From Sapientia aquatica (GTDB taxonomy: Bacteria; Pseudomonadota; Gammaproteobacteria; Burkholderiales; Burkholderiaceae_D), in contig NZ_SMYL01000013.1 in assembly GCF_004358105.1 (NCBI RefSeq), positions 1 to 64,000 on the forward strand: a stretch of 64,000 nucleotides of DNA. The letters are read 5' to 3'. Of the stretch, positions 1-64,000 are shown piece after piece; the stretch's first letter is position 1; each line of letters begins with the position of its first letter. A model generated the notes under the pieces. The model was given only the letters and a program-made list of their open reading frames with translations, was not told the DNA's origin and did no database searches. A program made the translations under genes and the position numbers.

Positions 1-338
1 TGCGTTTCGGCGCAAAGGGAGGAACAAAGACGGTCGACGGCAAAGAGGAAATTACGCCACCTGAATTCGTTCAAAAACTCGCCATCACGAGAACGGTTAT
101 CTCACAATTTAACTTCGAATATTCAGCCGCAAATTATTTCCTAATCAAAGATTGTGAATTCGACCGCGCCAATTTCCGCAAAAGCCGTTACAACAAACTA
201 GAAATCATCAACACCCGAATCAGCCGCCAAATCGACTTTACCGACACCAAAGTGGATGAACAAAACATCGAATTCATTGCTGGCTTCAAAAATCGTATTG
301 AGCTAACTGACGGTTCTAATGTTCGGATTCCGCGCTAG
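1..338 (+). CDS. Beta-helix/pentapeptide-like array protein, copy A (5' end outside window)
   Basis: This is the last ~111 codons of an array protein whose start lies left of the window. Reading in frame from position 3 to the TAG at 336-338 gives a C-terminus almost identical to copies B and D (shared strings such as FNFEYSAANYFLIKDCEF and RYNKLEIINTRISRQIDFTD). Only the first ~30 residues differ. The alternating hydrophobic, Cys and Asn pattern (xFxxCxF) looks like coils of a right-handed beta-helix or degenerate pentapeptide repeats. The small gene at 357 begins 18 nt after the stop. From this fragment alone no function can be assigned. Its position at the head of a tandem array beside T6SS genes suggests an effector-, immunity- or adaptor-related role, which is inference. 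Confidence 0.75.
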   Translation, partial: RFGAKGGTKTVDGKEEITPPEFVQKLAITRTVISQFNFEYSAANYFLIKDCEFDRANFRKSRYNKLEIINTRISRQIDFTDTKVDEQNIEFIAGFKNRIELTDGSNVRIPR

Positions 339-356
339 ACCGGCGGGACACCGAAT

Positions 357-818
357 ATGATTCACCACATCCACGCGCACGCCATCAATCCCCGCCAGCT
401 CACGCTGTTACGCCGCGCACAACTCACGTTCACCAAAGAACACATCGCCAATCTCAAGGCCGCGTTAGCCGCCGGAATCGTTCGCCAGATTGGACGTGCG
501 CCGCGCCGCACGATTCCGCAAGCGTTTTGTGCAGTGAAGCTCAAAAAGCCAGCGGATCGTTGGTTCTGGGCCAACGACATGCGCATCGGTCAAGGCAATC
601 CCGAGACCTGGGTATTTCCAATCGATATCAGCATTAGCGGCACGGAGTTTCAGGAAAAGACTTTTTTAACTCCTAATTCCGCGTTGCGGTTTCATCGCTC
701 AGCGGGCGAACGGGGTGAGGTACCCGATTGGGATTGGCTGGCAGCCACATTTCCAGAGAAGGGATATATCTCAAAGGAGCATGTCATCAATTTGGCCCAA
801 ACAATTCCGAAGAAATAA
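357..818 (+). CDS. Small array protein, copy 1 (unknown family)
   Basis: The 153-residue product has no family I recognise. It begins MIHHIHAHAINPRQLTLLRR, is Arg- and Trp-rich in the middle (DRWFWANDMRIGQG), then has a beta-rich stretch (TWVFPIDISISGTEF) and ends with PDWDWLA followed by a copy-specific tail of ~24 residues. It has no signal peptide and no membrane segment, so it is probably cytoplasmic. A GGCGGGA sequence lies ~9 nt before the ATG. Its stop is 3 nt before the start of beta-helix copy B, so the two are probably translated together. Residues 1-~127 match copy 2 exactly in protein, and the DNA is nearly identical, which implies recent duplication or gene conversion. The GC is clearly higher than in the flanking beta-helix genes. 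A role as partner, adaptor or chaperone of the downstream protein is only a guess. Confidence 0.75.
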   Translation: MIHHIHAHAINPRQLTLLRRAQLTFTKEHIANLKAALAAGIVRQIGRAPRRTIPQAFCAVKLKKPADRWFWANDMRIGQGNPETWVFPIDISISGTEFQEKTFLTPNSALRFHRSAGERGEVPDWDWLAATFPEKGYISKEHVINLAQTIPKK

Positions 819-821
819 CAA

Positions 822-2105
822 ATGCGTAGACGATCATTTATCTTCAATTCATTAATTTTTTTAAGTTCCAATCTATTTGGGAGATGCAATGCAATGAGCA
901 AAAAAACACATATTAGCCAACTAGGTAAAAGTTTCGAATACCTACAAAACCCAGTACTGCGATCACAAGAAATTGGAGAGCAGCTATTAATCATAAAAGA
1001 CGCATTCGTCGCAGATATAACTTTCAGCAAAATTAAGTGGGAAAACATTCAATTTGTGAATTGTGACTTTGCCGGTGGTTACCAAATTAAATTGGATGAG
1101 CTCAATAATTGCCGCTTTATCGAATGTAATTTCGAGGCGATCATCAATTGGGGTACTCAAACTAACGTCCAATTTCTTCGATGTAAAACCTACGGTGGTA
1201 GCAATATTATTGGTGACCGAGGCAGTAAAAACGTTATCCACGAAGAATGTGAATTTATTGGAAAAACGGAAGATCGCAACAACTATGGATTTATCGCGTC
1301 CTACGGAGAGGTCACGTTTAGTCAATGTCATTTAACCTGGTTCAGTCTGATGGGTTCTACCGCTTTAACCATCATAGATTGCAAATTAATTGGGGCTAAA
1401 ATTTTGACGGATAATCTTCCGAATAGCGGACCTGATTTCGACAGGTCATCTATTTATATAAAAGGAAGTGTATTGATAGGTCTAACCAAAATGATCAACG
1501 CCAACCTAACCAACCTCACTATCCTAAATACCCACTATGAATCAATTGATCTGACTAACGCAACTTTCACCGGCGACTTCCGCATGGAGCAATGTCAGGG
1601 CGGGAATACGAAGATACTTGTTAAAGAAAGAGCGCAAAATTTCACCATTAAAAATTGCCACATGCAATCAAATAGTAAAGAAAAATTTAGATTCTATATT
1701 GCATGCTCTGCACAAACCGCATTTATAGATGGATTAAAAATTCAAAATTCAAGCGAAGTTGCGGAGATACGTTTTGGAGCGCAAGGCGGGATAGAAATCG
1801 AAAATGGAGTTGAGGTAATTTATCCACCTGAATTTGCAAGGAAAATCACTATCAGTAATACATCCATCCCACAATTTAACTTCGAATATTCAGCAGCAAA
1901 TTATTTCCTAATCAAAGATTGTGAATTCGACCGCGCCAATTTCCGCAAAAGCCGTTACAACAAACTAGAAATCATCAACACCCGAATCAGCCGCCAAATC
2001 GATTTCACCGACACCAAAGTTGATGAACAAAACATCGAATTCATTGCTGGCTTCAAAAATCGTATTGAGCTAACTGACGGTTCTAATGTTCGGATTCCGC
2101 GCTAG
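822..2105 (+). CDS. Tat-like beta-helix/pentapeptide-like array protein, copy B
   Basis: The product has 427 residues. The N-terminus (MRRRSFIFNSLIFLSS) has an RR-x-F motif followed by a hydrophobic stretch, resembling a Tat signal. A second in-frame ATG at codon 25 (894), preceded by GGGAG, opens the segment MSKKTHISQLGKSFEYL, which is conserved in position in all copies. The rest is a run of ~20-residue coils with xFxNCxF or CRFIECNF spacing, as expected of a right-handed beta-helix or degenerate pentapeptide solenoid. Residues ~30-217 differ from the other copies. From ~1473 to the end the DNA is nearly identical to copy D (4999-5631). It starts 3 nt after small gene 1 and is followed 18 nt later by small gene 2. 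The family is unnamed to me; the T6SS context suggests an effector, immunity or cargo role, unproven. Confidence 0.75.
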   Translation: MRRRSFIFNSLIFLSSNLFGRCNAMSKKTHISQLGKSFEYLQNPVLRSQEIGEQLLIIKDAFVADITFSKIKWENIQFVNCDFAGGYQIKLDELNNCRFIECNFEAIINWGTQTNVQFLRCKTYGGSNIIGDRGSKNVIHEECEFIGKTEDRNNYGFIASYGEVTFSQCHLTWFSLMGSTALTIIDCKLIGAKILTDNLPNSGPDFDRSSIYIKGSVLIGLTKMINANLTNLTILNTHYESIDLTNATFTGDFRMEQCQGGNTKILVKERAQNFTIKNCHMQSNSKEKFRFYIACSAQTAFIDGLKIQNSSEVAEIRFGAQGGIEIENGVEVIYPPEFARKITISNTSIPQFNFEYSAANYFLIKDCEFDRANFRKSRYNKLEIINTRISRQIDFTDTKVDEQNIEFIAGFKNRIELTDGSNVRIPR

Positions 2106-2123
2106 ACCGGCGGGACACCGAAT

Positions 2124-2579
2124 ATGATTCACCACATCCACGCGCACGCCATCAATCCCCGCCAGCTCACGCTGTTACGCCGCGCACAACTCACGTTCAC
2201 CAAAGAACACATCGCCAATCTCAAGGCCGCGTTAGCCGCCGGAATCGTTCGCCAGATTGGACGTGCGCCGCGCCGCACGATTCCGCAAGCGTTTTGTGCA
2301 GTGAAGCTCAAAAAGCCAGCGGATCGTTGGTTCTGGGCCAACGACATGCGCATCGGTCAAGGCAATCCCGAGACATGGGTATTTCCAATCGATATCAGCA
2401 TTAGCGGAACGGAGTTTCAGGAAAAGACTTTTTTAACTCCTAATTCCGCGTTGCGGTTTCATCGTTCAGCAGGCGAACGTGGTGAGGTACCCGATTGGGA
2501 TTGGCTGGCTAAAACGTACAAAGGGAAGGGCTATATCCCAAGTAAAGAGGCGATTTCCGATAAAAAAGGTAACGCATGA
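2124..2579 (+). CDS. Small array protein, copy 2 (unknown family)
   Basis: The 151-residue paralogue of the gene at 357 is identical in protein through PDWDWLA and then carries a different tail (KTYKGKGYIPSKEA...). The stop overlaps the start of copy C by four bases (ATGA at 2576-2579), a classic translational-coupling arrangement. This supports the unit being 'small gene then beta-helix gene'. The divergence sits exactly at the junction with the partner gene, so the tail may be matched to the partner's variable N-terminal half. That matching is inference. Confidence 0.75.
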   Translation: MIHHIHAHAINPRQLTLLRRAQLTFTKEHIANLKAALAAGIVRQIGRAPRRTIPQAFCAVKLKKPADRWFWANDMRIGQGNPETWVFPIDISISGTEFQEKTFLTPNSALRFHRSAGERGEVPDWDWLAKTYKGKGYIPSKEAISDKKGNA

Positions 2580-3835
2580 AATTTAATCGCCGCCAATTTT
2601 TAGCAAAAGCCGCAGCCCTGTTCGGGTTAATGACTCCCCCTTATTTGATTGGAAATACCATGGCAACTAAAAAACACATTCGTCAATTTGGAAAGCAATT
2701 CGACTATTTAATTGATCCCGAATTACGCAAGAAGGAAATTGGCAGCCAATTACAAGTTATCGAAAATGCGGGTTTTTATGACATCCAGTTCGAAACCGAG
2801 TGGAGCAATACCAATTTCGTCAATTGTCAATTTGTCGGCGGATATCAAATCAGCCTTGATCGGCTGGTCAATTGCCGATTTATCGACTGTGAATTCGAGG
2901 GAATTATCGGTTGGGGCGAACAACTCAATGTGCAGTTTCTACGTTGTAAAACGTATGGCGTTAGCAACATCATCGGTAATCGACGAAGTAAAAACGTTGT
3001 ACACGATGAATGTGAATTTATTGGTAAAGGAGACGACAAAAACCACTACGGATTCATCGGCAATTATGGCGAGGTTACCTTCAATAAATGCAAAGGTTCT
3101 TGGTATGCGGTCATCGGTGGGAAGAAGCTGACCCTCAATAATTGTAATTTTATGGGATTACAAATTAGCACAGATAGCTTCGCCAACAGCGGCAGTAAGT
3201 TTGAAAAGTCTGATGTGGTTCTAAATCAGTGCCGTCTTTTTGGGCTTACCGACATGATAACTGCCGATTTTGCAAGTTTCACCATGCTCGACACCGCGTA
3301 CGAATCGATCGATCTTACGGAAGCCACCTTTACCGGCGACTTCCACATGGAGCAATGTCAGGGCGGGAATACGAAGATAATTGTTAAAGGCGGAGCACAA
3401 AATTTCACCATTAAAAATTGCCGCATGCAATCAAATGGCAAAGAAAAGTTTCGATTTTTCGTAGGCTGCTCAGCACAAAATGCGGTAATTGATGGACTAA
3501 AAATCGTCAATACCAACGAAGAAGCTGAAATGCAATTAGGGGCAAAAGGTGGCAAGGAAATTATCAATGGCGTCGAAAAAATCTACCCACCTCGATTAGT
3601 GAAAAAAATTACTATTGCTAACACCAATATCGGTCGATTTAATTTCGAGTATTCAGCCGCAAATTATTTCCTAATCAAAAACTGCGAATTCGACAGCGCC
3701 AATTTCCGCAAAAGCCGTTACAACAAACTAGAAATCATCAACACCCGAATCAGCCGCCAAATCGACTTACCGACACCAAAGTGGATGAACAAAACATCGA
3801 ATTCATTGCTGGCTTCAAAAATCGTATTGAGCTAA
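2576..3835 (+). CDS. Tat-like beta-helix/pentapeptide-like array protein, copy C, frameshifted at the 3' end
   Basis: The product has 419 residues. The N-terminus NRRQFLAKAAALFG is the best Tat motif of the array (RR-x-F-L-x-K). An aligned second ATG lies at 2660 (MATKKHIRQFGKQFDYL). The body has the same solenoid spacing as B and D with its own sequence over residues ~30-220, and the shared block MEQCQGGNTKI near residue 260. Around 3767-3770 one T is missing relative to copies A, B and D (ATCGACTTACC against ATCGACTTTACC). The last ~35 residues are therefore replaced by a short unrelated tail ending at TAA 3833-3835. Restoring the base would extend the frame to a TAG at 3865-3867. Most of the fold would survive, so the protein may still be made; alternatively the copy is at an early stage of decay. 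Confidence 0.7.
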   Translation: MKFNRRQFLAKAAALFGLMTPPYLIGNTMATKKHIRQFGKQFDYLIDPELRKKEIGSQLQVIENAGFYDIQFETEWSNTNFVNCQFVGGYQISLDRLVNCRFIDCEFEGIIGWGEQLNVQFLRCKTYGVSNIIGNRRSKNVVHDECEFIGKGDDKNHYGFIGNYGEVTFNKCKGSWYAVIGGKKLTLNNCNFMGLQISTDSFANSGSKFEKSDVVLNQCRLFGLTDMITADFASFTMLDTAYESIDLTEATFTGDFHMEQCQGGNTKIIVKGGAQNFTIKNCRMQSNGKEKFRFFVGCSAQNAVIDGLKIVNTNEEAEMQLGAKGGKEIINGVEKIYPPRLVKKITIANTNIGRFNFEYSAANYFLIKNCEFDSANFRKSRYNKLEIINTRISRQIDLPTPKWMNKTSNSLLASKIVLS

Positions 3836-3886
3836 CCGACGGCTCTAATGTTCGACTTCCGCGTTAGACAGATGGGACTACCAAAT

Positions 3887-4345
3887 ATGCGTCACTACAT
3901 CCACGCGCACGCCATCAATCCCCGCCAGCTCACGCTGTTACGCCGCGCGCAACTCACGTTTGCCAAAGAACACATCGCCAATCTCAAGGCCGCGTTAGTT
4001 GCTGGAATCGTTCGCCAGATTGGTGGTGCGCCACGCCGCACGATTGCGCAAGCCTTTTGTGCGGTCAATCTCAAAAAGCCAGCAGATCATTGGTTCTGGG
4101 CCAACGACATGCGTATAGGTCAAGGCAATCCCGAGACATGGGTATTTCCAATCGATATCAGCATTAGTGGCACGGAGTTTCAGGAAAGAACCTTTTTAAC
4201 GCCTAATTCCGCGTTGCGGTTTCATCGTTCAGCGGGCGAACGGGGTGAGGTGCCGGATTGGGATTGGCTGGCTAAAACATACAAGGAAAAGGGCTATATC
4301 TCTAAATCCCGTGCACTCAATAAAGACGAGGATAAAGAAACATGA
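3887..4345 (+). CDS. Small array protein, copy 3 (unknown family)
   Basis: The 152-residue third paralogue starts MRHYIHAHAINPRQLTLLRR. The start at 3887 matches copies 1 and 2; an upstream in-frame ATG at 3848 lies inside the old coding end of copy C and is less likely. It carries scattered substitutions relative to copies 1 and 2 (for example QLTFAKEH and RQIGGAPRR), so it is older or less recently homogenised. It has its own tail after PDWDWLA (KTYKEKGYISKSRALNK...). Its stop overlaps the ATG of copy D by four bases (ATGA), implying coupled translation with that gene. Confidence 0.75.
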   Translation: MRHYIHAHAINPRQLTLLRRAQLTFAKEHIANLKAALVAGIVRQIGGAPRRTIAQAFCAVNLKKPADHWFWANDMRIGQGNPETWVFPIDISISGTEFQERTFLTPNSALRFHRSAGERGEVPDWDWLAKTYKEKGYISKSRALNKDEDKET

Positions 4346-5649
4346 AACGCCGCACTTTTGTAAAAAACATCGCTGCATTGTTTGCGCTGGCGAATCCATT
4401 CACATTCATAAAGGCCTTTACCATGAACAAAACAAATATCCGTAAATTTGGAAAAACCTTCGACTACTTAAAAGATCCTGACCTGCGCACCAAAGAAATT
4501 GGCGATCAACTAATTCGCGTAAACAATGCCGACGTCAGTGGGGCTAGTTTCCAAAAAGTCGTTTGGCGAAATATTGAATTTGTGAATTGCGATTTCCAGA
4601 GTGGGTATGACATTAAATTAAGCAGGCTAGAAAATTGCCGTTTTATTGACTGTCAATTTCAAGGAATCATCAATTGGGGAGCCGCTACTAACACTCGTTT
4701 TGTACGCTGCAAGTTTTACGGTGAGAGCAATATTATCGGCAGCAGTGGCACAAAAAATCTTGTGCACGAACAATGCGAATTTATCAATCCTAAAGGCGGC
4801 AGAAATCATTTGGGCGCGATTGGTGCGTATGGCGAAGTTGAGTTCATCAAGTGTAAAGCAGAATTTTTCGACTTCCTTGGAACAATACAACTCAAACTTT
4901 CTGACTGCCAATTAAAAGACTGCACTATTTCAACCGATTCTGAAGCCAATACTGGTCCTCATTTTAAGAGAGCAGAAATTGTTATTAATCAATGCATATT
5001 GATAGGTTTAACCGACATGATCAACGCCGATCTAACCAACCTCACCATCCTCAATACCCACTATGAATCAATTGATCTGACTAACGCCACCTTTACCGGC
5101 GACTTCCACATGGAGCAATGTCAGGGCGGGAATACGAAGATACTTGTTAAAGGCGGAGCACAAAATTTCACCATTAAAAATTGCCACATGCAATCAAATA
5201 GTAAAGAAAAATTTAGATTCTATATTGCATGCTCTGCACAAACCGCATTTATAGATGGATTAAAAATTCAAAATTCAAGCGAAGTTGCGGAGATACGTTT
5301 TGGAGCGCAAGGCGGGATAGAAATCGAAAATGGAGTTGAGGTAATTTATCCACCTGAATTTGCAAGGAAAATCACTATCAGTAATACATCCATCCCACAA
5401 TTTAACTTCGAATATTCAGCCGCAAATTATTTCCTAATCAAAGATTGCGAATTCGACCGCGCCAATTTCCGCAAAAGCCGTTACAACAAACTAGAAATCA
5501 TCAACACCCGAATCAGCCGCCAAATCGACTTTACCGAAACCAAAGTTGATGAACAAAACATCGAATTCATTGCTGGCTTCAAAAATCGTATTGAGCTAAC
5601 CGACGGCTCTAATGTTCGACTTCCTCCGAAAATCCCACCGAATCAATAA
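4342..5649 (+). CDS. Tat-like beta-helix/pentapeptide-like array protein, copy D (last of array)
   Basis: The product has 435 residues. It begins MKRRTFVKNIAALFALANPF, a Tat-type motif (RR-x-F-V-K) with a hydrophobic core. The aligned second ATG is at 4423 (MNKTNIRKFGKTFDYL). Residues ~30-220 are copy-specific; from ~4999 the DNA is nearly identical to copy B. The C-terminus differs from the other copies (RLPPKIPPNQ instead of RIPR), and no small gene follows, so this marks the right end of the array. The PAAR gene starts 189 bp downstream; those 189 bp contain no gene I can support. The product is presumably exported, or held in the cytoplasm if translation starts at the second ATG. Confidence 0.75.
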   Translation: MKRRTFVKNIAALFALANPFTFIKAFTMNKTNIRKFGKTFDYLKDPDLRTKEIGDQLIRVNNADVSGASFQKVVWRNIEFVNCDFQSGYDIKLSRLENCRFIDCQFQGIINWGAATNTRFVRCKFYGESNIIGSSGTKNLVHEQCEFINPKGGRNHLGAIGAYGEVEFIKCKAEFFDFLGTIQLKLSDCQLKDCTISTDSEANTGPHFKRAEIVINQCILIGLTDMINADLTNLTILNTHYESIDLTNATFTGDFHMEQCQGGNTKILVKGGAQNFTIKNCHMQSNSKEKFRFYIACSAQTAFIDGLKIQNSSEVAEIRFGAQGGIEIENGVEVIYPPEFARKITISNTSIPQFNFEYSAANYFLIKDCEFDRANFRKSRYNKLEIINTRISRQIDFTETKVDEQNIEFIAGFKNRIELTDGSNVRLPPKIPPNQ

Positions 5650-5838
5650 ATTGCCTCTGAATATTATTTGGGAGCAAGTTTTACCATCCGCATAATTTGA
5701 TGTGATTCGTAAGAAACCAGATAGATAGTTATCAATCAAAGGTCGGTTCATGCTGCGTTAGTGGTGTACGGATTTTTATGAACGTGGTCTTAGGCAACTA
5801 CTTAGTTCTCTCCACAATACTTTTAAGGAATAGATGTA

Positions 5839-6099
5839 ATGACTAAGAAGATTATTTTGGTCGGTGATTCGACCAGCCATGAGGGGTCAGTTATTTCTGG
5901 AAGTCTTACCCACACAATTGGTGGTAAAGCGATAGCTCGACAAGGTGATTTGGTGAGTTGCCCAAAACACGGTGACAACAAAATTATAGAAGGTTATGCG
6001 AATTATTTAATTGATGGAATTCCAGTGGGTTTGGATGGTCACTCCACTGAGTGCGGTGCGGTGCTTATTGGAAGTACTTCGGCTTACGTGGGTGATTAG
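5839..6099 (+). CDS. PAAR-domain T6SS spike-tip protein
   Basis: The 86-residue product is a minimal PAAR protein. Diagnostic features are the early GDSTSHEGSV stretch, GxAIARQGDLVSCPKHG with its Cys-Pro-x-His zinc-ligand type motif, and a later STECG...LIGST segment supplying a further Cys. PAAR proteins cap the VgrG spike of the T6SS and recruit or carry effectors. This one has no extra domain, so any effector would have to bind non-covalently. An AAGGA Shine-Dalgarno sequence lies upstream of the ATG. It sits between the mosaic array and tssL, the usual position for a spike/cargo gene, and gives the main reason to link the array to secretion. Confidence 0.9.
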   Translation: MTKKIILVGDSTSHEGSVISGSLTHTIGGKAIARQGDLVSCPKHGDNKIIEGYANYLIDGIPVGLDGHSTECGAVLIGSTSAYVGD

Positions 6100-6121
6100 T
6101 TTTTTGATAGAGGATATGTTG

Positions 6122-7555
6122 ATGTATTACGCAGCAGGAAATTTGAGGCCACCTTCTCCTGAAACCGGGGACGAGGATTTTGAACAAGGGTCGGCAACAC
6201 AAGATACCGCGATTATCAGCGATGTTGATGGACAGCATTTCATCCACTCGCACAGAGCGACGATTGATACCATCGTTGCGGCAGGCAGTGAAACAAGCGA
6301 AGAACGCACCGATCGCTTTACGGCGATATCAGCGGCTCGAAATCCGCTGTTGGAGGCTGCGAAGCCATTATTATTAGCTATTGCGACGATGCCCAAACAG
6401 TTGAATGATCCAATCCAAATCGAAGGATTTCGTGGACTGCTGAAAAGGGAAATCCGAAGCTTTCAGGATATTTGCGCGAAAGCTAATATTCGACGTGAAC
6501 ATCTTATTACTGCCAGTTTTTGCCTGTGTACTGCGTTGGACGAGGCTGCCAGCAGCACCTACTGGGGTGGTAGTCAAAACTTAGGCGACGTTGGAATATG
6601 GGCGTCCGGCTTATTATCAGAAAGCTTCCATCAGGATAGTCATGGCGGTAAAAAATTCTTTTTATTGGTCGCACGTTTATCGAGTAATCCTACCGAACAT
6701 GGCGATTTGCTGGAGGTCATGTATCACATTTTAAGTTTGGGATTTGAAGGACAGTATCACAATGATCCAAACGGCCAACGTCAGTTAGAAGCAACTAGAT
6801 ATCACTTATTTACTCAGTTGAGCAATATCCACGGGGCGTTCAATCGCGAACTGTCGCCAAATTGGGTGGGAGTACCACATCAAAAAAGTATCTTTATGCG
6901 CAGCCTACCTGTTTGGGCTTTAGCTCTCGTCTGTGGTCTTGGACTGCTAATTATGTTTGGCTGGTACCAATATCAACTTTCGTCACTCGCGCGCCAAGTC
7001 ACCAACAATATTATGGCGATTGAAAAGATGGCTCCACCGCCACAGGCAATTAAACAAGTAGATCTCGCAACCCTTCTAAAAGATGAAATCAAACAAGGCC
7101 TGGTCACGGTTGTTGAAAAAGGTGATCGTACTGAAGTTATTTTCAAGGGCGATGACATGTTTGTACTCGGGCAGTCAAGCGTCAATAAAAAAATGATTCC
7201 ATTATTAAATAAGGTAGCCGCCGAGATCGCCAAAGTCGCTGGCAATATTCAAGTTATCGGCCATAGTGATAACCAACCGATTAACACGCCACAATTCCCG
7301 AACAACCAAGCTTTGTCATTAGAACGCGCTGTTTTGGTTGCAGACGTCCTGCAGTCCGCAGGCGTCGCAGCAGGCCGAATGGAGATAAGTGGTCGCGGGG
7401 ACAGTTCTCCCATAGAAAGTAACTCTACCCCAACCGGAAGGGCGAAAAATCGCCGCGTCGAAATCGTACTTGTAGGATCTTCCGCTCCAAAATCAACATT
7501 ACCTTATCCTACCTCGACTGAAGCGCCCACTACTAAACCTTCAACTAAGAATTAA
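6122..7555 (+). CDS. tssL: T6SS membrane-complex protein TssL, DotU-OmpA fusion
   Basis: The 477-residue product combines a cytoplasmic DotU/TssL domain (residues ~70-255), one transmembrane helix (~261-282, PVWALALVCGLGLLIMFGWY) and a C-terminal OmpA-like peptidoglycan-binding domain (~375-465, with IGHSDNQP and GRAKNRRVEIVL). This is the 'extended' TssL form that anchors the membrane complex TssJLM to the cell wall through its own OmpA domain. I chose the ATG at 6122 because AGAGG lies 8 nt before it; the ATG at 6116 is too close to that site. It is 12 bp upstream of tssM and in the same orientation as the rest of the operon. Confidence 0.92.
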   Translation: MYYAAGNLRPPSPETGDEDFEQGSATQDTAIISDVDGQHFIHSHRATIDTIVAAGSETSEERTDRFTAISAARNPLLEAAKPLLLAIATMPKQLNDPIQIEGFRGLLKREIRSFQDICAKANIRREHLITASFCLCTALDEAASSTYWGGSQNLGDVGIWASGLLSESFHQDSHGGKKFFLLVARLSSNPTEHGDLLEVMYHILSLGFEGQYHNDPNGQRQLEATRYHLFTQLSNIHGAFNRELSPNWVGVPHQKSIFMRSLPVWALALVCGLGLLIMFGWYQYQLSSLARQVTNNIMAIEKMAPPPQAIKQVDLATLLKDEIKQGLVTVVEKGDRTEVIFKGDDMFVLGQSSVNKKMIPLLNKVAAEIAKVAGNIQVIGHSDNQPINTPQFPNNQALSLERAVLVADVLQSAGVAAGRMEISGRGDSSPIESNSTPTGRAKNRRVEIVLVGSSAPKSTLPYPTSTEAPTTKPSTKN

Positions 7556-7567
7556 TCGGTTAGTTCC

Positions 7568-10500
7568 ATGCAAAAATTTCTCACTATTTTATTTTCACGC
7601 TATACGTTAGCGATCGTAATGATCGTATTAATTGGCGCTTTCATCTGGTTCGTTGGACCACTTTTAGCATTTGGCGGAATGCGTCCGCTTGAGTCAGTCG
7701 GCCTTCGCGTGACGATCTTTATATTGATTTTGGTGTTTGTCCTCTGTTTACTCTGGTCTATATCGATATTAGCAATCGGAGTTGCTTTACTTTGCCTGTT
7801 AATTTGGCATGCTGGGCCACTATTAGCGATAGGCGCTATGCAGCCGCTGGCGCCTATCTGGTCGCGCATTTCAGTGATCAGCGTCATTGTGCTGATTTAC
7901 GCGATCTACGGACTTTATTTGTTGCTAAAAGCAGCACAACAGAATCAACACATACTGGACAGATTTTTCGGAAAAAATAAGAACGACTCTGAGGAGATCG
8001 ATAAGGAGACTCTTACGTCTTTACGCAAGATTATTCAAAGTTCATTAAACCAACTAAAAACACTACAAATCACCACAACCGGCCTGCGTAAATTGTTGGA
8101 GGGCAAGCGGTATTTGTACGAGTTACCTTGGTATCTAGTGATTGGACATTCCAACTCGGGTAAAACTACCGCGTTAATTAATTCGGGCTTGAAGTTTCCG
8201 CTTGGTGCCCAAATGCAATCCGCGGCGAGCGCACTGGCCAAAAACGAGCATAACACCGCCAACTGCGATTGGTGGTTTAGCCATGAGGCTGTATTAATTG
8301 ATACAGCAGGGCGCTACACCGAACAAGAGCCTAGCCCCAAAAATAAAGCAGAATGGATGGGCCTTCTGGGTCTATTACGGCAGTACCGCACAAGAACACC
8401 GATCAATGGAGCAATTGTCGTTGTCAGTATTGGTGAATTATTGGCGAAAAACGATGCTGAGAATATGAAACACGCCAGCCAACTAAGAGAACGCTTACTT
8501 GAATTACGCCGTGTATTAGGCGTTCGTTTTCCAGTGTATGTCGTCATTACCAAGATGGATCTGTTGGCTGGTTTCAGCGAATATTTTCAGTCGCAAACAA
8601 CGGATACGCGATCACAAGTCTGGGGTTTTACGCTGCCTTACACAGCGAAAAAACAAAGCCTAAAGAAGCAGTCAGATAATGAAAATTCGGCAAACTCGCT
8701 GGAGAAAGCAATCTCGGTTGAATTCACGGCATTAAAACAAGTCCTAGATAACGGATTACTAGTTCGCTTACAAGAGGGGCTCGATAACGATCTACGCCAA
8801 TCGCTATATCAATTACCACAGGAGTTTGCTGGTTTAATACCGCGCTTAACTCGATTTGTGGACAGTGTTTTTCAAGACTCTAGATACGATAATACTGAAT
8901 TGCATAATATGTTACGCGGCGTTTATTTCACCAGCGCTGCTCAGGGCAATGTGCACGAGGTATCCGATAGACGAACCCTATGGCAACGGTTTTTAAATGC
9001 GATTAACGCGAAGTCCGAGGAAGTAAATGATTCGGAGCCAAATAGTGTTATGTCGACTCAATCCCAATCAACTTCTACAAAAGAATCCAACGAACAGGGT
9101 GTAGGACAAAGTTCACGTAAAGCGATTTTAGGAAACCGGAGCTATTTTTTACGTGATCTGTTCACCAAAATAATCGTACCTGAGGCGCATTTAGCACGAC
9201 CAAACTTAATATGGGAATTTCGATTCAGAGTCATACGTTTGGTCGCTTACTCCATTGTCATCGTTCTTTCTGTGTGGCTTGCTGCAGGCTTCTCGGTATC
9301 ACACGAAAACAATAGTAAATACTTGAACAGCGTAGCGGGCAAAACTGTGTCGCTTACAAAACAGGTTTCAACGTTGTTTGCCGCTAACGGGGAGGAAAAA
9401 TTACAAGCGATTCCCGATGTATTAACTGCCGCGCAAGAATTGCCAACCTATACTGGACTTAGTTTAGAAAGTCCATCTACAAGTTTTCGCTATGGCTTAT
9501 ACAGCGGACCAACAGTCATAGCGGCATCCGATAAAGTCTATGCTTATTTACAAGATCACTTCTTGCTGCCACAAATTATCCGTCGCATGGAATCGGTTCT
9601 GGAGCTTGCGGTGCGTGACAAGGATAGCAAAACGGCGTACGACACCTTACGAGTCTATCTACAGTTGCACGATCCAAAACACTACAACGCGGAAGATCTT
9701 AAAACATGGATGCAGAAAGACCTAAGCCAACCTGAAAGTCTGGCTTTTTTTGGCGGTCGTACCGCCATGACAGCTCATATTACTCAGTTGTTTTCGGCTG
9801 AGCGAGTAGTCCAATCTCCCTTCGTCAAAAACGAAAAACTGGTGCAGCAAACCCGACAGTTCTTGGATGGGGCATCGTCCACGGAACGCTTATACGAACG
9901 CGCTAAATCAGCTATGCAACTTGAGGCGCCTCAGGAGTTCACTCTACTGCGGGCAGTCGGGCCACAAGCGGGGACAGTTTTTGCCCGCGCGTCCGAGCAG
10001 CCCATCGGGAAGGGCATAGATGGATTATTCACCTTTGATGGTTACCACAATTTATTTAGCAAGCGATTACCCGAATTCCTTGCAAAAGCGCAGATTGATG
10101 ATGCTTGGGTGATGGGCTATTCCACACCTGATGGCACAAAGTTTGCAGGAAAAAAAGCAAGCGCATCATTGGACTCAGCAATCGACGATGACGAGTTGAC
10201 TCGCGAAATTAGGCGTCAATACCTCAACGAATACGCACAACGCTGGACATTTTTTTTAAATGACATCCGTACCGTCACAGGCGCTAATTTAGCCTTTGAT
10301 TTAACGGTTTTGCGCACATTTGCGGCACCCGACTCGCCGTTATCTAGGCTAGCTCGGGCGGCGGCCAAGGAAACAACTCTGTCGCGCTCATTGAATACAA
10401 AGCCTGAGCTCGACAAGAATTTTATCGATAAGGCGAGCGAACAACTGACCAAAAAAAGCCGCGATGTATTAGGTCTAAGTTCAAAAGAGCGCCAAGAACG

Positions 10501-11650
10501 AGAACTCGTTGACAATCGATTTGCCGCATTGCGTGAAATTGTCACAGGACAAGCCGACGTTAATTCAGAACAATCTGGACAAACCCCGCTAGGGGAAAAA
10601 CTCGGCCTTGAAAATATTATTGGCTTACTTAATGAATATTACACTTTGCTCGTTGTAGCTGACGCCGCCCTCAACACAAATAGCTTGCCCCCGGGAAGTA
10701 TTGAAGCAGGGATGAAGTTAAAACTAGAAGGCGATAAATTGCCAGCGCCATTTAAACAAGTGCTGAGCGCTCTAGCCGACAGTGGATCACAAAAAATAGG
10801 AGACGGTGCAGCGGCTATATATCGCACTCAAGCCCAACAACAAGTTAACCAAATCAATGCTGTGCTGGCATCCCAAGTAACTGACGTTTGCAAACGTAGC
10901 ATTGAAGGCCGATATCCTTTTTCAAAAACCAGTCAAGATGTTTCCATCGATGACTTTAATCGCTTGTTCGCCTCTGGTGGGACGGCCGATGATTTTTTTC
11001 AAAAATACTTAGCTCCATACGTCGAAACGAGCTCGCGACCTTGGAAATATAAACTTCCCTCTCCTGTAAAAACATCTTTATCAAATAGTCAGTCTTCATC
11101 TAACCCTAACGCAGTAGGGCTATTAGCGAATCCCGGTCCAACCCTAGACGGTGAATTGATTGCGTTACTGACAAAACAAGGACCGAACCCGGACATATTC
11201 GCTCAGATTGCGGAGATCCGCGAGTCTTTTTTCCGTGGTGCTGCTGGGAAAACAGTGGCTTGGAAGGTAGATATGAAAATCGCAGAGATTGATCCCAGCA
11301 TCGTTGAACTCATCATCAACATTGATGGGCAAGTTACGCGCTATTCACACGGTCCGATACAAGCCCAAACAATTAATTGGCCAGGCTCTCGCGGGGGAAC
11401 CATAGCCGAACTAACAGCTCTGCCACGAATTAAACCAGATACGTCAAGTATCGTTACTAGCGGTGCATGGGCATTATTGCGCTTACTAGAGCGCGGAAAA
11501 ATAACGACCTCAAATACCGGGGGAAAAGCAGAAGTTGAATTTAATTTGGACGGCCGCAAAGTTGTACTGGACTTTAATAGCGGCAGCTTTTCCAACCCAT
11601 TAACGTCAAATTTATTCGCTAATTTCCATTGTCCAGGGAGTCGACCATGA
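7568..11650 (+). CDS. tssM: T6SS membrane-complex protein TssM (IcmF)
   Basis: The product has 1360 residues, longer than typical TssM (~1100-1300). It forms the inner-membrane scaffold and trans-periplasmic arm of the T6SS. A cytoplasmic nucleotide-binding region has Walker A GHSNSGKTT (~192-200), DTAGRY (~245-250) and TKMD (~328-331). The transmembrane segment before the periplasmic part is at ~555-577. The N-terminus is unusual: the GPLLA-x-G-x-MxPL hairpin occurs twice (WFVGPLLAFGGMRPL at ~27-41 and IWHAGPLLAIGAMQPL at ~78-93), giving about four N-terminal membrane segments instead of two. An even number keeps the ATPase-like domain in the cytoplasm. Its stop overlaps the tagF start (ATGA at 11647-11650). 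Confidence 0.93.
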   Translation: MQKFLTILFSRYTLAIVMIVLIGAFIWFVGPLLAFGGMRPLESVGLRVTIFILILVFVLCLLWSISILAIGVALLCLLIWHAGPLLAIGAMQPLAPIWSRISVISVIVLIYAIYGLYLLLKAAQQNQHILDRFFGKNKNDSEEIDKETLTSLRKIIQSSLNQLKTLQITTTGLRKLLEGKRYLYELPWYLVIGHSNSGKTTALINSGLKFPLGAQMQSAASALAKNEHNTANCDWWFSHEAVLIDTAGRYTEQEPSPKNKAEWMGLLGLLRQYRTRTPINGAIVVVSIGELLAKNDAENMKHASQLRERLLELRRVLGVRFPVYVVITKMDLLAGFSEYFQSQTTDTRSQVWGFTLPYTAKKQSLKKQSDNENSANSLEKAISVEFTALKQVLDNGLLVRLQEGLDNDLRQSLYQLPQEFAGLIPRLTRFVDSVFQDSRYDNTELHNMLRGVYFTSAAQGNVHEVSDRRTLWQRFLNAINAKSEEVNDSEPNSVMSTQSQSTSTKESNEQGVGQSSRKAILGNRSYFLRDLFTKIIVPEAHLARPNLIWEFRFRVIRLVAYSIVIVLSVWLAAGFSVSHENNSKYLNSVAGKTVSLTKQVSTLFAANGEEKLQAIPDVLTAAQELPTYTGLSLESPSTSFRYGLYSGPTVIAASDKVYAYLQDHFLLPQIIRRMESVLELAVRDKDSKTAYDTLRVYLQLHDPKHYNAEDLKTWMQKDLSQPESLAFFGGRTAMTAHITQLFSAERVVQSPFVKNEKLVQQTRQFLDGASSTERLYERAKSAMQLEAPQEFTLLRAVGPQAGTVFARASEQPIGKGIDGLFTFDGYHNLFSKRLPEFLAKAQIDDAWVMGYSTPDGTKFAGKKASASLDSAIDDDELTREIRRQYLNEYAQRWTFFLNDIRTVTGANLAFDLTVLRTFAAPDSPLSRLARAAAKETTLSRSLNTKPELDKNFIDKASEQLTKKSRDVLGLSSKERQERELVDNRFAALREIVTGQADVNSEQSGQTPLGEKLGLENIIGLLNEYYTLLVVADAALNTNSLPPGSIEAGMKLKLEGDKLPAPFKQVLSALADSGSQKIGDGAAAIYRTQAQQQVNQINAVLASQVTDVCKRSIEGRYPFSKTSQDVSIDDFNRLFASGGTADDFFQKYLAPYVETSSRPWKYKLPSPVKTSLSNSQSSSNPNAVGLLANPGPTLDGELIALLTKQGPNPDIFAQIAEIRESFFRGAAGKTVAWKVDMKIAEIDPSIVELIINIDGQVTRYSHGPIQAQTINWPGSRGGTIAELTALPRIKPDTSSIVTSGAWALLRLLERGKITTSNTGGKAEVEFNLDGRKVVLDFNSGSFSNPLTSNLFANFHCPGSRP

Positions 11651-12516
11651 CTTTTTTGACACCCAAGTTTCGTCAGAATTTTTTCGTCAGCTCCCCTGCA
11701 CTGTGGGGAAAATTACCAAGTCAAAATGAATTCATTTGCCATAACCTCCCCGAATACCAGCAGGAGGAATTACACAATTGGATTATTTTACAACGGCGAC
11801 CTACTAAGAGAATGACAGCAAACCGCGCGATACAGGTCTCAAAAAAATCGAACTCTACCAACCTACTTTGGCACCATTTAAATCCACCAAGCGACGCTTC
11901 CAATCGGTCATCTCAACCTGAAATAGGACGCGACATGGTTCCGTGGTGCTTCGTTCTCCCTCCGTCAAGCTTGGCGTTCGCACCGAGCGAGTACGTCATT
12001 GGGGTCTGGATAGCCTCATACGACAAGCAAAATAATCCTTATCCCTTAGTAATGATACAGACTGCATCGCTCAGCTGGATCGAACAATATTTTTCTCGAC
12101 ACGCTGAACTTCCTCGCGACTGGTTATTCTCAGCATCGAGAATTCTGGCAAAGATCGTCTATACCGACAAGGAGCAAGTATTAAATCCAAACAATTGTAT
12201 AAATCGGACGGATAGCTTGGCGAGACTCGTAGTCCAGATTGATGAACTTTGGAGTCTTAGCAAACCCAACTGGCGCAATTTGTTCGGACTAAGTTATGGC
12301 GCAATCGATAGTAACCTAGCGCAAAAAATAATAGGTGAACATCATGAAGAAGATCCGGCGCACCACCTGCAGGGGGTGCGCTATTTACCTTGGTCAGATT
12401 GGCCTAAAAGACTAACTGCTACGGACAATAATGCACGACCCGAGCCAGCATTCTGGCAGCAGGATTTAAATGGTCGATTCATAGCCGCGGCATCAAAACT
12501 AATGGGGTCAAATTGA
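11647..12516 (+). CDS. tagF: T6SS-associated protein TagF
   Basis: The 289-residue product matches the TagF (DUF2094/ImpM) family by its N-terminus: ALWGKLPSQNEFICHNLP, then a helix with EELHNWI, and VPWCFVLPPSSLAF. TagF proteins are accessory T6SS factors; in Pseudomonas TagF acts as a post-translational repressor of assembly. I chose the ATG at 11647 because it overlaps the tssM stop by four bases and has AGGGAG a few bases upstream. A frame extending further upstream would start at a non-ATG codon inside tssM. No PppA or PpkA partner is seen in this window. Confidence 0.88.
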   Translation: MTFLTPKFRQNFFVSSPALWGKLPSQNEFICHNLPEYQQEELHNWIILQRRPTKRMTANRAIQVSKKSNSTNLLWHHLNPPSDASNRSSQPEIGRDMVPWCFVLPPSSLAFAPSEYVIGVWIASYDKQNNPYPLVMIQTASLSWIEQYFSRHAELPRDWLFSASRILAKIVYTDKEQVLNPNNCINRTDSLARLVVQIDELWSLSKPNWRNLFGLSYGAIDSNLAQKIIGEHHEEDPAHHLQGVRYLPWSDWPKRLTATDNNARPEPAFWQQDLNGRFIAAASKLMGSN

Positions 12517-12567
12517 CTCAGCTGAATTTGATGTTGATTGTTCCAATTCATGAAACAAGGAAAAGAG

Positions 12568-13596
12568 ATGAAGTATGACCTGAATTTAAAAGTCAAATAT
12601 CAATATGGCGAATCCACAGACGAAGCTCACATTGTTTCATTTTCAGAAGATGGCTTTTTAGGAATTGCTCGTTTCGGGCACATACTCCCCTCGCTAGATT
12701 TTGCCTGGTTGGAAGAAGCACAATGCAGCGTCAAATGGCGCTCATTAGGAAATGTGTCAGCATGGTGGCTCCAACATCAAAGCCAACGTTGGATTTGTAC
12801 GGTAAATGATCAGGTGCTTCCCTGCGGCGATAAAGTCATGCTGCATCATGGCGACCGTATTGAAATCGGGCTTCTGTGCTTAGAGGTAATAGATCCGCTA
12901 ATTATGGGGCAAAGGCTAACAAATGCTCAACCTTATACGCACCATATCGCCAGAGAAATCGATTTATTGATTGATCATCAATTTGATCGATTCCCACCGC
13001 TACCACTCGATTTGGCCAATCCAATTGCACCTACTATGGATTCAAATGAATATAGCCACGACAATCCTTTTGACATCATTAATTCAATATGGTCCGAATC
13101 GTATTTTCAAATCGAAACATCGACACCGCAGGATGGGTCGCTCGCATCGGCGGGCGTAGAACAACATCTCTCAGAATTACGCAAAGAATATTTCCTAGCA
13201 GTTCTTGACCCAACTTCTTTATATTCTCAACAATCAACGCAACACCACGTGATTGGGTCGTCCTCGATAGACTTTTCATCCCAAGTAATATCAGCATCGC
13301 TGAACCATGATGAACCTCTAGAAGATTTGCTTGCTGGCCGCTTAAGTATTGACGCCATATTAGAACAGCTCGGTCTAGCCGAAAATATAGAAAAGCCAGA
13401 TCAACCGAATGAAGTTCTCCGATTGTTTTACCCAACTGCTCATTCGGCAGATCATCAAAAGATACCGCCAGAACTAACTAGACGTGAGCATCACGTGATT
13501 AGTCCAGACAGTGCGTATAGCTCGACCAGCGCAACCCAAACTACGGATGAGCCGGACACGATGATTAAGAATAGCCTTCTAATTAAGAGGGGCTAG
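12568..13596 (+). CDS. FHA-like T6SS-associated protein (TagH-like)
   Basis: The product has 342 residues. The N-terminal ~110 residues look like a diverged forkhead-associated fold: VNDQVLP followed by HHGDRIEIGLLCLEVI has the spacing of the last FHA strands. The rest is low-conservation, Ser/Gln/His-rich and probably flexible. Its place between tagF and tssE fits the FHA-type regulators (TagH/Fha) that read Ser/Thr phosphorylation to control T6SS firing. The canonical GR-S-H motif is not obvious, so phosphopeptide binding is uncertain. The ATG at 12568 has AAGG 7 nt upstream and is preferred over ATG 12550 or 12538. The tssE start is 3 nt after the stop. Confidence 0.55.
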   Translation: MKYDLNLKVKYQYGESTDEAHIVSFSEDGFLGIARFGHILPSLDFAWLEEAQCSVKWRSLGNVSAWWLQHQSQRWICTVNDQVLPCGDKVMLHHGDRIEIGLLCLEVIDPLIMGQRLTNAQPYTHHIAREIDLLIDHQFDRFPPLPLDLANPIAPTMDSNEYSHDNPFDIINSIWSESYFQIETSTPQDGSLASAGVEQHLSELRKEYFLAVLDPTSLYSQQSTQHHVIGSSSIDFSSQVISASLNHDEPLEDLLAGRLSIDAILEQLGLAENIEKPDQPNEVLRLFYPTAHSADHQKIPPELTRREHHVISPDSAYSSTSATQTTDEPDTMIKNSLLIKRG

Positions 13597-13599
13597 GGT

Positions 13600-14154
13600 A
13601 TGAAAAAACTAGGCAACAGTAACAAACAAAAGTTTTATGAAGACGTCAGCTTGGGACGCTCCAGTTCGCACTTACTACCAACACTACTTGACCGTCTGCG
13701 TGATGATGCTCCTTTCAGAAAAACTGAAGCACCTAGCGAATACGCCGTGTCGCGTAAACAGATGGGTGAAATCATTCGACGAGACTTAGCCTTTCTCCTC
13801 AATACGTCAAATACTGATGACCTAATCAATCGTTCGATATACCCGGAAGCAGCAGCTTCGACCATCAATTTTGGCATTCCTCCGCTAGCTGGAGGTTATT
13901 TATCTGAGAATAAATGGGTAACTATCGAAAGACTCATTCGTCGGGCCATATCAGATTTTGAACCGCGAGTTATACCAGAGTCATTGCAGGTCATACCACT
14001 CATCAAAGACACAAGTACGCACAATTACAACGTTTTATTGTTCGAAATTCATGGTCTGATTCATATGAAACCGTATCCCCTAGCTTTCCTAATTCAAAGT
14101 TCCGTAGATATTGAAAATGATCGGTTCACGATCGTAGGCAATCGCTCAAGTTAG
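13600..14154 (+). CDS. tssE: T6SS baseplate protein TssE
   Basis: The 184-residue product is of the gp25-like baseplate family. It contains REQM-like early residues (SRKQMGEIIRRDLAFLLNT), SIYPEAAASTINFGIPPL and a C-terminal LLFEIHGLIHMKPYPLAFLI strand region typical of gp25/TssE. TssE joins TssF, TssG and TssK in the baseplate wedge from which the contractile sheath is polymerised. It starts 3 nt after the FHA-like gene and is followed by tssF after 50 bp, consistent with one operon. The N-terminal ~40 residues before the gp25 core are a little longer than usual. Confidence 0.88.
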   Translation: MKKLGNSNKQKFYEDVSLGRSSSHLLPTLLDRLRDDAPFRKTEAPSEYAVSRKQMGEIIRRDLAFLLNTSNTDDLINRSIYPEAAASTINFGIPPLAGGYLSENKWVTIERLIRRAISDFEPRVIPESLQVIPLIKDTSTHNYNVLLFEIHGLIHMKPYPLAFLIQSSVDIENDRFTIVGNRSS

Positions 14155-14204
14155 CGGATTTTTTCGATACTAGGAACAAACTATAAAAACTTCTGAAAGA
14201 CAAT

Positions 14205-16082
14205 ATGGATCCACTTTTACTCGAGTATTACAACCGCGAACTAATTTACATGCGCGAAATGGCCAACGAATTTGCGCATATGCATCCCAAAATCGCTAAG
14301 CGCTTGGGCATACATGGTATCGAAGTAGCTGATCCGTATGTCGAGCGCTTAATAGAAGCATTTTCATTTATATCAGCCCGAACGCAGATCAAACTAGATG
14401 CCGAGTTTCCACGTTTTACCCAGCGCTTATTAGAAGTAATTTATCCCAATTATATTTGCCCAACTCCCTCAATGGCGGTGGCACAACTGCACCCAAATCC
14501 ACAAGAGGGAGATTTACGTAACGGCTTCGTGGTACCAAAACAAACAGCATTCCACGCTGCTGTTGCTCAAGGTGAGCAAACAGCGTGCGAATTCCGCAGC
14601 AGTCAAGATGTCACTTTATGGCCGATAGAAATCGTCGATGCAAAACTAACTGGCGCACCACCCGATCTTCCCAATATAGAGCGATATTTGCCAGAGCACA
14701 TCGAAGTGCGGGGTGCATTGCGCTTAACTCTGCGGTTGACAGAGGCACTCAACTTTTCTGATTTAAACGGCTTAGATACGCTGCCGATTTATTTGTGCGG
14801 GGATGAGGTAATTGCCTCGCATATATTCGAGCTATTGCATACCTCCGTTATTGCCACCGTTACGCCGATTGCAGAGGAGTTGATGCGTCCACATATTGTT
14901 CTACAAGACGCATTAGTTCATGAAGGATTAGAGCCAAACCAAAGTTTATTGCCACTTAATTGGAACACATCCCATGGCAATAACCTTTTACATGAATACT
15001 TTTCCTGTCCTAGCCGGTTCTACTTTTTTTCACTGACTCAACTCAAAGACGGTTTAAAACGAATTTACAACCAACAGATTGAAATTATTGTGCTCTTGGA
15101 TAGATCGCCCATGAATTTAATTAGTCATGTAGACCACAATCATTTTGCCTTGTACTGCACTCCGGTGATCAACCTATTTCCAGGAAGGGCTGATCGGGTC
15201 GAAGTTAACTCTGCTGAGACAGAGTTTCATGTCGTGCCCAATCGTTCTAAACCAATTGACTTTGAGATTTTTTCTCTTACTGAGGTCAGCGCACAAGCAA
15301 CCGAATCATCTGCGAACGTGATTTTTCGGCCAATGTTTCAAACATTGAATCAGGATCAAAACAACTACGGACGTTATTACTCACTGCGCCGGGAAAGACG
15401 TCTAACTTCCGACTCAGCGCGTAAGTATGGAACTAGGTCGCCCTACATGGGTACCGAAGTATTTATTTCTATCGTTGACCAACACGAAGCTCCGTACAGC
15501 GAAGATATTAAATATTTATCGATTCAAGCGATGCTGACCAACCGCGATCTAGCTACGATGGTGCCTCGAAACGGTGTATCGGATTTAACCACTTCCGATT
15601 CAATTCCAGTCGCTAGCGTTGGCCTAATTCGACCTCCTAGTGCTGCTAAAGCGCCTTACGCTGAGCGGGAACATGCTTGGCGTTTAATACGTCAACTAGG
15701 GTTTAATTACTTACCCTTAACAGACATGGACGGTAAAGATGGTGGACGAGCTCTGCAAGATTTGCTGCGCCTATTTGTGACTAGCGAAGATTCTGAGCAA
15801 CAAAGGCAGATTCAGAGTCTTATACGTTCAGACATCATACCAATTACACGGCGTCTGCCGGGGAAAGGTCCGTTAATTTATGGGCGTGGAGTCAAATGCC
15901 AATTGACCGTTGATGAGACTGGCTTTTCCGGCACTAGTCCGTATCTATTCGGACTAATTCTTGAACACTGGCTGGCTCATCATGTTTCTATTAATGTATT
16001 CACCCAAACCGAACTTCTAACAATCCAACGAGGCAAGATTGCCACTTGGCCAGTGCGCATGGGGGGACGTGGGATCATATAA
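14205..16082 (+). CDS. tssF: T6SS baseplate protein TssF
   Basis: The 625-residue product has the normal TssF (VasA/ImpG) length. Its N-terminus is diagnostic: MDPLLLEYYNRELIYMREM, then FAHMHPKIAKRLG and a VERLIEAFSFISAR segment. The C-terminal GxGVKCQLTVDE and LEHWLAHHVSINVFTQTEL segments also match the family. TssF forms the main body of the baseplate wedge (two copies per TssG). The TAA stop overlaps the tssG start by one base (TAATG at 16080-16084), indicating tightly coupled expression of the two subunits. Confidence 0.95.
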   Translation: MDPLLLEYYNRELIYMREMANEFAHMHPKIAKRLGIHGIEVADPYVERLIEAFSFISARTQIKLDAEFPRFTQRLLEVIYPNYICPTPSMAVAQLHPNPQEGDLRNGFVVPKQTAFHAAVAQGEQTACEFRSSQDVTLWPIEIVDAKLTGAPPDLPNIERYLPEHIEVRGALRLTLRLTEALNFSDLNGLDTLPIYLCGDEVIASHIFELLHTSVIATVTPIAEELMRPHIVLQDALVHEGLEPNQSLLPLNWNTSHGNNLLHEYFSCPSRFYFFSLTQLKDGLKRIYNQQIEIIVLLDRSPMNLISHVDHNHFALYCTPVINLFPGRADRVEVNSAETEFHVVPNRSKPIDFEIFSLTEVSAQATESSANVIFRPMFQTLNQDQNNYGRYYSLRRERRLTSDSARKYGTRSPYMGTEVFISIVDQHEAPYSEDIKYLSIQAMLTNRDLATMVPRNGVSDLTTSDSIPVASVGLIRPPSAAKAPYAEREHAWRLIRQLGFNYLPLTDMDGKDGGRALQDLLRLFVTSEDSEQQRQIQSLIRSDIIPITRRLPGKGPLIYGRGVKCQLTVDETGFSGTSPYLFGLILEHWLAHHVSINVFTQTELLTIQRGKIATWPVRMGGRGII

Positions 16083-17152
16083 TGAAAAAATCTTTAGATC
16101 TTAACCGCTCTGCCGCCATCGCCCAAAAACACTTTAATTACCAACTGCTAACGGACCAGCCATGGAAATATAGTTTTACTTCGTTACTGCGATTCATTGC
16201 AGCGCGGTGTCGTCGAACTATGCCTCCCATTGGCAGCGCATTCCGTCCACAAGATGAACCCTTTCGGCTCGGTCAACAACCTGCATTGACATTTGCGCCG
16301 CGTGAAATTGCCCACATTTTAGTGCGGGAGTCACGATTGCACATTAATCTGTTTAGTCTGGGGATGCTTGGTCCAAATGGACCGCTCCCAATACACTTTA
16401 CTGAAATTGCAAAGGATAGACTCGATAATCGGCATGATTCAACACTGGTGAATTTTTTAAATATTTTTCATCATCGATCAATGGTGCTGCAATACAGAGC
16501 GTGGGCGCAATCACAATCGGCCGCAGGTTTAGATCGCAGTGAGGAGGAAAATTTTTCCCGGTATATTAGTTGGCTCACAGGAAATGATCCTTGGGATATT
16601 CCTTTATCTCCGTTGCCAGCCCATGCCCGCCTAGCAACAGCACCGCACCTCGCCAAGCAATCTCGCAACCCTTTTGGATTGTGCGCAACATTGGGACAAT
16701 ACTTTGACGTCCCAGTTGATTTGGAAGAAAACATTCTCCATTGGATTTCCATATCCCCGGATGAGCACACCCGCCTAGGAATATCTAGCGAGGCGTCCAC
16801 TTTAAGTAATGGTGCCCTACTCGGTGACATGGTGCCCGACAAGCAGCATAAATTCCGACTCGTGATTGGCCCATTAAGCCTCGAAGAATATTTACGATTC
16901 ACTCCGAGTGGAGAGAATCTCTCGATTTTAGTCGAATGGGTTCGTGCTTTTATTGGGCTTGAATTCGCATGGGATATCGAGTTAAAAATCAAGCCTGAAT
17001 CAGCTCCCGCAGCACGAATCGGTGATAACGAACGCTTGGGTTGGTCGACTTGGCTTAGCAATGATCGTTTGAATGAACCTATTACTGGCATGATTTTCGA
17101 ACCCGAAACCTATGTCGCAAACGAGAGAGAAAAACATGTCAACAAGAATTAA
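16082..17152 (+). CDS. tssG: T6SS baseplate protein TssG
   Basis: The 356-residue product is of the TssG (VasB/ImpH) family. Supporting segments are FTSLLRFIAARC, FRLGQQPALTFAPREI, the family's typical GMLGPNGPLPIHFTE motif and FHHRSMVLQYRAWAQSQ. It bridges TssF, TssE and TssK in the baseplate. The start at 16082 (MKKSLDLNRS) directly follows the tssF stop; an upstream start would lie inside tssF. The last 17 bases overlap the beginning of tssA. Confidence 0.95.
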   Translation: MKKSLDLNRSAAIAQKHFNYQLLTDQPWKYSFTSLLRFIAARCRRTMPPIGSAFRPQDEPFRLGQQPALTFAPREIAHILVRESRLHINLFSLGMLGPNGPLPIHFTEIAKDRLDNRHDSTLVNFLNIFHHRSMVLQYRAWAQSQSAAGLDRSEEENFSRYISWLTGNDPWDIPLSPLPAHARLATAPHLAKQSRNPFGLCATLGQYFDVPVDLEENILHWISISPDEHTRLGISSEASTLSNGALLGDMVPDKQHKFRLVIGPLSLEEYLRFTPSGENLSILVEWVRAFIGLEFAWDIELKIKPESAPAARIGDNERLGWSTWLSNDRLNEPITGMIFEPETYVANEREKHVNKN

Positions 17153-18167
17153 AAGTACAAAGCCAAATAATAAAAATGATTTCGACACAAACAATGAGCC
17201 ATGCGGCCCCAATCTTGAGTACGATCCCGAATATGTCACGCTCATGGCGAAAGTGTTACCAAAGGGAGATGCTCAGTACGGTGATTTTATTGGTGTATCC
17301 GAAACACCTAACTGGGGAGAAATTGAAAAGGACTGTGAACGCCTGCTAACTCGTACCCGCGACATAAATTTAATATTACTGTTACTACGTTGCAAAATTC
17401 GTCAGCATCAAGGCCTGGGATTACTCGATGGATTAACAACGTTGGTTGAGGTGCTAGAAAAATATCCAAATCATGTACATCCTCAGCCCATCATTGAAGG
17501 CGAACACGATTTGACCGTGCGCTGTAATGCATTAGCTACGCTCACGGATCCCGAGGGGCTAATGGACGACATTCGTAGCATTGTGCTCATTAAAAATAAC
17601 GCAAGCCGACTGCAAGTCCGAGACGTAGAACGAGCGTTTGCCACACCAAGGCACACTGACGCCCTTTCGATTCCATCAGTAACACAACAACTTGAGGTCC
17701 TACGGGCGGCAAGTAACACCAATTTGAAATCAATTATTGAGGCAAATTCTTGGGTGGTAAGGCTTCAAACATGGATGAATGCCGAGCTTGGTGACTATGC
17801 TCCTGATTTAACTCCGTTTATGCGTCTGATCGGGCTCTTTGATTTCACCCAAGGACCAATCGCTTCCAAAGCGAAAACCTTAATTCCGGTAGAAAAATCC
17901 TTGCCGAATCCAATCATCCTCGAAACAACAGAGCTATCACCAGCTACTCCATCGCCAGAAGCTAAATCAACAAGTTCGAATCATGTATTAGACCGCCACA
18001 CAGCCCTGCAACAAATCATAACTACCCGAAAATGGTTTGAACATGTTGAACCTAGCAGCCCCGTCTCCGTGCTTCTGCGTCAAGCTGAAAAGTTAGTCGG
18101 CAAGCCATTTTCTGAGGTAATCGATTGCATTCCAATCGAGCTGCTTCAACGCTGGGAAAATAGCTAA
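17136..18167 (+). CDS. tssA: T6SS cap/sheath-assembly protein TssA (ImpA)
   Basis: The 343-residue product has the ImpA-N domain: CGPNLEYDPEYVTLMA near residue 27, GDFIGVSETPNWGEIE and DCERLLTRTRDINLILLLLR. TssA proteins prime and coordinate sheath and tube polymerisation from the baseplate. The C-terminal ~60 residues (DRHTALQQIITTRKWFEHVEPSSPVSVLLRQAEK is the region, near residues 290-330) resemble the short TssA1-type tail. The ATG at 17136 has GAGAGA upstream and is preferred to 17112. It is the last recognisable T6SS gene; an AT-rich, terminator-free stretch follows before the truncated esterase on the other strand. Confidence 0.9.
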   Translation: MSTRIKSTKPNNKNDFDTNNEPCGPNLEYDPEYVTLMAKVLPKGDAQYGDFIGVSETPNWGEIEKDCERLLTRTRDINLILLLLRCKIRQHQGLGLLDGLTTLVEVLEKYPNHVHPQPIIEGEHDLTVRCNALATLTDPEGLMDDIRSIVLIKNNASRLQVRDVERAFATPRHTDALSIPSVTQQLEVLRAASNTNLKSIIEANSWVVRLQTWMNAELGDYAPDLTPFMRLIGLFDFTQGPIASKAKTLIPVEKSLPNPIILETTELSPATPSPEAKSTSSNHVLDRHTALQQIITTRKWFEHVEPSSPVSVLLRQAEKLVGKPFSEVIDCIPIELLQRWENS

Positions 18168-18204
18168 GAGCTTAAAAAATTATTAAAAATAAAAATTATT
18201 TGAA

Positions 18205-18591
18205 TCATTTTAATGCTGCGGATATCGCCCATCGAGTCAGCAGAATTAACAACCAAAAAGTGAAAATGTAGTCTTCCAAATTCTCACCATGTTGGCCAAC
18301 TCGGCGGGTAATGCTGCGAATCACGGGGAAGGCATAATTGGCGTCGGTTACGAACATGACCGGATAAGTTCGGTTATTACGTTGATACGATTCAGGCAAA
18401 CTGACCCAGACTTCGTAATCGCGTTGCAATACGATCGAGGCTAGGCTGAGAACTTCGGTGTCTTCTAAAACATAAGGATGTGTTTCTGCGGCAGGGGCTT
18501 GAATTGGCAGGAAACTGGTCGATATTAAAAGTAGGCTAGCAGCGAAGGTGCGGGACAAGATTAATTTGGCGAGTCGGAATCTGGCTGTCAT
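18205..18591 (-). pseudogene. Truncated putative esterase (BesA/Fes-like alpha/beta hydrolase)
   Basis: The frame encodes 128 residues with a signal peptide ending near APAAE and the start of a 'putative esterase' domain (EVWVSLPESY, RTYPVMFVTDANYAFP). Members of that family are usually ~270-320 residues, with the GxSxG nucleophile well after this point. Here the similarity stops near GENLEDYIF, and a hydrophobic, unrelated tail follows to the stop. The nucleophile and the rest of the triad are therefore missing. It is most likely a 3'-deleted remnant at the T6SS locus border. Confidence 0.65.
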
Positions 18592-18854
18592 TGAAAATAA
18601 ATTAGTGGGGAAGTTTTTGTGCGGCTTATTTGGGCGGGATGTTTTGAGTCGGGCTGGCGTTGATCAAAGCAAGGCGTTAACAAGGACTGGCCAGCGGTAT
18701 CACCTTTGCCAAATCAATTCCTGCACCAGCTTAAAAACGGTCAAATCGCCATCCGTTATTAGTTGCTTTTAAACAATCAAAACTAGCTTATCCCCTATTC
18801 AACACAAGGTCAACAATATTCACCCCGCCGCTAATTTGGTACACTGCCGGACTT

Positions 18855-19499
18855 ATGCCTGATATAAAATTTCCAATAAGCATCATCAATCGCGGCCGCG
18901 AAGCGTTTCCCATTACGTTTGCTGCCATGCGTGCCTATACTGATCAACGAACATCCGAAACTCCCGACCAGCTCTGGATAGTCGAGCACGAACCGGTCTA
19001 CACCTTGGGATTGGCAGCGGATACCAGCCATGTGCTCAATGCGGGGCAAATTCCAGTGGTTCAAACCGATCGCGGTGGTGAAGTGACCTACCACGGGCCG
19101 GGGCAAGCAGTGGTGTATTTATTGATCGATTTGAAACGCAGAAGGCAGCAAGGTTTAGTGCGCGAGTTAGTGCATACTATCGAGCAAGCCGTTATCAATA
19201 CGCTTAATCACTACGGCTTGGCAGGAGAACGTAAGGCTGGGGCACCGGGAATTTACATGGCGGATGGCGCTTGGAAGGGCGCGAAAATCGCTGCGTTAGG
19301 TTTGAAAGTGCGGGCTAGCGGCAGCACCTATCACGGCGTGTCGCTCAATGTGGCGATGGACTTAGCGCCGTTTTCCAACATCAATCCTTGCGGCTATGCG
19401 GATTTAAAATGCGTCGATATGCAGTCTTTAGGAAGTAATGCCACTTTGCCAGAAGTACAATTGACCCTGGCTCACCAATTACAGCAATCATTATCATGA
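18855..19499 (+). CDS. lipB: Octanoyl-[ACP]:protein N-octanoyltransferase LipB
   Basis: The 214-residue product transfers octanoyl groups from acyl carrier protein to lipoyl domains of 2-oxoacid dehydrogenases and GcvH, the first step of lipoate synthesis in the cytoplasm. The catalytic pair is visible: Lys in GAKIAALG (K144) and Cys in NPCG (C179). Other family motifs are [13 protein letters not shown] and YLLIDLKRR. The stop overlaps the lipA start by four bases (ATGA at 19496-19499), giving the usual lipB-lipA operon. Confidence 0.96.
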
Positions 19500-20500
19500 C
19501 CACTCCAACCGAACCAAGTAATTCCCCCGCAGCAACGGCCACTCCGGAATACAACGCCAGCGAAAAGCAAAAAGGCGCGAGCAAAACGTCGCGTATTCCG
19601 ATCAAAATCGTGCCGTTTGAAAAGCTCGCCAAGCCGAGTTGGATACGCGTCAAAGCCGCCTCACCGAATACCCGTTTTTATGAAATCAAAGACATCCTGC
19701 GCGCTTCGGGCCTAGTCACCGTGTGCGAAGAAGCGTCTTGCCCCAACATTGGCGAATGCTTTGGTAAAGGCACGGCCACCTTTATGATCATGGGCGACAA
19801 ATGCACCCGCCGCTGCCCGTTTTGCGATGTCGGTCATGGGCGCCCCGATCCATTGGATGAAAACGAACCAATCAATCTCGCCAACACGATTGCACAATTA
19901 AAGCTCAGTTACGTCGTTATCACTTCGGTTGACCGCGATGATTTACGTGACGGCGGCGCCGCGCATTTTGCTGCCTGTATTAATAAAGTGCGTGAATTAT
20001 CGCCGCACACCCGCATCGAAATTTTGACCCCCGATTTCCGCGGTCGCATGGATCGGGCGTTAGAAATTCTCAAAGCCACGCCGCCCGACGTGATGAATCA
20101 CAATCTAGAAACAGTGCCACGCTTATACAAAGAAGCACGTCCTGGTTCGGACTATGAGTATTCCTTAAGTTTGCTCAAGCGCTTTAAAGAGTTGCATCCC
20201 AATACCCCAACCAAATCCGGCATCATGGTCGGCTTGGGCGAAACGGACGAAGAAATCCTGCAAGTTATGCGCGACTTGCGCGCCAACGATGTGGATATGC
20301 TGACCATCGGCCAATACTTAACACCAAGCGGCAACCATTTGCCGGTGCGCCGTTATGTGCATCCTGATACCTTCAACATGTTTGAAGAAGAAGCTTACAA
20401 AATGGGCTTTGCGCACGCAGCGGTGGGAGCAATGGTGCGCTCCTCGTACCACGCTGATGTCCAAGCACATGAAGCATCACTTGGTGTGAAAAACCAGTAG
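19496..20500 (+). CDS. lipA: Lipoyl synthase LipA
   Basis: The 334-residue radical-SAM enzyme inserts two sulfurs into protein-bound octanoyl chains. Both iron-sulfur sites are present: the auxiliary cluster cysteines C77, C82 and C88 ([12 protein letters not shown]) and the radical-SAM CxxxCxxC at C103, C107 and C110 (CTRRCPFC). The region around [10 protein letters not shown], the [10 protein letters not shown] motif and the late MVRSSYHA, whose serine belongs to the conserved RSSY element binding the auxiliary cluster, also match. The first ~40 residues are a low-complexity extension. It is translated with lipB. Confidence 0.97.
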
Positions 20501-20924
20501 TTCATGAGAAACTTTAATAGTTGATGAGAATTTTCAATAGCTTGAATCGCCATTCAGTTTGAATAAATCAATTAAAAACAAAGACTTAATTACTATTTCA
20601 GCCTTTCCCAAGGATGAAAATTATTGGCGCATTGATTGGTTCGGCGAAGTCGGTTTAGCGACTATCACCGTATCAGCACTAGTCACTTTAAACGTCACCC
20701 CGCTGACTCCAGCACCAGCGATCGTGGTGTCGCCGGCGCCTATATCCCAAATAGACAATTTATTTCCAACAAAAATGATCCATATAAATACGAATTTAAG
20801 TGAGAGAAAATCATTATTAGATCGACAAACTCTCTGAATAAGTTTTACCTGTTTTTTATTTCATACAAATCTGCTACCCAGAAGCGTTATCAATACGTGT
20901 TTTGGGTCTCGTAAAAAGTTCGAC
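20501..20924 (+). other. Intergenic stretch with doubtful reading frames
   Basis: An imperfect direct repeat of ~19 bp lies just after lipA (TGAGAAACTTTAATAG and TGAGAATTTTCAATAG, 20506-20540). On the plus strand a 92-codon frame exists but needs a TTG start with no ribosome site. On the minus strand a ~40-codon frame (about 20750 down to 20625) reads GAGDTTIAGAGVSGVTFKV and ends SMRQ-stop. It looks protein-like but has no start. It may be a decayed gene end. I cannot support an intact gene here. Confidence 0.4.
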
Positions 20925-21773
20925 CTAATGCAAGGTTCTAGCTACCCGAAATCCGTCAGATGCAAATCTATAATGCTCCTCGAGGCCATTCCGCGTGGCT
21001 GCACGAGACTCTTGAGACACGTCAAACCAAGAACCACCTCGCAAAACGCGTCCAAACTTACATTGATTTTCAGTTTTCGCCGTACCATCAATGGGAGCAA
21101 ATTTATATGAATCAAAACAATCCTCTACCCACTCCCGAACATTTCCACTCATATCAAATATGCCCCACTGGTTTGAGAGTTTTGTACCGACGGGATGAGT
21201 CGAAAATTGTGAATTCTCTGAGTGCCACGCAACAATATCCGCGCTGTTACCTCCGCAATATTCTTGTCGCATACCTGACCGACACGCATACTCCCACTCT
21301 GCTTCGCTAGGTAGCCGATACTCCTTTCCAGTTTTTTGATTAAGTCTAGAAATGTACTGTTGCACGTCATACCAACTTACGTTTTCAACTGGACAGTCAT
21401 CACCACAGGCCGTAAATTGACTTGGATTATTCCCCATCAATGCTTTCCATTGCCCCTGAGTAACAGGCGTCAAGCCAATAGCGAATCGCGCCCAAATGGT
21501 TACTCTGTGCAAAGGTAGTTCGTTCTGTCTTCCATTTTCATCTTTTGCGTCAGAGCCCATCAAAAAGGTCCCAAACGGTAAGACCACCATTTCAGAACAA
21601 ATACTTTCCTCGCAATCACGAAGATGAGTTCCAGGTCGATAGGTAGGATTTATCGCTAAATTGCTTGTATTGTTTTGAAGATCGACCGACTGCCAACAAA
21701 AACCAAGTAAAGGCCGATTCAACAGAATGATGAAAGAGATCCAAACAAAGATATATTTTTTGCCGCGCTTCAT
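20925..21773 (-). CDS. Secreted FGE-sulfatase/SUMF1-like protein
   Basis: The 282-residue product has an N-terminal signal peptide (KKYIFVWISFIILLNRPLLG). An FGE-sulfatase (SUMF1) domain follows, spanning ~residues 45-280: FGTFLMGSDAKDENG, the typical ENVSWYDVQQYISRLN, YRLPSEAEWEYACR, MSGNVREWVED, LRGGSWFD and DGFRVAR. The paired catalytic cysteines of true formylglycine-generating enzymes are not seen near the C-terminus (the region reads SRAATRNGLEEHYRFASDGF). It is therefore a structural relative rather than a sulfatase activator. Such proteins are often C-type-lectin-like and secreted. Local base composition is AT-rich and the neighbours are decayed genes, suggesting accessory DNA. Confidence 0.8.
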   Translation of the reverse strand: MKRGKKYIFVWISFIILLNRPLLGFCWQSVDLQNNTSNLAINPTYRPGTHLRDCEESICSEMVVLPFGTFLMGSDAKDENGRQNELPLHRVTIWARFAIGLTPVTQGQWKALMGNNPSQFTACGDDCPVENVSWYDVQQYISRLNQKTGKEYRLPSEAEWEYACRSGMRQEYCGGNSADIVAWHSENSQFSTHPVGTKLSNQWGIFDMSGNVREWVEDCFDSYKFAPIDGTAKTENQCKFGRVLRGGSWFDVSQESRAATRNGLEEHYRFASDGFRVARTLH

Positions 21774-21929
21774 ATACTTTCCTGTACCGATTTAAAATTA
21801 AATAAACGTTCTAGCTAGGGGATTGTGATTTGGTACTTCAACCAAATTCAATTTCCTCTTTAGTCTCAGTCATAGAATTTCATTCAAATACGCTCTAATC
21901 CCGAGTGATTACATAGTTACTAGAGTTTT

Positions 21930-22320
21930 TCAATTACGCTGACCAATTTCTACGATTTTGTCCACCAGCAAAGCACGGGGTAAAACGTGCGTGATAAACA
22001 GCATAGTTACCTTACCCTTCAACTGATTAATCGTCGCCGCAAAATGTTCTGCCGTCTCAGAATCTAAACTACTAGTCGCTTCATCAAACACCAATATTTT
22101 CGGTTGCTTGAGTAGTGCACGCGCAATCGCCATACGCTGTTTTTGTCCACCAGATAATCCGGCACCACGCTCACCAATTTCCGTTTGATAAAGTTTCAAA
22201 AGCGAGGACTTATTTAGACTCAACTCGCAAACAGTTTTTAGAAAGCGTATCCAGAGCTAAAGGCGTTTCAGTGTAAACTGGGGCTGGAGTTCTCGCGGAT
22301 CCGGTTAAGCAATTTCATAG
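21930..22320 (-). pseudogene. ABC-exporter ATPase remnant (C-terminal part)
   Basis: An open frame of ~97 codons at 21930-22223 carries the ABC signature LSGGQKQRMAIARALL, Walker B ILVFDEATSSLD and the switch-His segment LFITH, as in HlyB/peptidase-type exporters. The expected Walker A, Q-loop and membrane domain are absent. Reading further upstream on this strand, another frame gives PVYTETPLALDTL and stops, which suggests more of a decayed coding sequence with frameshifts up to about 22320. This is a gene remnant, not a functional transporter. Confidence 0.75.
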
Positions 22321-22639
22321 AGTCAAATAAAGGACTTCTTTCAGGAACATTATTTCCAAAAGCATCAAACGAACAGTTTATGATTAAAATTATATTGCAA
22401 TATTAATTCCTGAAATACTTCGCTAAAAATAGTCTCATGTTTAACTAAGTTTATTCTCATTAACTTATGAAATAACTTACGTTTTTTCATGTTTTTGTCT
22501 CATAAACTACTGAATCTTCACACTTGGTTTGAAATAAGACTTGGGGCAGGATGTAATACCAGAACATGTTACTGTTGGGCTACAGCAGTCTGGGAAGTGC
22601 TTAAAACCGATCAAGTAAGTTGCGGTAACAACAAGAGAA
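22321..22639. other. AT-rich stretch without a supported gene
   Basis: The 319 bp between the ABC remnant and the solute-binding-like gene contain only a short plus-strand frame (22489 onward) with no family resemblance and no ribosome site. The promoter of the gene at 22640 should lie here, but I see no clear -35/-10 pair. Confidence 0.4.
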
Positions 22640-23497
22640 ATGATGATAATAAAAACTCTGGTCTCGGTATTTTTTCTGTCAACAATCTTTGTTTCGGCGC
22701 AGGGCGCGGAAAAAATCTACTATCCGCGACCTGAAGCTTCGGTCGATAGCCGCAATGAATATCCTGTGGAACTGCTGCAGTTAGTGTTCAAAAAAGCCGG
22801 TGGCGTGTATGAATTAGTGCCGAACAAAGTCGTCATGCCGCAATTGCGCTCGATCAAGGAATTACAAAATAATCACGGCGATATTGATGTCATGTGGACC
22901 ATGACGTCGAAGTCCAGAGAATCGTTGCTGCGCCCGATTCGCATTCCCATTGATAAAGGACTTATCGGATGGCGCATCGCCTTGGTAACAGAACCAAACA
23001 AGGACTTATTTAAGAACGTCACTAGCGCAGCGGATTTAAGTAAATTCTCAGCGGGACAAGGTTATGGCTGGCCTGACGTTGACATTTTGCGGGCCAACCA
23101 TATTCAGGTCGTTGATTCGTCGACCTATACCGGGCTGTTCAATATGCTGTCGAACAAGCGCTTTGCCTTTCTTCCGCGCTCGCTGGACGAAATTTGGCCG
23201 GAATTAAAGCAATACCAAGCGCAAGGTCTAGCTGCCGATCAATATCTGGCCCTTCACTATCCTGCCGCGTCGTATTATTTCGTGAATAAAAAAAATGCGA
23301 AGCTAGCGGCCAATATTGAAAAAGGCTTGAACCTTGCCATTGCAGACGGTTCGTTTGAGCGCTTATTCCGCCAATATTTTGAGGATGGAATTAAACGGGC
23401 GGACTTAAAAAATCGGATCGTCATTGAATTGACCAACCCGCTCATGTCCGACGAAACGCCGCTGGCACGCAAAGAGTTGTGGTTTTTTCCTAAATGA
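22640..23497 (+). CDS. Periplasmic solute-binding-like protein (SBP_bac_3-type)
   Basis: The 285-residue product begins with a signal peptide (IIKTLVSVFFLSTIFVSAQGA). The mature part has the two-lobe layout of family-3 substrate-binding proteins, with early YPVELLQLVFKKAGG, middle LRSIKELQNNHGDIDVMWT and later NIEKGLNLAIADGSFERLFRQYF-type C-terminal helices (about residues 225-250). No permease or ATPase gene is adjacent, so it may be an orphan binding protein or sensor component. The substrate cannot be read from the sequence. GC is higher than in the preceding decayed stretch. Confidence 0.75.
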   Translation: MMIIKTLVSVFFLSTIFVSAQGAEKIYYPRPEASVDSRNEYPVELLQLVFKKAGGVYELVPNKVVMPQLRSIKELQNNHGDIDVMWTMTSKSRESLLRPIRIPIDKGLIGWRIALVTEPNKDLFKNVTSAADLSKFSAGQGYGWPDVDILRANHIQVVDSSTYTGLFNMLSNKRFAFLPRSLDEIWPELKQYQAQGLAADQYLALHYPAASYYFVNKKNAKLAANIEKGLNLAIADGSFERLFRQYFEDGIKRADLKNRIVIELTNPLMSDETPLARKELWFFPK

Positions 23498-23618
23498 ATC
23501 CATATCAATAAACCAGAATCGCCGCGCTGAACAATTCTTGACGCCATATTCACGTCGAGTAAGCCAACGACTTAGTGAAGTCGATTCTGATTATTCACAC
23601 ACTCAACAGGAGTAATTT

Positions 23619-25607
23619 TTGGCTATCGATACATTACTCGAACAAATCGCTGGCGCTGAAATTTCCAGCGACACGACGCTTTTGCGCGAATTAATCGCCG
23701 CCATTCGGCCTAATAAGGCCAGCAACATTGCGCTCGCCTCCGATCGACTGCGCGCCTTGTGTTTTTTGCTGTCGACTAAACCCGAATACGCCGCCGCACT
23801 GCGCCAGTATTTAATCGCCGTGGTGAGCGAACGCAAACTGGTTCACTTATGTACCGACACCGGAATCACCTTAAGCGAAGGCTTTTGGGCCGCGGCTTGG
23901 CAGCGTGCGTTGTATAAAATTCTTCCACCGCTCACCAATGATTCGTATCTGCGCGATGTGTTTGGCACCTTGTTTAATCAGGTTGACGATCATCGCTGGA
24001 TACATGGCGTGGATGAAAAAATTTGGATGGATTTAATCCAGCTATTGGATTTTCAAGTCAGCCGCGCGCGGGTTCGTCCGGATGGCATCGTCAATGAATT
24101 GCTCTCGGCCATGCAAGTGCTGTCGTACCGCATCAGCGCCATTGGTTTGGAGTCTGAGCTGGTGCGTAACTACCCAGACATTGAGCGTTACGAATCGCCC
24201 TTCTTGCGTCAAAACGATGAGATCAATGACTACATCACCGAATACCGCAATTGGTTGCGTGACCATTCGACTGAACATCGCGACAGCCAGCAAATTGAAG
24301 TCTTATTAGCCCAATGCGAAGAAGTGGTGGTCAAGATTCGCCGTACCGCCACGCACCAAGGTGTCTCGGTCAGCTTGACGCGCTTGCTATTGCGCGTGAC
24401 CCAAAGCATCGCCCGCTTACGCATCATGTTGGAATTGATCGAAGCACCCAACAAAGACCATGCATTGCTGACCGGCTTTCGCTTATTCAAAGAATTGGTG
24501 TACGCCGACAACCGGAAATACAGCATCGGCGAGCTAATTGAAACCAACACCCACTTGCTTACCATGCAGGTCACCGAACATGCCGGACGCAGCGGTGAGC
24601 ATTATGTGGCAAGTAATCGGCGCGAATGGCTAGAAATGTTGCGCTCAGCCAGTGGGGCAGGTTTCATCGTCGGCTTTATGGCGATGATCAAAATTCTGTT
24701 TAGTAAATTGCTGCTCGCGCCATTTGGTTTTGCGTTTTTGTATAGCTTGAATTATTCGCTCGGTTTCATGTTTGTGCATGTGTTGCATTTCACGATCGCG
24801 ACTAAACAACCGGCCATGACCGCAGCGCTAATCGCTAAATCGCTCGATCAAAGTAAAAAAAATCTAGACGATTTGTGTGAGCTGGTGGTGCAAGTCATCC
24901 GCACCCAATTCATCGCGATTCTGGGCAACGTAATGATTGCGATGCCGACCGCCTACGCGATTGCCTGGGCTTGGTATGGGGCGACCGGGCATCATTTTAT
25001 CGATCCGACTAAAGCGCATCATTTGCTGGAAGAACTCAATCCGTTTGCTAGCCTGGCCTTATTCCATGCGGCTATCGCTGGTGTATGTTTATTTTTATCA
25101 GGACTGATTTCGGGTTACTACGATAACAAAGCCAGCTACAACCACATTCCGCAACGCCTAATGCAGCTCTCCAGCATGAACTGGTTATTTGGCGTGGCGC
25201 GTTGGCAGCGCATGACGACCTATATTGGTAACAATCTAGGCGCGTTGGCGGGTAATTTTTTCTTTGGAATTATGCTCGGCAGCATCGGCCAAATTGGGGT
25301 GTTCTTAGGGCTGCCAATCGACATTCGTCATATTACTTTTTCGAGCGCCAACTTTGCCTTCGCCTTGGTCGGATTGGATCATCAACTAACTTGGCAAGTT
25401 TGGGTCATTTCGCTGGTCGGTATCGCCACAATTGGGATAGTCAATTTGGCGGTGAGTTTTTCCTTGGCCTTGTTTGTCGCCATGCGCTCGCGCCATGTTA
25501 GCTTTGAACAAACTGGCGAATTGATGGGATTGCTTTGGAAGCGGTTTATTAAGCATGGGCGAGAATTCTTCTTTCCGCCCAAAGAAGTTGATAATTTAGA
25601 TCAATAA
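23619..25607 (+). CDS. Gcr-family 'site-specific recombinase' membrane protein (COG4389)
   Basis: The 662-residue product matches the large betaproteobacterial family annotated as site-specific recombinase Gcr (SpecificRecomb). A helical N-terminal part (~1-340) is followed by several membrane segments (~350-400, 430-465, 480-510, 550-600 and 600-630). The family name derives from an old annotation, and the membrane topology argues against a DNA recombinase role, so the real function is open. The start is TTG at 23619: AGGAG at 23608-23612 is well spaced from it, and no ATG is available nearby. Confidence 0.75.
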   Translation: MAIDTLLEQIAGAEISSDTTLLRELIAAIRPNKASNIALASDRLRALCFLLSTKPEYAAALRQYLIAVVSERKLVHLCTDTGITLSEGFWAAAWQRALYKILPPLTNDSYLRDVFGTLFNQVDDHRWIHGVDEKIWMDLIQLLDFQVSRARVRPDGIVNELLSAMQVLSYRISAIGLESELVRNYPDIERYESPFLRQNDEINDYITEYRNWLRDHSTEHRDSQQIEVLLAQCEEVVVKIRRTATHQGVSVSLTRLLLRVTQSIARLRIMLELIEAPNKDHALLTGFRLFKELVYADNRKYSIGELIETNTHLLTMQVTEHAGRSGEHYVASNRREWLEMLRSASGAGFIVGFMAMIKILFSKLLLAPFGFAFLYSLNYSLGFMFVHVLHFTIATKQPAMTAALIAKSLDQSKKNLDDLCELVVQVIRTQFIAILGNVMIAMPTAYAIAWAWYGATGHHFIDPTKAHHLLEELNPFASLALFHAAIAGVCLFLSGLISGYYDNKASYNHIPQRLMQLSSMNWLFGVARWQRMTTYIGNNLGALAGNFFFGIMLGSIGQIGVFLGLPIDIRHITFSSANFAFALVGLDHQLTWQVWVISLVGIATIGIVNLAVSFSLALFVAMRSRHVSFEQTGELMGLLWKRFIKHGREFFFPPKEVDNLDQ

Positions 25608-25736
25608 AACGGCAACTTAATTTCGCCATTGGGCAGCGCGGTTAGCGCGACAAATTCGACATTATTTTGATTTTTCGTAAACACTATTTAGGCTACGTAG
25701 TTATACTTAACATTCGTTTATTTACCGGGGAAATTC

Positions 25737-26345
25737 ATGACACGCTTTAACCAGCTTTCTGCCGCATTGGCACTTGCCTTACCGTTGTTGAGCACTGCTG
25801 TCTTGGCGCAATCCACTGCCGCACCTGCTGCCACAGACATGAGTTCACCAATTCGCGTCAGCATCAACGAAATTAAAACTCAGGCCAAAATTGTTGAACT
25901 CGACAAGGCCAATCGCTTTGCGGTAATCCGTACACCAAAACGCCAATATATCGCTGTGCGCGTTCCGGCTGAATTGCATAATTTCGACCAAGTCAAAGTC
26001 GGCGATGACGTATTAATTAGCTATACGCTGGCGGTCGCGGCGCAGATTGAACCAGCGTCCAAATCAAGCGGCATTCGCGAAACGATTGAATCATCGAGCG
26101 GCTCGAGCGCGGCGCCCGGCGACAAGCCCGGTATAGTTGGTGAACGTACCGTTGAAGTGATTGCGTTAATTCAGTCCATCGACAAAAAAGCCGGCACCGC
26201 AACCTTGCAAGGCGCAACTCGCACGCTCACTATTTCCGTGCCAAGCTCGATCGACATTAGCAAGCTCAAAGTCGGTGATGAAGTGCACGCGGTATTCCAC
26301 GATGCAATCGCCGTAGCGGTTGAACCTGCACCTGCCAAAAAATAA
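25737..26345 (+). CDS. Secreted protein with duplicated ~65-residue domain
   Basis: The 202-residue product has a clear signal peptide ending LLSTAVLAQS. The mature part holds two alignable halves. One is AKIVELDKANRFAVIRTPKR...VKVGDDVLISYTLAVAAQIEPA (~45-110), the other is ALIQSIDKKAGTATLQG...LKVGDEVHAVFHDAIAVAVEPA (~140-198). Each looks like a small beta-barrel repeat with the VGD(D/E)V turn. The family is not recognised. It is periplasmic or surface-exposed and not obviously enzymatic. A terminator follows directly. Confidence 0.7.
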   Translation: MTRFNQLSAALALALPLLSTAVLAQSTAAPAATDMSSPIRVSINEIKTQAKIVELDKANRFAVIRTPKRQYIAVRVPAELHNFDQVKVGDDVLISYTLAVAAQIEPASKSSGIRETIESSSGSSAAPGDKPGIVGERTVEVIALIQSIDKKAGTATLQGATRTLTISVPSSIDISKLKVGDEVHAVFHDAIAVAVEPAPAKK

Positions 26346-26383
26346 TTGCGCGTTGCATTTACAGCCTGATTAAACCGGTAATA

Positions 26384-26421
26384 AAAAAGCCGTTCAAGGT
26401 ATTCATCCTGAACGGCTTTTT
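26384..26421. terminator. Bidirectional rho-independent terminator
   Basis: The hairpin arms are AAAAAGCCGTTCA and TGAACGGCTTTTT (26384-26396 and 26409-26421) with a ~12-nt loop. It is flanked by A and T tracts on both sides. It lies between the convergent secreted-protein gene and dolP and can serve both. Confidence 0.85.
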
Positions 26422-26440
26422 AACATCCTACTTAAATGCT

Positions 26441-27761
<1,321 letters not shown>

Positions 27762-27800
27762 TTATAGACTATCGGGCTGGAATATTTCTCTTATTCCATG

Positions 27801-28166
27801 TTACCCGAGCATAACATTTGTAAGCCACGTGACTTGGCCCGCGTCAATCGCAATGACATCAAATCGACAAGCGGGTGGATGCGTAAAGGATTGCAAGTAC
27901 GATTGGGCGGCTAAGATCAGACGACGTTGCTTAGTCGGTGTAATCGATGCTGCTGCCCCGCCAAAACGGCCTTTGGCGCGACTTCGCACTTCCACAAAAA
28001 CCAAGGTGGAATGGTCGCGCATGATTAAGTCAATTTCACCAAACGGACGCCGGTAATTTCGCTCAATCAAGATCAAGCCCTGCTGTTGTAGGTAAGCCAG
28101 CGCTTGCTGCTCCCCTTCTTGACCTAGTTGTTGTCGGTTGGGTTTTAGCTTTGCTAGCCAGTTCAT
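27801..28166 (-). CDS. yraN: UPF0102 family nuclease-like protein YraN
   Basis: The 121-residue protein has the family's QQALAYLQQQGLILIERNYR, the FGEIDLIMRD motif and VFVEVRSR, which form a PD-(D/E)xK-like site (Asp in GEID, Glu in VEVR). The biological role is unknown. It is first in the minus-strand group with diaA and dolP, separated from diaA by about 100 bp. Confidence 0.92.
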   Translation of the reverse strand: MNWLAKLKPNRQQLGQEGEQQALAYLQQQGLILIERNYRRPFGEIDLIMRDHSTLVFVEVRSRAKGRFGGAAASITPTKQRRLILAAQSYLQSFTHPPACRFDVIAIDAGQVTWLTNVMLG

Positions 28167-28579
28167 AGGTGTATAACGCTGTGGTTGAGATCGATAGTTA
28201 GTGACTCAACTACGCGCATAATTCTGGGGCTGATTGGATTAATTAACACTTTTATGGTGGGTTTGAACGATTGCGAACCGACAAGGGGCGGAGTTTGACG
28301 AGTCTGTGCTTGGCTAAAATTGGTCGAATCTAGCTATAAATCCTTACAGCGTCACTTAAAAAATTTAATCCTCGTAGATAAACCCGTGATGATGTGCTGC
28401 TTTTTATTCAATCCAAATTTGCTATTAATGCAAGTCTTCGGCTGATCGATGCCAAACATGGCGGTAACTCCCGTTCTCCGAAATCTATCGATAAACACAC
28501 TATTTAATACACACTAACCTTGTGCTAGCCGATTGATACGCGCACAATCTTCGCTTCCCATCTTATTTGCCCCATTTCA
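28167..28579. other. Divergent intergenic region between yraN and rsmI
   Basis: There are 413 bp without a supported gene. I looked for RNase P RNA because it often lies near rsmI, but its conserved GAGGAAAGTCC element is absent. Promoters for both divergent genes must be here, but none is convincing by eye. Confidence 0.5.
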
Positions 28580-29476
28580 ATGAGCGATCAACACCCACTT
28601 TTGGCGCACGCGGCGCAGCAGTCCTATCCAGCCTCGTGCTTGTATATTGTTGCGACGCCAATTGGCAATACCGCCGACATCACTTTCCGCGCCTTGCATG
28701 TGCTGTCGACCGTGGCCGCCATTGCTTGCGAAGATACGCGCAATACCTCACAACTGCTTAAGCAACTCGGCCTCTCCAAGCCACTCATCGCGGCGCATCA
28801 ACACAACGAAAACGAGGTCGCGCTGAAAATCATTCAACGTTTGCAAACCGGTGAAAGCATTGCTTTAGTCTCGGACGCGGGAACGCCAGCGGTGTCCGAC
28901 CCGGGCGCGCGGATTGTCGATGCAGTGCGCGCAGCAGGATTAAAAGTTGTGCCCTTGCCGGGCGCGAGTGCTGTCATCAGCGCGTTATCTGCCAGCGGTT
29001 TAATTCAGGATCAGTTTTATTTCGTCGGATTTTTACCGAGCAAAGCCGGCCAACGTGACAGCGCATTGAATAAGCTCATCGCGGTTCCGGCGACCTTGGT
29101 TTTTTACGAAGCGCCGCATCGGATTGTTGAGACAGTCAACGCCTTAGCAGCGATTTTTCCGCCTAATCGTAAGATCGTATTAGCACGCGAGCTGACTAAA
29201 TTATTTGAAGAAATTCATCGCTGCGATGTGGCCGATGCCGCCGCGTGGTTGGCTGCAGATAGTCACCGCGAAAAAGGCGAGTACGTCGTTTTGCTTGAAG
29301 GCGCCTCACAAGATGCCGATGCCGAACTCACCGAAGCTAAGCGAGTGCTGACGATTTTGTTGGACAGCTGTTCGGTCAAACAAGCAGCGCAATTAGCCGC
29401 CCAATTAACCGGACAAAAAAAGAATGGGCTGTATGAACTTGCGCTAAACTTGCAAAAATCTGTATTGCCGCCTTAA
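28580..29476 (+). CDS. rsmI: 16S rRNA (cytidine1402-2'-O)-methyltransferase RsmI
   Basis: The 298-residue product is a tetrapyrrole-methylase-fold enzyme that 2'-O-methylates C1402 of 16S rRNA. Family motifs are LYIVATPIGNTADITFRA, ACEDTRNTSQLL, the SAM site LVSDAGTPAVSDPG, VVPLPGASA and FYEAPHRI. Length is normal (~280-300). It sits in its usual neighbourhood, divergent from yraN. The upstream sequence shows no strong Shine-Dalgarno. Confidence 0.95.
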   Translation: MSDQHPLLAHAAQQSYPASCLYIVATPIGNTADITFRALHVLSTVAAIACEDTRNTSQLLKQLGLSKPLIAAHQHNENEVALKIIQRLQTGESIALVSDAGTPAVSDPGARIVDAVRAAGLKVVPLPGASAVISALSASGLIQDQFYFVGFLPSKAGQRDSALNKLIAVPATLVFYEAPHRIVETVNALAAIFPPNRKIVLARELTKLFEEIHRCDVADAAAWLAADSHREKGEYVVLLEGASQDADAELTEAKRVLTILLDSCSVKQAAQLAAQLTGQKKNGLYELALNLQKSVLPP

Positions 29477-29519
29477 CAAGAACTTCACATTTCCACCCAT
29501 CACATAGGAACTCGCCACT

Positions 29520-31169
29520 ATGCTCCATCAAACTCCACTAATTGCAACCATCGTCGGCGGGCTAGTTTTGGCATTTATCTTTGGTGCCATTGCCAACCGT
29601 TTGCGTATGCCGCCGTTAGTGGGCTATTTGATCGCGGGCATCGTGGCTGGGCCTTTTACGCCGGGCTTTGTCGCCGATACGTATTTAGCGCAGGAGCTGG
29701 CCGAGATTGGTGTGATTTTGCTGATGTTTGGCGTGGGGATGCATTTTTCTCTCAAAGATTTGTTGGCGGTGAAGTCGATTGCTATTCCCGGTGCCGCGCT
29801 GCAAATCGGTGCGGCCACTCTGTTAGGCATGGGCTTGGCATGGGGCATGGGCTGGCAGATCGGGCAGGGGATTATTTTTGGTTTGTCTTTGTCGTGCGCT
29901 AGCACCGTGGTCTTGCTGACTGCGTTGGGCGAGCGCAATTTAATCGACACGCGGCGCGGTCAAATCGCCATTGGTTGGCTCATTGTTGAAGACATCATTA
30001 TGGTGCTGGCGCTGGTGTTGATTCCGGCGCTGTCAGGTTTATTGGGCGGCACTGGCGAAGTACTCAGCATGGGTGAATTCCTCACCACCTTTGCCATTAC
30101 CATCGGCAAAGTCATCGCCTTTGTGGCGGTCATGCTGATTTTTGGTAAGCGCGCTATTCCGTGGATTTTGCAGCGTATTGCAGCCAACGGTTCACGCGAA
30201 TTATTCGGCTTGTGCGTGTTGGCGATTGCCTTGGGATTTGCGCTCGGATCGACCTACTTGTTTGGTGTGTCATTCGCCTTGGGCGCATTCTTTGCGGGAA
30301 TGATGTTGGCCGAATCGGAACTCAGTCATCGTGCGGCGGAAGAATCGTTGCCGCTGCGTGAAGTGTTCTCAGTCTTATTTTTCGTCTCGGTCGGAATGTT
30401 GTTTGATCCGTCCGTTTTGCTGCGCCAACCTTGGATGGTGCTGGCAACGGTGTTAATTATCGTACTCGGTAAATCGCTGGTGTCCTTGGTGTTGGTGCTG
30501 GCGTTCCGCCATTCTTTATCGACCGCTTTAACCATTTCAGCGAGCTTGGCGCAAATTGGTGAGTTCTCGTTCATTCTGGCTACGTTGGGAATTAGCTTGG
30601 GAATTTTGCCCACCGAAGGGCGCGATTTGATCTTAGCTGGCTCGATTATTTCCATCATCCTGAATCCGTTTGTATTTGCCTGCTTAGACAAATTAAAACC
30701 TTGGTTAGAGCATCGCCATCCAGAAAAACAAGAAGTCGAAACCGATAACGCCGCCGCTTGCGCGCAACAAGAAGGTCACACAATTTTGGTCGGCTATGGC
30801 GAGTTGGGGCAGCTAGTCGGAGAAGAACTACAAGCTAGGCACAAGCCGTTTATCGTAGTGGAAGATCATCCCGATATTTTGCATGACATGGGCAAGCAAG
30901 AAATTCCTACGGTGTTCGGCTACGCTGCCGCGCCCGGGGTATTGGATGCGGCCATGATTAGTACGGCGCACTGTTTGGTGTTGACGATGTCCGACCCGAT
31001 TATCTCTGGCCAGCTCATCAGCTATGCCCATTCCTTAAATCCTGCCATCAAAATCATCGCGCGCGCCATGACTGATGTGGAAGCTGAGCATTTAAAACAG
31101 CAAGGCGCAACCAGCGTTATTGTGGCCAAACGCGAAGTCGCGAAAAATTTAGCGGCCTTGATTAACTAA
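29520..31169 (+). CDS. CPA2 monovalent cation:proton antiporter (KefB/YbaL-like)
   Basis: The 549-residue product is an inner-membrane antiporter. Residues ~1-385 form the Na+/H+ exchanger domain with about 12 membrane segments (for example RMPPLVGYLIAGIVAGPF and GVGMHFSLKDLL). A TrkA-N/RCK NAD-binding domain follows at ~418-535 (ILVGYGELGQLVGEEL). Such proteins exchange K+ or Na+ for H+ and are gated by nucleotides or glutathione adducts. E. coli YbaL is the closest named type by architecture; the ion cannot be read from the sequence. A terminator follows 22 bp after the stop. Confidence 0.85.
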   Translation: MLHQTPLIATIVGGLVLAFIFGAIANRLRMPPLVGYLIAGIVAGPFTPGFVADTYLAQELAEIGVILLMFGVGMHFSLKDLLAVKSIAIPGAALQIGAATLLGMGLAWGMGWQIGQGIIFGLSLSCASTVVLLTALGERNLIDTRRGQIAIGWLIVEDIIMVLALVLIPALSGLLGGTGEVLSMGEFLTTFAITIGKVIAFVAVMLIFGKRAIPWILQRIAANGSRELFGLCVLAIALGFALGSTYLFGVSFALGAFFAGMMLAESELSHRAAEESLPLREVFSVLFFVSVGMLFDPSVLLRQPWMVLATVLIIVLGKSLVSLVLVLAFRHSLSTALTISASLAQIGEFSFILATLGISLGILPTEGRDLILAGSIISIILNPFVFACLDKLKPWLEHRHPEKQEVETDNAAACAQQEGHTILVGYGELGQLVGEELQARHKPFIVVEDHPDILHDMGKQEIPTVFGYAAAPGVLDAAMISTAHCLVLTMSDPIISGQLISYAHSLNPAIKIIARAMTDVEAEHLKQQGATSVIVAKREVAKNLAALIN

Positions 31170-31191
31170 AAGTACGGCAAAGTTAGGCCAC

Positions 31192-31220
31192 AAAAAAAGG
31201 GCACATCGTGCCCTTTTTTT
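31192..31220. terminator. Bidirectional rho-independent terminator
   Basis: A perfect 13-bp stem AAAAAAAGGGCAC / GTGCCCTTTTTTT encloses the 3-nt loop ATC. It separates the convergent antiporter and rlpA genes and would work for both. Confidence 0.93.
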
Positions 31221-31236
31221 CTATCACCAACAACCA

Positions 31237-32451
31237 TCAACGCTGCACTATCACTGGTTTCGATACGCCCGCACTAAGCGCCAATTGGATCGCGCGGTTG
31301 GCCTCATCGCGGCTTACAAACGGCCCACTAAATAGGCGATACAAGGTCCCTTGCTGCACAATTTCAAAGCTGGGCAATTGCTTTAAGGTTTCTTGCAAAC
31401 GGGTAAACGTCGCTTCGGCATTGGAACGCAATCCAAACGCGCCAAACTGCAAATAAAAGCCGCTCGCCGGGTTGGGCGAATTAATCACCGGCGGCACTGA
31501 CGCGCTGCTCACCGCGGCGCTCACAGCGGGTGCCGACATATTGGGTTGAGGATTAACGGGTGCAGCGGAATTACTGGCGACTAAATTTTCAAACGCCGCC
31601 GTATCGGGCTTCACCGCGCTAACGCCACCAACAGCAGTCGAACCTACCGTTGATGCTGCTGCCGTTGCCGGTAAGGCCGTGACTGTCAACGCAGGTGGGG
31701 CGGAAATTGGCGCCGAGCTTGGCACGAAGGTAGAAGGGGAAGCAGTAGCGACTGTTTCGGTCACACGATTCTTTTTGTTTTCGGCCATTTTTTCAATATC
31801 GGCGGGCAGCAAACGTTCCAACAACAACTCGCTACTTCCCTTGCCCAAGTAATCCAACTTGAGCGCGGCGGTATAGGATAAATCGACGATACGGTTGGTA
31901 TGAAACGGGCCGCGATCATTGATCTTTACGATGACTTGCTTACCGTTGCTCAAATTGGTGATGCGCGCATAGGAAGGAATCGGCAAGGTTGGATGCGCAG
32001 CCGTCATTTTGTACATATCGTAAGGTTCACCCGACGAGGTTTTTTGTCCGTGGAATTTTTTCCCGTACCAGCTTCCCGTACCCGTTTGGGAAAAAGGCGT
32101 GTCGTCAATCAGCGGCACATAAGTTTTACCGAACACAACATAGGGCTTGTTGCCGGATTTGGAATACGGCTCAACTTTTGGCTCTGCATCCAACGTCAAT
32201 TCCAAGCCGGGTGGCGGATTATCGCCCGGACCATCGTCTTTGTAATAACCGCCGCGTCCCGAACCTGCTTTCGGTAAATTCGGGGCGGCTTGTCCGGCTA
32301 CTGGCGCAGTTGTGGCAGGCATTGCTGCGCGTGGCGCAGGCGTGGGGGCAGAAGATACTTTAGGCGCGCTGCCGCAAGCCGAGAGCAAAGCAAGAACGAC
32401 GCACAGACTTAGCGCATTGAGCAGCCGACTATATTGCTTGATTTTATGCAT
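31237..32451 (-). CDS. rlpA: Septal ring lytic transglycosylase RlpA family lipoprotein
   Basis: The 404-residue product has a lipobox LLSAC (C26), a DPBB domain (~residues 120-210: GTGSWYGKKFHGQKTSSGE, YDMYKMTAAH, VKINDRGPF) and a C-terminal SPOR domain (~325-404). A long Ala/Pro/Ser linker lies between them. RlpA cleaves naked glycan strands, and SPOR targets it to denuded peptidoglycan at septa. I chose the ATG at 32451 because AAGGAGG lies 5-6 nt before it. It is the last gene of the rod-shape cluster, following rodA after 33 bp. Confidence 0.92.
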   Translation of the reverse strand: MHKIKQYSRLLNALSLCVVLALLSACGSAPKVSSAPTPAPRAAMPATTAPVAGQAAPNLPKAGSGRGGYYKDDGPGDNPPPGLELTLDAEPKVEPYSKSGNKPYVVFGKTYVPLIDDTPFSQTGTGSWYGKKFHGQKTSSGEPYDMYKMTAAHPTLPIPSYARITNLSNGKQVIVKINDRGPFHTNRIVDLSYTAALKLDYLGKGSSELLLERLLPADIEKMAENKKNRVTETVATASPSTFVPSSAPISAPPALTVTALPATAAASTVGSTAVGGVSAVKPDTAAFENLVASNSAAPVNPQPNMSAPAVSAAVSSASVPPVINSPNPASGFYLQFGAFGLRSNAEATFTRLQETLKQLPSFEIVQQGTLYRLFSGPFVSRDEANRAIQLALSAGVSKPVIVQR

Positions 32452-32484
32452 CCCAGCCTCCTTCAATCAATATTCCAAGCTAAA

Positions 32485-33591
32485 TCAGCTCTGAATCAAT
32501 TTACGATGACGTTGAATACTCATCAAAATTCCCGCGCCCAAAGCCAGCGTCACCAAGGCCGTACCGCCATAACTCATCATCGGCAATGGCACCCCAACCA
32601 CCGGCACGATGCCGCTGACCATGCCCATATTGACGAAGGCGTAGGTAAAGAAAATCGTCGTAATCGAACCGGCTAATAGGCGCGTGAAAAAAGTCGGCGC
32701 GTTCGCGGCAATCATTAATCCGCGTGCGAAGAACAATAAATACAGCACCAATAAAACACAGCAACCGATCAAACCAAACTCTTCAGAAAATACTGCGAAA
32801 ATAAAATCGGTGGTGCGTTCCGGAATAAATTCCAAGTGCGCTTGCGTGCCGTTCAACCAACCTTTTCCAGTAATACCGCCCGAGCCTACCGCAATCGTGG
32901 ATTGAATAATGTGGAAGCCTTTTCCAAGCGGATCGGTGGTCGGATCGATCAACGTTAACACCCGTTCGCGCTGATAATCGTGCATGTTGTGCCATACCAA
33001 AGGCATGCTGGCGGCGGCCAACACTACCGCGCCAATAATCACCCGCCACGACAAACCGGCCAAAAAAATTACCGACAAACCTGCTGCCAACACCAACATC
33101 GCGGTGCCTAAATCGGGTTGCTTAACGATGAAGCCAATCGGCAAAATGAGTAATCCAGCGGCGACCAAAAATTCGCGCCAGCCGACCGCGCCTTCGCGTT
33201 TTTGGAAATACCATGCCAACATTAACGGCATAGCGATTTTCATGAGTTCCGATGGCTGCACCACCATGCCGATATTAATCCAACGACGCGAACCTTTTTT
33301 CACAATCCCAAATAACGCTACCGCAATCAACAAAGTGACGCCGACCGTATAAACCGGAACGGCGAAGCGCATCAGTGTTTGCGGCGGCGTCATGGCAGCA
33401 ATCCACATCACGATAAAGGCCACGACGATATTGCGCAGTTGGTCTTCGACCCGCCCGGGGAAATCAATCCCGGCGGAATACAAGGTAACAATTCCGACCG
33501 ACATAATCAGAAAAATAATAATCGCTAACGGGCCATCAAACACCGTGACATACGGTTTGATGACTTGCCAAGGTGAACGGTATCTGCGCAT
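32485..33591 (-). CDS. rodA: Rod-shape peptidoglycan glycosyltransferase RodA
   Basis: The 368-residue SEDS-family polytopic membrane protein has the MIIAGLS-type motifs, here KKGSRRWINIGMVVQPSE, MPLVWHNMHDYQRERVLTL and GVPLPMMSYGGTALVT near the C-terminus. SEDS proteins polymerise lipid II glycan strands. RodA works with PBP2 in the elongasome, and mrdA is immediately upstream (24 bp). Length and motifs are normal. Confidence 0.96.
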   Translation of the reverse strand: MRRYRSPWQVIKPYVTVFDGPLAIIIFLIMSVGIVTLYSAGIDFPGRVEDQLRNIVVAFIVMWIAAMTPPQTLMRFAVPVYTVGVTLLIAVALFGIVKKGSRRWINIGMVVQPSELMKIAMPLMLAWYFQKREGAVGWREFLVAAGLLILPIGFIVKQPDLGTAMLVLAAGLSVIFLAGLSWRVIIGAVVLAAASMPLVWHNMHDYQRERVLTLIDPTTDPLGKGFHIIQSTIAVGSGGITGKGWLNGTQAHLEFIPERTTDFIFAVFSEEFGLIGCCVLLVLYLLFFARGLMIAANAPTFFTRLLAGSITTIFFTYAFVNMGMVSGIVPVVGVPLPMMSYGGTALVTLALGAGILMSIQRHRKLIQS

Positions 33592-33615
33592 AACGAGGTC
33601 TTATCCGGTAATCAA

Positions 33616-35631
33616 TTAGTTTTTAGGAGCAGGGCTAGTTGCGCCGGGCGCTGGGCCGCCTTCGGATTCGGCTTCGGCTTTGACTTCCGATTCGGATTGC
33701 ATCAAGGAGGCATCGACTTTTTCTACTGCAGGATTATCGGTGTCCATCATCTTGAGTAGTTCTTTGGATTTATCGTCGGGGCGTTTGCCGAGCAAGAAAT
33801 AATCCAACGCTAGCTTAGCAATCGGTGCGGCACCGGCGGCACCGAAACCGCCATTTTCGACAATCATGGCAATCGCAATACGTGGTTTATCGACTGGCGC
33901 AAAAGCGGTGTACAAAGCGTGATCGCGGAAACGCAGGGCGACATTTTTCTCGTTGTATTTTTCACCCTTTTTAATACCAATAACTTGCGCGGTACCAGTT
34001 TTACCAGCCGATTCGTAACCCGCATTGGCAAACACTGGGCGCGATGTGCCTTCCTTGGTTACGCCTGCCATGGCGTTTTTAATGATGTCGATGTTTTCTT
34101 GTTTGAGCGGAATACGATAACTTTCTTTTGGTACCGTTAAGGCGCGTTGATGCGTTTGCGGGTCTTCGATCATTTTGACCAAATGCGGTCGCATCACGAC
34201 GCCGTTATTGGCCAGCGTTGCAACGGCATGCGCGATTTGCAGCATGGTGTAGCTGTTATAGCCTTGCCCGTTTCCTAACGAGATGGTTTCACCGGCATAC
34301 CATTTTTGTTGCGCGGGCTTTTTGTACATCGAACGCTTCCATTCGGTGGAAGGCAAAATCCCGCTGCGCTCATGTTCCAAATCGATGCCGGTTTTTTCGC
34401 CAAAACCAAACGGCTTCATAAAATCATGGATGCCATCTACGCCGATGTCGTTCGCCAGCATGTAGTAATAGGTGTTGCACGACAACACAATTGATTTATA
34501 TAAATCGACCACACCGTGACCGCCGACTTTATCGTCATTAAAACGATGTCCGCCCAACATAAAAAAACCTTGGTCAACAATGGCCGAACTCGGTGTGCGC
34601 TTACCCAACTCCAAACCGGCTAAGGCCATGAAGGGTTTATAAGTTGAGCCGGGCGGATAGCTACTGGTTAAGGCGCGATTGATGAGCGGCTTGTCGATGG
34701 AGTTGTTCAGCGCATCCCAGTTCGCTTGATCAATGCCTTCCACAAAAAGATTCGGATCGTAAGTTGGTTTCGATACGAAGGCCAACACGTCGCCAGTTTC
34801 GGGATCAATCGCGACCAAGGCACCGCGCTTGTCGCCAAACGCATCTTCGACGATTTTTTGCAATTCAATATCTATCGATAAAATCAAATTGCTGCCCGAA
34901 GTCGCCGGTGAACGCGACAACGTTCGCACTGCGCGACCGCCAGCGGAGACTTCCACTTCTTCAATCCCGGTCGTACCGTGCAAAACGCGCTCGTAACTTT
35001 TCTCTAAACCTTCTTTGCCGATGTAATCGGTACCGCTGTAATTATCGGAATCGTCTTCGGACTCATCGAGCTTTTTGGCATCGGCTGCGCTGATGCGGCC
35101 AATGTAGCCAATGACGTGCGAGGCGAGTTCGCCCAGAGGATATTGTCGGAATAAGCGGGCTTGGATTTCCACTCCCGGAAAGCGGAACCGTTGCACGGTG
35201 AACCGCGCAACTTCTTCGTCGGTTAAGCGGGTACGGATGGGCAAGCTTTCAAAGCTTTTGGAATCTTCCATTAGCTTTTTAAACCGCTTGCGATGTTTGG
35301 CTTGGATATCGACCAATTCGGCTAATTGGTCAATCACGACGTCTAAGTCTTGATTGATTTTGGACGGCGTAATCTCTAAGGTGTAGGCCGAAAAATTACG
35401 CGCTAACACGACGCCATTGCGGTCCAGAATCAAGCCGCGATTCGGGACCACTGGCACGATAGAGATACGATTCTCTTCGGCTTGGGTGGCATACATTTCA
35501 TGCTTGACGATTTGCAGCCAAACAAAGCGCGCAAATAGCATGGTGAAGCAAAACAGAATGATGCCCGCTATCGCAAATAAGCGCATCCGAAAATAATATA
35601 ACTCGCGTTCGGTATTTTTAAATTCAGTCAT
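33616..35631 (-). CDS. mrdA: Penicillin-binding protein 2 (MrdA)
   Basis: The 671-residue monofunctional transpeptidase of the elongasome has an N-terminal membrane anchor at ~15-40. The PBP dimer/pedestal domain spans ~60-240, and the transpeptidase domain has S329-T-Y-K332, S384-C-N386 and K544-T-G546. The C-terminal ~50 residues are a low-complexity acidic/Pro-Ala tail (SESEVKAEAESEGG), longer than in E. coli PBP2. It is flanked by mreD and rodA on the same strand. Confidence 0.96.
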   Translation of the reverse strand: MTEFKNTERELYYFRMRLFAIAGIILFCFTMLFARFVWLQIVKHEMYATQAEENRISIVPVVPNRGLILDRNGVVLARNFSAYTLEITPSKINQDLDVVIDQLAELVDIQAKHRKRFKKLMEDSKSFESLPIRTRLTDEEVARFTVQRFRFPGVEIQARLFRQYPLGELASHVIGYIGRISAADAKKLDESEDDSDNYSGTDYIGKEGLEKSYERVLHGTTGIEEVEVSAGGRAVRTLSRSPATSGSNLILSIDIELQKIVEDAFGDKRGALVAIDPETGDVLAFVSKPTYDPNLFVEGIDQANWDALNNSIDKPLINRALTSSYPPGSTYKPFMALAGLELGKRTPSSAIVDQGFFMLGGHRFNDDKVGGHGVVDLYKSIVLSCNTYYYMLANDIGVDGIHDFMKPFGFGEKTGIDLEHERSGILPSTEWKRSMYKKPAQQKWYAGETISLGNGQGYNSYTMLQIAHAVATLANNGVVMRPHLVKMIEDPQTHQRALTVPKESYRIPLKQENIDIIKNAMAGVTKEGTSRPVFANAGYESAGKTGTAQVIGIKKGEKYNEKNVALRFRDHALYTAFAPVDKPRIAIAMIVENGGFGAAGAAPIAKLALDYFLLGKRPDDKSKELLKMMDTDNPAVEKVDASLMQSESEVKAEAESEGGPAPGATSPAPKN

Positions 35632-35670
35632 GCTATGAGCGGCTTAATGAGCGTGGTAATACAAGGAACA

Positions 35671-36183
35671 TCAAATCGGACGCGTATCATCGCGATCCAC
35701 AGAGCGGCGCTGCGGAGCTAACAACAACCAAGTCGCCACGGGCCACAGGGCGGCTGTCACAAAGCTTTCGCTAAAAAATAACCAGCCGGGAAATTTTCCA
35801 TTGACCATTAATTGAATCAACGATTGAATCACTTGGGTCAACAAGAACAACGGAAACACATGCAAGGTTTGTGTCATCGGTGTAAACCACAACACGCGGC
35901 GGTGTATCGTGATGGCGAAGTAGGACAGCAAAGTGTACGCCAGCGCGTTTTCGCCCAACAGCGAAGCGGTGTGCACATCCATTAACAAACCCATGACAAA
36001 GGCCACGCCAATGCCCACTTTGCGCGGCTGATGAATACTCCAAAAGACCAAGACCAGCGCGACAAAATCCGGTACGAATACCATGTTCCCCCAAGGGAGA
36101 AAATTCATCAAAAATGCGATCAATAAGCTGCTAAAAATAAACAGCGGGCTAGCGGGCAATAAGATGTAATGCGGCTGGTTCAC
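35671..36183 (-). CDS. mreD: Rod shape-determining protein MreD
   Basis: The 170-residue protein has about five hydrophobic segments, including FSSLLIAFLMNFLPWG and VALVLVFWSIHQP, followed by GVAFVMGLLMDVHTASLLGE, the typical MreD G-LLxD motif. MreD is an integral membrane partner of MreC in the elongasome. Its start overlaps the mreC stop by four bases (36180-36183). Confidence 0.93.
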   Translation of the reverse strand: MNQPHYILLPASPLFIFSSLLIAFLMNFLPWGNMVFVPDFVALVLVFWSIHQPRKVGIGVAFVMGLLMDVHTASLLGENALAYTLLSYFAITIHRRVLWFTPMTQTLHVFPLFLLTQVIQSLIQLMVNGKFPGWLFFSESFVTAALWPVATWLLLAPQRRSVDRDDTRPI

Positions 36184-37118
36184 GGTTGAACCTCTTTAGC
36201 TTTAGGCGGGGTTTCGGGACCGTCACGAGTGACGCGGCGATTAACTTTTTTCAGCTTGGCGTCTTCGTCTTCGGGACGCGCTTCGATATGGGTATCGACT
36301 AACAGCACCAAGACTTCTTTGTGCCGATCTAAGCCCGCCATCGGCAGGCAGACGATGCGCTCAAAAGTCGTGGTCGCGTTGTTTTCAATCAGCGACACTT
36401 TGGCGACAAACAAGCCCGCAGGATAAATCCCATCGATGCCGGACGTGACTAACACGTCACCGGCTTTGATGTCGGCATTGCTTGGCACACGCAGTTCTAA
36501 ATTGCCGAATTGGCCTTTACCGTAAATCACGCTGCGCAAACCGTTGCGCTGCACTTGCACTGGAATCGCTTGATCTTTATCGGTCAACAAGGTGACTTCG
36601 GAAGTCAGCGGAAAAATTCGTGTCACTTGACCGACCACGCCTTGATCGTCAATCACCGGTTGCCCAAGCGCGATGCCGTGCTTGGTCCCGCGATTGATAA
36701 TGATGCGACGACTAAAACTATCGCGCGCGTCATAAAGAATTTCGGCCAACACGGATTTAACCGGAACTTGTTCGCCAGTGGCGAGCAGACGGCGCAATTG
36801 GGCGTTTTCGAGTTTGAGTTGTTGATCTTGCTGAACGCTGAGCGACTGCGCCAATTGCGCGCGCTTTAAGGCGGCGTTTTCTTTTTGTAGCGTACTGAGT
36901 TGGGTGAAGTAATCACCCATGCTATTGACCGCGTCGCGCGGCGCGACGGCCAGCATTTGCAGCGGATAGAGCGCGGAACCAACCACTTGACGCACCAAAC
37001 TCAGCGATTGCAGACGGGCGTCAATCACCAACAACATAATCGCAACTAGGGAAAAAAATACCACTTTAACGCGAGCCGATGCGCCTTGTTTGAAGAGTGG
37101 TGGTGGACTGTATTCCAT
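36180..37118 (-). CDS. mreC: Rod shape-determining protein MreC
   Basis: The 312-residue product has a short cytoplasmic N-terminus and one membrane helix (~17-37). A coiled coil (~65-110, LSTLQKENAALKRAQLAQSL) and the beta-rich periplasmic MreC domain (~115-280, with GVVGQVTRIFPLTSEVTLLT and SGIDGIYPAGLFV) follow. The C-terminal ~30 residues are charged and disordered. MreC activates PBP2 from the periplasm. It is transcribed with mreD, mrdA, rodA and rlpA; a hairpin lies between it and mreB. Confidence 0.95.
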   Translation of the reverse strand: MEYSPPPLFKQGASARVKVVFFSLVAIMLLVIDARLQSLSLVRQVVGSALYPLQMLAVAPRDAVNSMGDYFTQLSTLQKENAALKRAQLAQSLSVQQDQQLKLENAQLRRLLATGEQVPVKSVLAEILYDARDSFSRRIIINRGTKHGIALGQPVIDDQGVVGQVTRIFPLTSEVTLLTDKDQAIPVQVQRNGLRSVIYGKGQFGNLELRVPSNADIKAGDVLVTSGIDGIYPAGLFVAKVSLIENNATTTFERIVCLPMAGLDRHKEVLVLLVDTHIEARPEDEDAKLKKVNRRVTRDGPETPPKAKEVQP

Positions 37119-37210
37119 CTTTTAGTAATCAATATAACCGAGTGATAGTTTGCATAAATTTGCACACCACATTCCGATTGGTCGGAACGAATTTGCTGTT
37201 CTAAAAATGT

Positions 37211-37253
37211 AAAAAAACAGCAAACAAAACTAAAAGTATTGGTGCTGTTTTTT
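37211..37253. terminator. Possible terminator/attenuator between mreB and mreC
   Basis: Arms AAAAAACAGCA (37212-37222) and TGCTGTTTTTT (37243-37253) pair over 11 bp around a ~20-nt AT-rich loop. Read from the mreB side it ends in a U tract. Only four G-C pairs make it weak, so partial attenuation of mreC transcription is the likelier effect, if any. Confidence 0.5.
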
Positions 37254-37375
37254 GGGTAAAACAATTGAGCTGCTGGTGAAGCACTGCCGGTGAAGTACGT
37301 TTAGCTAATCAATCACAACGACCAGCTAAACGTTGATTGCGCGCTTCGTATGTTTCTTATGAATGCCAATCCAAC

Positions 37376-38749
<1,374 letters not shown>

Positions 38750-39052
38750 ATGTCCCTCAAAGATACCGACGTAACCCGCATCGCGCACCTCGCGCATTTG
38801 GAGTTATCTCCCGAGCAAACCGGCAAAACGCTGGATCAACTCAATGGCATTTTTGCATTGGTCGAAAAGATGCAAGCCATCGATACAACCGGCATCGAGC
38901 CACTCAGCCATCCGTTTGCCTTGGTAGTCGATCAATTGGCGCTGCGCTTGCGCGACGATAAAGTGACCGAAACCAATCACCGCGAGGCTTACCAAGAGTG
39001 CGCGCCAGCGACTCAAGATGGCTTGTACTTGGTGCCGAAAGTCATTGAATAA
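38750..39052 (+). CDS. gatC: Asp-tRNA(Asn)/Glu-tRNA(Gln) amidotransferase subunit C
   Basis: The 100-residue GatC has RIAHLAHLELSPEQ, LDQLNGIFALVEKMQAIDT and the C-terminal LRDDKVTETNHREA. The belt-like subunit stabilises the GatA-GatB interface in the indirect pathway for Gln-tRNA or Asn-tRNA. It is first of gatC-gatA-gatB, with ~94 bp before gatA. Confidence 0.95.
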   Translation: MSLKDTDVTRIAHLAHLELSPEQTGKTLDQLNGIFALVEKMQAIDTTGIEPLSHPFALVVDQLALRLRDDKVTETNHREAYQECAPATQDGLYLVPKVIE

Positions 39053-39146
39053 GCCGGATTTAGCCGTTTCAGTCATTGGTGTTTCATCAGCAAAATCGCT
39101 TAACGCTCATTAAATACCACCCAATTGCTCACAAAATAATCACATC

Positions 39147-40604
39147 ATGCATACCAAAACGCTTACCGAATTATCTGCTCTGCTGCACAGCAAACAGATT
39201 TCCGCTACCGAATTAGCGCAGCATTACTTAAGCCGCATCGCCGCGTCCGATTTAAATGCTTTCACCCACGTTGATGCGGACTTGACCTTAGCGCAAGCCG
39301 CCCACGCCGACAAACTCTTGGCGCAAGCGAATCCGCACGCACTAGCTGGGATTCCGATTGCGCACAAAGATATCTTCGTCACACGCGGTTGGCGCTCCAC
39401 CGCTGGCTCTAAAATGCTGGCCAATTACACCAGCCCGTTTGACGCAACCGTGGTTGAACGCTTTCAACAAGCGGGCATGGTCACGCTCGGTAAATTGAAC
39501 TGCGATGAATTTGCGATGGGTTCAGCCAATGAGAACTCGTTCTTTGGCGCGGTAAAAAATCCGTGGGATAAAACCGCGGTGCCGGGTGGCTCGTCCGGTG
39601 GCTCGGCGGCAGCGATTGCGGCACGTTTAACCCCGGCGACTACCGGAACAGATACTGGCGGGTCGATTCGCCAACCAGCTTCGTTTTGCGGCGTAACTGG
39701 CATTAAACCTACTTACGGGCGCGTGTCGCGCTACGGCATGATTGCGTTTGCGTCCTCACTCGATCAAGGCGGGCCGATTGCTCAAAGCGCCGAAGATTGC
39801 GCGCTGCTATTAAATAGCATGGCCGGTTTTGATCCACGCGATTCAACTAGCTTGGAGCATCCTGACGAAGATTTCCGACGCGATTTATCCACATCACTCA
39901 AAGGCTTGCGCATCGGCGTGCCACGGGAATTCTTCAGCGCAGGTTTGGCGGCCGACGTGGAACAAGCGGTGCGCGCAGCGTTGGCTAAATACGAAGAACT
40001 CGGCGCTACCTTGGTAGAAATTTCCCTGCCCAAAACTGAACTATCGATTCCGGTCTATTACGTCATCGCCCCAGCCGAAGCATCGTCCAACTTAAGCCGC
40101 TTTGACGGTGTGCGTTACGGTCACCGCGCGGCAAGCTACGACGGCTTAACCGATATGTACAAAAAATCGCGCACCGAAGGTTTTGGTGACGAAGTCAAAC
40201 GCCGGATTTTGGTCGGCAGCTATGTGTTATCGCACGGCTACTACGACGCCTACTATTTACAAGCACAAAAAATCCGCCGCTTGATCGCTGAGGATTTCCA
40301 AGCCGCGTTTAAACAATGCGACGTGATTATGGGGCCAGTGGCACCAACGGTAGCGTGGGATTTGGGCGATAAAGCCGATGATCCAGTGGCGAACTATTTA
40401 GCCGATATTTTCACCCTGTCCACCAGCTTAGCTGGCTTGCCGGGGATGTCGCTGCCGTGCGGATTTGGTCAAGGCGAAAAGAACAGCAAACGTCCGGTTG
40501 GCTTGCAATTGATTGGTAACTATTTCAGCGAAGCCAAATTGTTGGGCATTGCGCACCAATACCAATTAGCGACCGACTGGCACAAACAAGTACCGACTAT
40601 CTAA
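39147..40604 (+). CDS. gatA: Asp-tRNA(Asn)/Glu-tRNA(Gln) amidotransferase subunit A
   Basis: The 485-residue amidase-signature enzyme releases ammonia from glutamine for transamidation. The catalytic Lys-cisSer-Ser triad is intact: K74 (IAHKDIF), S149 (GGSSGGS) and S173 (DTGGSIRQP). The length is normal. It is followed by gatB after 14 bp, and AAGGA precedes that start. Confidence 0.97.
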
Positions 40605-40618
40605 ATTAAGGAAAAACT

Positions 40619-42079
40619 ATGCAATGGGAAGTCGTTATTGGATTTGAGACGCATGCACAGCTCTCAACCAACTCAAAAATTTTTAGTGGTTCAAGCATTC
40701 AATTTGGCGCAGAGCCAAACACCCAAGCCAGCCCAGTGGATTTAGCGTTGCCGGGCGTCTTACCGGTATTGAATCGTGGCGCGGTTGAGAAGGCCATTCA
40801 GTTTGGTTTAGCCGTCAATGCGACCATCGCACCGGTATCCATCTTTGCGCGCAAAAACTACTTTTATCCCGATCTACCAAAAGGCTACCAAATCAGCCAA
40901 TTTGAATTGCCCGTGGTGCAGGGCGGTGCGGTCAGTTTTGTGATGGAACGCGATGGCAAATCCGAAATCCGCACAGTGCAATTAACCCGCGCGCATCTCG
41001 AAGAAGACGCCGGCAAATCGCTGCACGAAGATTACCAAGGCATGAGCGGCATCGACTTAAACCGCGCCGGCACGCCCTTATTAGAAATCGTTACCGAACC
41101 GGTCATGCGCAGCGCCGCCGAAGCCGTGGCTTACGCTAAAGCCTTGCATTCCTTGGTCACGTGGCTGGGAATTTGCGACGGCAATATGCAAGAAGGCTCG
41201 TTCCGTTGCGACGCGAACGTTTCGGTGCGTCCAGTGGGTCAAGTCGAATTTGGCACCCGTTGCGAAATTAAAAACTTGAACTCGTTCCGCTTCTTAGAAG
41301 AGGCGATCAATATTGAAGTACGTCGCCAAATTGAGTTGATCGAAGACGGTGGTCGCGTAATTCAAGAAACCCGCTTATACGATCCGGACAAAAAACAAAC
41401 GCGCTCCATGCGTAGCAAAGAAGATTCGCAAGATTACCGCTATTTCCCTGACCCCGATTTATTGCCATTAGCCATCAGCGAAGAATGGATTAGCCGCGTT
41501 AAAGCGACCATGCCAGAGTTGCCGGGCGCGATGCGCACGCGCTTTGTCGAGCAGTTGGGCTTGTCCGAATACGATGCCATGGTGCTGACCCAAACTAAGG
41601 CCACCGCCGCTTATTTTGAAGAAGTGGTCAAGCACGCTGGCGCAGCACAAGCCAAGCCCGCCGCTAACTGGATGATGGGCGACGTTGCCTCCACTTGTAA
41701 CCGTGAAGGCCTAGAAATCACCGACATCCCAGTCACTTCGGCGCAGTTAGCGTTGTTATTACAGCGTATTGCCGATGGCACGATTTCGAACAAAATCGCT
41801 AAAGAAGTCTTTGCCGCGATGTGGGCAGCTCCGTCGGCTGATGCTAGTTTGGCCGATGCGGTGATTGAAGCCAAAGGCTTAAAGCAAATTTCTGATCCAA
41901 ATGCTTTGGAAAAAATCATCGATGAAGTCTTGGCCGCCAATCCTAAATCCGTCGAGGAATTCCGCGCAGGCAAAGAAAAAGCCTTCAACGCCTTAGTCGG
42001 ACAAGCGATGAAAGCGACCAAAGGCAAGGGAAATCCTGCTCAGGTCAATGCCTTGTTATTAGCAAAACTTAATGCCTGA
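40619..42079 (+). CDS. gatB: Asp-tRNA(Asn)/Glu-tRNA(Gln) amidotransferase subunit B
   Basis: The 486-residue GatB binds tRNA, activates the acyl group and uses ammonia channelled from GatA. Visible are [13 protein letters not shown], the [15 protein letters not shown] motif, [32 protein letters not shown] and the C-terminal YqeY-like tail domain (~340-486, ending NALLLAKL). Whether the complex serves Gln or Asn depends on which tRNA synthetases the genome has; that is not visible here. Confidence 0.97.
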
Positions 42080-42221
42080 TTAACTATTTTCATAAAAATT
42101 GTTAAAAAACGCACATTGCCTGTCGGTTTTTGAGGGTAAGTTGCCATAAGTCATATTTTTGTCATGCGGGGACTGTATCGTCGATGAGTTACTAAAACAC
42201 TCATTTCGGAGCAGTCCCACC

Positions 42222-43856
42222 ATGGATTCCAGTCTCAATTTAGGCCCCTCGCCTAGCGCGGCAACTGCGGCGCCCGCCCGTACCCCCTTAAGCGAACACA
42301 AAACCAGTCCGCTGACAATCGTCCTCTTCATCGCTTTGCTGGTGATGGGATTAATTTATACCGCCCTGAGCTTAACGTCGGACGTGACCGAAGCCGGTGC
42401 GATTAGCACCCAATGGCTGCCGTATTTCTTGCTCGGCATCGCGCTGTTGATCGCGCTCGGATTTGAGTTTGTCAACGGCTTCCATGACACCGCTAACGCT
42501 GTCGCGACGGTGATTTACACCAACTCGATGCCGCCTAACTTTGCCGTCATGTGGTCAGGCTGCTTTAACTTCTTGGGCGTACTGCTCTCTAGCGGTGCGG
42601 TGGCGTTCGGAATTATCTCGTTGCTGCCAGTGGAATTGATCTTGCAAGTCGGCTCGGGCTCAGGTTTTGCGATGGTGTTTGCCTTGTTAATCGCCGCCAT
42701 TATTTGGAACTTGGGCACTTGGTGGCTGGGCTTGCCAGCATCTTCTTCGCACACCATGATTGGTTCGATTCTGGGCGTCGGTATTGCCAACGCCATCATG
42801 CATGGTCGCAATGGCACCAGCGGCGTTGACTGGGCGCAGGCAACCAAAGTTGGCTACTCCTTATTGCTGTCTCCATTAGTTGGCTTTATTTGCGCGGCTT
42901 TATTGTTACTGGCGCTGCGCGCTTTCGTGAAAAGCAAAGAATTGTACGAAGCACCGGAAGGTAACAATCCACCACCTTGGTGGATTCGTGGTCTGTTGAT
43001 TTTGACTTGCACCGGCGTGTCGTTTGCGCACGGTTCTAACGACGGTCAAAAAGGCATGGGCTTAATCATGCTGATCTTGGTGGGAACGGTGCCGATGGCC
43101 TATGCGCTCAATCGTGCCATGCCGGTGGATCATGTCACTCAGTTCGTCGCGGTTTCACAGGTGACCCAAGTTTCGTTAAATAAATACGTTGATCGCGCAA
43201 CCCCTATGCCGCTGCCTGAGTCACGCGATGTGTTAGTAACTTATATCCGCACCAAAGCGGTCACAGCGCAAGTTATTCCAGCGCTCTCGACCATCACCGG
43301 TTCAATAGGCGAACGTGTTAAAGATTCCGGCTCCTTGGCTAAAGTGCCAGCCGCGAGTGTGACTAACGTGCGTAACGATATGTACTTGGCCGCTGAAGCG
43401 ATTCGCTTCCTTGATAAAGATGCGAGTGTCAAATTCGACGCTGACACCAAAGCCAACTTAGTCGCTTTCAAAAAGCAAATCGATGACGCCACTAAGTTCA
43501 TTCCACTCTGGGTAAAAATCGCCGTCGCTATTGCTTTGGGCCTAGGCACGATGGTGGGCTGGAAGCGCATTGTGGTCACGGTGGGCGAAAAAATCGGCAA
43601 AACCCATTTGACCTATGCCCAAGGTGCATCGGCTGAATTGGTCGCGATGTTGACCATCGGCGCAGCAGATGCGTTTGGCTTGCCGGTATCGACGACCCAC
43701 GTTTTATCGTCCGGTGTTGCGGGAACGATGGCGGCCAATAAATCGGGCTTACAAATGTCCACGATTCGCAATTTAGCCATGGCGTGGGTCTTGACCTTGC
43801 CGGTTGCGATTGTGTTGTCAGGCTCCTTGTATTGGTTGTTTTCCCACTTGTTTTAA
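42222..43856 (+). CDS. Inorganic phosphate transporter, PiT family
   Basis: The 544-residue polytopic protein has the duplicated PiT signatures FVNGFHDTANAVATVIYTN (first half) and SFAHGSNDGQKGMG plus GLPVSTTHVLSSG (second half). A ~100-residue hydrophilic insert (about residues 300-420) lies between the halves. PiT proteins are low-affinity metal-phosphate/H+ symporters. The ATG at 42222 has CGGAG 9 nt upstream. It is 20 bp upstream of ppk2, a natural pairing of phosphate uptake and polyphosphate metabolism. Confidence 0.92.
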   Translation: MDSSLNLGPSPSAATAAPARTPLSEHKTSPLTIVLFIALLVMGLIYTALSLTSDVTEAGAISTQWLPYFLLGIALLIALGFEFVNGFHDTANAVATVIYTNSMPPNFAVMWSGCFNFLGVLLSSGAVAFGIISLLPVELILQVGSGSGFAMVFALLIAAIIWNLGTWWLGLPASSSHTMIGSILGVGIANAIMHGRNGTSGVDWAQATKVGYSLLLSPLVGFICAALLLLALRAFVKSKELYEAPEGNNPPPWWIRGLLILTCTGVSFAHGSNDGQKGMGLIMLILVGTVPMAYALNRAMPVDHVTQFVAVSQVTQVSLNKYVDRATPMPLPESRDVLVTYIRTKAVTAQVIPALSTITGSIGERVKDSGSLAKVPAASVTNVRNDMYLAAEAIRFLDKDASVKFDADTKANLVAFKKQIDDATKFIPLWVKIAVAIALGLGTMVGWKRIVVTVGEKIGKTHLTYAQGASAELVAMLTIGAADAFGLPVSTTHVLSSGVAGTMAANKSGLQMSTIRNLAMAWVLTLPVAIVLSGSLYWLFSHLF

Positions 43857-43876
43857 TTAGCGCAGAGAGCACTAAC

Positions 43877-44791
43877 ATGACCGAATCCGAATTACTCAAC
43901 CGCATGCAAAGCGAGCTGGACGACAGCTATTTTGAAGAGTTGGAATTAGAACTGATCGACGATCGACCAGTGAGCAGTCTGATCGGCGAGGACATGCAGG
44001 AAGCCACGCCGACCGATCCTGAGAGCCGCCGCACCTATTTCCGCGAACTGTTCCGCTTACAAGCAGAATTGGTCAAGCTGCAGGATTGGGTGGTGCATAC
44101 CGGTCATAAAGTCGTGATCTTGTTTGAAGGACGCGATGCCGCTGGTAAAGGGGGCGTGATCAAGCGCATTACGCAACGGCTCAACCCGCGTGTTTGCCGT
44201 GTCGCGGCCTTGCCAGCGCCAAACAATCGTGAACGCACACAATGGTATTTTCAGCGCTATGTTTCGCATTTGCCGGCGGCCGGCGAGATCGTGTTATTTG
44301 ATCGCAGTTGGTATAACCGCGCTGGCGTTGAGCGAGTGATGAATTTTTGTACCGATGAACAGTACGAAGAATTCTTCCGCACCGTGCCTGAATTTGAACG
44401 CATGTTGGTGCGCTCCGGGATTCAAGTGATTAAGTATTGGTTCTCGATTTCGGACGAAGAGCAGCATGCGCGCTTTTTAGGTCGGATTTACGATCCGCTC
44501 AAGCAATGGAAACTCAGCCCGATGGATTTGGAATCGCGCCGCCGTTGGGAAGAATACACCAAGGCCAAGGAAATCATGTTGGAGCGCACCCACATCGAGG
44601 AAGCCCCTTGGTGGTTGGTGCAAGCCAACGACAAGAAAAAAGCGCGCTTAAATTGCATCCATCATTTGCTCAGCCAAATGCCGTACGAGGAAATCGTTCA
44701 TCCTCCGATTGCATTGCCACAGCGCGAACGGCACGAGGATTACACTCGCCATCCGGTTCCGGCCAGCATAATTGTTCCGGAAGTGTATTGA
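43877..44791 (+). CDS. ppk2: Polyphosphate kinase 2
   Basis: The 304-residue product is of the PPK2 family (thymidylate-kinase-like P-loop fold). Walker A is GRDAAGKGG (85-93) and the lid/Walker B area has FDRSWYNRAGVERVMNF (from 141). A later RWEEYTKAKEIMLERT segment is typical of class I. PPK2 enzymes phosphorylate nucleoside diphosphates at the expense of polyphosphate, mostly to regenerate GTP or ATP. The ATG at 43877 sits after the PiT stop with GAGAG upstream. A terminator follows. Confidence 0.93.
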   Translation: MTESELLNRMQSELDDSYFEELELELIDDRPVSSLIGEDMQEATPTDPESRRTYFRELFRLQAELVKLQDWVVHTGHKVVILFEGRDAAGKGGVIKRITQRLNPRVCRVAALPAPNNRERTQWYFQRYVSHLPAAGEIVLFDRSWYNRAGVERVMNFCTDEQYEEFFRTVPEFERMLVRSGIQVIKYWFSISDEEQHARFLGRIYDPLKQWKLSPMDLESRRRWEEYTKAKEIMLERTHIEEAPWWLVQANDKKKARLNCIHHLLSQMPYEEIVHPPIALPQRERHEDYTRHPVPASIIVPEVY

Positions 44792-44809
44792 ACACGTTCC
44801 GGTAGCAGT

Positions 44810-44851
44810 AAAAAAGGCGCTGAAGTCCAACGACTTACAGCGCCTTTTTTT
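44810..44851. terminator. Rho-independent terminator after ppk2
   Basis: Arms AAAAAAGGCGCTGAAGTC (from 44810) and GACTTACAGCGCCTTTTTT pair with a single bulge around a CAAC loop. T and A tracts on both sides suit the convergent gene at 44870-45412 as well. Confidence 0.9.
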
Positions 44852-44869
44852 ATCTTTGGAATGTTGCCA

Positions 44870-45412
44870 TTAGCGGTTAAAGCGCACGGCATTAATCGCA
44901 TCAATTGCGGCATTCAAATCCGCGGCGGAAGTTTCTTTCATATCTTGCGCCTGCAAGTTCACGATTTTGCCTTTCACAATCACACAAAAGGTAACGCCGA
45001 TCACCGGATGGCCATCCAAGTTTGCCGACCACGCCACGCGCGAAGCGGGGTAACCGGCCAGCTCCACCCGTTTTGGTCTAGCGGCCATAAATCGGCTGCG
45101 ATGCTTGGTTTCTTCTTTTAAAAATTGATTGAGATATTTGTCCGCAGCAGAGCCAGATTCGTCTTCAGTAATCTCGGGCATTTTCGGGCCAAAATCGTAA
45201 GTTGTGATTTGCAACATTGCACTTTTCTTCTTATCGGCATGCGCTTTTTTGTAGAAAACGCGTGTCGCGTAGGGAATGCCATTATCGAATTCCGGGCCGA
45301 CAAAATTGTTCGGAATTTCGAGCGTGATAAACATATCGTGATAGGTTTCAGCGCAAACGGTGTTTGCCATCACACTTAGAAAAGCAAAAACAACGATGGG
45401 AATCCATTTCAT
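44870..45412 (-). CDS. Secreted protein of unknown function
   Basis: The 180-residue product has a signal peptide ending NTVCAE. The mature part (~158 residues) has a PsbP/DUF1795-like flow: FITLEIPNNFVGPEF, a Lys-rich loop, ARPKRVELAGYPASRV, VIVKGKIVNLQAQD and the final ADLNAAIDAINAVRF. The last element is typical of small beta-sandwich proteins of this type. No enzymatic motif is visible. It is transcribed alone, convergent to ppk2. Confidence 0.7.
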   Translation of the reverse strand: MKWIPIVVFAFLSVMANTVCAETYHDMFITLEIPNNFVGPEFDNGIPYATRVFYKKAHADKKKSAMLQITTYDFGPKMPEITEDESGSAADKYLNQFLKEETKHRSRFMAARPKRVELAGYPASRVAWSANLDGHPVIGVTFCVIVKGKIVNLQAQDMKETSAADLNAAIDAINAVRFNR

Positions 45413-45564
45413 AGCAATGACCGTCTCATTTATTAGTAGTAAAGTAAATTACGCCGATTTTGATGCATTTGAGCAATTTTAAACGAATAATAGCGCATTG
45501 CTGGTTGCCAAGAAATATTAAAATGCTGGCTCGGCCAACAGCTATTTTTCAATTAAGGAATGCT

Positions 45565-46095
45565 ATGCCAAGCAATTTCGCCCTATTTGCGCGCTACAAC
45601 GCCGAAATGAATGAGCGTCAGTTTTTAGCGGGCCAACAATTAACGCCTGAAGCATTAATGCAAGAACGCGGCGCTTTCTTCGGCTCGATCTTAGGCACCA
45701 TGAATCATCTGATTGTGGCGGACACGCTTTGGCTGCAGCGCATCGCCGAGCATCCGCGCCGATTCGCGAGTTTGCATGACATTCGTACTTGGGCAAAACC
45801 GAGTTCGCTGACTGACTTTCAATACAAGACATTGGCGGACTGGATCACGCAGCGCCGCATTCTTGATCGATTAATCGCGCAGTTAGTGGCAGAAATCACC
45901 GATGCCGATTTAAGCAGCGTTTTGCATTATCAGCGCACCGATGGCACGCCCGGCAGTAAATATCTTAACGATGTATTGACGCATTTTTTCAATCATCAAA
46001 CCCATCATCGCGGGCAAATTAGCACGCTATTTTTTCAGGCGGGAGTGGATGTCGGGGTCACCGACTTAATGAGTTTGGTGCCCGATGTGATGTAA
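45565..46095 (+). CDS. DinB-family protein
   Basis: The 176-residue product folds as a four-helix DinB-like bundle. Metal-ligand histidines are likely in TMNHLIVADTLWLQRI (first His) and HFFNHQTHHRGQI (two further His near residues 140-147). DinB-like proteins are thiol-linked or metal-dependent transferases and hydrolases of mostly unknown substrate. The ATG at 45565 has AAGGA 5 nt upstream; upstream in-frame codons lack such a site. Confidence 0.88.
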   Translation: MPSNFALFARYNAEMNERQFLAGQQLTPEALMQERGAFFGSILGTMNHLIVADTLWLQRIAEHPRRFASLHDIRTWAKPSSLTDFQYKTLADWITQRRILDRLIAQLVAEITDADLSSVLHYQRTDGTPGSKYLNDVLTHFFNHQTHHRGQISTLFFQAGVDVGVTDLMSLVPDVM

Positions 46096-46117
46096 GGATG
46101 TTCAAGAATTCGGGATG

Positions 46118-46169
46118 CAAAAATGGACTGACGGCACATTCTGCAGAGCGTGCGGTAAGTCCATTTTTG
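46118..46169. terminator. Hairpin between DinB-family gene and ptsI
   Basis: Perfect 12-bp arms CAAAAATGGACT (46118-46129) and AGTCCATTTTTG (46158-46169) enclose a 28-nt interior that can pair partly (GCAC with GTGC). It lies between two convergent genes and is probably a shared terminator. Confidence 0.7.
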
Positions 46170-46177
46170 AGGGGAAT

Positions 46178-47920
46178 TTACAGAGTTTTTAAATGGCGTA
46201 TGCCTTCTTCGATCACTTCCGAATCGTAGCTGCGTAGAATTTTTTTTATCGGCGCATTCAATTCCATCAAATCGATATTCATCACCTCTTGCTTGATCTC
46301 CAATAGCTGCGCTGGCGGCATCGAGAGCGCTCTGAAACCCATGCCTAGCAGAAGACGCGTCAGTCGAATATCACCCGCCATACCACCGCAAATCGAGACC
46401 GGAATATCGGCTTTATTGGCCGCTTTCACCGTCATATCAAGCAACTGCAAAATGGCGGGATGTACATCGTCGTATAAATGAGCAACGGCATAATCAGCCC
46501 GATCAATCGCCAAGGTATATTGAATTAAATCGTTGGTGCCGATGGAGAGGAAATCGAGTTTTTTGACGAACATTGGCAGACTCAACACGGCGGCGGGGAT
46601 CTCAATCATCGCACCGATTTTGATGTTGGCGTCGAACGCAATATTCTGCAAAGCGAGTTGGTGTTTAGCCTGTTCAATCATGCCCAAGGTCTGATCAATT
46701 TCAAACCCGTGCGAGAGCATTGGAATCAATATCTGCACCGGCCCAAAGGCGGACGCACGCAAAATTGCTCGTAACTGGGTAAGGAATAATTGCGGTTCGG
46801 CCAAGCAATAGCGAATCGCGCGCAAACCTAAGGCGGGATTTAAGGTTTGATTATCGGCCTCATCCAAGGGCTTGTCGGCCCCGACGTCGAGCGTGCGAAT
46901 CGTCACCGGACGCCCTTTCATCGCGGCTACGCTGGTTTTGTAGGCTTCAAATTGTTCTTCTTCGGTTGGCAAAACACCGTTGCGGCCCATGAATAAAAAT
47001 TCGGACCGAAATAAACCCACTCCAGCCGCGCCGACTTCATTGGCGGCCACCGCATGTTCGGGCAACTCAATATTGGCTAACAAGGAAATCGGCGTGCCAT
47101 CTTTGGTCACGGCAGAAGTCTTTTTTAACTTGGCTAGTTTTTTGCGGAATTTTTGTAAATCGGCCAGCTTAGCGCGGTATTCATCCAGCACAATTTGCGG
47201 CGGCGCGACAATCACCACGCCCGCAACGCTATCGATAATGAGCCAATCGTCTTGCTTAATCAGGTGGCTGGCATTGCCCATACCGACCACCGCAGGAATG
47301 CCCAAACTGCGCGAGACAATCGCGGTGTGTGCGCTGTGTCCACCTTCGTCGGTGACAAACCCAACAAAGGCCGAATCCTGAAACTGCATCATGTCAGCCG
47401 GTGAAATATCGCGCGCCACCACAATCATGTGCGCGTTCAATTCATCGACGCCAGCGTGTTTGGGTAGAGTGTTTGCTGTGCCAGTTAATAGCTTTAAAAT
47501 GCGGTCGGCGACTTGGGCGATGTCGGCTTTGCGCTCACGCAGGTATTCGTCTTCGATTTCATCAAACTGGGCCAGTAGCACATCGATTTGCGTGACCAGC
47601 GCCCATTCAGCGTTGTAATGGCGTGTGCGGATAATTTCGAGCGGCGCTTGCGCCAGCATCGGATCGGATAAAAATAGGGAATGCACATCGAGGAAAGCGC
47701 CCAATTCGGACGGCGCGTCGGTCGGCAAATCGGACCAGATTTTTTGCAGTTCACGTTCGGCTTCGGCCAGCGCTTTTTGCAAACGCTGCACTTCGGCTTC
47801 GACCTGCTCTTGACCAACTAAATAATGCTGCACCTCCAACGCGGCAGGATGCAATAAATGCGCCCGACCAATCGCGATGCCGCGCGAAACCGGTATACCT
47901 TGTAAGGTGAATGACGCCAT
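46178..47920 (-). CDS. ptsI: PTS enzyme I
   Basis: The 580-residue phosphoenolpyruvate-protein phosphotransferase starts the phosphorelay PEP to EI to HPr to EIIA. The phosphorylated His is in GGHSAHTAI (H198). The PEP-binding barrel has FRSEFLFMGR, RTLDVGADKPL and FLSIGTNDLIQYTLAIDR. The start at 47920 (MASFTLQGIPVSRG) follows a GGGGAC sequence. It is downstream of ptsH in the same orientation, with a hairpin between them. No sugar-specific EIIBC genes are nearby, suggesting a regulatory PTS. Confidence 0.96.
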   Translation of the reverse strand: MASFTLQGIPVSRGIAIGRAHLLHPAALEVQHYLVGQEQVEAEVQRLQKALAEAERELQKIWSDLPTDAPSELGAFLDVHSLFLSDPMLAQAPLEIIRTRHYNAEWALVTQIDVLLAQFDEIEDEYLRERKADIAQVADRILKLLTGTANTLPKHAGVDELNAHMIVVARDISPADMMQFQDSAFVGFVTDEGGHSAHTAIVSRSLGIPAVVGMGNASHLIKQDDWLIIDSVAGVVIVAPPQIVLDEYRAKLADLQKFRKKLAKLKKTSAVTKDGTPISLLANIELPEHAVAANEVGAAGVGLFRSEFLFMGRNGVLPTEEEQFEAYKTSVAAMKGRPVTIRTLDVGADKPLDEADNQTLNPALGLRAIRYCLAEPQLFLTQLRAILRASAFGPVQILIPMLSHGFEIDQTLGMIEQAKHQLALQNIAFDANIKIGAMIEIPAAVLSLPMFVKKLDFLSIGTNDLIQYTLAIDRADYAVAHLYDDVHPAILQLLDMTVKAANKADIPVSICGGMAGDIRLTRLLLGMGFRALSMPPAQLLEIKQEVMNIDLMELNAPIKKILRSYDSEVIEEGIRHLKTL

Positions 47921-47973
47921 GTGTCCCCGCACAGAGTTGATTAAAAACGCCTCACTGAATAAGCAATATTGAA

Positions 47974-48010
47974 AAGGTGCGCCGCCAACTTTTTATTGAC
48001 AGCGCACCTT
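47974..48010 (-). promoter_or_regulatory. Hairpin between ptsH and ptsI
   Basis: Arms AAGGTGCGC (47974-47982) and GCGCACCTT (48002-48010) form a 9-bp GC-rich stem with a 19-nt loop. On the transcribed strand it is followed by only a short U run (UUUUC). It could be a leaky terminator or an mRNA-stabilising element that sets the HPr:EI ratio. This is inference. Confidence 0.55.
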
Positions 48011-48046
48011 CTAGCAATTACTCGCGAAGTCTTAGAATAGTCCTAC

Positions 48047-48316
48047 TTATTCACCTTCACCAAACCGCTCAGCAACCAGTGTGGTGATGGCGGCGGCGCA
48101 TTCCTGCTCATCTTCCCCACTGACTTCCAACGTGATGCGGCTACCCTTGCCGGCAGCTAACATCATCACGCCCATAATGGATTTCCCGTTGACCCGCTTG
48201 TTGTTGCGCATGATCCAGACTTCAGACTTAAATTTTGACGCCATTTGAGTTAATTTGGCGGATGCTCGCGCATGTAATCCTAGTTTGTTGACGATTTCTA
48301 ATTCTACTTGAACCAT
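48047..48316 (-). CDS. ptsH: HPr phosphocarrier protein
   Basis: The 89-residue HPr has active-site His15 in LGLHARASAKL and the regulatory Ser46 in NGKSIMGVMML. It carries phosphate from enzyme I to EIIA. Conservation of the Ser46 surroundings implies control by an HPr kinase/phosphorylase encoded elsewhere. It is 61 bp downstream of the EIIA gene and upstream of ptsI. Confidence 0.97.
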   Translation of the reverse strand: MVQVELEIVNKLGLHARASAKLTQMASKFKSEVWIMRNNKRVNGKSIMGVMMLAAGKGSRITLEVSGEDEQECAAAITTLVAERFGEGE

Positions 48317-48377
48317 GAATTTGCTCGCTTTCGGATGAGCTAGTAGCCCATTTTCTCTTCGTTAATTTTGCTAAAAA

Positions 48378-48782
48378 TTATGGCGCAATTCGCAACCGGT
48401 TATCCACCCGAATCGCCCCATTTTGCGCACCTGCTTGCGCCATTTCAAACACCACATCTAAATTATCGTTACGGTAGGTCAAGGCACGCAACAACATTGG
48501 CAAACTCAAACCAGCTAGCACCGCAACTTGGTCTAACGCATCCAACTTTTGACTGCAATTGGCTGGCGTACCGCCAAACACATCGGTGAGCACTAAAACG
48601 CCATCGCCCAAGTTTAGGCGACCAATTGCTTGTTTGCCTAATTCAATCACTTCGTCGGTATTTTGATCGGGTTGCACGTCGATTGCCTCTAAATGTTCGG
48701 GAGTACTTCTAAACACATGACGCGCTGCGGTAATAAACGCGCTCCCCAACGGAGCATGTGCCAAAATTAAGATCCCAACCAT
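48378..48782 (-). CDS. PTS EIIA component, mannose/fructose type
   Basis: The 134-residue EIIA-Man domain has the phosphorylated His in ILILAHAPLGSAF (H9), the VLVLTDVFGGTPANC motif and LSLPMLLRAL. No EIIB, EIIC or EIID is near, so it is probably a regulatory acceptor, as in the truncated PTS of betaproteobacteria. It lies 3 bp after gshB, so the PTS and glutathione genes may share a transcript. Confidence 0.92.
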   Translation of the reverse strand: MVGILILAHAPLGSAFITAARHVFRSTPEHLEAIDVQPDQNTDEVIELGKQAIGRLNLGDGVLVLTDVFGGTPANCSQKLDALDQVAVLAGLSLPMLLRALTYRNDNLDVVFEMAQAGAQNGAIRVDNRLRIAP

Positions 48783-48785
48783 GTA

Positions 48786-49718
48786 TTAAGCTCGCTCTAA
48801 TGCATCAATAAACATTGCTGCAACATCAAACCCAGTTTGCTGCGTGATTTCCTGGAAGCAAGTCGGGCTGGTGACATTGACTTCCGTTAGGTAATTTCCA
48901 ATTACATCACAACCAACTAATAATAAACCGCGCTGCAACAAAATTGGGGCTAATGTGTGGCCAATTTCACTTTCTTTTTCCGTTAATGGCTGCGCAACAC
49001 CGGTGCCACCAGCGGCCAAATTACCTCTCACTTCGCCTGCTTGCGGTATTCTAGCCAAGGAAAACGGCACGACTTTGCCGCCGATCAACAGCACGCGCTT
49101 GTCGCCTGATTTGATCTCCGGGATATAGCGTTGCCCCATAATGGTGCGGGTGCCGTTGTTGGTCAGCGACTCAATAATCGAGCCTAAATTCAAACCGTCT
49201 GCGCCGACTTTAAACACACCCGCGCCGCCCATGCCATCTAGCGGTTTTAGGATGATTTCTTGGTGCTCGGCATGAAAAGCCCGCAAACGTTGCTCATCGC
49301 GCGTCACAATCGTGGGCGCGGTGAATTGTGAAAACTGTGCAATGCTCAGTTTTTCATTGTGGTTGCGAATCGCGGCAGGTTTATTAAAGACCCGCGCCCC
49401 AGCCATTTCAGCCAACTCCAGCAAATAGGTCGCGTAGATATATTCCATATCAAACGGCGGGTCTTTGCGCTGCAATACCGCATCAAAATCGCTTAACAAA
49501 TGCTCTTTAGGCTGCTCGGCCTGATACCAAGCGGCTTCGCCGGTTAAATGAATGCGACGAATGTTAGCAATCACTTTCCCGCCAACGTAGGCCATGTCTT
49601 GCGGCATAAAGGCGTACAACTCATGTCCACGTTTGGCCGCCTCGCGCATCATGGCAAAGGTGGTGTCTTTGTATATCTTAAAATCGTCCAGCGGATCAGT
49701 CAGAAAAGCGATTTTCAT
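48786..49718 (-). CDS. gshB: Glutathione synthetase
   Basis: The 310-residue ATP-grasp enzyme joins gamma-glutamylcysteine and glycine. Motifs are KIAFLTDPLDDFKIYKDTT, IIRNHNEKL-type (here PAAIRNHNEKL), the IILKPLDGMGGAGVFKV glycine-rich loop and VTSPTCFQEI near the end. It directly follows gshA (24 bp), making a two-gene glutathione operon. Confidence 0.96.
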   Translation of the reverse strand: MKIAFLTDPLDDFKIYKDTTFAMMREAAKRGHELYAFMPQDMAYVGGKVIANIRRIHLTGEAAWYQAEQPKEHLLSDFDAVLQRKDPPFDMEYIYATYLLELAEMAGARVFNKPAAIRNHNEKLSIAQFSQFTAPTIVTRDEQRLRAFHAEHQEIILKPLDGMGGAGVFKVGADGLNLGSIIESLTNNGTRTIMGQRYIPEIKSGDKRVLLIGGKVVPFSLARIPQAGEVRGNLAAGGTGVAQPLTEKESEIGHTLAPILLQRGLLLVGCDVIGNYLTEVNVTSPTCFQEITQQTGFDVAAMFIDALERA

Positions 49719-49742
49719 GCGAATTACCTTTATGAAGATGGC

Positions 49743-51041
49743 TTAATAAGCGTCTGGATTTGGATCGGTTTTTTCTAATTCCAGCGATGCCGCCAACAAA
49801 GCTAAACGTGCCACCACGCCGTACATGTAGAAGCGATTTGGCGACGCGGTGCCTGGCTTAGCGTGAACATCGGGCAGCGCGTGTTGCTGAGCGAACGCCA
49901 GCGGCACAAAATGTGCACCCGGGGCATTCAGATTCTCATCCACGCCACGTCCCGAATGGACGCGATAGAAACCACCGATGACATAGCGATCCATCATGTA
50001 CACCACAGGTTCGGCCACGGCTTCGTTAATTTGCTCGAAGGTGTGCACGCCTTCTTGGATAATCACGTCGCTCACTTCCAAGCCTTCTTTTACCACCGAC
50101 ATTTTGTTGCGTTGTTTGCGGTTTAAATCTTTGACTTCGGAAGCATCATGCACGGTCATGATGCCCATGCCGTAAGTACCAGCGTCGGCTTTGACGATGA
50201 CAAATGGTTTTTCTTTGATGCCGTATTCTTTGTATTTTTTGCGTATCTTGGTCAGCACCATATCGACCTGCGCGGCCAACACATCTTCACCAATGCGTTC
50301 ATGGAAATTGATTTGCGACGCTTTGCCGAAATACGGATTGAGCATCCACGGATCGACGTCCACAATTTTGGCAAACTTCTTAACGACTTCATCGTAGGCC
50401 GCAAAGTGGTTGGTCTTGCGACGCACTGCCCAGCCCGCGTGCAGCGGCGGCAACAAAGTTTGTTCATTCAAATTGCCTAACGCGGCGGGGATGCCGGCGG
50501 ACAAATCGTTGTTCAATAAAATCGTGCAAGGATCGAAGCCAGCCAAGCCCAAACGACGACCATTGGCCGAGCGTTCTAGCGGCTCCAAGGTCAGGATAGA
50601 ACCATCGGGCAATTCCAGATTAGTCGGCTCTTTGATGTCTTCCGACAAACTACCCAAACGCACGTTGAGACCGGTTTGACGGAAAATTTGAATTAAGCGG
50701 GCAACGTTTTGCAGGTAAAACGTATTGCGCGTGTGGCGCTCAGGGATGAGCAATAAATTTTTCGCATCAGGGCAATATTTTTCAATCCCCGCCATCGCCG
50801 CTTGCACCGCCAAGGGCAACATTTCGGGTGCCAAATTGTTAAATCCCCCTGGGTATAAATTGGTATCGACTGGCGCTAATTTAAAACCCGAATTACGCAA
50901 ATCCACGGAACAATAAAACGGTGGCGTATGTTCTTGCCATTCCAAACGGAACCAGCGCTCAATGGCGGGCGTCGCTTCGAGGATTTTCTTTTCAAGTTCA
51001 AGCAGCGGGCCATTTAAGGCGGTAACGAGATGTGGGACCAT
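49743..51041 (-). CDS. gshA: Glutamate--cysteine ligase, betaproteobacterial type
   Basis: The 432-residue enzyme is of the GshA type found in Thiobacillus/Ralstonia-like bacteria, distinct from the ~520-residue enterobacterial enzyme. It has SVDLRNSGFKLAPVDTNLYPGGFNNL near residues 45-70, WAVRRKTNHF, VIVKADAGTYGMG and YMMDRYVIGGFYRVHSGRG. It catalyses the first and limiting step of glutathione synthesis. The family assignment is by motif memory, but the adjacent gshB supports it. Confidence 0.92.
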   Translation of the reverse strand: MVPHLVTALNGPLLELEKKILEATPAIERWFRLEWQEHTPPFYCSVDLRNSGFKLAPVDTNLYPGGFNNLAPEMLPLAVQAAMAGIEKYCPDAKNLLLIPERHTRNTFYLQNVARLIQIFRQTGLNVRLGSLSEDIKEPTNLELPDGSILTLEPLERSANGRRLGLAGFDPCTILLNNDLSAGIPAALGNLNEQTLLPPLHAGWAVRRKTNHFAAYDEVVKKFAKIVDVDPWMLNPYFGKASQINFHERIGEDVLAAQVDMVLTKIRKKYKEYGIKEKPFVIVKADAGTYGMGIMTVHDASEVKDLNRKQRNKMSVVKEGLEVSDVIIQEGVHTFEQINEAVAEPVVYMMDRYVIGGFYRVHSGRGVDENLNAPGAHFVPLAFAQQHALPDVHAKPGTASPNRFYMYGVVARLALLAASLELEKTDPNPDAY

Positions 51042-51495
51042 GGATAACTTTCAGCGGTATAACGGGATAATGAATGAGCGGCTTTGTTTGGGTTGCAATG
51101 ACATGTTCAAAAAACAAGCCTAGCCCTTGCGAGACAAAGGACAGATTTTAGCTGGAATTGAAATTATTCGTTGCGCACGACATAAGGAAGGCTAAGTTGG
51201 GATTTGGACACAATTATCAAGGTTGATTGGTTGATTTAGAAGCACTTGCGTTGCCAACAAGCAGGGAACAGCCACAAAGTTGCTATCAAGTTAAATTAAA
51301 TTCCCATTTATACAAGGTTAAAAAAGCAAATATACGCACTAAGTCCGGCAGAAATCTTAAGCGCCATCATTAACAAATTGAAATGATCCCAATTCCATCG
51401 CCCGCATACGGTTTACAATACGACTTCTTTGGGCGGCAACGTGGCTCAATTCCACCGCCCACCATTGCTGCCTAACCTATTTCAACGAGTGCTCT
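51042..51495. other. Divergent region gshA / ferredoxin-like gene
   Basis: The 454 bp are AT-rich with no supportable gene, tRNA or long inverted repeat. TACAAT at about 51414 is a possible -10 for the ferredoxin-like gene, but I cannot fix a -35 at proper spacing. Confidence 0.45.
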
Positions 51496-51825
51496 ATGAG
51501 TGAATCTTCTTTTTTTAAACATCATGTCTTTTTTTGCCTCAATCAGCGCACTGACGGTCGCGCGAGTTGCGGCGACTGCGGCGCAGCCGGCGCGCATAAA
51601 TATGCCAAACAACGCATTAAAGAACTCGGCTTAGGCGGACCGGGCAAAGTGCGCATCAACCAAGCCGGTTGCCTAGACCGCTGCGATGCCGGGCCGGTTT
51701 TGGTGGTTTATCCCGAAGCGACGTGGTACACCTTTGTTGACAATCAAGACATCGACGAAATTATTGATTCGCATTTGGTAAACGGTAAAATCGTGGACCG
51801 TTTAGTGGTCCCGTCGTCCGACTAA
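51496..51825 (+). CDS. Thioredoxin-like [2Fe-2S] ferredoxin
   Basis: The 109-residue thioredoxin-fold ferredoxin has cysteines C14 (FFCLNQR), C25/C28 (ASCGDCG) and C59/C63 (AGCLDRCDAGP), the usual cluster ligand pattern C-x10/13-C...C-x3-C. It resembles the small (2Fe-2S) ferredoxin proteins and the NuoE-like fold. It probably transfers electrons; the partner is unknown. The hydrolase gene follows after 66 bp. Confidence 0.9.
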   Translation: MSESSFFKHHVFFCLNQRTDGRASCGDCGAAGAHKYAKQRIKELGLGGPGKVRINQAGCLDRCDAGPVLVVYPEATWYTFVDNQDIDEIIDSHLVNGKIVDRLVVPSSD

Positions 51826-51891
51826 TTTTCTATCTATTTCTCGCCTATCCAACGCGCTGAATTCTCTCGCACATCAATTAGCTAACCCAGC

Positions 51892-52512
51892 ATGAATGCT
51901 CAAACAACGTCCTTTTTTCTCACCGGCGGCGCAGGCCAAATGGAATGCGCGCTGGATTTACCGTTTAACCAAACTCCGGTTGGTGTGGCTTTAGTCGCCC
52001 ATCCGCATCCGTTGTATGGCGGCACGATGGATAACAAAGTCGCGCAAACTTTAGCGCGCACATTTGTTGGATTGGGTTACGCTACCGCGCGCATGAATTT
52101 TCGCGGAGTAGGGCAATCCGCTGGCGTGCACGATCACGGCATTGGCGAAACCGAAGACATGAAAATCTTGCTCGCGCACATGCAAAATTTGTATCCCGAT
52201 TTACCGCTGGCGTTATCTGGATTTTCGTTCGGCACGTTCGTACAAAGCCGCCTACGACGCGAGTTAGCTGCTCAGAATGTGCCCGTACAACGTTTAGTCT
52301 TAGTCGGCTGTGCAGCAGGCAAATGGGAATTGGGCGACGTGCCCGCCGACACGATCATGATTCATGGCGAATTGGATGAAACCATTCCGCTCGTTGATGT
52401 ATTTGACTGGGCGCGTCCGCAAGATTTACCGGTAACAGTGATTCCGGGCGCCGATCATTTCTTCCATCGCAAGCTGCACCATATTAAAAACCTCGTCACC
52501 GCGCTGTGGTAA
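51892..52512 (+). CDS. Alpha/beta hydrolase (short dienelactone-hydrolase-like)
   Basis: The 206-residue product has VALVAHPHPLYGGTMDNKV, RMNFRGVGQSAG, the nucleophile elbow GFSFG (Ser near residue 113) and HGELDETIPL with PGADHFFH providing Asp and His. It is a compact cytoplasmic serine hydrolase; the substrate is unknown. It may be co-transcribed with the ferredoxin gene. Confidence 0.88.
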   Translation: MNAQTTSFFLTGGAGQMECALDLPFNQTPVGVALVAHPHPLYGGTMDNKVAQTLARTFVGLGYATARMNFRGVGQSAGVHDHGIGETEDMKILLAHMQNLYPDLPLALSGFSFGTFVQSRLRRELAAQNVPVQRLVLVGCAAGKWELGDVPADTIMIHGELDETIPLVDVFDWARPQDLPVTVIPGADHFFHRKLHHIKNLVTALW

Positions 52513-52577
52513 GCGCATTGGTTGAAACAAGTTTACTCACGATTTTTTGTTGTTCTTTTTAGGTTGAACGTCTTACT

Positions 52578-53732
52578 ATGAAAAAACTTTTAGCAGTCGC
52601 CCTTCTTTGCTTTTCGGCCTTGACAGGCCAATCCACTCAGGCACAAAGCCTGCCAGCACCGACCATCGCAGCAAAATCCTGGCTATTGTTGGATACCACC
52701 AGCAACCAAGTGATCGCCTCAGAAAACCCAGAGATGCGCATCGAGCCAGCATCGCTGACCAAAATCATGACCGCGTATTTAGTGTTCGAAGCGCTGCGCG
52801 ACAAAAAGCTGGCGATGGATCAAATGGTCAATGTATCGATGGCGGCATGGAAGGTCGATTCCGACAGCTCCAAAATGTTTATCGATCCCAAAGTACCGGT
52901 CTCGATCAACGATTTGCTGTACGGCTTAATCGTCCAATCCGGTAACGACGCCGCCGTAGCCTTGGCCGAAGCAGTCGCAGGCAGCTCGGACGCCTTTGCC
53001 GTGTTGATGAACCGCGAAGTAGAGCGCATGGGATTAAAAGGCACGCACTTCGCTAATCCCCATGGCTTACCTAGCCCGCAAAACTATTCCACCGCCAACG
53101 ATTTATCGCGCATCGCGCAACATTTAATCACCGAATTCCCCGAATACTACAAAACGTTTTACTCCACCAAAAGCTTCACCTACAACAAGATCTCACAACC
53201 CAACCGCAACCGTTTATTGTGGTTAGACCCAACCGTTGATGGCATGAAAACCGGCCACACCGAAGCCGCTGGATTTTGCTTAATCTCATCCGCCAAACGT
53301 CCCAATGGTTCGGGCGAGCGTCGATTGATTTCCGTCGTCCTAGGAGCCACCAGCGACCAAGTGCGCGCACAAGAAAGCTTGAAATTATTAAACTGGGGCT
53401 TCCTCAACTTTGACACCATCAAGCTGTACGACAAAAACCAAGCCATCGGTACGCCAGAAGTATGGAAAGGCACCCAGGCCCAAATCAAGATCGGCTTCAC
53501 TAAAGACCTCTACGTAACCCTACCCAAAGGCAGCGCCGCCCGCATCAAACCGCAACTAGACCGCAAAGACCCGCTAGTCGCCCCAATCGCCGCCAACACC
53601 CAAATCGGCACGATGAAGATGATGATCGATGGAAAATCAGTAGCCGAATTCCCAGTAATGGCATTAGAAACCGTCAACCAAGCCAGCATCTTTGGCCGCG
53701 CTTGGGATTCGATTCGTTTATGGATGAAGTGA
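52578..53732 (+). CDS. dacC: D-alanyl-D-alanine carboxypeptidase, PBP5/6 family
   Basis: The 384-residue periplasmic protein has a signal peptide ending STQAQS. Catalytic motifs are S59-L-T-K62, S121-G-N123 and K224-T-G226. The C-terminal beta domain (~275-365) is followed by an amphipathic helix (ASIFGRAWDSIRLWMK) that anchors it at the inner membrane surface. It trims pentapeptide stems of peptidoglycan. dacA and dacC are hard to tell apart, so the symbol is by convention. A strong terminator follows. Confidence 0.92.
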   Translation: MKKLLAVALLCFSALTGQSTQAQSLPAPTIAAKSWLLLDTTSNQVIASENPEMRIEPASLTKIMTAYLVFEALRDKKLAMDQMVNVSMAAWKVDSDSSKMFIDPKVPVSINDLLYGLIVQSGNDAAVALAEAVAGSSDAFAVLMNREVERMGLKGTHFANPHGLPSPQNYSTANDLSRIAQHLITEFPEYYKTFYSTKSFTYNKISQPNRNRLLWLDPTVDGMKTGHTEAAGFCLISSAKRPNGSGERRLISVVLGATSDQVRAQESLKLLNWGFLNFDTIKLYDKNQAIGTPEVWKGTQAQIKIGFTKDLYVTLPKGSAARIKPQLDRKDPLVAPIAANTQIGTMKMMIDGKSVAEFPVMALETVNQASIFGRAWDSIRLWMK

Positions 53733-53776
53733 GGCTAACTGCTTGGGGATAGCAAAGCTATTTCGAACTCTGGTTT

Positions 53777-53812
53777 CACAAAAAACGCCGACTTAGTTCG
53801 GCGTTTTTTGTG
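53777..53812. terminator. Rho-independent terminator after dacC
   Basis: Perfect 15-bp arms CACAAAAAACGCCGA and TCGGCGTTTTTTGTG enclose a 6-nt loop (CTTAGT). It marks the end of the core block before the low-GC membrane-protein island. Confidence 0.93.
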
Positions 53813-53958
53813 GATGAAGCAGATGCGCTGTTCGCACTACTTTAATTAATTTTCTGCTGCCCTAAGAAAAATTGCATATATTCAACATTTGACTTACTAT
53901 TTTTGAATGTGTCTGGCTGGTTTGGAGCGGTTAGAGGTCAGTTAACTTGCTCTTGCGT

Positions 53959-54417
53959 ATGGGGACTTACGGCACAAACCAGCCACATGAAGCAAATTCT
54001 AATTTGGATGAATTAATGCGTAGAGCTATTTCAAATTTACTTATTTTCGTTGGCACATGCGTCTATGCATTTTTGCTGTACATTGCGACTGTTGAATGGA
54101 ACCAAGATATAAGTATTCATGAATCAAGATTTGAAGAAATGCGGTTCATAGTTGGTGCATCTTTTGCCGCTGGCCTTCCACCACTTATTGTTGCGATTTC
54201 ATGCCTTTTGTTCTCCAAATCAACAGGCCAGACGGTTAAGAGTGTTTTGATTGTTTTAGTTTTCGTAGTGTTCCATTGGATAACTTTGGTATTTGTGGCA
54301 CATGGGACTGTTTTTGAGTATTTACCGCTTTCCCTAATTGAGTTCGTGGCATCAATCTTGGTGGCGGTAAATCGTCGAAGAATACTAACGCCTATTACAA
54401 CTGAATTGCGGCAATAG
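53959..54417 (+). CDS. Membrane protein of unknown function
   Basis: About 152 residues if the ATG at 53959 is used; a shorter start at 54016 (MRRAISNLLIFVG) is also possible. About four hydrophobic segments are visible (LLIFVGTCVYAFLLYIA, FAAGLPPLIVAISCLLF, VLIVLVFVVFHWITLVFVA and the SLIEFVASILVAV stretch). I recognise no family. The codon use is AT-rich compared with dacC upstream. It is first of three unrelated-looking membrane genes, 90 bp before the next. Confidence 0.5.
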   Translation: MGTYGTNQPHEANSNLDELMRRAISNLLIFVGTCVYAFLLYIATVEWNQDISIHESRFEEMRFIVGASFAAGLPPLIVAISCLLFSKSTGQTVKSVLIVLVFVVFHWITLVFVAHGTVFEYLPLSLIEFVASILVAVNRRRILTPITTELRQ

Positions 54418-54507
54418 GCAGCTGCCGGCACAATCCGGACGGACGGTTAAGGCGCTAATCAAACGGGTTTAACGGTTAGATAAAAAATATTTTGGAGACG
54501 AAATTGA

Positions 54508-54924
54508 ATGAATGAAACAAAGCCGATTCCACCAACGTTAATTAAGATAAGCAAGATAGTCGCGGGACTTTTTGCATTCATTTCAATCGTTGCAGCTCAA
54601 AATCTATTTAGCGAGTCATCGTTGAATCAGTTTGTGATCGTTTTTCGTGCTGTAGCTGCAAACGTCGCCTTTATTGCAATAATGTCGGATACAAAAATTG
54701 GGCGAGTAGTTTCAATTGTATTTTTTTCTCTTTTGACGATTGCAGGATTATTCGGAATTGTTACATCTTTGGTTGGAATTAATAATTCCCCAGCAATTTC
54801 AGTTGCATTATTGGTGCTGTCGATATCTATGCTTTGGGTATCGCTAAGCCACATTTTTGGACGAACGAGCAAAAATTATTATCGAGAGCTATTTAGCAAA
54901 AACTCGTTCTCAACTACAACATAG
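54508..54924 (+). CDS. Membrane protein of unknown function
   Basis: The 138-residue product has about four hydrophobic helices (IVAGLFAFISIVAA, FVIVFRAVAANVAFIAIM, IVFFSLLTIAGLFGIVTSLV and AISVALLVLSISMLWVSL) and a short hydrophilic C-terminal tail. GGAG lies ~12 nt upstream of the ATG (TTTGGAGACGAAATTGAATG). No known family is evident. The composition is AT-rich, as in its neighbours. Confidence 0.5.
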   Translation: MNETKPIPPTLIKISKIVAGLFAFISIVAAQNLFSESSLNQFVIVFRAVAANVAFIAIMSDTKIGRVVSIVFFSLLTIAGLFGIVTSLVGINNSPAISVALLVLSISMLWVSLSHIFGRTSKNYYRELFSKNSFSTTT

Positions 54925-55106
54925 AACTACTTCAGGCCGAATATGGCTGGCTCGATCCGGCACATTTCGGACAACGGAATTAAAGCCCAAATAAATATAA
55001 ATTTTCGACGGCTGTTTTAATGCGTGTGTAGTACACAATGTGATGTGTCAAGTTTAGACAGATCCTCTTATCCGATTCAAAAAATAATAAATTTAATAGG
55101 TGCTCT

Positions 55107-56171
55107 ATGGAACGTAATGCAAATATGTTTTTAAAATATTTGTACGTGATCTCATTGTTGGTAATGATTTATCCAGCATCTTGTTTAAATTCTTCCGATC
55201 CTTTATTTTTAGTCATGGGAGGTGGACTTACGGGAATACTACTGGTGCCTTTTGCGATTTTTAGGACAATACAAATTATTAAATATCCGAAGTTTTTTGA
55301 GTTAGACACTAACAAAAAGGGGATCCTAACTTATCGGATTTTTGGGATTTTTTTTTTAGTACTTGGAGTTTTGGCATCATTGATTCAATCGCTATCCGCT
55401 CAAAATATTAATCAAAACGAAAAAAGCGGTGATACATTTTTTTGGATTTTTCTTCTACTGTACTTCCTTAGCATGCTGGGATGGCTCGGCATCGTATTAG
55501 TTGAAATTAGCCTCAGTGCCCGAAATAAATTTATACATAGTGATGAAGCGAAGGAAACCGCGTATCTTGAGAAAATACCGCAAAAAAATGAATTAACAGT
55601 TTTAGAAAGAAAAAAAATTTTAAAAGCTATTTTTAGTCTTGGAAATTTTTTGCTGATCGCAATGATTGGAGGTTATTTTTATTTTTTTATAGCGATATAT
55701 CCATTTACGAAATGGACCGAACAAGTTGAGTTAAACGACGGAAGCGTAACCATTGTTGAGCAAAGAATACGGAATTGGGGAACCGCTTCTGTAGAAACAT
55801 GGTTGACAATATATTTACCTACAATCACCAAGCAGCCAATTTATTGGCATGAAGACTTACTACCATTAATAGCGAACTTGCACAAAGAAAATCTCTACGT
55901 TATCGGATCGCCTTTATCGGCTCTCGCTGAAAAGAAATATGACTGTCCCCGCCCTGCATATGTAGCTTTTTTATGGAAAAAGGGGAGTTGGAGCAGGATT
56001 CCATTTGAGCAAATTCCTGCAGAGATTTATTTATACAATTTGTATCTTGGGGGCATTAAACCAAATGGAAAAGAGCTAATGACAGTCAACTTTAAAAATA
56101 GCATTCCAATGAACGAAAGACCAATAGGTCAAGAAGTTCAGCTTGATCATAATAAAGGCGGAGGTTGCTAA
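55107..56171 (+). CDS. Large low-GC membrane protein of unknown function
   Basis: The 354-residue product starts with two hydrophobic segments (YLYVISLLVMIYPASCL and LVMGGGLTGILLVPFAIF). Two more follow around residues 75-150 and one at ~175-200 (LGNFLLIAMIGGYFYFFIAIY). A C-terminal soluble domain of ~150 residues begins TKWTEQVELNDGS and contains the GSPLSALAEKKYDCPRP stretch. The soluble part resembles the small beta domains of 'hypothetical' membrane proteins of transferred islands, but I cannot name it. The AT content is the highest among genes of this window. Confidence 0.6.
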   Translation: MERNANMFLKYLYVISLLVMIYPASCLNSSDPLFLVMGGGLTGILLVPFAIFRTIQIIKYPKFFELDTNKKGILTYRIFGIFFLVLGVLASLIQSLSAQNINQNEKSGDTFFWIFLLLYFLSMLGWLGIVLVEISLSARNKFIHSDEAKETAYLEKIPQKNELTVLERKKILKAIFSLGNFLLIAMIGGYFYFFIAIYPFTKWTEQVELNDGSVTIVEQRIRNWGTASVETWLTIYLPTITKQPIYWHEDLLPLIANLHKENLYVIGSPLSALAEKKYDCPRPAYVAFLWKKGSWSRIPFEQIPAEIYLYNLYLGGIKPNGKELMTVNFKNSIPMNERPIGQEVQLDHNKGGGC

Positions 56172-56496
56172 ATGAATTTAGATTGCTCAATTATAAAGAT
56201 TATTAGGTTTTAAATTTGCTCGAAGTTCTGGAGTGCGAATGTCGGGAATGCAGAATCCCGATCGTCTCCAATGGGCACAAAGCCACCAATCCCCACTACA
56301 AACCCAATGACCGTTATGACTCCCATTCCTGCCAAAGACTAGGCACCGAACACCAACAGCACCTCCGATTTACCAAATTAACATCCCAAAACCACAACCA
56401 ATTGTGGCAATAGTTGTGTCAAATTGTCTGCTAATGCCTAAAGCCTGCTGTTGCTAGACTACAATAGCGCTTTTGTTCATTTTTACTGAGAATCTT
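56172..56496. other. Intergenic stretch at right end of the low-GC island
   Basis: Composition shifts back to average here. A short inverted repeat CGGGA-N8-TCCCG (about 56249-56266) is too small and lacks a T tract to be called a terminator. TACAAT near 56460 is a possible -10 element for the next gene. No gene is supportable. Confidence 0.45.
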
Positions 56497-57051
56497 GTGC
56501 CAACATTTTTTCGTCAGTTTGCTTTCCCCAAATTCTCGGCCTTCGCGTTAATTGCCTTCGCGCTGCTAGCTTGTACGCCTAAATTCGATTGGCGCGATGT
56601 GCGCTCGGATGATTCGCCTTATACGATTTTGATGCCCGCCAAACCTGCGACGATGACGCGCGAATTGGATTTGGGGCAAAGCAAAATTGTGATGCACATG
56701 ACAACGGTTCAGGTTGACGGGGTCAGTTTTGCGGTGGGTGCGGCTAAGTTGCCGGATGCGACGGCGGCGTTGGCGGCGTTGACTATTATTAAAGCGAATC
56801 TGCTCGCCAAATTAGATGGGCCAGTTACTCAGCAAAAAACCACGTCGGGCAATAGCGCGGGCAAAGCTACTTTGACCGATGAATTTGATGCCACGAGCAG
56901 TAAAGCTGATCACAGCGGCTCAGCCACGCGCATGGTCGGCAAGATTGTGGCGCGCGAAAATTGGGTGTTTCAGGTTTTGGTGGTTGGCCCCGACAAAGCG
57001 ATTAACCGCGATTCGGTTGATACGTTTTTAACATCGTTTAAGACGATCTAA
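56497..57051 (+). CDS. Putative lipoprotein of unknown function
   Basis: About 184 residues if the GTG at 56497 is used (GAGA ~7 nt upstream); no ATG is available near the signal sequence. The signal core AFALIAFALLACTP has a lipobox LLAC. The mature part has repeated hydrophobic strands (SPYTILMPAKPATMTRELDL, ENWVFQVLVVGP, DTFLTSFKTI) of a PsbP/DUF1795-like beta-sandwich. It probably sits in the outer membrane facing the periplasm. The following intergenic space is 151 bp. Confidence 0.65.
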   Translation: MPTFFRQFAFPKFSAFALIAFALLACTPKFDWRDVRSDDSPYTILMPAKPATMTRELDLGQSKIVMHMTTVQVDGVSFAVGAAKLPDATAALAALTIIKANLLAKLDGPVTQQKTTSGNSAGKATLTDEFDATSSKADHSGSATRMVGKIVARENWVFQVLVVGPDKAINRDSVDTFLTSFKTI

Positions 57052-57202
57052 GCGCCCGCTAAGCGGTAATTTGCACCTCATTTTGCCGCGAGTTTGGTGC
57101 TGTTTCTATTTGAATTTTTTGTGTTGGTGTGCAACACTCTATTCCGTTTTCCCCTCGCTGTAGACGCTTTTATTTAACCCTGTTGAGTTTAGAAAGATTT
57201 CC

Positions 57203-57550
57203 ATGTTGATTACGTTTAAGTCCAAAGCTGCCGCTGATATCGTTATGTATAAAGAGCATGCTCAGCGTATTTTAGAATTATTAGACAAAGATATTGAACG
57301 CGGCATCATCGTCAAAGAAGATGCTGCCAACGCTGTTGCGACCATCGAAGAAGCGATTGCCGACAGCCGCACTCACTCGGTTTCTGGTTTGGTACAACAC
57401 GACGTAGCCGAGCATCCACAACCAAACGAAGATGGCGATCACGAACATGCGCCGATTGAAAACATCAGTTTCGCCGCGCGCGCTTTCCCATTATTAGAAA
57501 TGTTACGCGCCGCCCATGAACAAGGCTGCGACGTGGTCTGGGGCGTATAA
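57203..57550 (+). CDS. DUF1840 domain-containing protein
   Basis: The 115-residue protein begins MLITFKSKAAADIVMYKEHA and ends FPLLEMLRAAHEQGCDVVWGV, both typical of DUF1840, a small family almost confined to Betaproteobacteria. The middle has an acidic/His loop (HPQPNEDGDHEHAP). The function is unknown. The lipase-like gene starts 1 bp after the stop. Confidence 0.9.
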   Translation: MLITFKSKAAADIVMYKEHAQRILELLDKDIERGIIVKEDAANAVATIEEAIADSRTHSVSGLVQHDVAEHPQPNEDGDHEHAPIENISFAARAFPLLEMLRAAHEQGCDVVWGV

Positions 57551-57551
57551 G

Positions 57552-58403
57552 ATGAGTACGCCTGCGGCTCTGGCCCCGGTTGAGTCGCGCTTTCGGCTGA
57601 TAGACGGTTGCGAATTATTTGTTCGTGACTTTATGTTGGAAGGCGACACAACTCCGTGCATCGTTGTGATGCACGGTTTGGGTGAGCATTGCGGGCGTTA
57701 TCTGCATGTGGCGCAATTTTTAAATTCGTGTGGCTTCTCGGTGCGCACGTATGACCACCGCGGTCACGGCCAATCTGGCGGCGTCCGCGGTGATGTGCCG
57801 ACGACGCTTGCGATCGTGCAGGATGCGGAAGTCCTGATTCAAGATTTTGCCCAACGTTGCCGCACCCGACCGATATTGTTGGGGCATAGCATGGGCGGAT
57901 TGTTTGCCGCTCGCATTGCTACGCAGGCAAAGATTCCGCTGCGTGGATTGATCTTGTCGTCGCCCGCGCTGGGCTTGTGGTTAACCGGAGTGGATAAGTT
58001 TTTACTTGGCTTGATGCTAAAGATCGCACCGCATTTCGGCGTGGGTAATGGCTTAAAAACGCGCTTTTTGTCGCACGACACGAACGTGGTCAAAGCCTAC
58101 GAACAAGATCCGCTGGTGCATAACAAGATTACTGCGGCTTTGTTAAACAGCATGTTGCAGGCAATTGAGTACAGCCAAATCCACGCGGCCATTTTGACCA
58201 TTCCGACCTTGCTAGTGGTGGCCGCCGACGATCATTTGGTTGATCCGCAAGGCAGCCGCGATTTTTTAGCGGCGCTGCCAAATCAGGTCAGCACGTCCCA
58301 TTTTTATGCCGGTTTTTATCACGAATTATTTAATGAAGTCGGCGCGCAACAAGTTTTCAATGATGTACAACAATGGCTGGCTGCACGCCATCCCATCGCC
58401 TAA
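57552..58403 (+). CDS. Alpha/beta hydrolase, monoacylglycerol-lipase-like
   Basis: The 283-residue product is a Hydrolase_4-family enzyme: VVMHGLGEHCGRYLHVA, YDHRGHGQSGG, the nucleophile elbow GHSMGGLFAAR (Ser near residue 114), AADDHLVDPQGS (Asp) and YHELFNEVG (His). It probably hydrolyses monoacylglycerols or lysophospholipids in the cytoplasm or at the membrane. The start at 57552 (MSTPAALAP) immediately follows the DUF1840 stop, so the two are coupled. Confidence 0.9.
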   Translation: MSTPAALAPVESRFRLIDGCELFVRDFMLEGDTTPCIVVMHGLGEHCGRYLHVAQFLNSCGFSVRTYDHRGHGQSGGVRGDVPTTLAIVQDAEVLIQDFAQRCRTRPILLGHSMGGLFAARIATQAKIPLRGLILSSPALGLWLTGVDKFLLGLMLKIAPHFGVGNGLKTRFLSHDTNVVKAYEQDPLVHNKITAALLNSMLQAIEYSQIHAAILTIPTLLVVAADDHLVDPQGSRDFLAALPNQVSTSHFYAGFYHELFNEVGAQQVFNDVQQWLAARHPIA

Positions 58404-58461
58404 TATTGAACTACCTAGATTGGCTTTAACGCAAGACAACGGTGTTTAAACAAAGAACAAA

Positions 58462-59940
58462 ATGAGCAAAACAATAAAATTACCGATAAAGCCAGCTAAA
58501 ACCACGATTACGTTACCCAAAAAGGCGGCGACAAGTTCCGCAACGAATCAAAGCACTAAACAGAGCACTAAGCCGACCTCAACACGTCCCGTCGCCGCTA
58601 AACCTACGAGCAAGTTCGTTCAAGTAGCGCCTAAATTATCCGAACTGCATTTAAAAGCCGATTCGCTCTCTTACAGCCTAATCGGAGCAGCCGAAGCGAT
58701 CACGATGGTGCTCAACGGCATCGCCTTGCCGCAAGCGCTGGCTAAGTTATTTAGTAACTCCAATGTCGAGCCGGCCCATCGCGGCGCGATTCAAGATTTG
58801 TCTTACCGCACGATGCGTCAAGTCGGGCGCGTTGATGCGTTAATCAGCGCCATGACCACCAAAGCGCCCGAACCGGCCTTGCTCTACAGCTTGCTATGCT
58901 GCGCGTTGGCCTTGATCGTGGAAGAAGACGTCGCGCTGCATCCTTATGCCGAATTCACGGTGGTCGATCAAGCGGTGAATGCCGCCGCCGCGCATCCCGA
59001 TATCGCGCATGCCAAAAATATGGTCAATGCCTTGCTGCGCCGCTTTTTGCGTGAACGTCACGACTTGCTCGCCACCGTAATGAAATTACCAACGGCCCAA
59101 TGGAATTATCCGCAATGGTGGATAGACGCTTGCAAAGCGGCGTATCCCAAAGATTGGCAAGCGATTTTAACGGCCGGTAATTCGACGCCACCGCTCACTC
59201 TGCGCGTCAATCAACGCAAAACATCCGTCGATGCGTATTTAGCAATTCTGCAAGAAAACGGTATGCCAGCGCACGCGATTGGCCCGTTTGCGATTCGTTT
59301 GGAACAAGCAGTTCCAGTTGCGCAAATCCCAGGATTTATGGATGGCTTAGTCTCAGTCCAAGACGCCGCCGCCCAACTGGCTGCGCCCTTATTAGATGTT
59401 CAAAACGGCATGCGGGTACTGGATGCCTGTGCTGCGCCGGGCGGAAAAACGGGGCATTTATTAGAAACCGCTGACATCACCTTAACGGCGCTTGATTCCG
59501 ATCCTAAACGCGCCACCAAGATCACCGAAAATCTCTCCCGCTTGCAGCTCAACGCGCAGCTTTTGGTCGGCGACGCGAGCAAGGCAGATTGGTGGGACGG
59601 AAAACAATTTGATCGCATCGTCGCTGACGTGCCCTGCACCGCTTCCGGCATCGTGCGCCGCCATCCCGACATTCGTTGGCTGCGTCGCAAAGCCGATGCT
59701 GCGCAACTTGCCACACTTTCCAGCCGAATTCTCGACAATCTTTGGTCGATGTTGATGCCAGGTGGTAAATTATTGCTTGTCACATGTTCTGTGTGGCCCC
59801 AAGAATCCGAAGCACAAGCCGCCGCCTTTGCGCATCGCCATTCCGCGACGCGCTTACCCGCACCAGGCCAGTTGCTTCCCTGTGCAGCGACCGATTCTGA
59901 TCACGATGGTTTGTTTTATGCCTTGTTTCAAAAGAACTAG
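58462..59940 (+). CDS. rsmB: 16S rRNA (cytosine967-C5)-methyltransferase RsmB
   Basis: The 492-residue product has an N-terminal Lys/Thr/Ser-rich extension (~1-55) not usual for RsmB. The NusB-like domain spans ~65-200, then the Rossmann methyltransferase domain with DACAAPGGKTGHLLE, LDSDPKRATKITENL, DVPCTASGIVRRHPDIRWLR (the assisting PC cysteine) and VTCSVWPQESE (the TC catalytic cysteine). It methylates C967 of 16S rRNA. It heads the rsmB-DUF4390-ntrY-ntrX block. Confidence 0.93.
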   Translation: MSKTIKLPIKPAKTTITLPKKAATSSATNQSTKQSTKPTSTRPVAAKPTSKFVQVAPKLSELHLKADSLSYSLIGAAEAITMVLNGIALPQALAKLFSNSNVEPAHRGAIQDLSYRTMRQVGRVDALISAMTTKAPEPALLYSLLCCALALIVEEDVALHPYAEFTVVDQAVNAAAAHPDIAHAKNMVNALLRRFLRERHDLLATVMKLPTAQWNYPQWWIDACKAAYPKDWQAILTAGNSTPPLTLRVNQRKTSVDAYLAILQENGMPAHAIGPFAIRLEQAVPVAQIPGFMDGLVSVQDAAAQLAAPLLDVQNGMRVLDACAAPGGKTGHLLETADITLTALDSDPKRATKITENLSRLQLNAQLLVGDASKADWWDGKQFDRIVADVPCTASGIVRRHPDIRWLRRKADAAQLATLSSRILDNLWSMLMPGGKLLLVTCSVWPQESEAQAAAFAHRHSATRLPAPGQLLPCAATDSDHDGLFYALFQKN

Positions 59941-60031
59941 CTCGCGGCTGTGTGCTGAACTTGTTGCGAACTAGTTTGGTACTAGTTTGTGTTGGTAAGA
60001 TTACATAATAAAAACGATAGATTTGAGCATC

Positions 60032-60601
60032 ATGCACCGAATTTTTAAGCTATTACTGTTGACGCTACTGAGTTGCCTGCTGTGCTCGCAACCGCTTGCG
60101 TACGCCGGTAATATTGAGATCTCGCACGCGCAGATTGAGTCCAGCGACGAAGGATATCGCCTTGCCGCTAGCTTTAATTTTGAGCTAAGCCGCGACCTTG
60201 AAAACACGCTGACCTCCGGTATCCCGCTGTATTTCGTAACCGAAGTGGAAATCACTCGACCGCGTTGGTATTGGTTCGATGAAAAAACCATCACCGGCAA
60301 TCAAACTGTTCGCATTTCGTACAATGTCTTAACCCGCCAATACCGCGCTTCCGTCAATGGTAGCTTTCCGCAAAATTACAAAGATCTTGATGACGCCTTA
60401 GCCTTAGTGCGCCATCCAAGTCGCTGGACTATCGCCGAACGATCCGCGCTTAACCGTGGTGCGACCTACAACGTTTCGGTGCGCCTGCGGCTTGATACCA
60501 GCCAATTGCCTAAGCCGCTGCAATTCAATGCGCTCAACGATAGCGACTGGCGACTGGCTTCGGACTGGAAGCGCATGACCTTCAAGGCTGATGACAAGTG
60601 A
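60032..60601 (+). CDS. DUF4390 secreted protein
   Basis: The 189-residue product has a signal peptide ending CSQPLAYAG. The mature part has IEISHAQIESSDEGYRLAA, RPRWYWFDEKT and VSVRLRLDTSQLPKPLQFNA, as in DUF4390 proteins that precede ntrY in Burkholderiales. It is a periplasmic protein of unknown function, possibly a sensory partner of NtrY. Its stop overlaps the ntrY start (GTGA at 60598-60601). The ATG at 60032 is chosen because the TTG at 60023 gives no better ribosome site. Confidence 0.85.
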   Translation: MHRIFKLLLLTLLSCLLCSQPLAYAGNIEISHAQIESSDEGYRLAASFNFELSRDLENTLTSGIPLYFVTEVEITRPRWYWFDEKTITGNQTVRISYNVLTRQYRASVNGSFPQNYKDLDDALALVRHPSRWTIAERSALNRGATYNVSVRLRLDTSQLPKPLQFNALNDSDWRLASDWKRMTFKADDK

Positions 60602-62910
60602 CCCGTTTGCTGAAGTATTTATTCGTCGTTGGCGCGGCCATCTCGGGTATTTTTCTGTTCTTCATCGCGTCGCTCTCTGACCAAGCCGCCGTCTTTGAGA
60701 AAAATTATATTTGGCTGTTCTCGCTCAATGCCTTAGTTGCCATTGCGCTGCTAGGCTTAATTTTTTTGCTGCTGTTTCGCTTGTATAAACGTTACAAGCA
60801 AAAAGAATTCGGCACCCGCTTACTGACTAAATTAGTGCTGCTGTTCGCTACCTTGTCGATAGTTCCCGGCGCGTTAATTTATGCGGTATCGATTCAGTTT
60901 GTGTCCCGCTCGATCGAATCTGGTTTTGATGAGCGGGTTGAAAAAGCGATTAATGCTGGGCTCAATTTGGGTCGCAGCGCCTTAGATAATTCGCTGTCCG
61001 ATCTAACCACTCGCGCCCGCCGCGCCGCACAGGAATTAGGCGATTACTCGGAAACCAACCGCGTGCTACGTTTATCGCGTTTGTTCGACCAAAATCAGCA
61101 GCTCCAAGCCAGCATCATCAACAGCAAGGGCATGTTAGTTTCCAGCACCGGCGGGCTGAGCACGTCATTATTGCCAGATCTACCAACCCAAGCGATGCTG
61201 CGTCAAGCCCGAACTTCGCGCGACTTTTCGGACTACGAAGGCGGAAACGATAGCGCGACCGAAAACGAGTCCGATCCAGGTAGCCGAGCTGCTTCGGGAG
61301 CTGGCACTAGGCTGCGGGTGATTGTGTTAATTCCCAATTATCTGGACACGATTTCCATGCACGAAGAGCCGCAATATTTGCAGCTCATTCAACCCATTCC
61401 CGAAACCATCCGCACTAACACCGACACGCTAGTTAGCGCCAATATCAAATACCAAGAACTGGCCGCAGGACGCAATGGTTTGCGCACGATTTATATTGCG
61501 ACATTAACCTTGACCTTGTTGTTAGCCATCTTTGCCGCAATTGTCAGCGCATTTTTGCTCGCCACCGATTTGATTAAACCAATTCTGTTACTGGCCGAAG
61601 GTACTAAGGCGGTGGCCGAAGGGAATCTCTCGCCCCGTCCGATCATTGCCAGCAACGATGAACTCGGTAGCTTAACCAAGTCATTCAATATCATGACGCA
61701 TCAACTGTTTGATGCGCGCTCCACGGTCGAGAAAAACCGCAGCGAATTACAAAACGCCAAAGCGTATTTGGAATCCGTTTTAGCCAATATGTCTGCTGGT
61801 GTGATGGTGTTGGATCGCAGTTTTCACCTGATCACTTGCAACGAATCGGTCGAGCGGATTTTGCAGTTATCGGTGGAAAATCACGTTGGAAAGCAGTTGT
61901 CAGAAATCCCCGGATTGACTACTTTTTCCAACGCGATTTCCAAAGCCTTCTCGGAAAAAAATGCCCAGTCAGCAGCCGGGGGCAATATCGATCAGCATTG
62001 GCAACAGCAAATTGAATTGCCGCGTCATCCGTTTGAAGAGCTGAGCGAAGTAACCGATTTTGGCGAGCACAGCAATAATAATCAAACCATTACCTTGTTA
62101 GCACGCGGCTCGCATTTGCCGGTCTCGTCTGGCATTGGTAACGTGGTGGTGTTTGATGATATTACCAATATTATTTCGGCCCAGCGCTCCATTGCGTGGG
62201 GTGAAGTAGGTCGGCGCTTAGCGCATGAAATTAAAAACCCGCTAACGCCAATTCAACTCTCCGCCGAGCGCTTACAGATGAAGCTGCTCGACAAACTCAG
62301 CGAAGCGGACGCCGCCATTTTGACCAAAAGCACCAATACCATCGTCAACCAAGTTAGCTCCATGAAACGCATGGTCGACGATTTCCGCGACTATGCCCGC
62401 ACGCCACCGGCCTTACTCACGCCGCTCAATTTGAATGGCCTCATCGATGAAGTCATGAACTTGTACATAGGCGGCGATGGCGCGGATGTAATTCATATGA
62501 AGTTGTCACCTGATCTACCCACGATCATGGGCGACGCGACCCAACTGCGCCAGGTTATCCATAATCTTTTGCAGAATGCGCAAGACTCGGTCAACGAACA
62601 ACACCCCAACGGCGCTGATAGACATATCGATGTCATTACCGAAGTGGTTCATTACAATAATTCAGAAGGCCAAACCCAAAGCGCGGCGAGTTTGTCGATC
62701 ATTGATAACGGAATTGGATTTAGCAGTAAAATTTTGGCTAGGGCGTTCGAGCCGTATGCCACTTCAAAACCACGTGGTACCGGTTTGGGATTAGCGGTAG
62801 TGAAAAAAATATTAGAAGAACATGGAGGTCGGGTCGATATAAAAAATCGAACCGATGGAAATGGTGCAAAAGTATCGATTTTGCTGTTAAAGTTAGCACC
62901 TAATAATTGA
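60598..62910 (+). CDS. ntrY: Sensor histidine kinase NtrY-like
   Basis: The 770-residue kinase has three N-terminal membrane segments (~3-25, 35-62, 76-101), a periplasmic loop (~105-297) and a fourth segment (~298-325). A HAMP domain (~325-375), PAS domain (~385-500), HisKA with H543 (LAHEIKNPLTPIQLSAERLQ) and HATPase (~640-770, DNGIGFSS, GTGLGLAVVKKI) follow. It belongs to the NtrY family controlling nitrogen, redox or envelope responses. The start is GTG, overlapping the DUF4390 stop. It is upstream of its response regulator by 56 bp. Confidence 0.93.
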   Translation: MTRLLKYLFVVGAAISGIFLFFIASLSDQAAVFEKNYIWLFSLNALVAIALLGLIFLLLFRLYKRYKQKEFGTRLLTKLVLLFATLSIVPGALIYAVSIQFVSRSIESGFDERVEKAINAGLNLGRSALDNSLSDLTTRARRAAQELGDYSETNRVLRLSRLFDQNQQLQASIINSKGMLVSSTGGLSTSLLPDLPTQAMLRQARTSRDFSDYEGGNDSATENESDPGSRAASGAGTRLRVIVLIPNYLDTISMHEEPQYLQLIQPIPETIRTNTDTLVSANIKYQELAAGRNGLRTIYIATLTLTLLLAIFAAIVSAFLLATDLIKPILLLAEGTKAVAEGNLSPRPIIASNDELGSLTKSFNIMTHQLFDARSTVEKNRSELQNAKAYLESVLANMSAGVMVLDRSFHLITCNESVERILQLSVENHVGKQLSEIPGLTTFSNAISKAFSEKNAQSAAGGNIDQHWQQQIELPRHPFEELSEVTDFGEHSNNNQTITLLARGSHLPVSSGIGNVVVFDDITNIISAQRSIAWGEVGRRLAHEIKNPLTPIQLSAERLQMKLLDKLSEADAAILTKSTNTIVNQVSSMKRMVDDFRDYARTPPALLTPLNLNGLIDEVMNLYIGGDGADVIHMKLSPDLPTIMGDATQLRQVIHNLLQNAQDSVNEQHPNGADRHIDVITEVVHYNNSEGQTQSAASLSIIDNGIGFSSKILARAFEPYATSKPRGTGLGLAVVKKILEEHGGRVDIKNRTDGNGAKVSILLLKLAPNN

Positions 62911-62966
62911 TGAACTTGCAGTGCTCAGGTTCACGAGACTGGTTTGAACACGAAAGGCAATAAATA

Positions 62967-63713
62967 ATGGCAAATATTCTCGTCGTTGATGATGAAATGG
63001 GAATACGTGAATTGCTCTCAGAAATCTTGGGGGACGAAGGTCATGTTGTGCAATCTGCTGAAAATGCCCAACAAGCCCGCGAACTTCGAGCGCAATCCCG
63101 CCCTGATTTAGTCTTACTCGATATCTGGATGCCAGATACCGACGGCGTGACATTGTTAAAAGAATGGCAGCGCGACGGACTGTTGACCATGCCGGTCATT
63201 ATGATGTCGGGACACGCAACCATTGATACGGCCGTGGAAGCGACCCGCATTGGTGCGCTCAATTTCTTAGAAAAGCCAATCTCACTGCAAAAGCTTCTCA
63301 AAGCAGTTCAACAAGGTTTAACCAAAACGGCCGAACCACCACGCGGCAGCGTTCCACCGCGCATGCCAGTAGCCGCAGAAGCCACCGCTGGAGCCGCCCA
63401 CCAAGCAGCCTATGCGACGAACGTTGGACAACCCGCCCCGCTAGGCAGTCATCACATGATGGGCGCGACCTTTGACGCGCGACTCACACCTGCGCCAGCG
63501 CCGATTAATCCGATGGCGCAGTTTTCGTTTGACTTGCCCTTACGTGAAGCGCGCGACTCGTTCGAGCGGATTTATTTTGAATACCACTTGCAGCGTGAAG
63601 GCGGCAGCATGACGCGCGTGGCCGAGCGCACTGGATTAGAACGCACTCACTTGTATCGCAAGCTCAAACAGCTTGGGGTGGAGTCGCTGAAATCATCCAA
63701 GCGGCATGATTAA
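62967..63713 (+). CDS. ntrX: NtrX-like response regulator without AAA+ domain
   Basis: The 248-residue product has a REC domain (1-~120) with acidic D8/D9, phosphoacceptor D52 (VLLDIWMPD) and Lys in LEKPISL. A Pro/Ala-rich linker (~125-185) and a Fis-type HTH_8 (~195-242, MTRVAERTGLERTHLYRKLKQ) follow. Classical NtrX has a sigma54-interacting AAA+ domain between these parts (~450 residues in total). Here it is absent, so the protein cannot act as a sigma54 activator and would work by binding or repression. Pairing with NtrY is by position. Confidence 0.88.
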   Translation: MANILVVDDEMGIRELLSEILGDEGHVVQSAENAQQARELRAQSRPDLVLLDIWMPDTDGVTLLKEWQRDGLLTMPVIMMSGHATIDTAVEATRIGALNFLEKPISLQKLLKAVQQGLTKTAEPPRGSVPPRMPVAAEATAGAAHQAAYATNVGQPAPLGSHHMMGATFDARLTPAPAPINPMAQFSFDLPLREARDSFERIYFEYHLQREGGSMTRVAERTGLERTHLYRKLKQLGVESLKSSKRHD

Positions 63714-63725
63714 TTCTCTGTAGTT

Positions 63726-64000
63726 GTGATTCCAACCTTTTTAGTATTGGGTGGCAGCGCAAGTGAACGTGAACAAGCGATCGCGCAACAATTAACCAGC
63801 AACGTTGAATCAATTAAAACGGCGGTGATATTAGAAGGTTTGGCTGACGGTAAAAATCATCTGGAAGCCAATGACAATTTAATCGTTACTCGTATCGCCG
63901 CAGGTTGTCTTTGTTGCACTAACAATATGATCATGCGGGTTTATCTCAACCGTTTGATTCAACAAAAACCGCAGCAACTGTTTCTCAGTCTTTCATCATC
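63726..64000 (+). CDS. CobW-like (COG0523-related) protein, 3' end outside window
   Basis: The frame opens with GTG at 63726 and continues for 91 residues to the window edge. It starts VIPTFLVLGGSASERE and holds the CobW-type zinc motif AAGCLCCTN (CxCC at residues 61-64). The P-loop GxxGxGKT expected near residue 8-15 is replaced by GGSASERE, so GTP binding in the normal way is doubtful. Related proteins are metallochaperone GTPases. It follows ntrX after 12 bp, probably in one operon. Confidence 0.6.
   Translation, partial: MIPTFLVLGGSASEREQAIAQQLTSNVESIKTAVILEGLADGKNHLEANDNLIVTRIAAGCLCCTNNMIMRVYLNRLIQQKPQQLFLSLSS

Follow-up and report, generated by a model that had tools for sequence, protein, structure and literature searches.

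Layout of the array and its T6SS surroundings

The window (the whole stretch of 64,000 nucleotides of Sapientia aquatica DNA analysed here) begins at base 1 of contig C4 and opens with three small ORFs of ~150 aa alternating with four beta-helix genes of ~425 aa in ~1.76-kb units, all on the forward strand and followed on the same contig by PAAR, tssL and tssM. The first beta-helix/pentapeptide gene is partial, cut by the contig start to its 3′ end (3–338, 111 aa); since the window and the contig begin together, the array may exceed its visible length. Unit 1 comprises stub 1 (357–818) and the putative immunity gene b1 (822–2105, 427 aa), unit 2 comprises stub 2 (2124–2579) and b2 (2576–3835, 419 aa), and unit 3 comprises stub 3 (3887–4345) and b3 (4342–5649, 435 aa). 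For stub 3, the mechanical ORF call uses an alternative start at 3848, 3887 being a later ATG. Start-to-start spacings of 1767, 1763 and 1763 nt bear out the tandem repeat of a small gene plus a beta-helix gene described in an earlier note on this DNA, and the junctions that it reported are all present (ATGA overlaps at 2576 and 4342; a 3-nt gap at 818/822). An RR signal is found in b1 and Tat-like signals in b2 and b3; a frameshift sits near the 3′ end of b2, whose last ~26 residues are therefore out of family. Internal promoters (6 versus 12.6 in shuffles) and terminators (3 versus 8.3) are fewer than in shuffled sequence, giving no sign of separate transcription within the array.

Behind the array, profile matches identify a PAAR spike-tip gene (5839–6099), tssL (DotU plus OmpA; 6011–7555, start codon uncertain) and tssM (IcmF; 7568–11650). 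These are followed by a tagF-like gene (11629–12516; Pfam TagF_N above its cut-off, NCBIfam TIGR03373 below) and by the remaining part of this T6SS half-cluster, with tssE (gp25), tssF, tssG and a tssA-like gene (ImpA_N) at 13600–18167. Contig C4 thus carries PAAR, tssL, M, E, F, G and A, and contig C44 carries a clpV-like gene, tssB, tssC, hcp, tssJ, tssK, vgrG, a DUF4123 gene and the start of an effector gene; the two halves are complementary, from which we infer a C44–C4 join. Contig C33 contains an exact internal copy of the final 127 nt of C44, and contig C6 opens with the same 127 nt as C4, in the latter within the partial beta-helix gene; these shared ends indicate that repeats broke the assembly here. 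The array's own effector gene is absent from the assembly. A full copy lies on C33, a candidate partner of C6 or C4, and neither vgrG nor DUF4123 was seen beside it.

The intact effector and the small ORFs

The C33 protein (1,091 aa) is a predicted calcineurin-like metallophosphoesterase, matching PF00149 at 8e-7 (above cut-off). Its five metallophosphoesterase motifs (defined as D-x-H, G-D, G-N-H-E, H and G-H-x-H) read GHLTDVH, GDLIDFN, GNHE, THFT and GHSHR, with ligand positions invariant in eight aligned sequences (the C33 protein and seven relatives). The structural model has a pLDDT of 69 and its best Foldseek match is weak (E 8e-3). The metallophosphoesterases among these weak matches, purple acid phosphatase, Lmo2642 and GpdQ (E 8e-3, 0.1 and 0.2), have all five metal-binding motifs in common with the effector; in contrast to them, the effector domain sits in a ~1,000-aa protein with N- and C-terminal regions of its own and is linked to DUF4123. 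A PDB sequence search with the effector and its profile gave no match. Plasmid carriage of the effector was rejected (no tblastn match in the plasmid collection), as was identity with HalA, the Hailong anti-phage effector (NCBIfam NF051894, best 39.1 bits against a cut-off of 250).

The small gene had been described as a member of an unknown family within a coupled two-gene unit. The small ORF tested (P0001) matched nothing in Pfam or NCBIfam, and its status as an independent family was rejected when a search of the window's own genome identified it as the truncated 3′ end of the effector gene. At the sequence level, each small ORF is what remains of the C-terminus of the 1,091-aa metallophosphoesterase-like protein, and all share a single internal deletion. 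Residues 11–149 of stub 2 match the C-terminus of the C33 protein at 87%, and a second short internal match is weak as protein (E 0.02) and reaches 94–96% over 52 nt as DNA. In the intact gene, two exact copies of a 13-nt direct repeat lie in frame at a distance of 903 nt, and each of the three stubs has the structure that a deletion between these copies would leave (903 nt lost, reading frame kept). In stub 1, effector residues ~642–656 are joined to ~958–1088 across a scar at 411–422, in which the two repeat copies are merged into one; the equivalent scars lie at 2178–2189 in stub 2 and 3941–3952 in stub 3. Compared with the effector repeat, the scars of stubs 1 and 2 are one base off and that of stub 3 shows no difference. 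In the effector model, the point where each stub begins falls within a beta-rich C-terminal region, and no stub retains any of the five catalytic motifs.

Homologous loci and allelic types

We recovered 25 effector loci, reducing to 22 distinct ones (L051, L052 and L057 duplicate L041, L043 and L047 and were merged with them). A beta-helix gene lies directly downstream of the effector gene in all 19 distinct loci with readable downstream DNA, a count that leaves out L056 and L058 (contig edge) and the remote L065; in L059 this downstream gene is split over two frames. The beta-helix genes of the array are, by homology, members of this family that directly follows the effector gene elsewhere. 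The earlier note had named pairs lying mostly away from T6SS loci as telling against its proposal; instead, vgrG is present in the upstream DNA fetched for 16 of the 22 effector loci, and 16 have DUF4123 (confirmed by Pfam in 3/3 loci tested), with neither nearby in five (L048, L054, L059, L060 and L064). The joined order in L053 runs vgrG–DUF4123–effector–beta-helix–tssL–tssM. This gene neighbourhood places the effector in the class of T6SS cargo, its secretion and toxicity being predicted, and the proposed T6SS link of the array holds: its beta-helix relatives sit directly behind a mostly VgrG/DUF4123-linked effector, and the array itself is succeeded by PAAR, TssL and TssM. In a family sample of 294 genomes, the beta-helix gene occurs in seven and the effector gene in eight, all seven among those eight. 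Neither was found in the four other same-genus genomes searched, leaving no close strain with which to order events.

Against Pfam Pentapeptide_3 (PF13576; cut-off 27), b1 and b3 score 32.6 and 40.1 bits and b2 19.1 bits. The AlphaFold model of b3 is a right-handed beta-helix (pLDDT 83), whose comparison with known structures gives modest support (best E 1.6e-4, TM 0.34, phage tailspikes first). The pentapeptide-repeat proteins MfpA, QnrB1 and AlbG have a related right-handed beta-helix, with sequence and fold matches that are all weak; unlike them, the array proteins are longer, less regular and equipped with an export signal, and b2 falls below the Pfam cut-off. Of 22 beta-helix proteins, 21 carry the RR signal pattern. 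The place directly behind the effector gene, the usual twin-arginine signal and the vgrG upstream of most loci make a periplasmic immunity gene the best reading of the beta-helix gene. Of the two kinds of expanding array that had been envisaged, effector/immunity and adaptor/cargo, the first therefore stands; the beta-helix protein, as probable immunity, fits neither cargo nor adaptor.

Two or three tandem immunity genes occur in 7/19 loci (L044, L046, L050, L054, L061, L062 and L063). Independent effector stubs of other lengths accompany them in two, L050 (461 aa, keeping two of the five motifs) and L061 (65 aa, keeping none, with a further 32-aa trace that has no ORF match). No such stub was found in the other five, a distribution at odds with the coupled two-gene unit of the earlier note.

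Effector type and immunity type go together in the Collimonas group. In five genomes of the genus Collimonas, effector types A (three genomes) and B (two) match immunity residues 40–250, which are 87–95% identical within A, 88% within B and 48–49% between the types. One type B genome (G028) has a second immunity gene that is 81–90% like type A, so that its extra copy matches the immunity that goes with another strain's effector type. Variation in the effector C-terminus correlates with the N-terminal half of the immunity protein at a partial r of 0.79 and with the C-terminal half at 0.57 (16 of the 22 loci, leaving out L054, whose effector is broken, L055, L056, L058, L059, L065 and the window's own); with 13 loci the values are 0.71 and 0.50. 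Specificity may lie in the N-terminal half.

Probable growth of the array

Within the array, divergence is concentrated in the middle of each unit. The stub core is near-constant across units, and over the last ~40% of the beta-helix protein b1 and b3 are similar to each other, b2 being more distant. Between these lie variable segments with approximate limits (741–1572 in unit 1, 2508–3326 in unit 2 and 4271–5092 in unit 3, from divergence comparison), in unit 1 ~25 codons at the end of the stub and ~250 at the start of b1; across the stub end and the beginning of the beta-helix gene (~250 codons), synonymous divergence is mostly saturated. The N-terminal halves of b1, b2 and b3 are 54–56% identical, differing almost as much as the types of the Collimonas group do. 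A close donor allele for b1–b3 was not found in the genomes searched.

We consider it probable that this is a homotypic array of T6SS immunity genes grown by duplication and recombination, with a predicted protective role. The large protein would be a T6SS effector that DUF4123 loads onto VgrG/PAAR; it would hydrolyse a phosphoester in the prey periplasm, and its cognate beta-helix protein, exported by Tat, would neutralise it. The anatomy suggests that a truncated effector tail and its immunity gene were duplicated in tandem, and that recombination with divergent effector–immunity alleles replaced the central segment (tail end plus immunity N-terminal half), which would leave the array with about three immunity types. 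Extra copies could protect against sibling strains with other effector alleles. The stub may persist mainly because it supplies the immunity gene with a ribosome-binding region and translational coupling, and also as homology for further recombination. Points that weigh against this reading are the unassembled effector of the array, the correlation of the effector C-terminus with the immunity C-terminal half as well, the five loci lacking both vgrG and DUF4123, the frameshift in b2, the weak effector and modest immunity fold matches, and the low dN/dS and near-invariance of the stub core.

Arrays of orphan immunity genes are already known from the T6SS of Vibrio cholerae (Kirchberger et al. 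2017, PMC5361080), and the present array, given the inferred join, has the same defining feature of several putative immunity homologues 3′ of a T6SS effector–immunity pair. According to the passages concerned, the V. cholerae genes are likewise stacked 3′ of the effector locus and mosaic by recombination; a displaced effector is proposed to leave the ancestral immunity gene behind, a process that could also shift an effector 3′ end back. Those arrays mix immunity types and their authors argue there against duplication (PMC5361080), whereas the array described here is of one family, varies most in the stub end and N-terminal immunity half, and has in all three stubs one common deletion scar, which implies tandem duplication. 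Orphan immunity genes also follow the cognate one at the Serratia Rhs1 locus (PMC10539506), where protection is shown experimentally; for our array it is predicted. That system uses Rhs toxin tips and NADase toxins, and the passages concerned describe no repeated stub unit.

Instead of remnants, the stubs might be functional small proteins under selection (decoys that bind the immunity protein, immunity co-factors or chaperones), making the unit a true two-gene module. The earlier note had held that a dN/dS near 1 would speak against the small gene as protein-coding; for the core it is 0–0.09 when the stubs are compared with one another and at most 0.12 when they are compared with the C33 effector. 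Five synonymous and no nonsynonymous changes separate stubs 1 and 2, and 20 and seven separate stubs 1 and 3; changes private to stub 1 and to stub 2 are all synonymous (two and two), all three frames are open, the core is nearly invariant despite varied immunity partners, and translation is coupled to the immunity gene. This counts against a pure relic, unless there was conversion from intact effectors, and can be explained by shared ancestry or by such exchange. Site patterns may point to the latter: 18 differences fall on stub 3 and 3–4 on the C33 effector, which suggests that stubs 1 and 2 exchanged sequence with intact effectors. Together with the five stub-free multi-immunity loci, the inconsistent lengths in L050 and L061 and a start within the effector's beta-rich region, this makes functional stubs rather unlikely.

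Orphan CT–immunity modules of Rhs, CDI and MafB systems alternate tail and immunity gene downstream of a full toxin gene, and their tails carry diverse toxin domains. An analogous reservoir here, whose toxin-tip/immunity cassettes recombine into the effector gene to switch its toxin, would agree with the alternating anatomy, with conserved stub-core homology next to a variable 3′ end and with the motifs in the longer L050 stub. The stub cores of the window, unlike those modules, are near-identical, have no toxin domain of their own and vary only in the last ~25 residues, so recombination could swap the immunity gene, hardly the toxin, and we regard this as improbable.

Equally doubtful is an accessory role of the beta-helix proteins in T6SS loading or in the spike, comparable to that of pentapeptide proteins in DUF2169 clusters. 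The fold would suit, pentapeptide T6SS accessory proteins exist (a title in the reference list of PMC11481896), and the remote L065 carries DUF2169 and a Tox-PAAR-like gene. A pentapeptide protein also lies downstream in L065, with no match to the beta-helix profile. Against this, the RR pattern suggests export, not cytoplasmic loading, and high allelic divergence tied to effector type, with an extra non-matching copy, is immunity-like. A partly artefactual array, assembled from chimeric or collapsed repeats as the shared 127-nt ends might hint, is very improbable with three contiguous units of distinct N-terminal halves in one contig and tandem immunity genes in seven independent genomes.

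Among the matches listed, the open-licence literature described neither a metallophosphoesterase T6SS effector family nor this stub and mosaic anatomy. Papers joining metallophosphatase or metallophosphoesterase and T6SS, most of them judged by title or abstract start, included no such effector (two deal with a PhoD-like enzyme and a phage-region gene), and a combined-term search for tandem or duplicated immunity genes had no match. A metallophosphoesterase with Tat-exported beta-helix immunity would thus be an effector class not found described, spread over Burkholderiales and relatives and, remotely, Desulfoluna.

Under the homotypic-array reading, the shared deletion scar and the boundaries of the mosaic segments render the sequence of events in immunity-array growth testable, and with a varied, probably protective immunity set one cell might withstand a rival's injected toxin in several of its versions. 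A further, tentative proposal is that the constant stub and constant immunity C-terminal half act as paired homology arms on either side of the variable segment (stub end and specificity half of the immunity gene), making the array a recombination-fed library in which new immunity alleles are added and old ones kept; its recurrence in other genera would mark a mechanism of this effector family. The variable-N/constant-C pattern is seen among the tandem immunity genes of Variovorax (L061 and L063) and, less sharply, of Pseudacidovorax (L050).

Array of effector stubs and beta-helix genes

The window begins at the first base of contig C4, within a cut beta-helix gene represented by its 3' end (3–338). 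Three small ORFs of ~150 aa (stubs 1–3; 357–818, 2124–2579 and 3887–4345) then alternate with three beta-helix genes of ~425 aa (b1–b3; 822–2105, 2576–3835 and 4342–5649) at unit spacings of 1767, 1763 and 1763 nt. A PAAR gene (5839–6099), tssL, tssM and a tagF-like gene follow, with tssE, tssF, tssG and a tssA-like gene further along C4. These coordinates and spacings bear out the repeat and T6SS layout described in the earlier note; the array is real. The 3' end of b2 is frameshifted, with loss of the family C-terminus; the match to that terminus resumes in another frame at 3766–3864, overlapping the mechanical start of stub 3.

The small gene, previously taken as an independent gene of unknown family, is better explained on sequence grounds as the stub of an effector. 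Searching the genome with stub 2 recovers the three copies and, on contig C33, part of an open frame of 1,095 codons that matches residues 11–149 of the stub at 87%; a second, weak match falls elsewhere in the same frame (E 0.02; as DNA, 52 nt at 94–96%). This frame holds an intact effector gene of 1,091 aa (6266–9541 of the fetched C33 end, L015); a beta-helix gene follows with no gap and is cut by the contig end. Within the effector gene, an exact direct repeat of 13 nt has its copies in frame and 903 nt apart (three 12-mers recur in the gene; two form this repeat, and one of these is present a third time). Each of the three small ORFs has the sequence that deletion between the two repeat copies would leave, except that stubs 1 and 2 differ at one base. 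As every stub bears the same scar, the simplest order of events would place the 903-nt deletion before the unit was duplicated.

Apparent purifying constraint on the stub core would suit a single conserved small protein. Effector tails also lie between immunity genes in two of seven multi-immunity loci: in Pseudacidovorax (L050) the tail is 461 aa, with ~90% nucleotide identity to the local effector and two of five effector motifs, and adjoins an immunity gene broken into two frames; in Variovorax (L061) it is 65 aa, and a further trace of 32 aa there has no matching ORF. Such differences in length and decay between loci argue against one conserved small protein. The effector stubs may instead persist as coupling leaders of the immunity genes, whose starts overlap or nearly abut the stub ends.

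Effector, beta-helix partner and T6SS linkage

The sole Pfam match of the effector is PF00149 (Metallophos, 8e-7). Alignment with seven relatives displays the motifs GHLTDVH, GDLIDFN, GNHE, THFT and GHSHR, with ligand positions invariant in all eight; each of the three stubs has none of the five. An AlphaFold model of a Collimonas relative (built from 16 sequences, pLDDT 69) gives weak fold support for the metallophosphoesterase reading, as its best match, purple acid phosphatase, has an E of 8e-3 (Lmo2642, 0.1; GpdQ, 0.2) and lower matches are mostly unrelated. In this model the stub would start inside the C-terminal beta-rich region, past several strands.

A beta-helix gene lies directly downstream of the effector in all 19 distinct loci with readable downstream DNA (in two frames in L059), and seven of these hold two or three (L044, L046, L050, where the second is split, L054, L061, L062 and L063). 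Among 294 genomes of the family sample, eight encode the effector and seven the beta-helix protein, all seven within those eight; in the eighth, G230, a profile detects a divergent copy. An adjacent arginine pair is invariant in 22 of 22 aligned beta-helix proteins and a Tat-like pattern occurs in 21; a lipobox-like pattern occurs in nine, none of them b1, b2 or b3. The b3 model is a right-handed beta-helix (pLDDT 83, pTM 0.83). Its best fold matches are phage tailspikes (TM 0.34, E 1.6e-4); pentapeptide proteins first appear at E 1.7e-3. A folded, exported protein adjoining a toxin-like gene would suit a role in periplasmic immunity, the likely function of the beta-helix protein. The effector/immunity array proposed earlier stands for the beta-helix genes, which are probably immunity genes of about three types in a row, and falls for the small gene as an independent unit.

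In fetched DNA, vgrG is present at 16 of 22 distinct effector loci and DUF4123 at 16 of 22, with five having neither; the flanks of the C33 copy, the only complete effector found in the genome, also contain neither beside it. At the end of contig C44 lie a clpV-like gene, so called from its context, tssB, tssC, hcp, tssJ, tssK, vgrG, DUF4123 and residues 1–142 of another effector copy, which shares 94% identity with the C33 effector. The T6SS genes on C4 (PAAR, tssL, M, E, F, G and A) complement this set. A relative, L053, has the joined order vgrG–DUF4123–effector–beta-helix–tssL–tssM, with PAAR upstream instead. C44–gap–C4 is therefore likely to be the T6SS cluster and C33–C6 a second copy of the effector/immunity pair, joins that we infer because repeats broke the assembly. 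This second copy would span the C33 end (L015:6266–10000) and the start of C6 (L016:1–338), which continues with an amidohydrolase-like gene. The sole other PAAR-motif match in the genome (C22:192090–192308, in a 191-codon open frame) lies away from the T6SS cluster. Collimonas-group loci carry a ~204-aa membrane-protein-like gene between immunity and PAAR genes (L042:12375–12983, L043:7725–8339 and L045:11322–11936). In Desulfoluna butyratoxydans (L065:4531–11364), DUF2169 lies close to consecutive Tox-PAAR-like, metallophosphoesterase and pentapeptide genes, a distant counterpart with a different loading system.

Specificity and mosaic history of the probable immunity genes

In five Collimonas-group genomes, all from a single genus, the first 300 effector residues are 88–97% alike, and from residue 480 the effectors divide into type A (G174, G117 and G225; 85–96% within) and type B (G152 and G028; 80% within), at 56–60% between types. 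Immunity residues 40–250 track these types (87–95% within A, 88% within B, 48–49% between). The C-terminal half does not, that of G152 being 80–86% like A and 41% like the first G028 copy. Over residues 40–250 the second G028 immunity gene is 81–90% like type A, and would be an extra gene against an effector type that G028 itself does not make. Across 16 loci, controlling for the effector N-terminus, both immunity halves correlate with the effector C-terminus, the N-terminal half more so (partial r 0.79 versus 0.57; 0.71 versus 0.50 without the three most remote loci), so the N-terminal half as specificity site is a matter of degree. Over residues 40–250, b1, b2 and b3 are 54–56% identical, which is close to the values between types and far from those within them; b1 is closest to the partial C33 immunity protein (72–73%).

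Compared among the units and with the C33 effector, the 110-codon core of the stub shows dS of 0.07–0.35 and dN of 0–0.03. In the last ~23–25 stub codons and immunity codons 1–250, synonymous sites are mostly saturated (dN 0.1–0.8). Beyond these, b1 and b3 are again close (dS 0–0.24) and b2 less so, with codons 301–350 saturated. As the units share one scar, such saturated synonymous divergence is better accounted for by an influx of divergent alleles that replaced these segments than by recent positive selection. In L061 and L063, tandem immunity genes likewise vary over the first ~240 residues before rising to 78–100% identity, less sharply in L050; the pattern is not clear in L054 and L044. 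Site patterns place 18 private sites on stub 3 and 3–4 on the C33 effector, a distribution that fits, but does not prove, a history in which stubs 1 and 2 exchanged sequence with intact effectors.

Among the literature matches listed, we found no description of this effector–immunity family. Kirchberger et al. (PMC5361080) describe arrays of orphan immunity genes that arise from effector displacement, in one case with an effector 3' end moved back, and argue against duplication in V. cholerae. Protection by an orphan immunity gene is shown in work on Serratia Rhs (PMC10539506), and a Ralstonia atlas (PMC11481896) reports 13 aux types with putative immunity arrays or orphan immunity genes. The window's locus is of the same kind, with b1–b3 putatively protective, but differs in being homotypic, in the deletion scar common to its stubs and in its half-gene mosaic. 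In Cupriavidus sp. 2SB (L054:7770–10919) three tandem immunity genes stay open and the effector occupies two separate open frames, as if immunity were retained while the effector decays.
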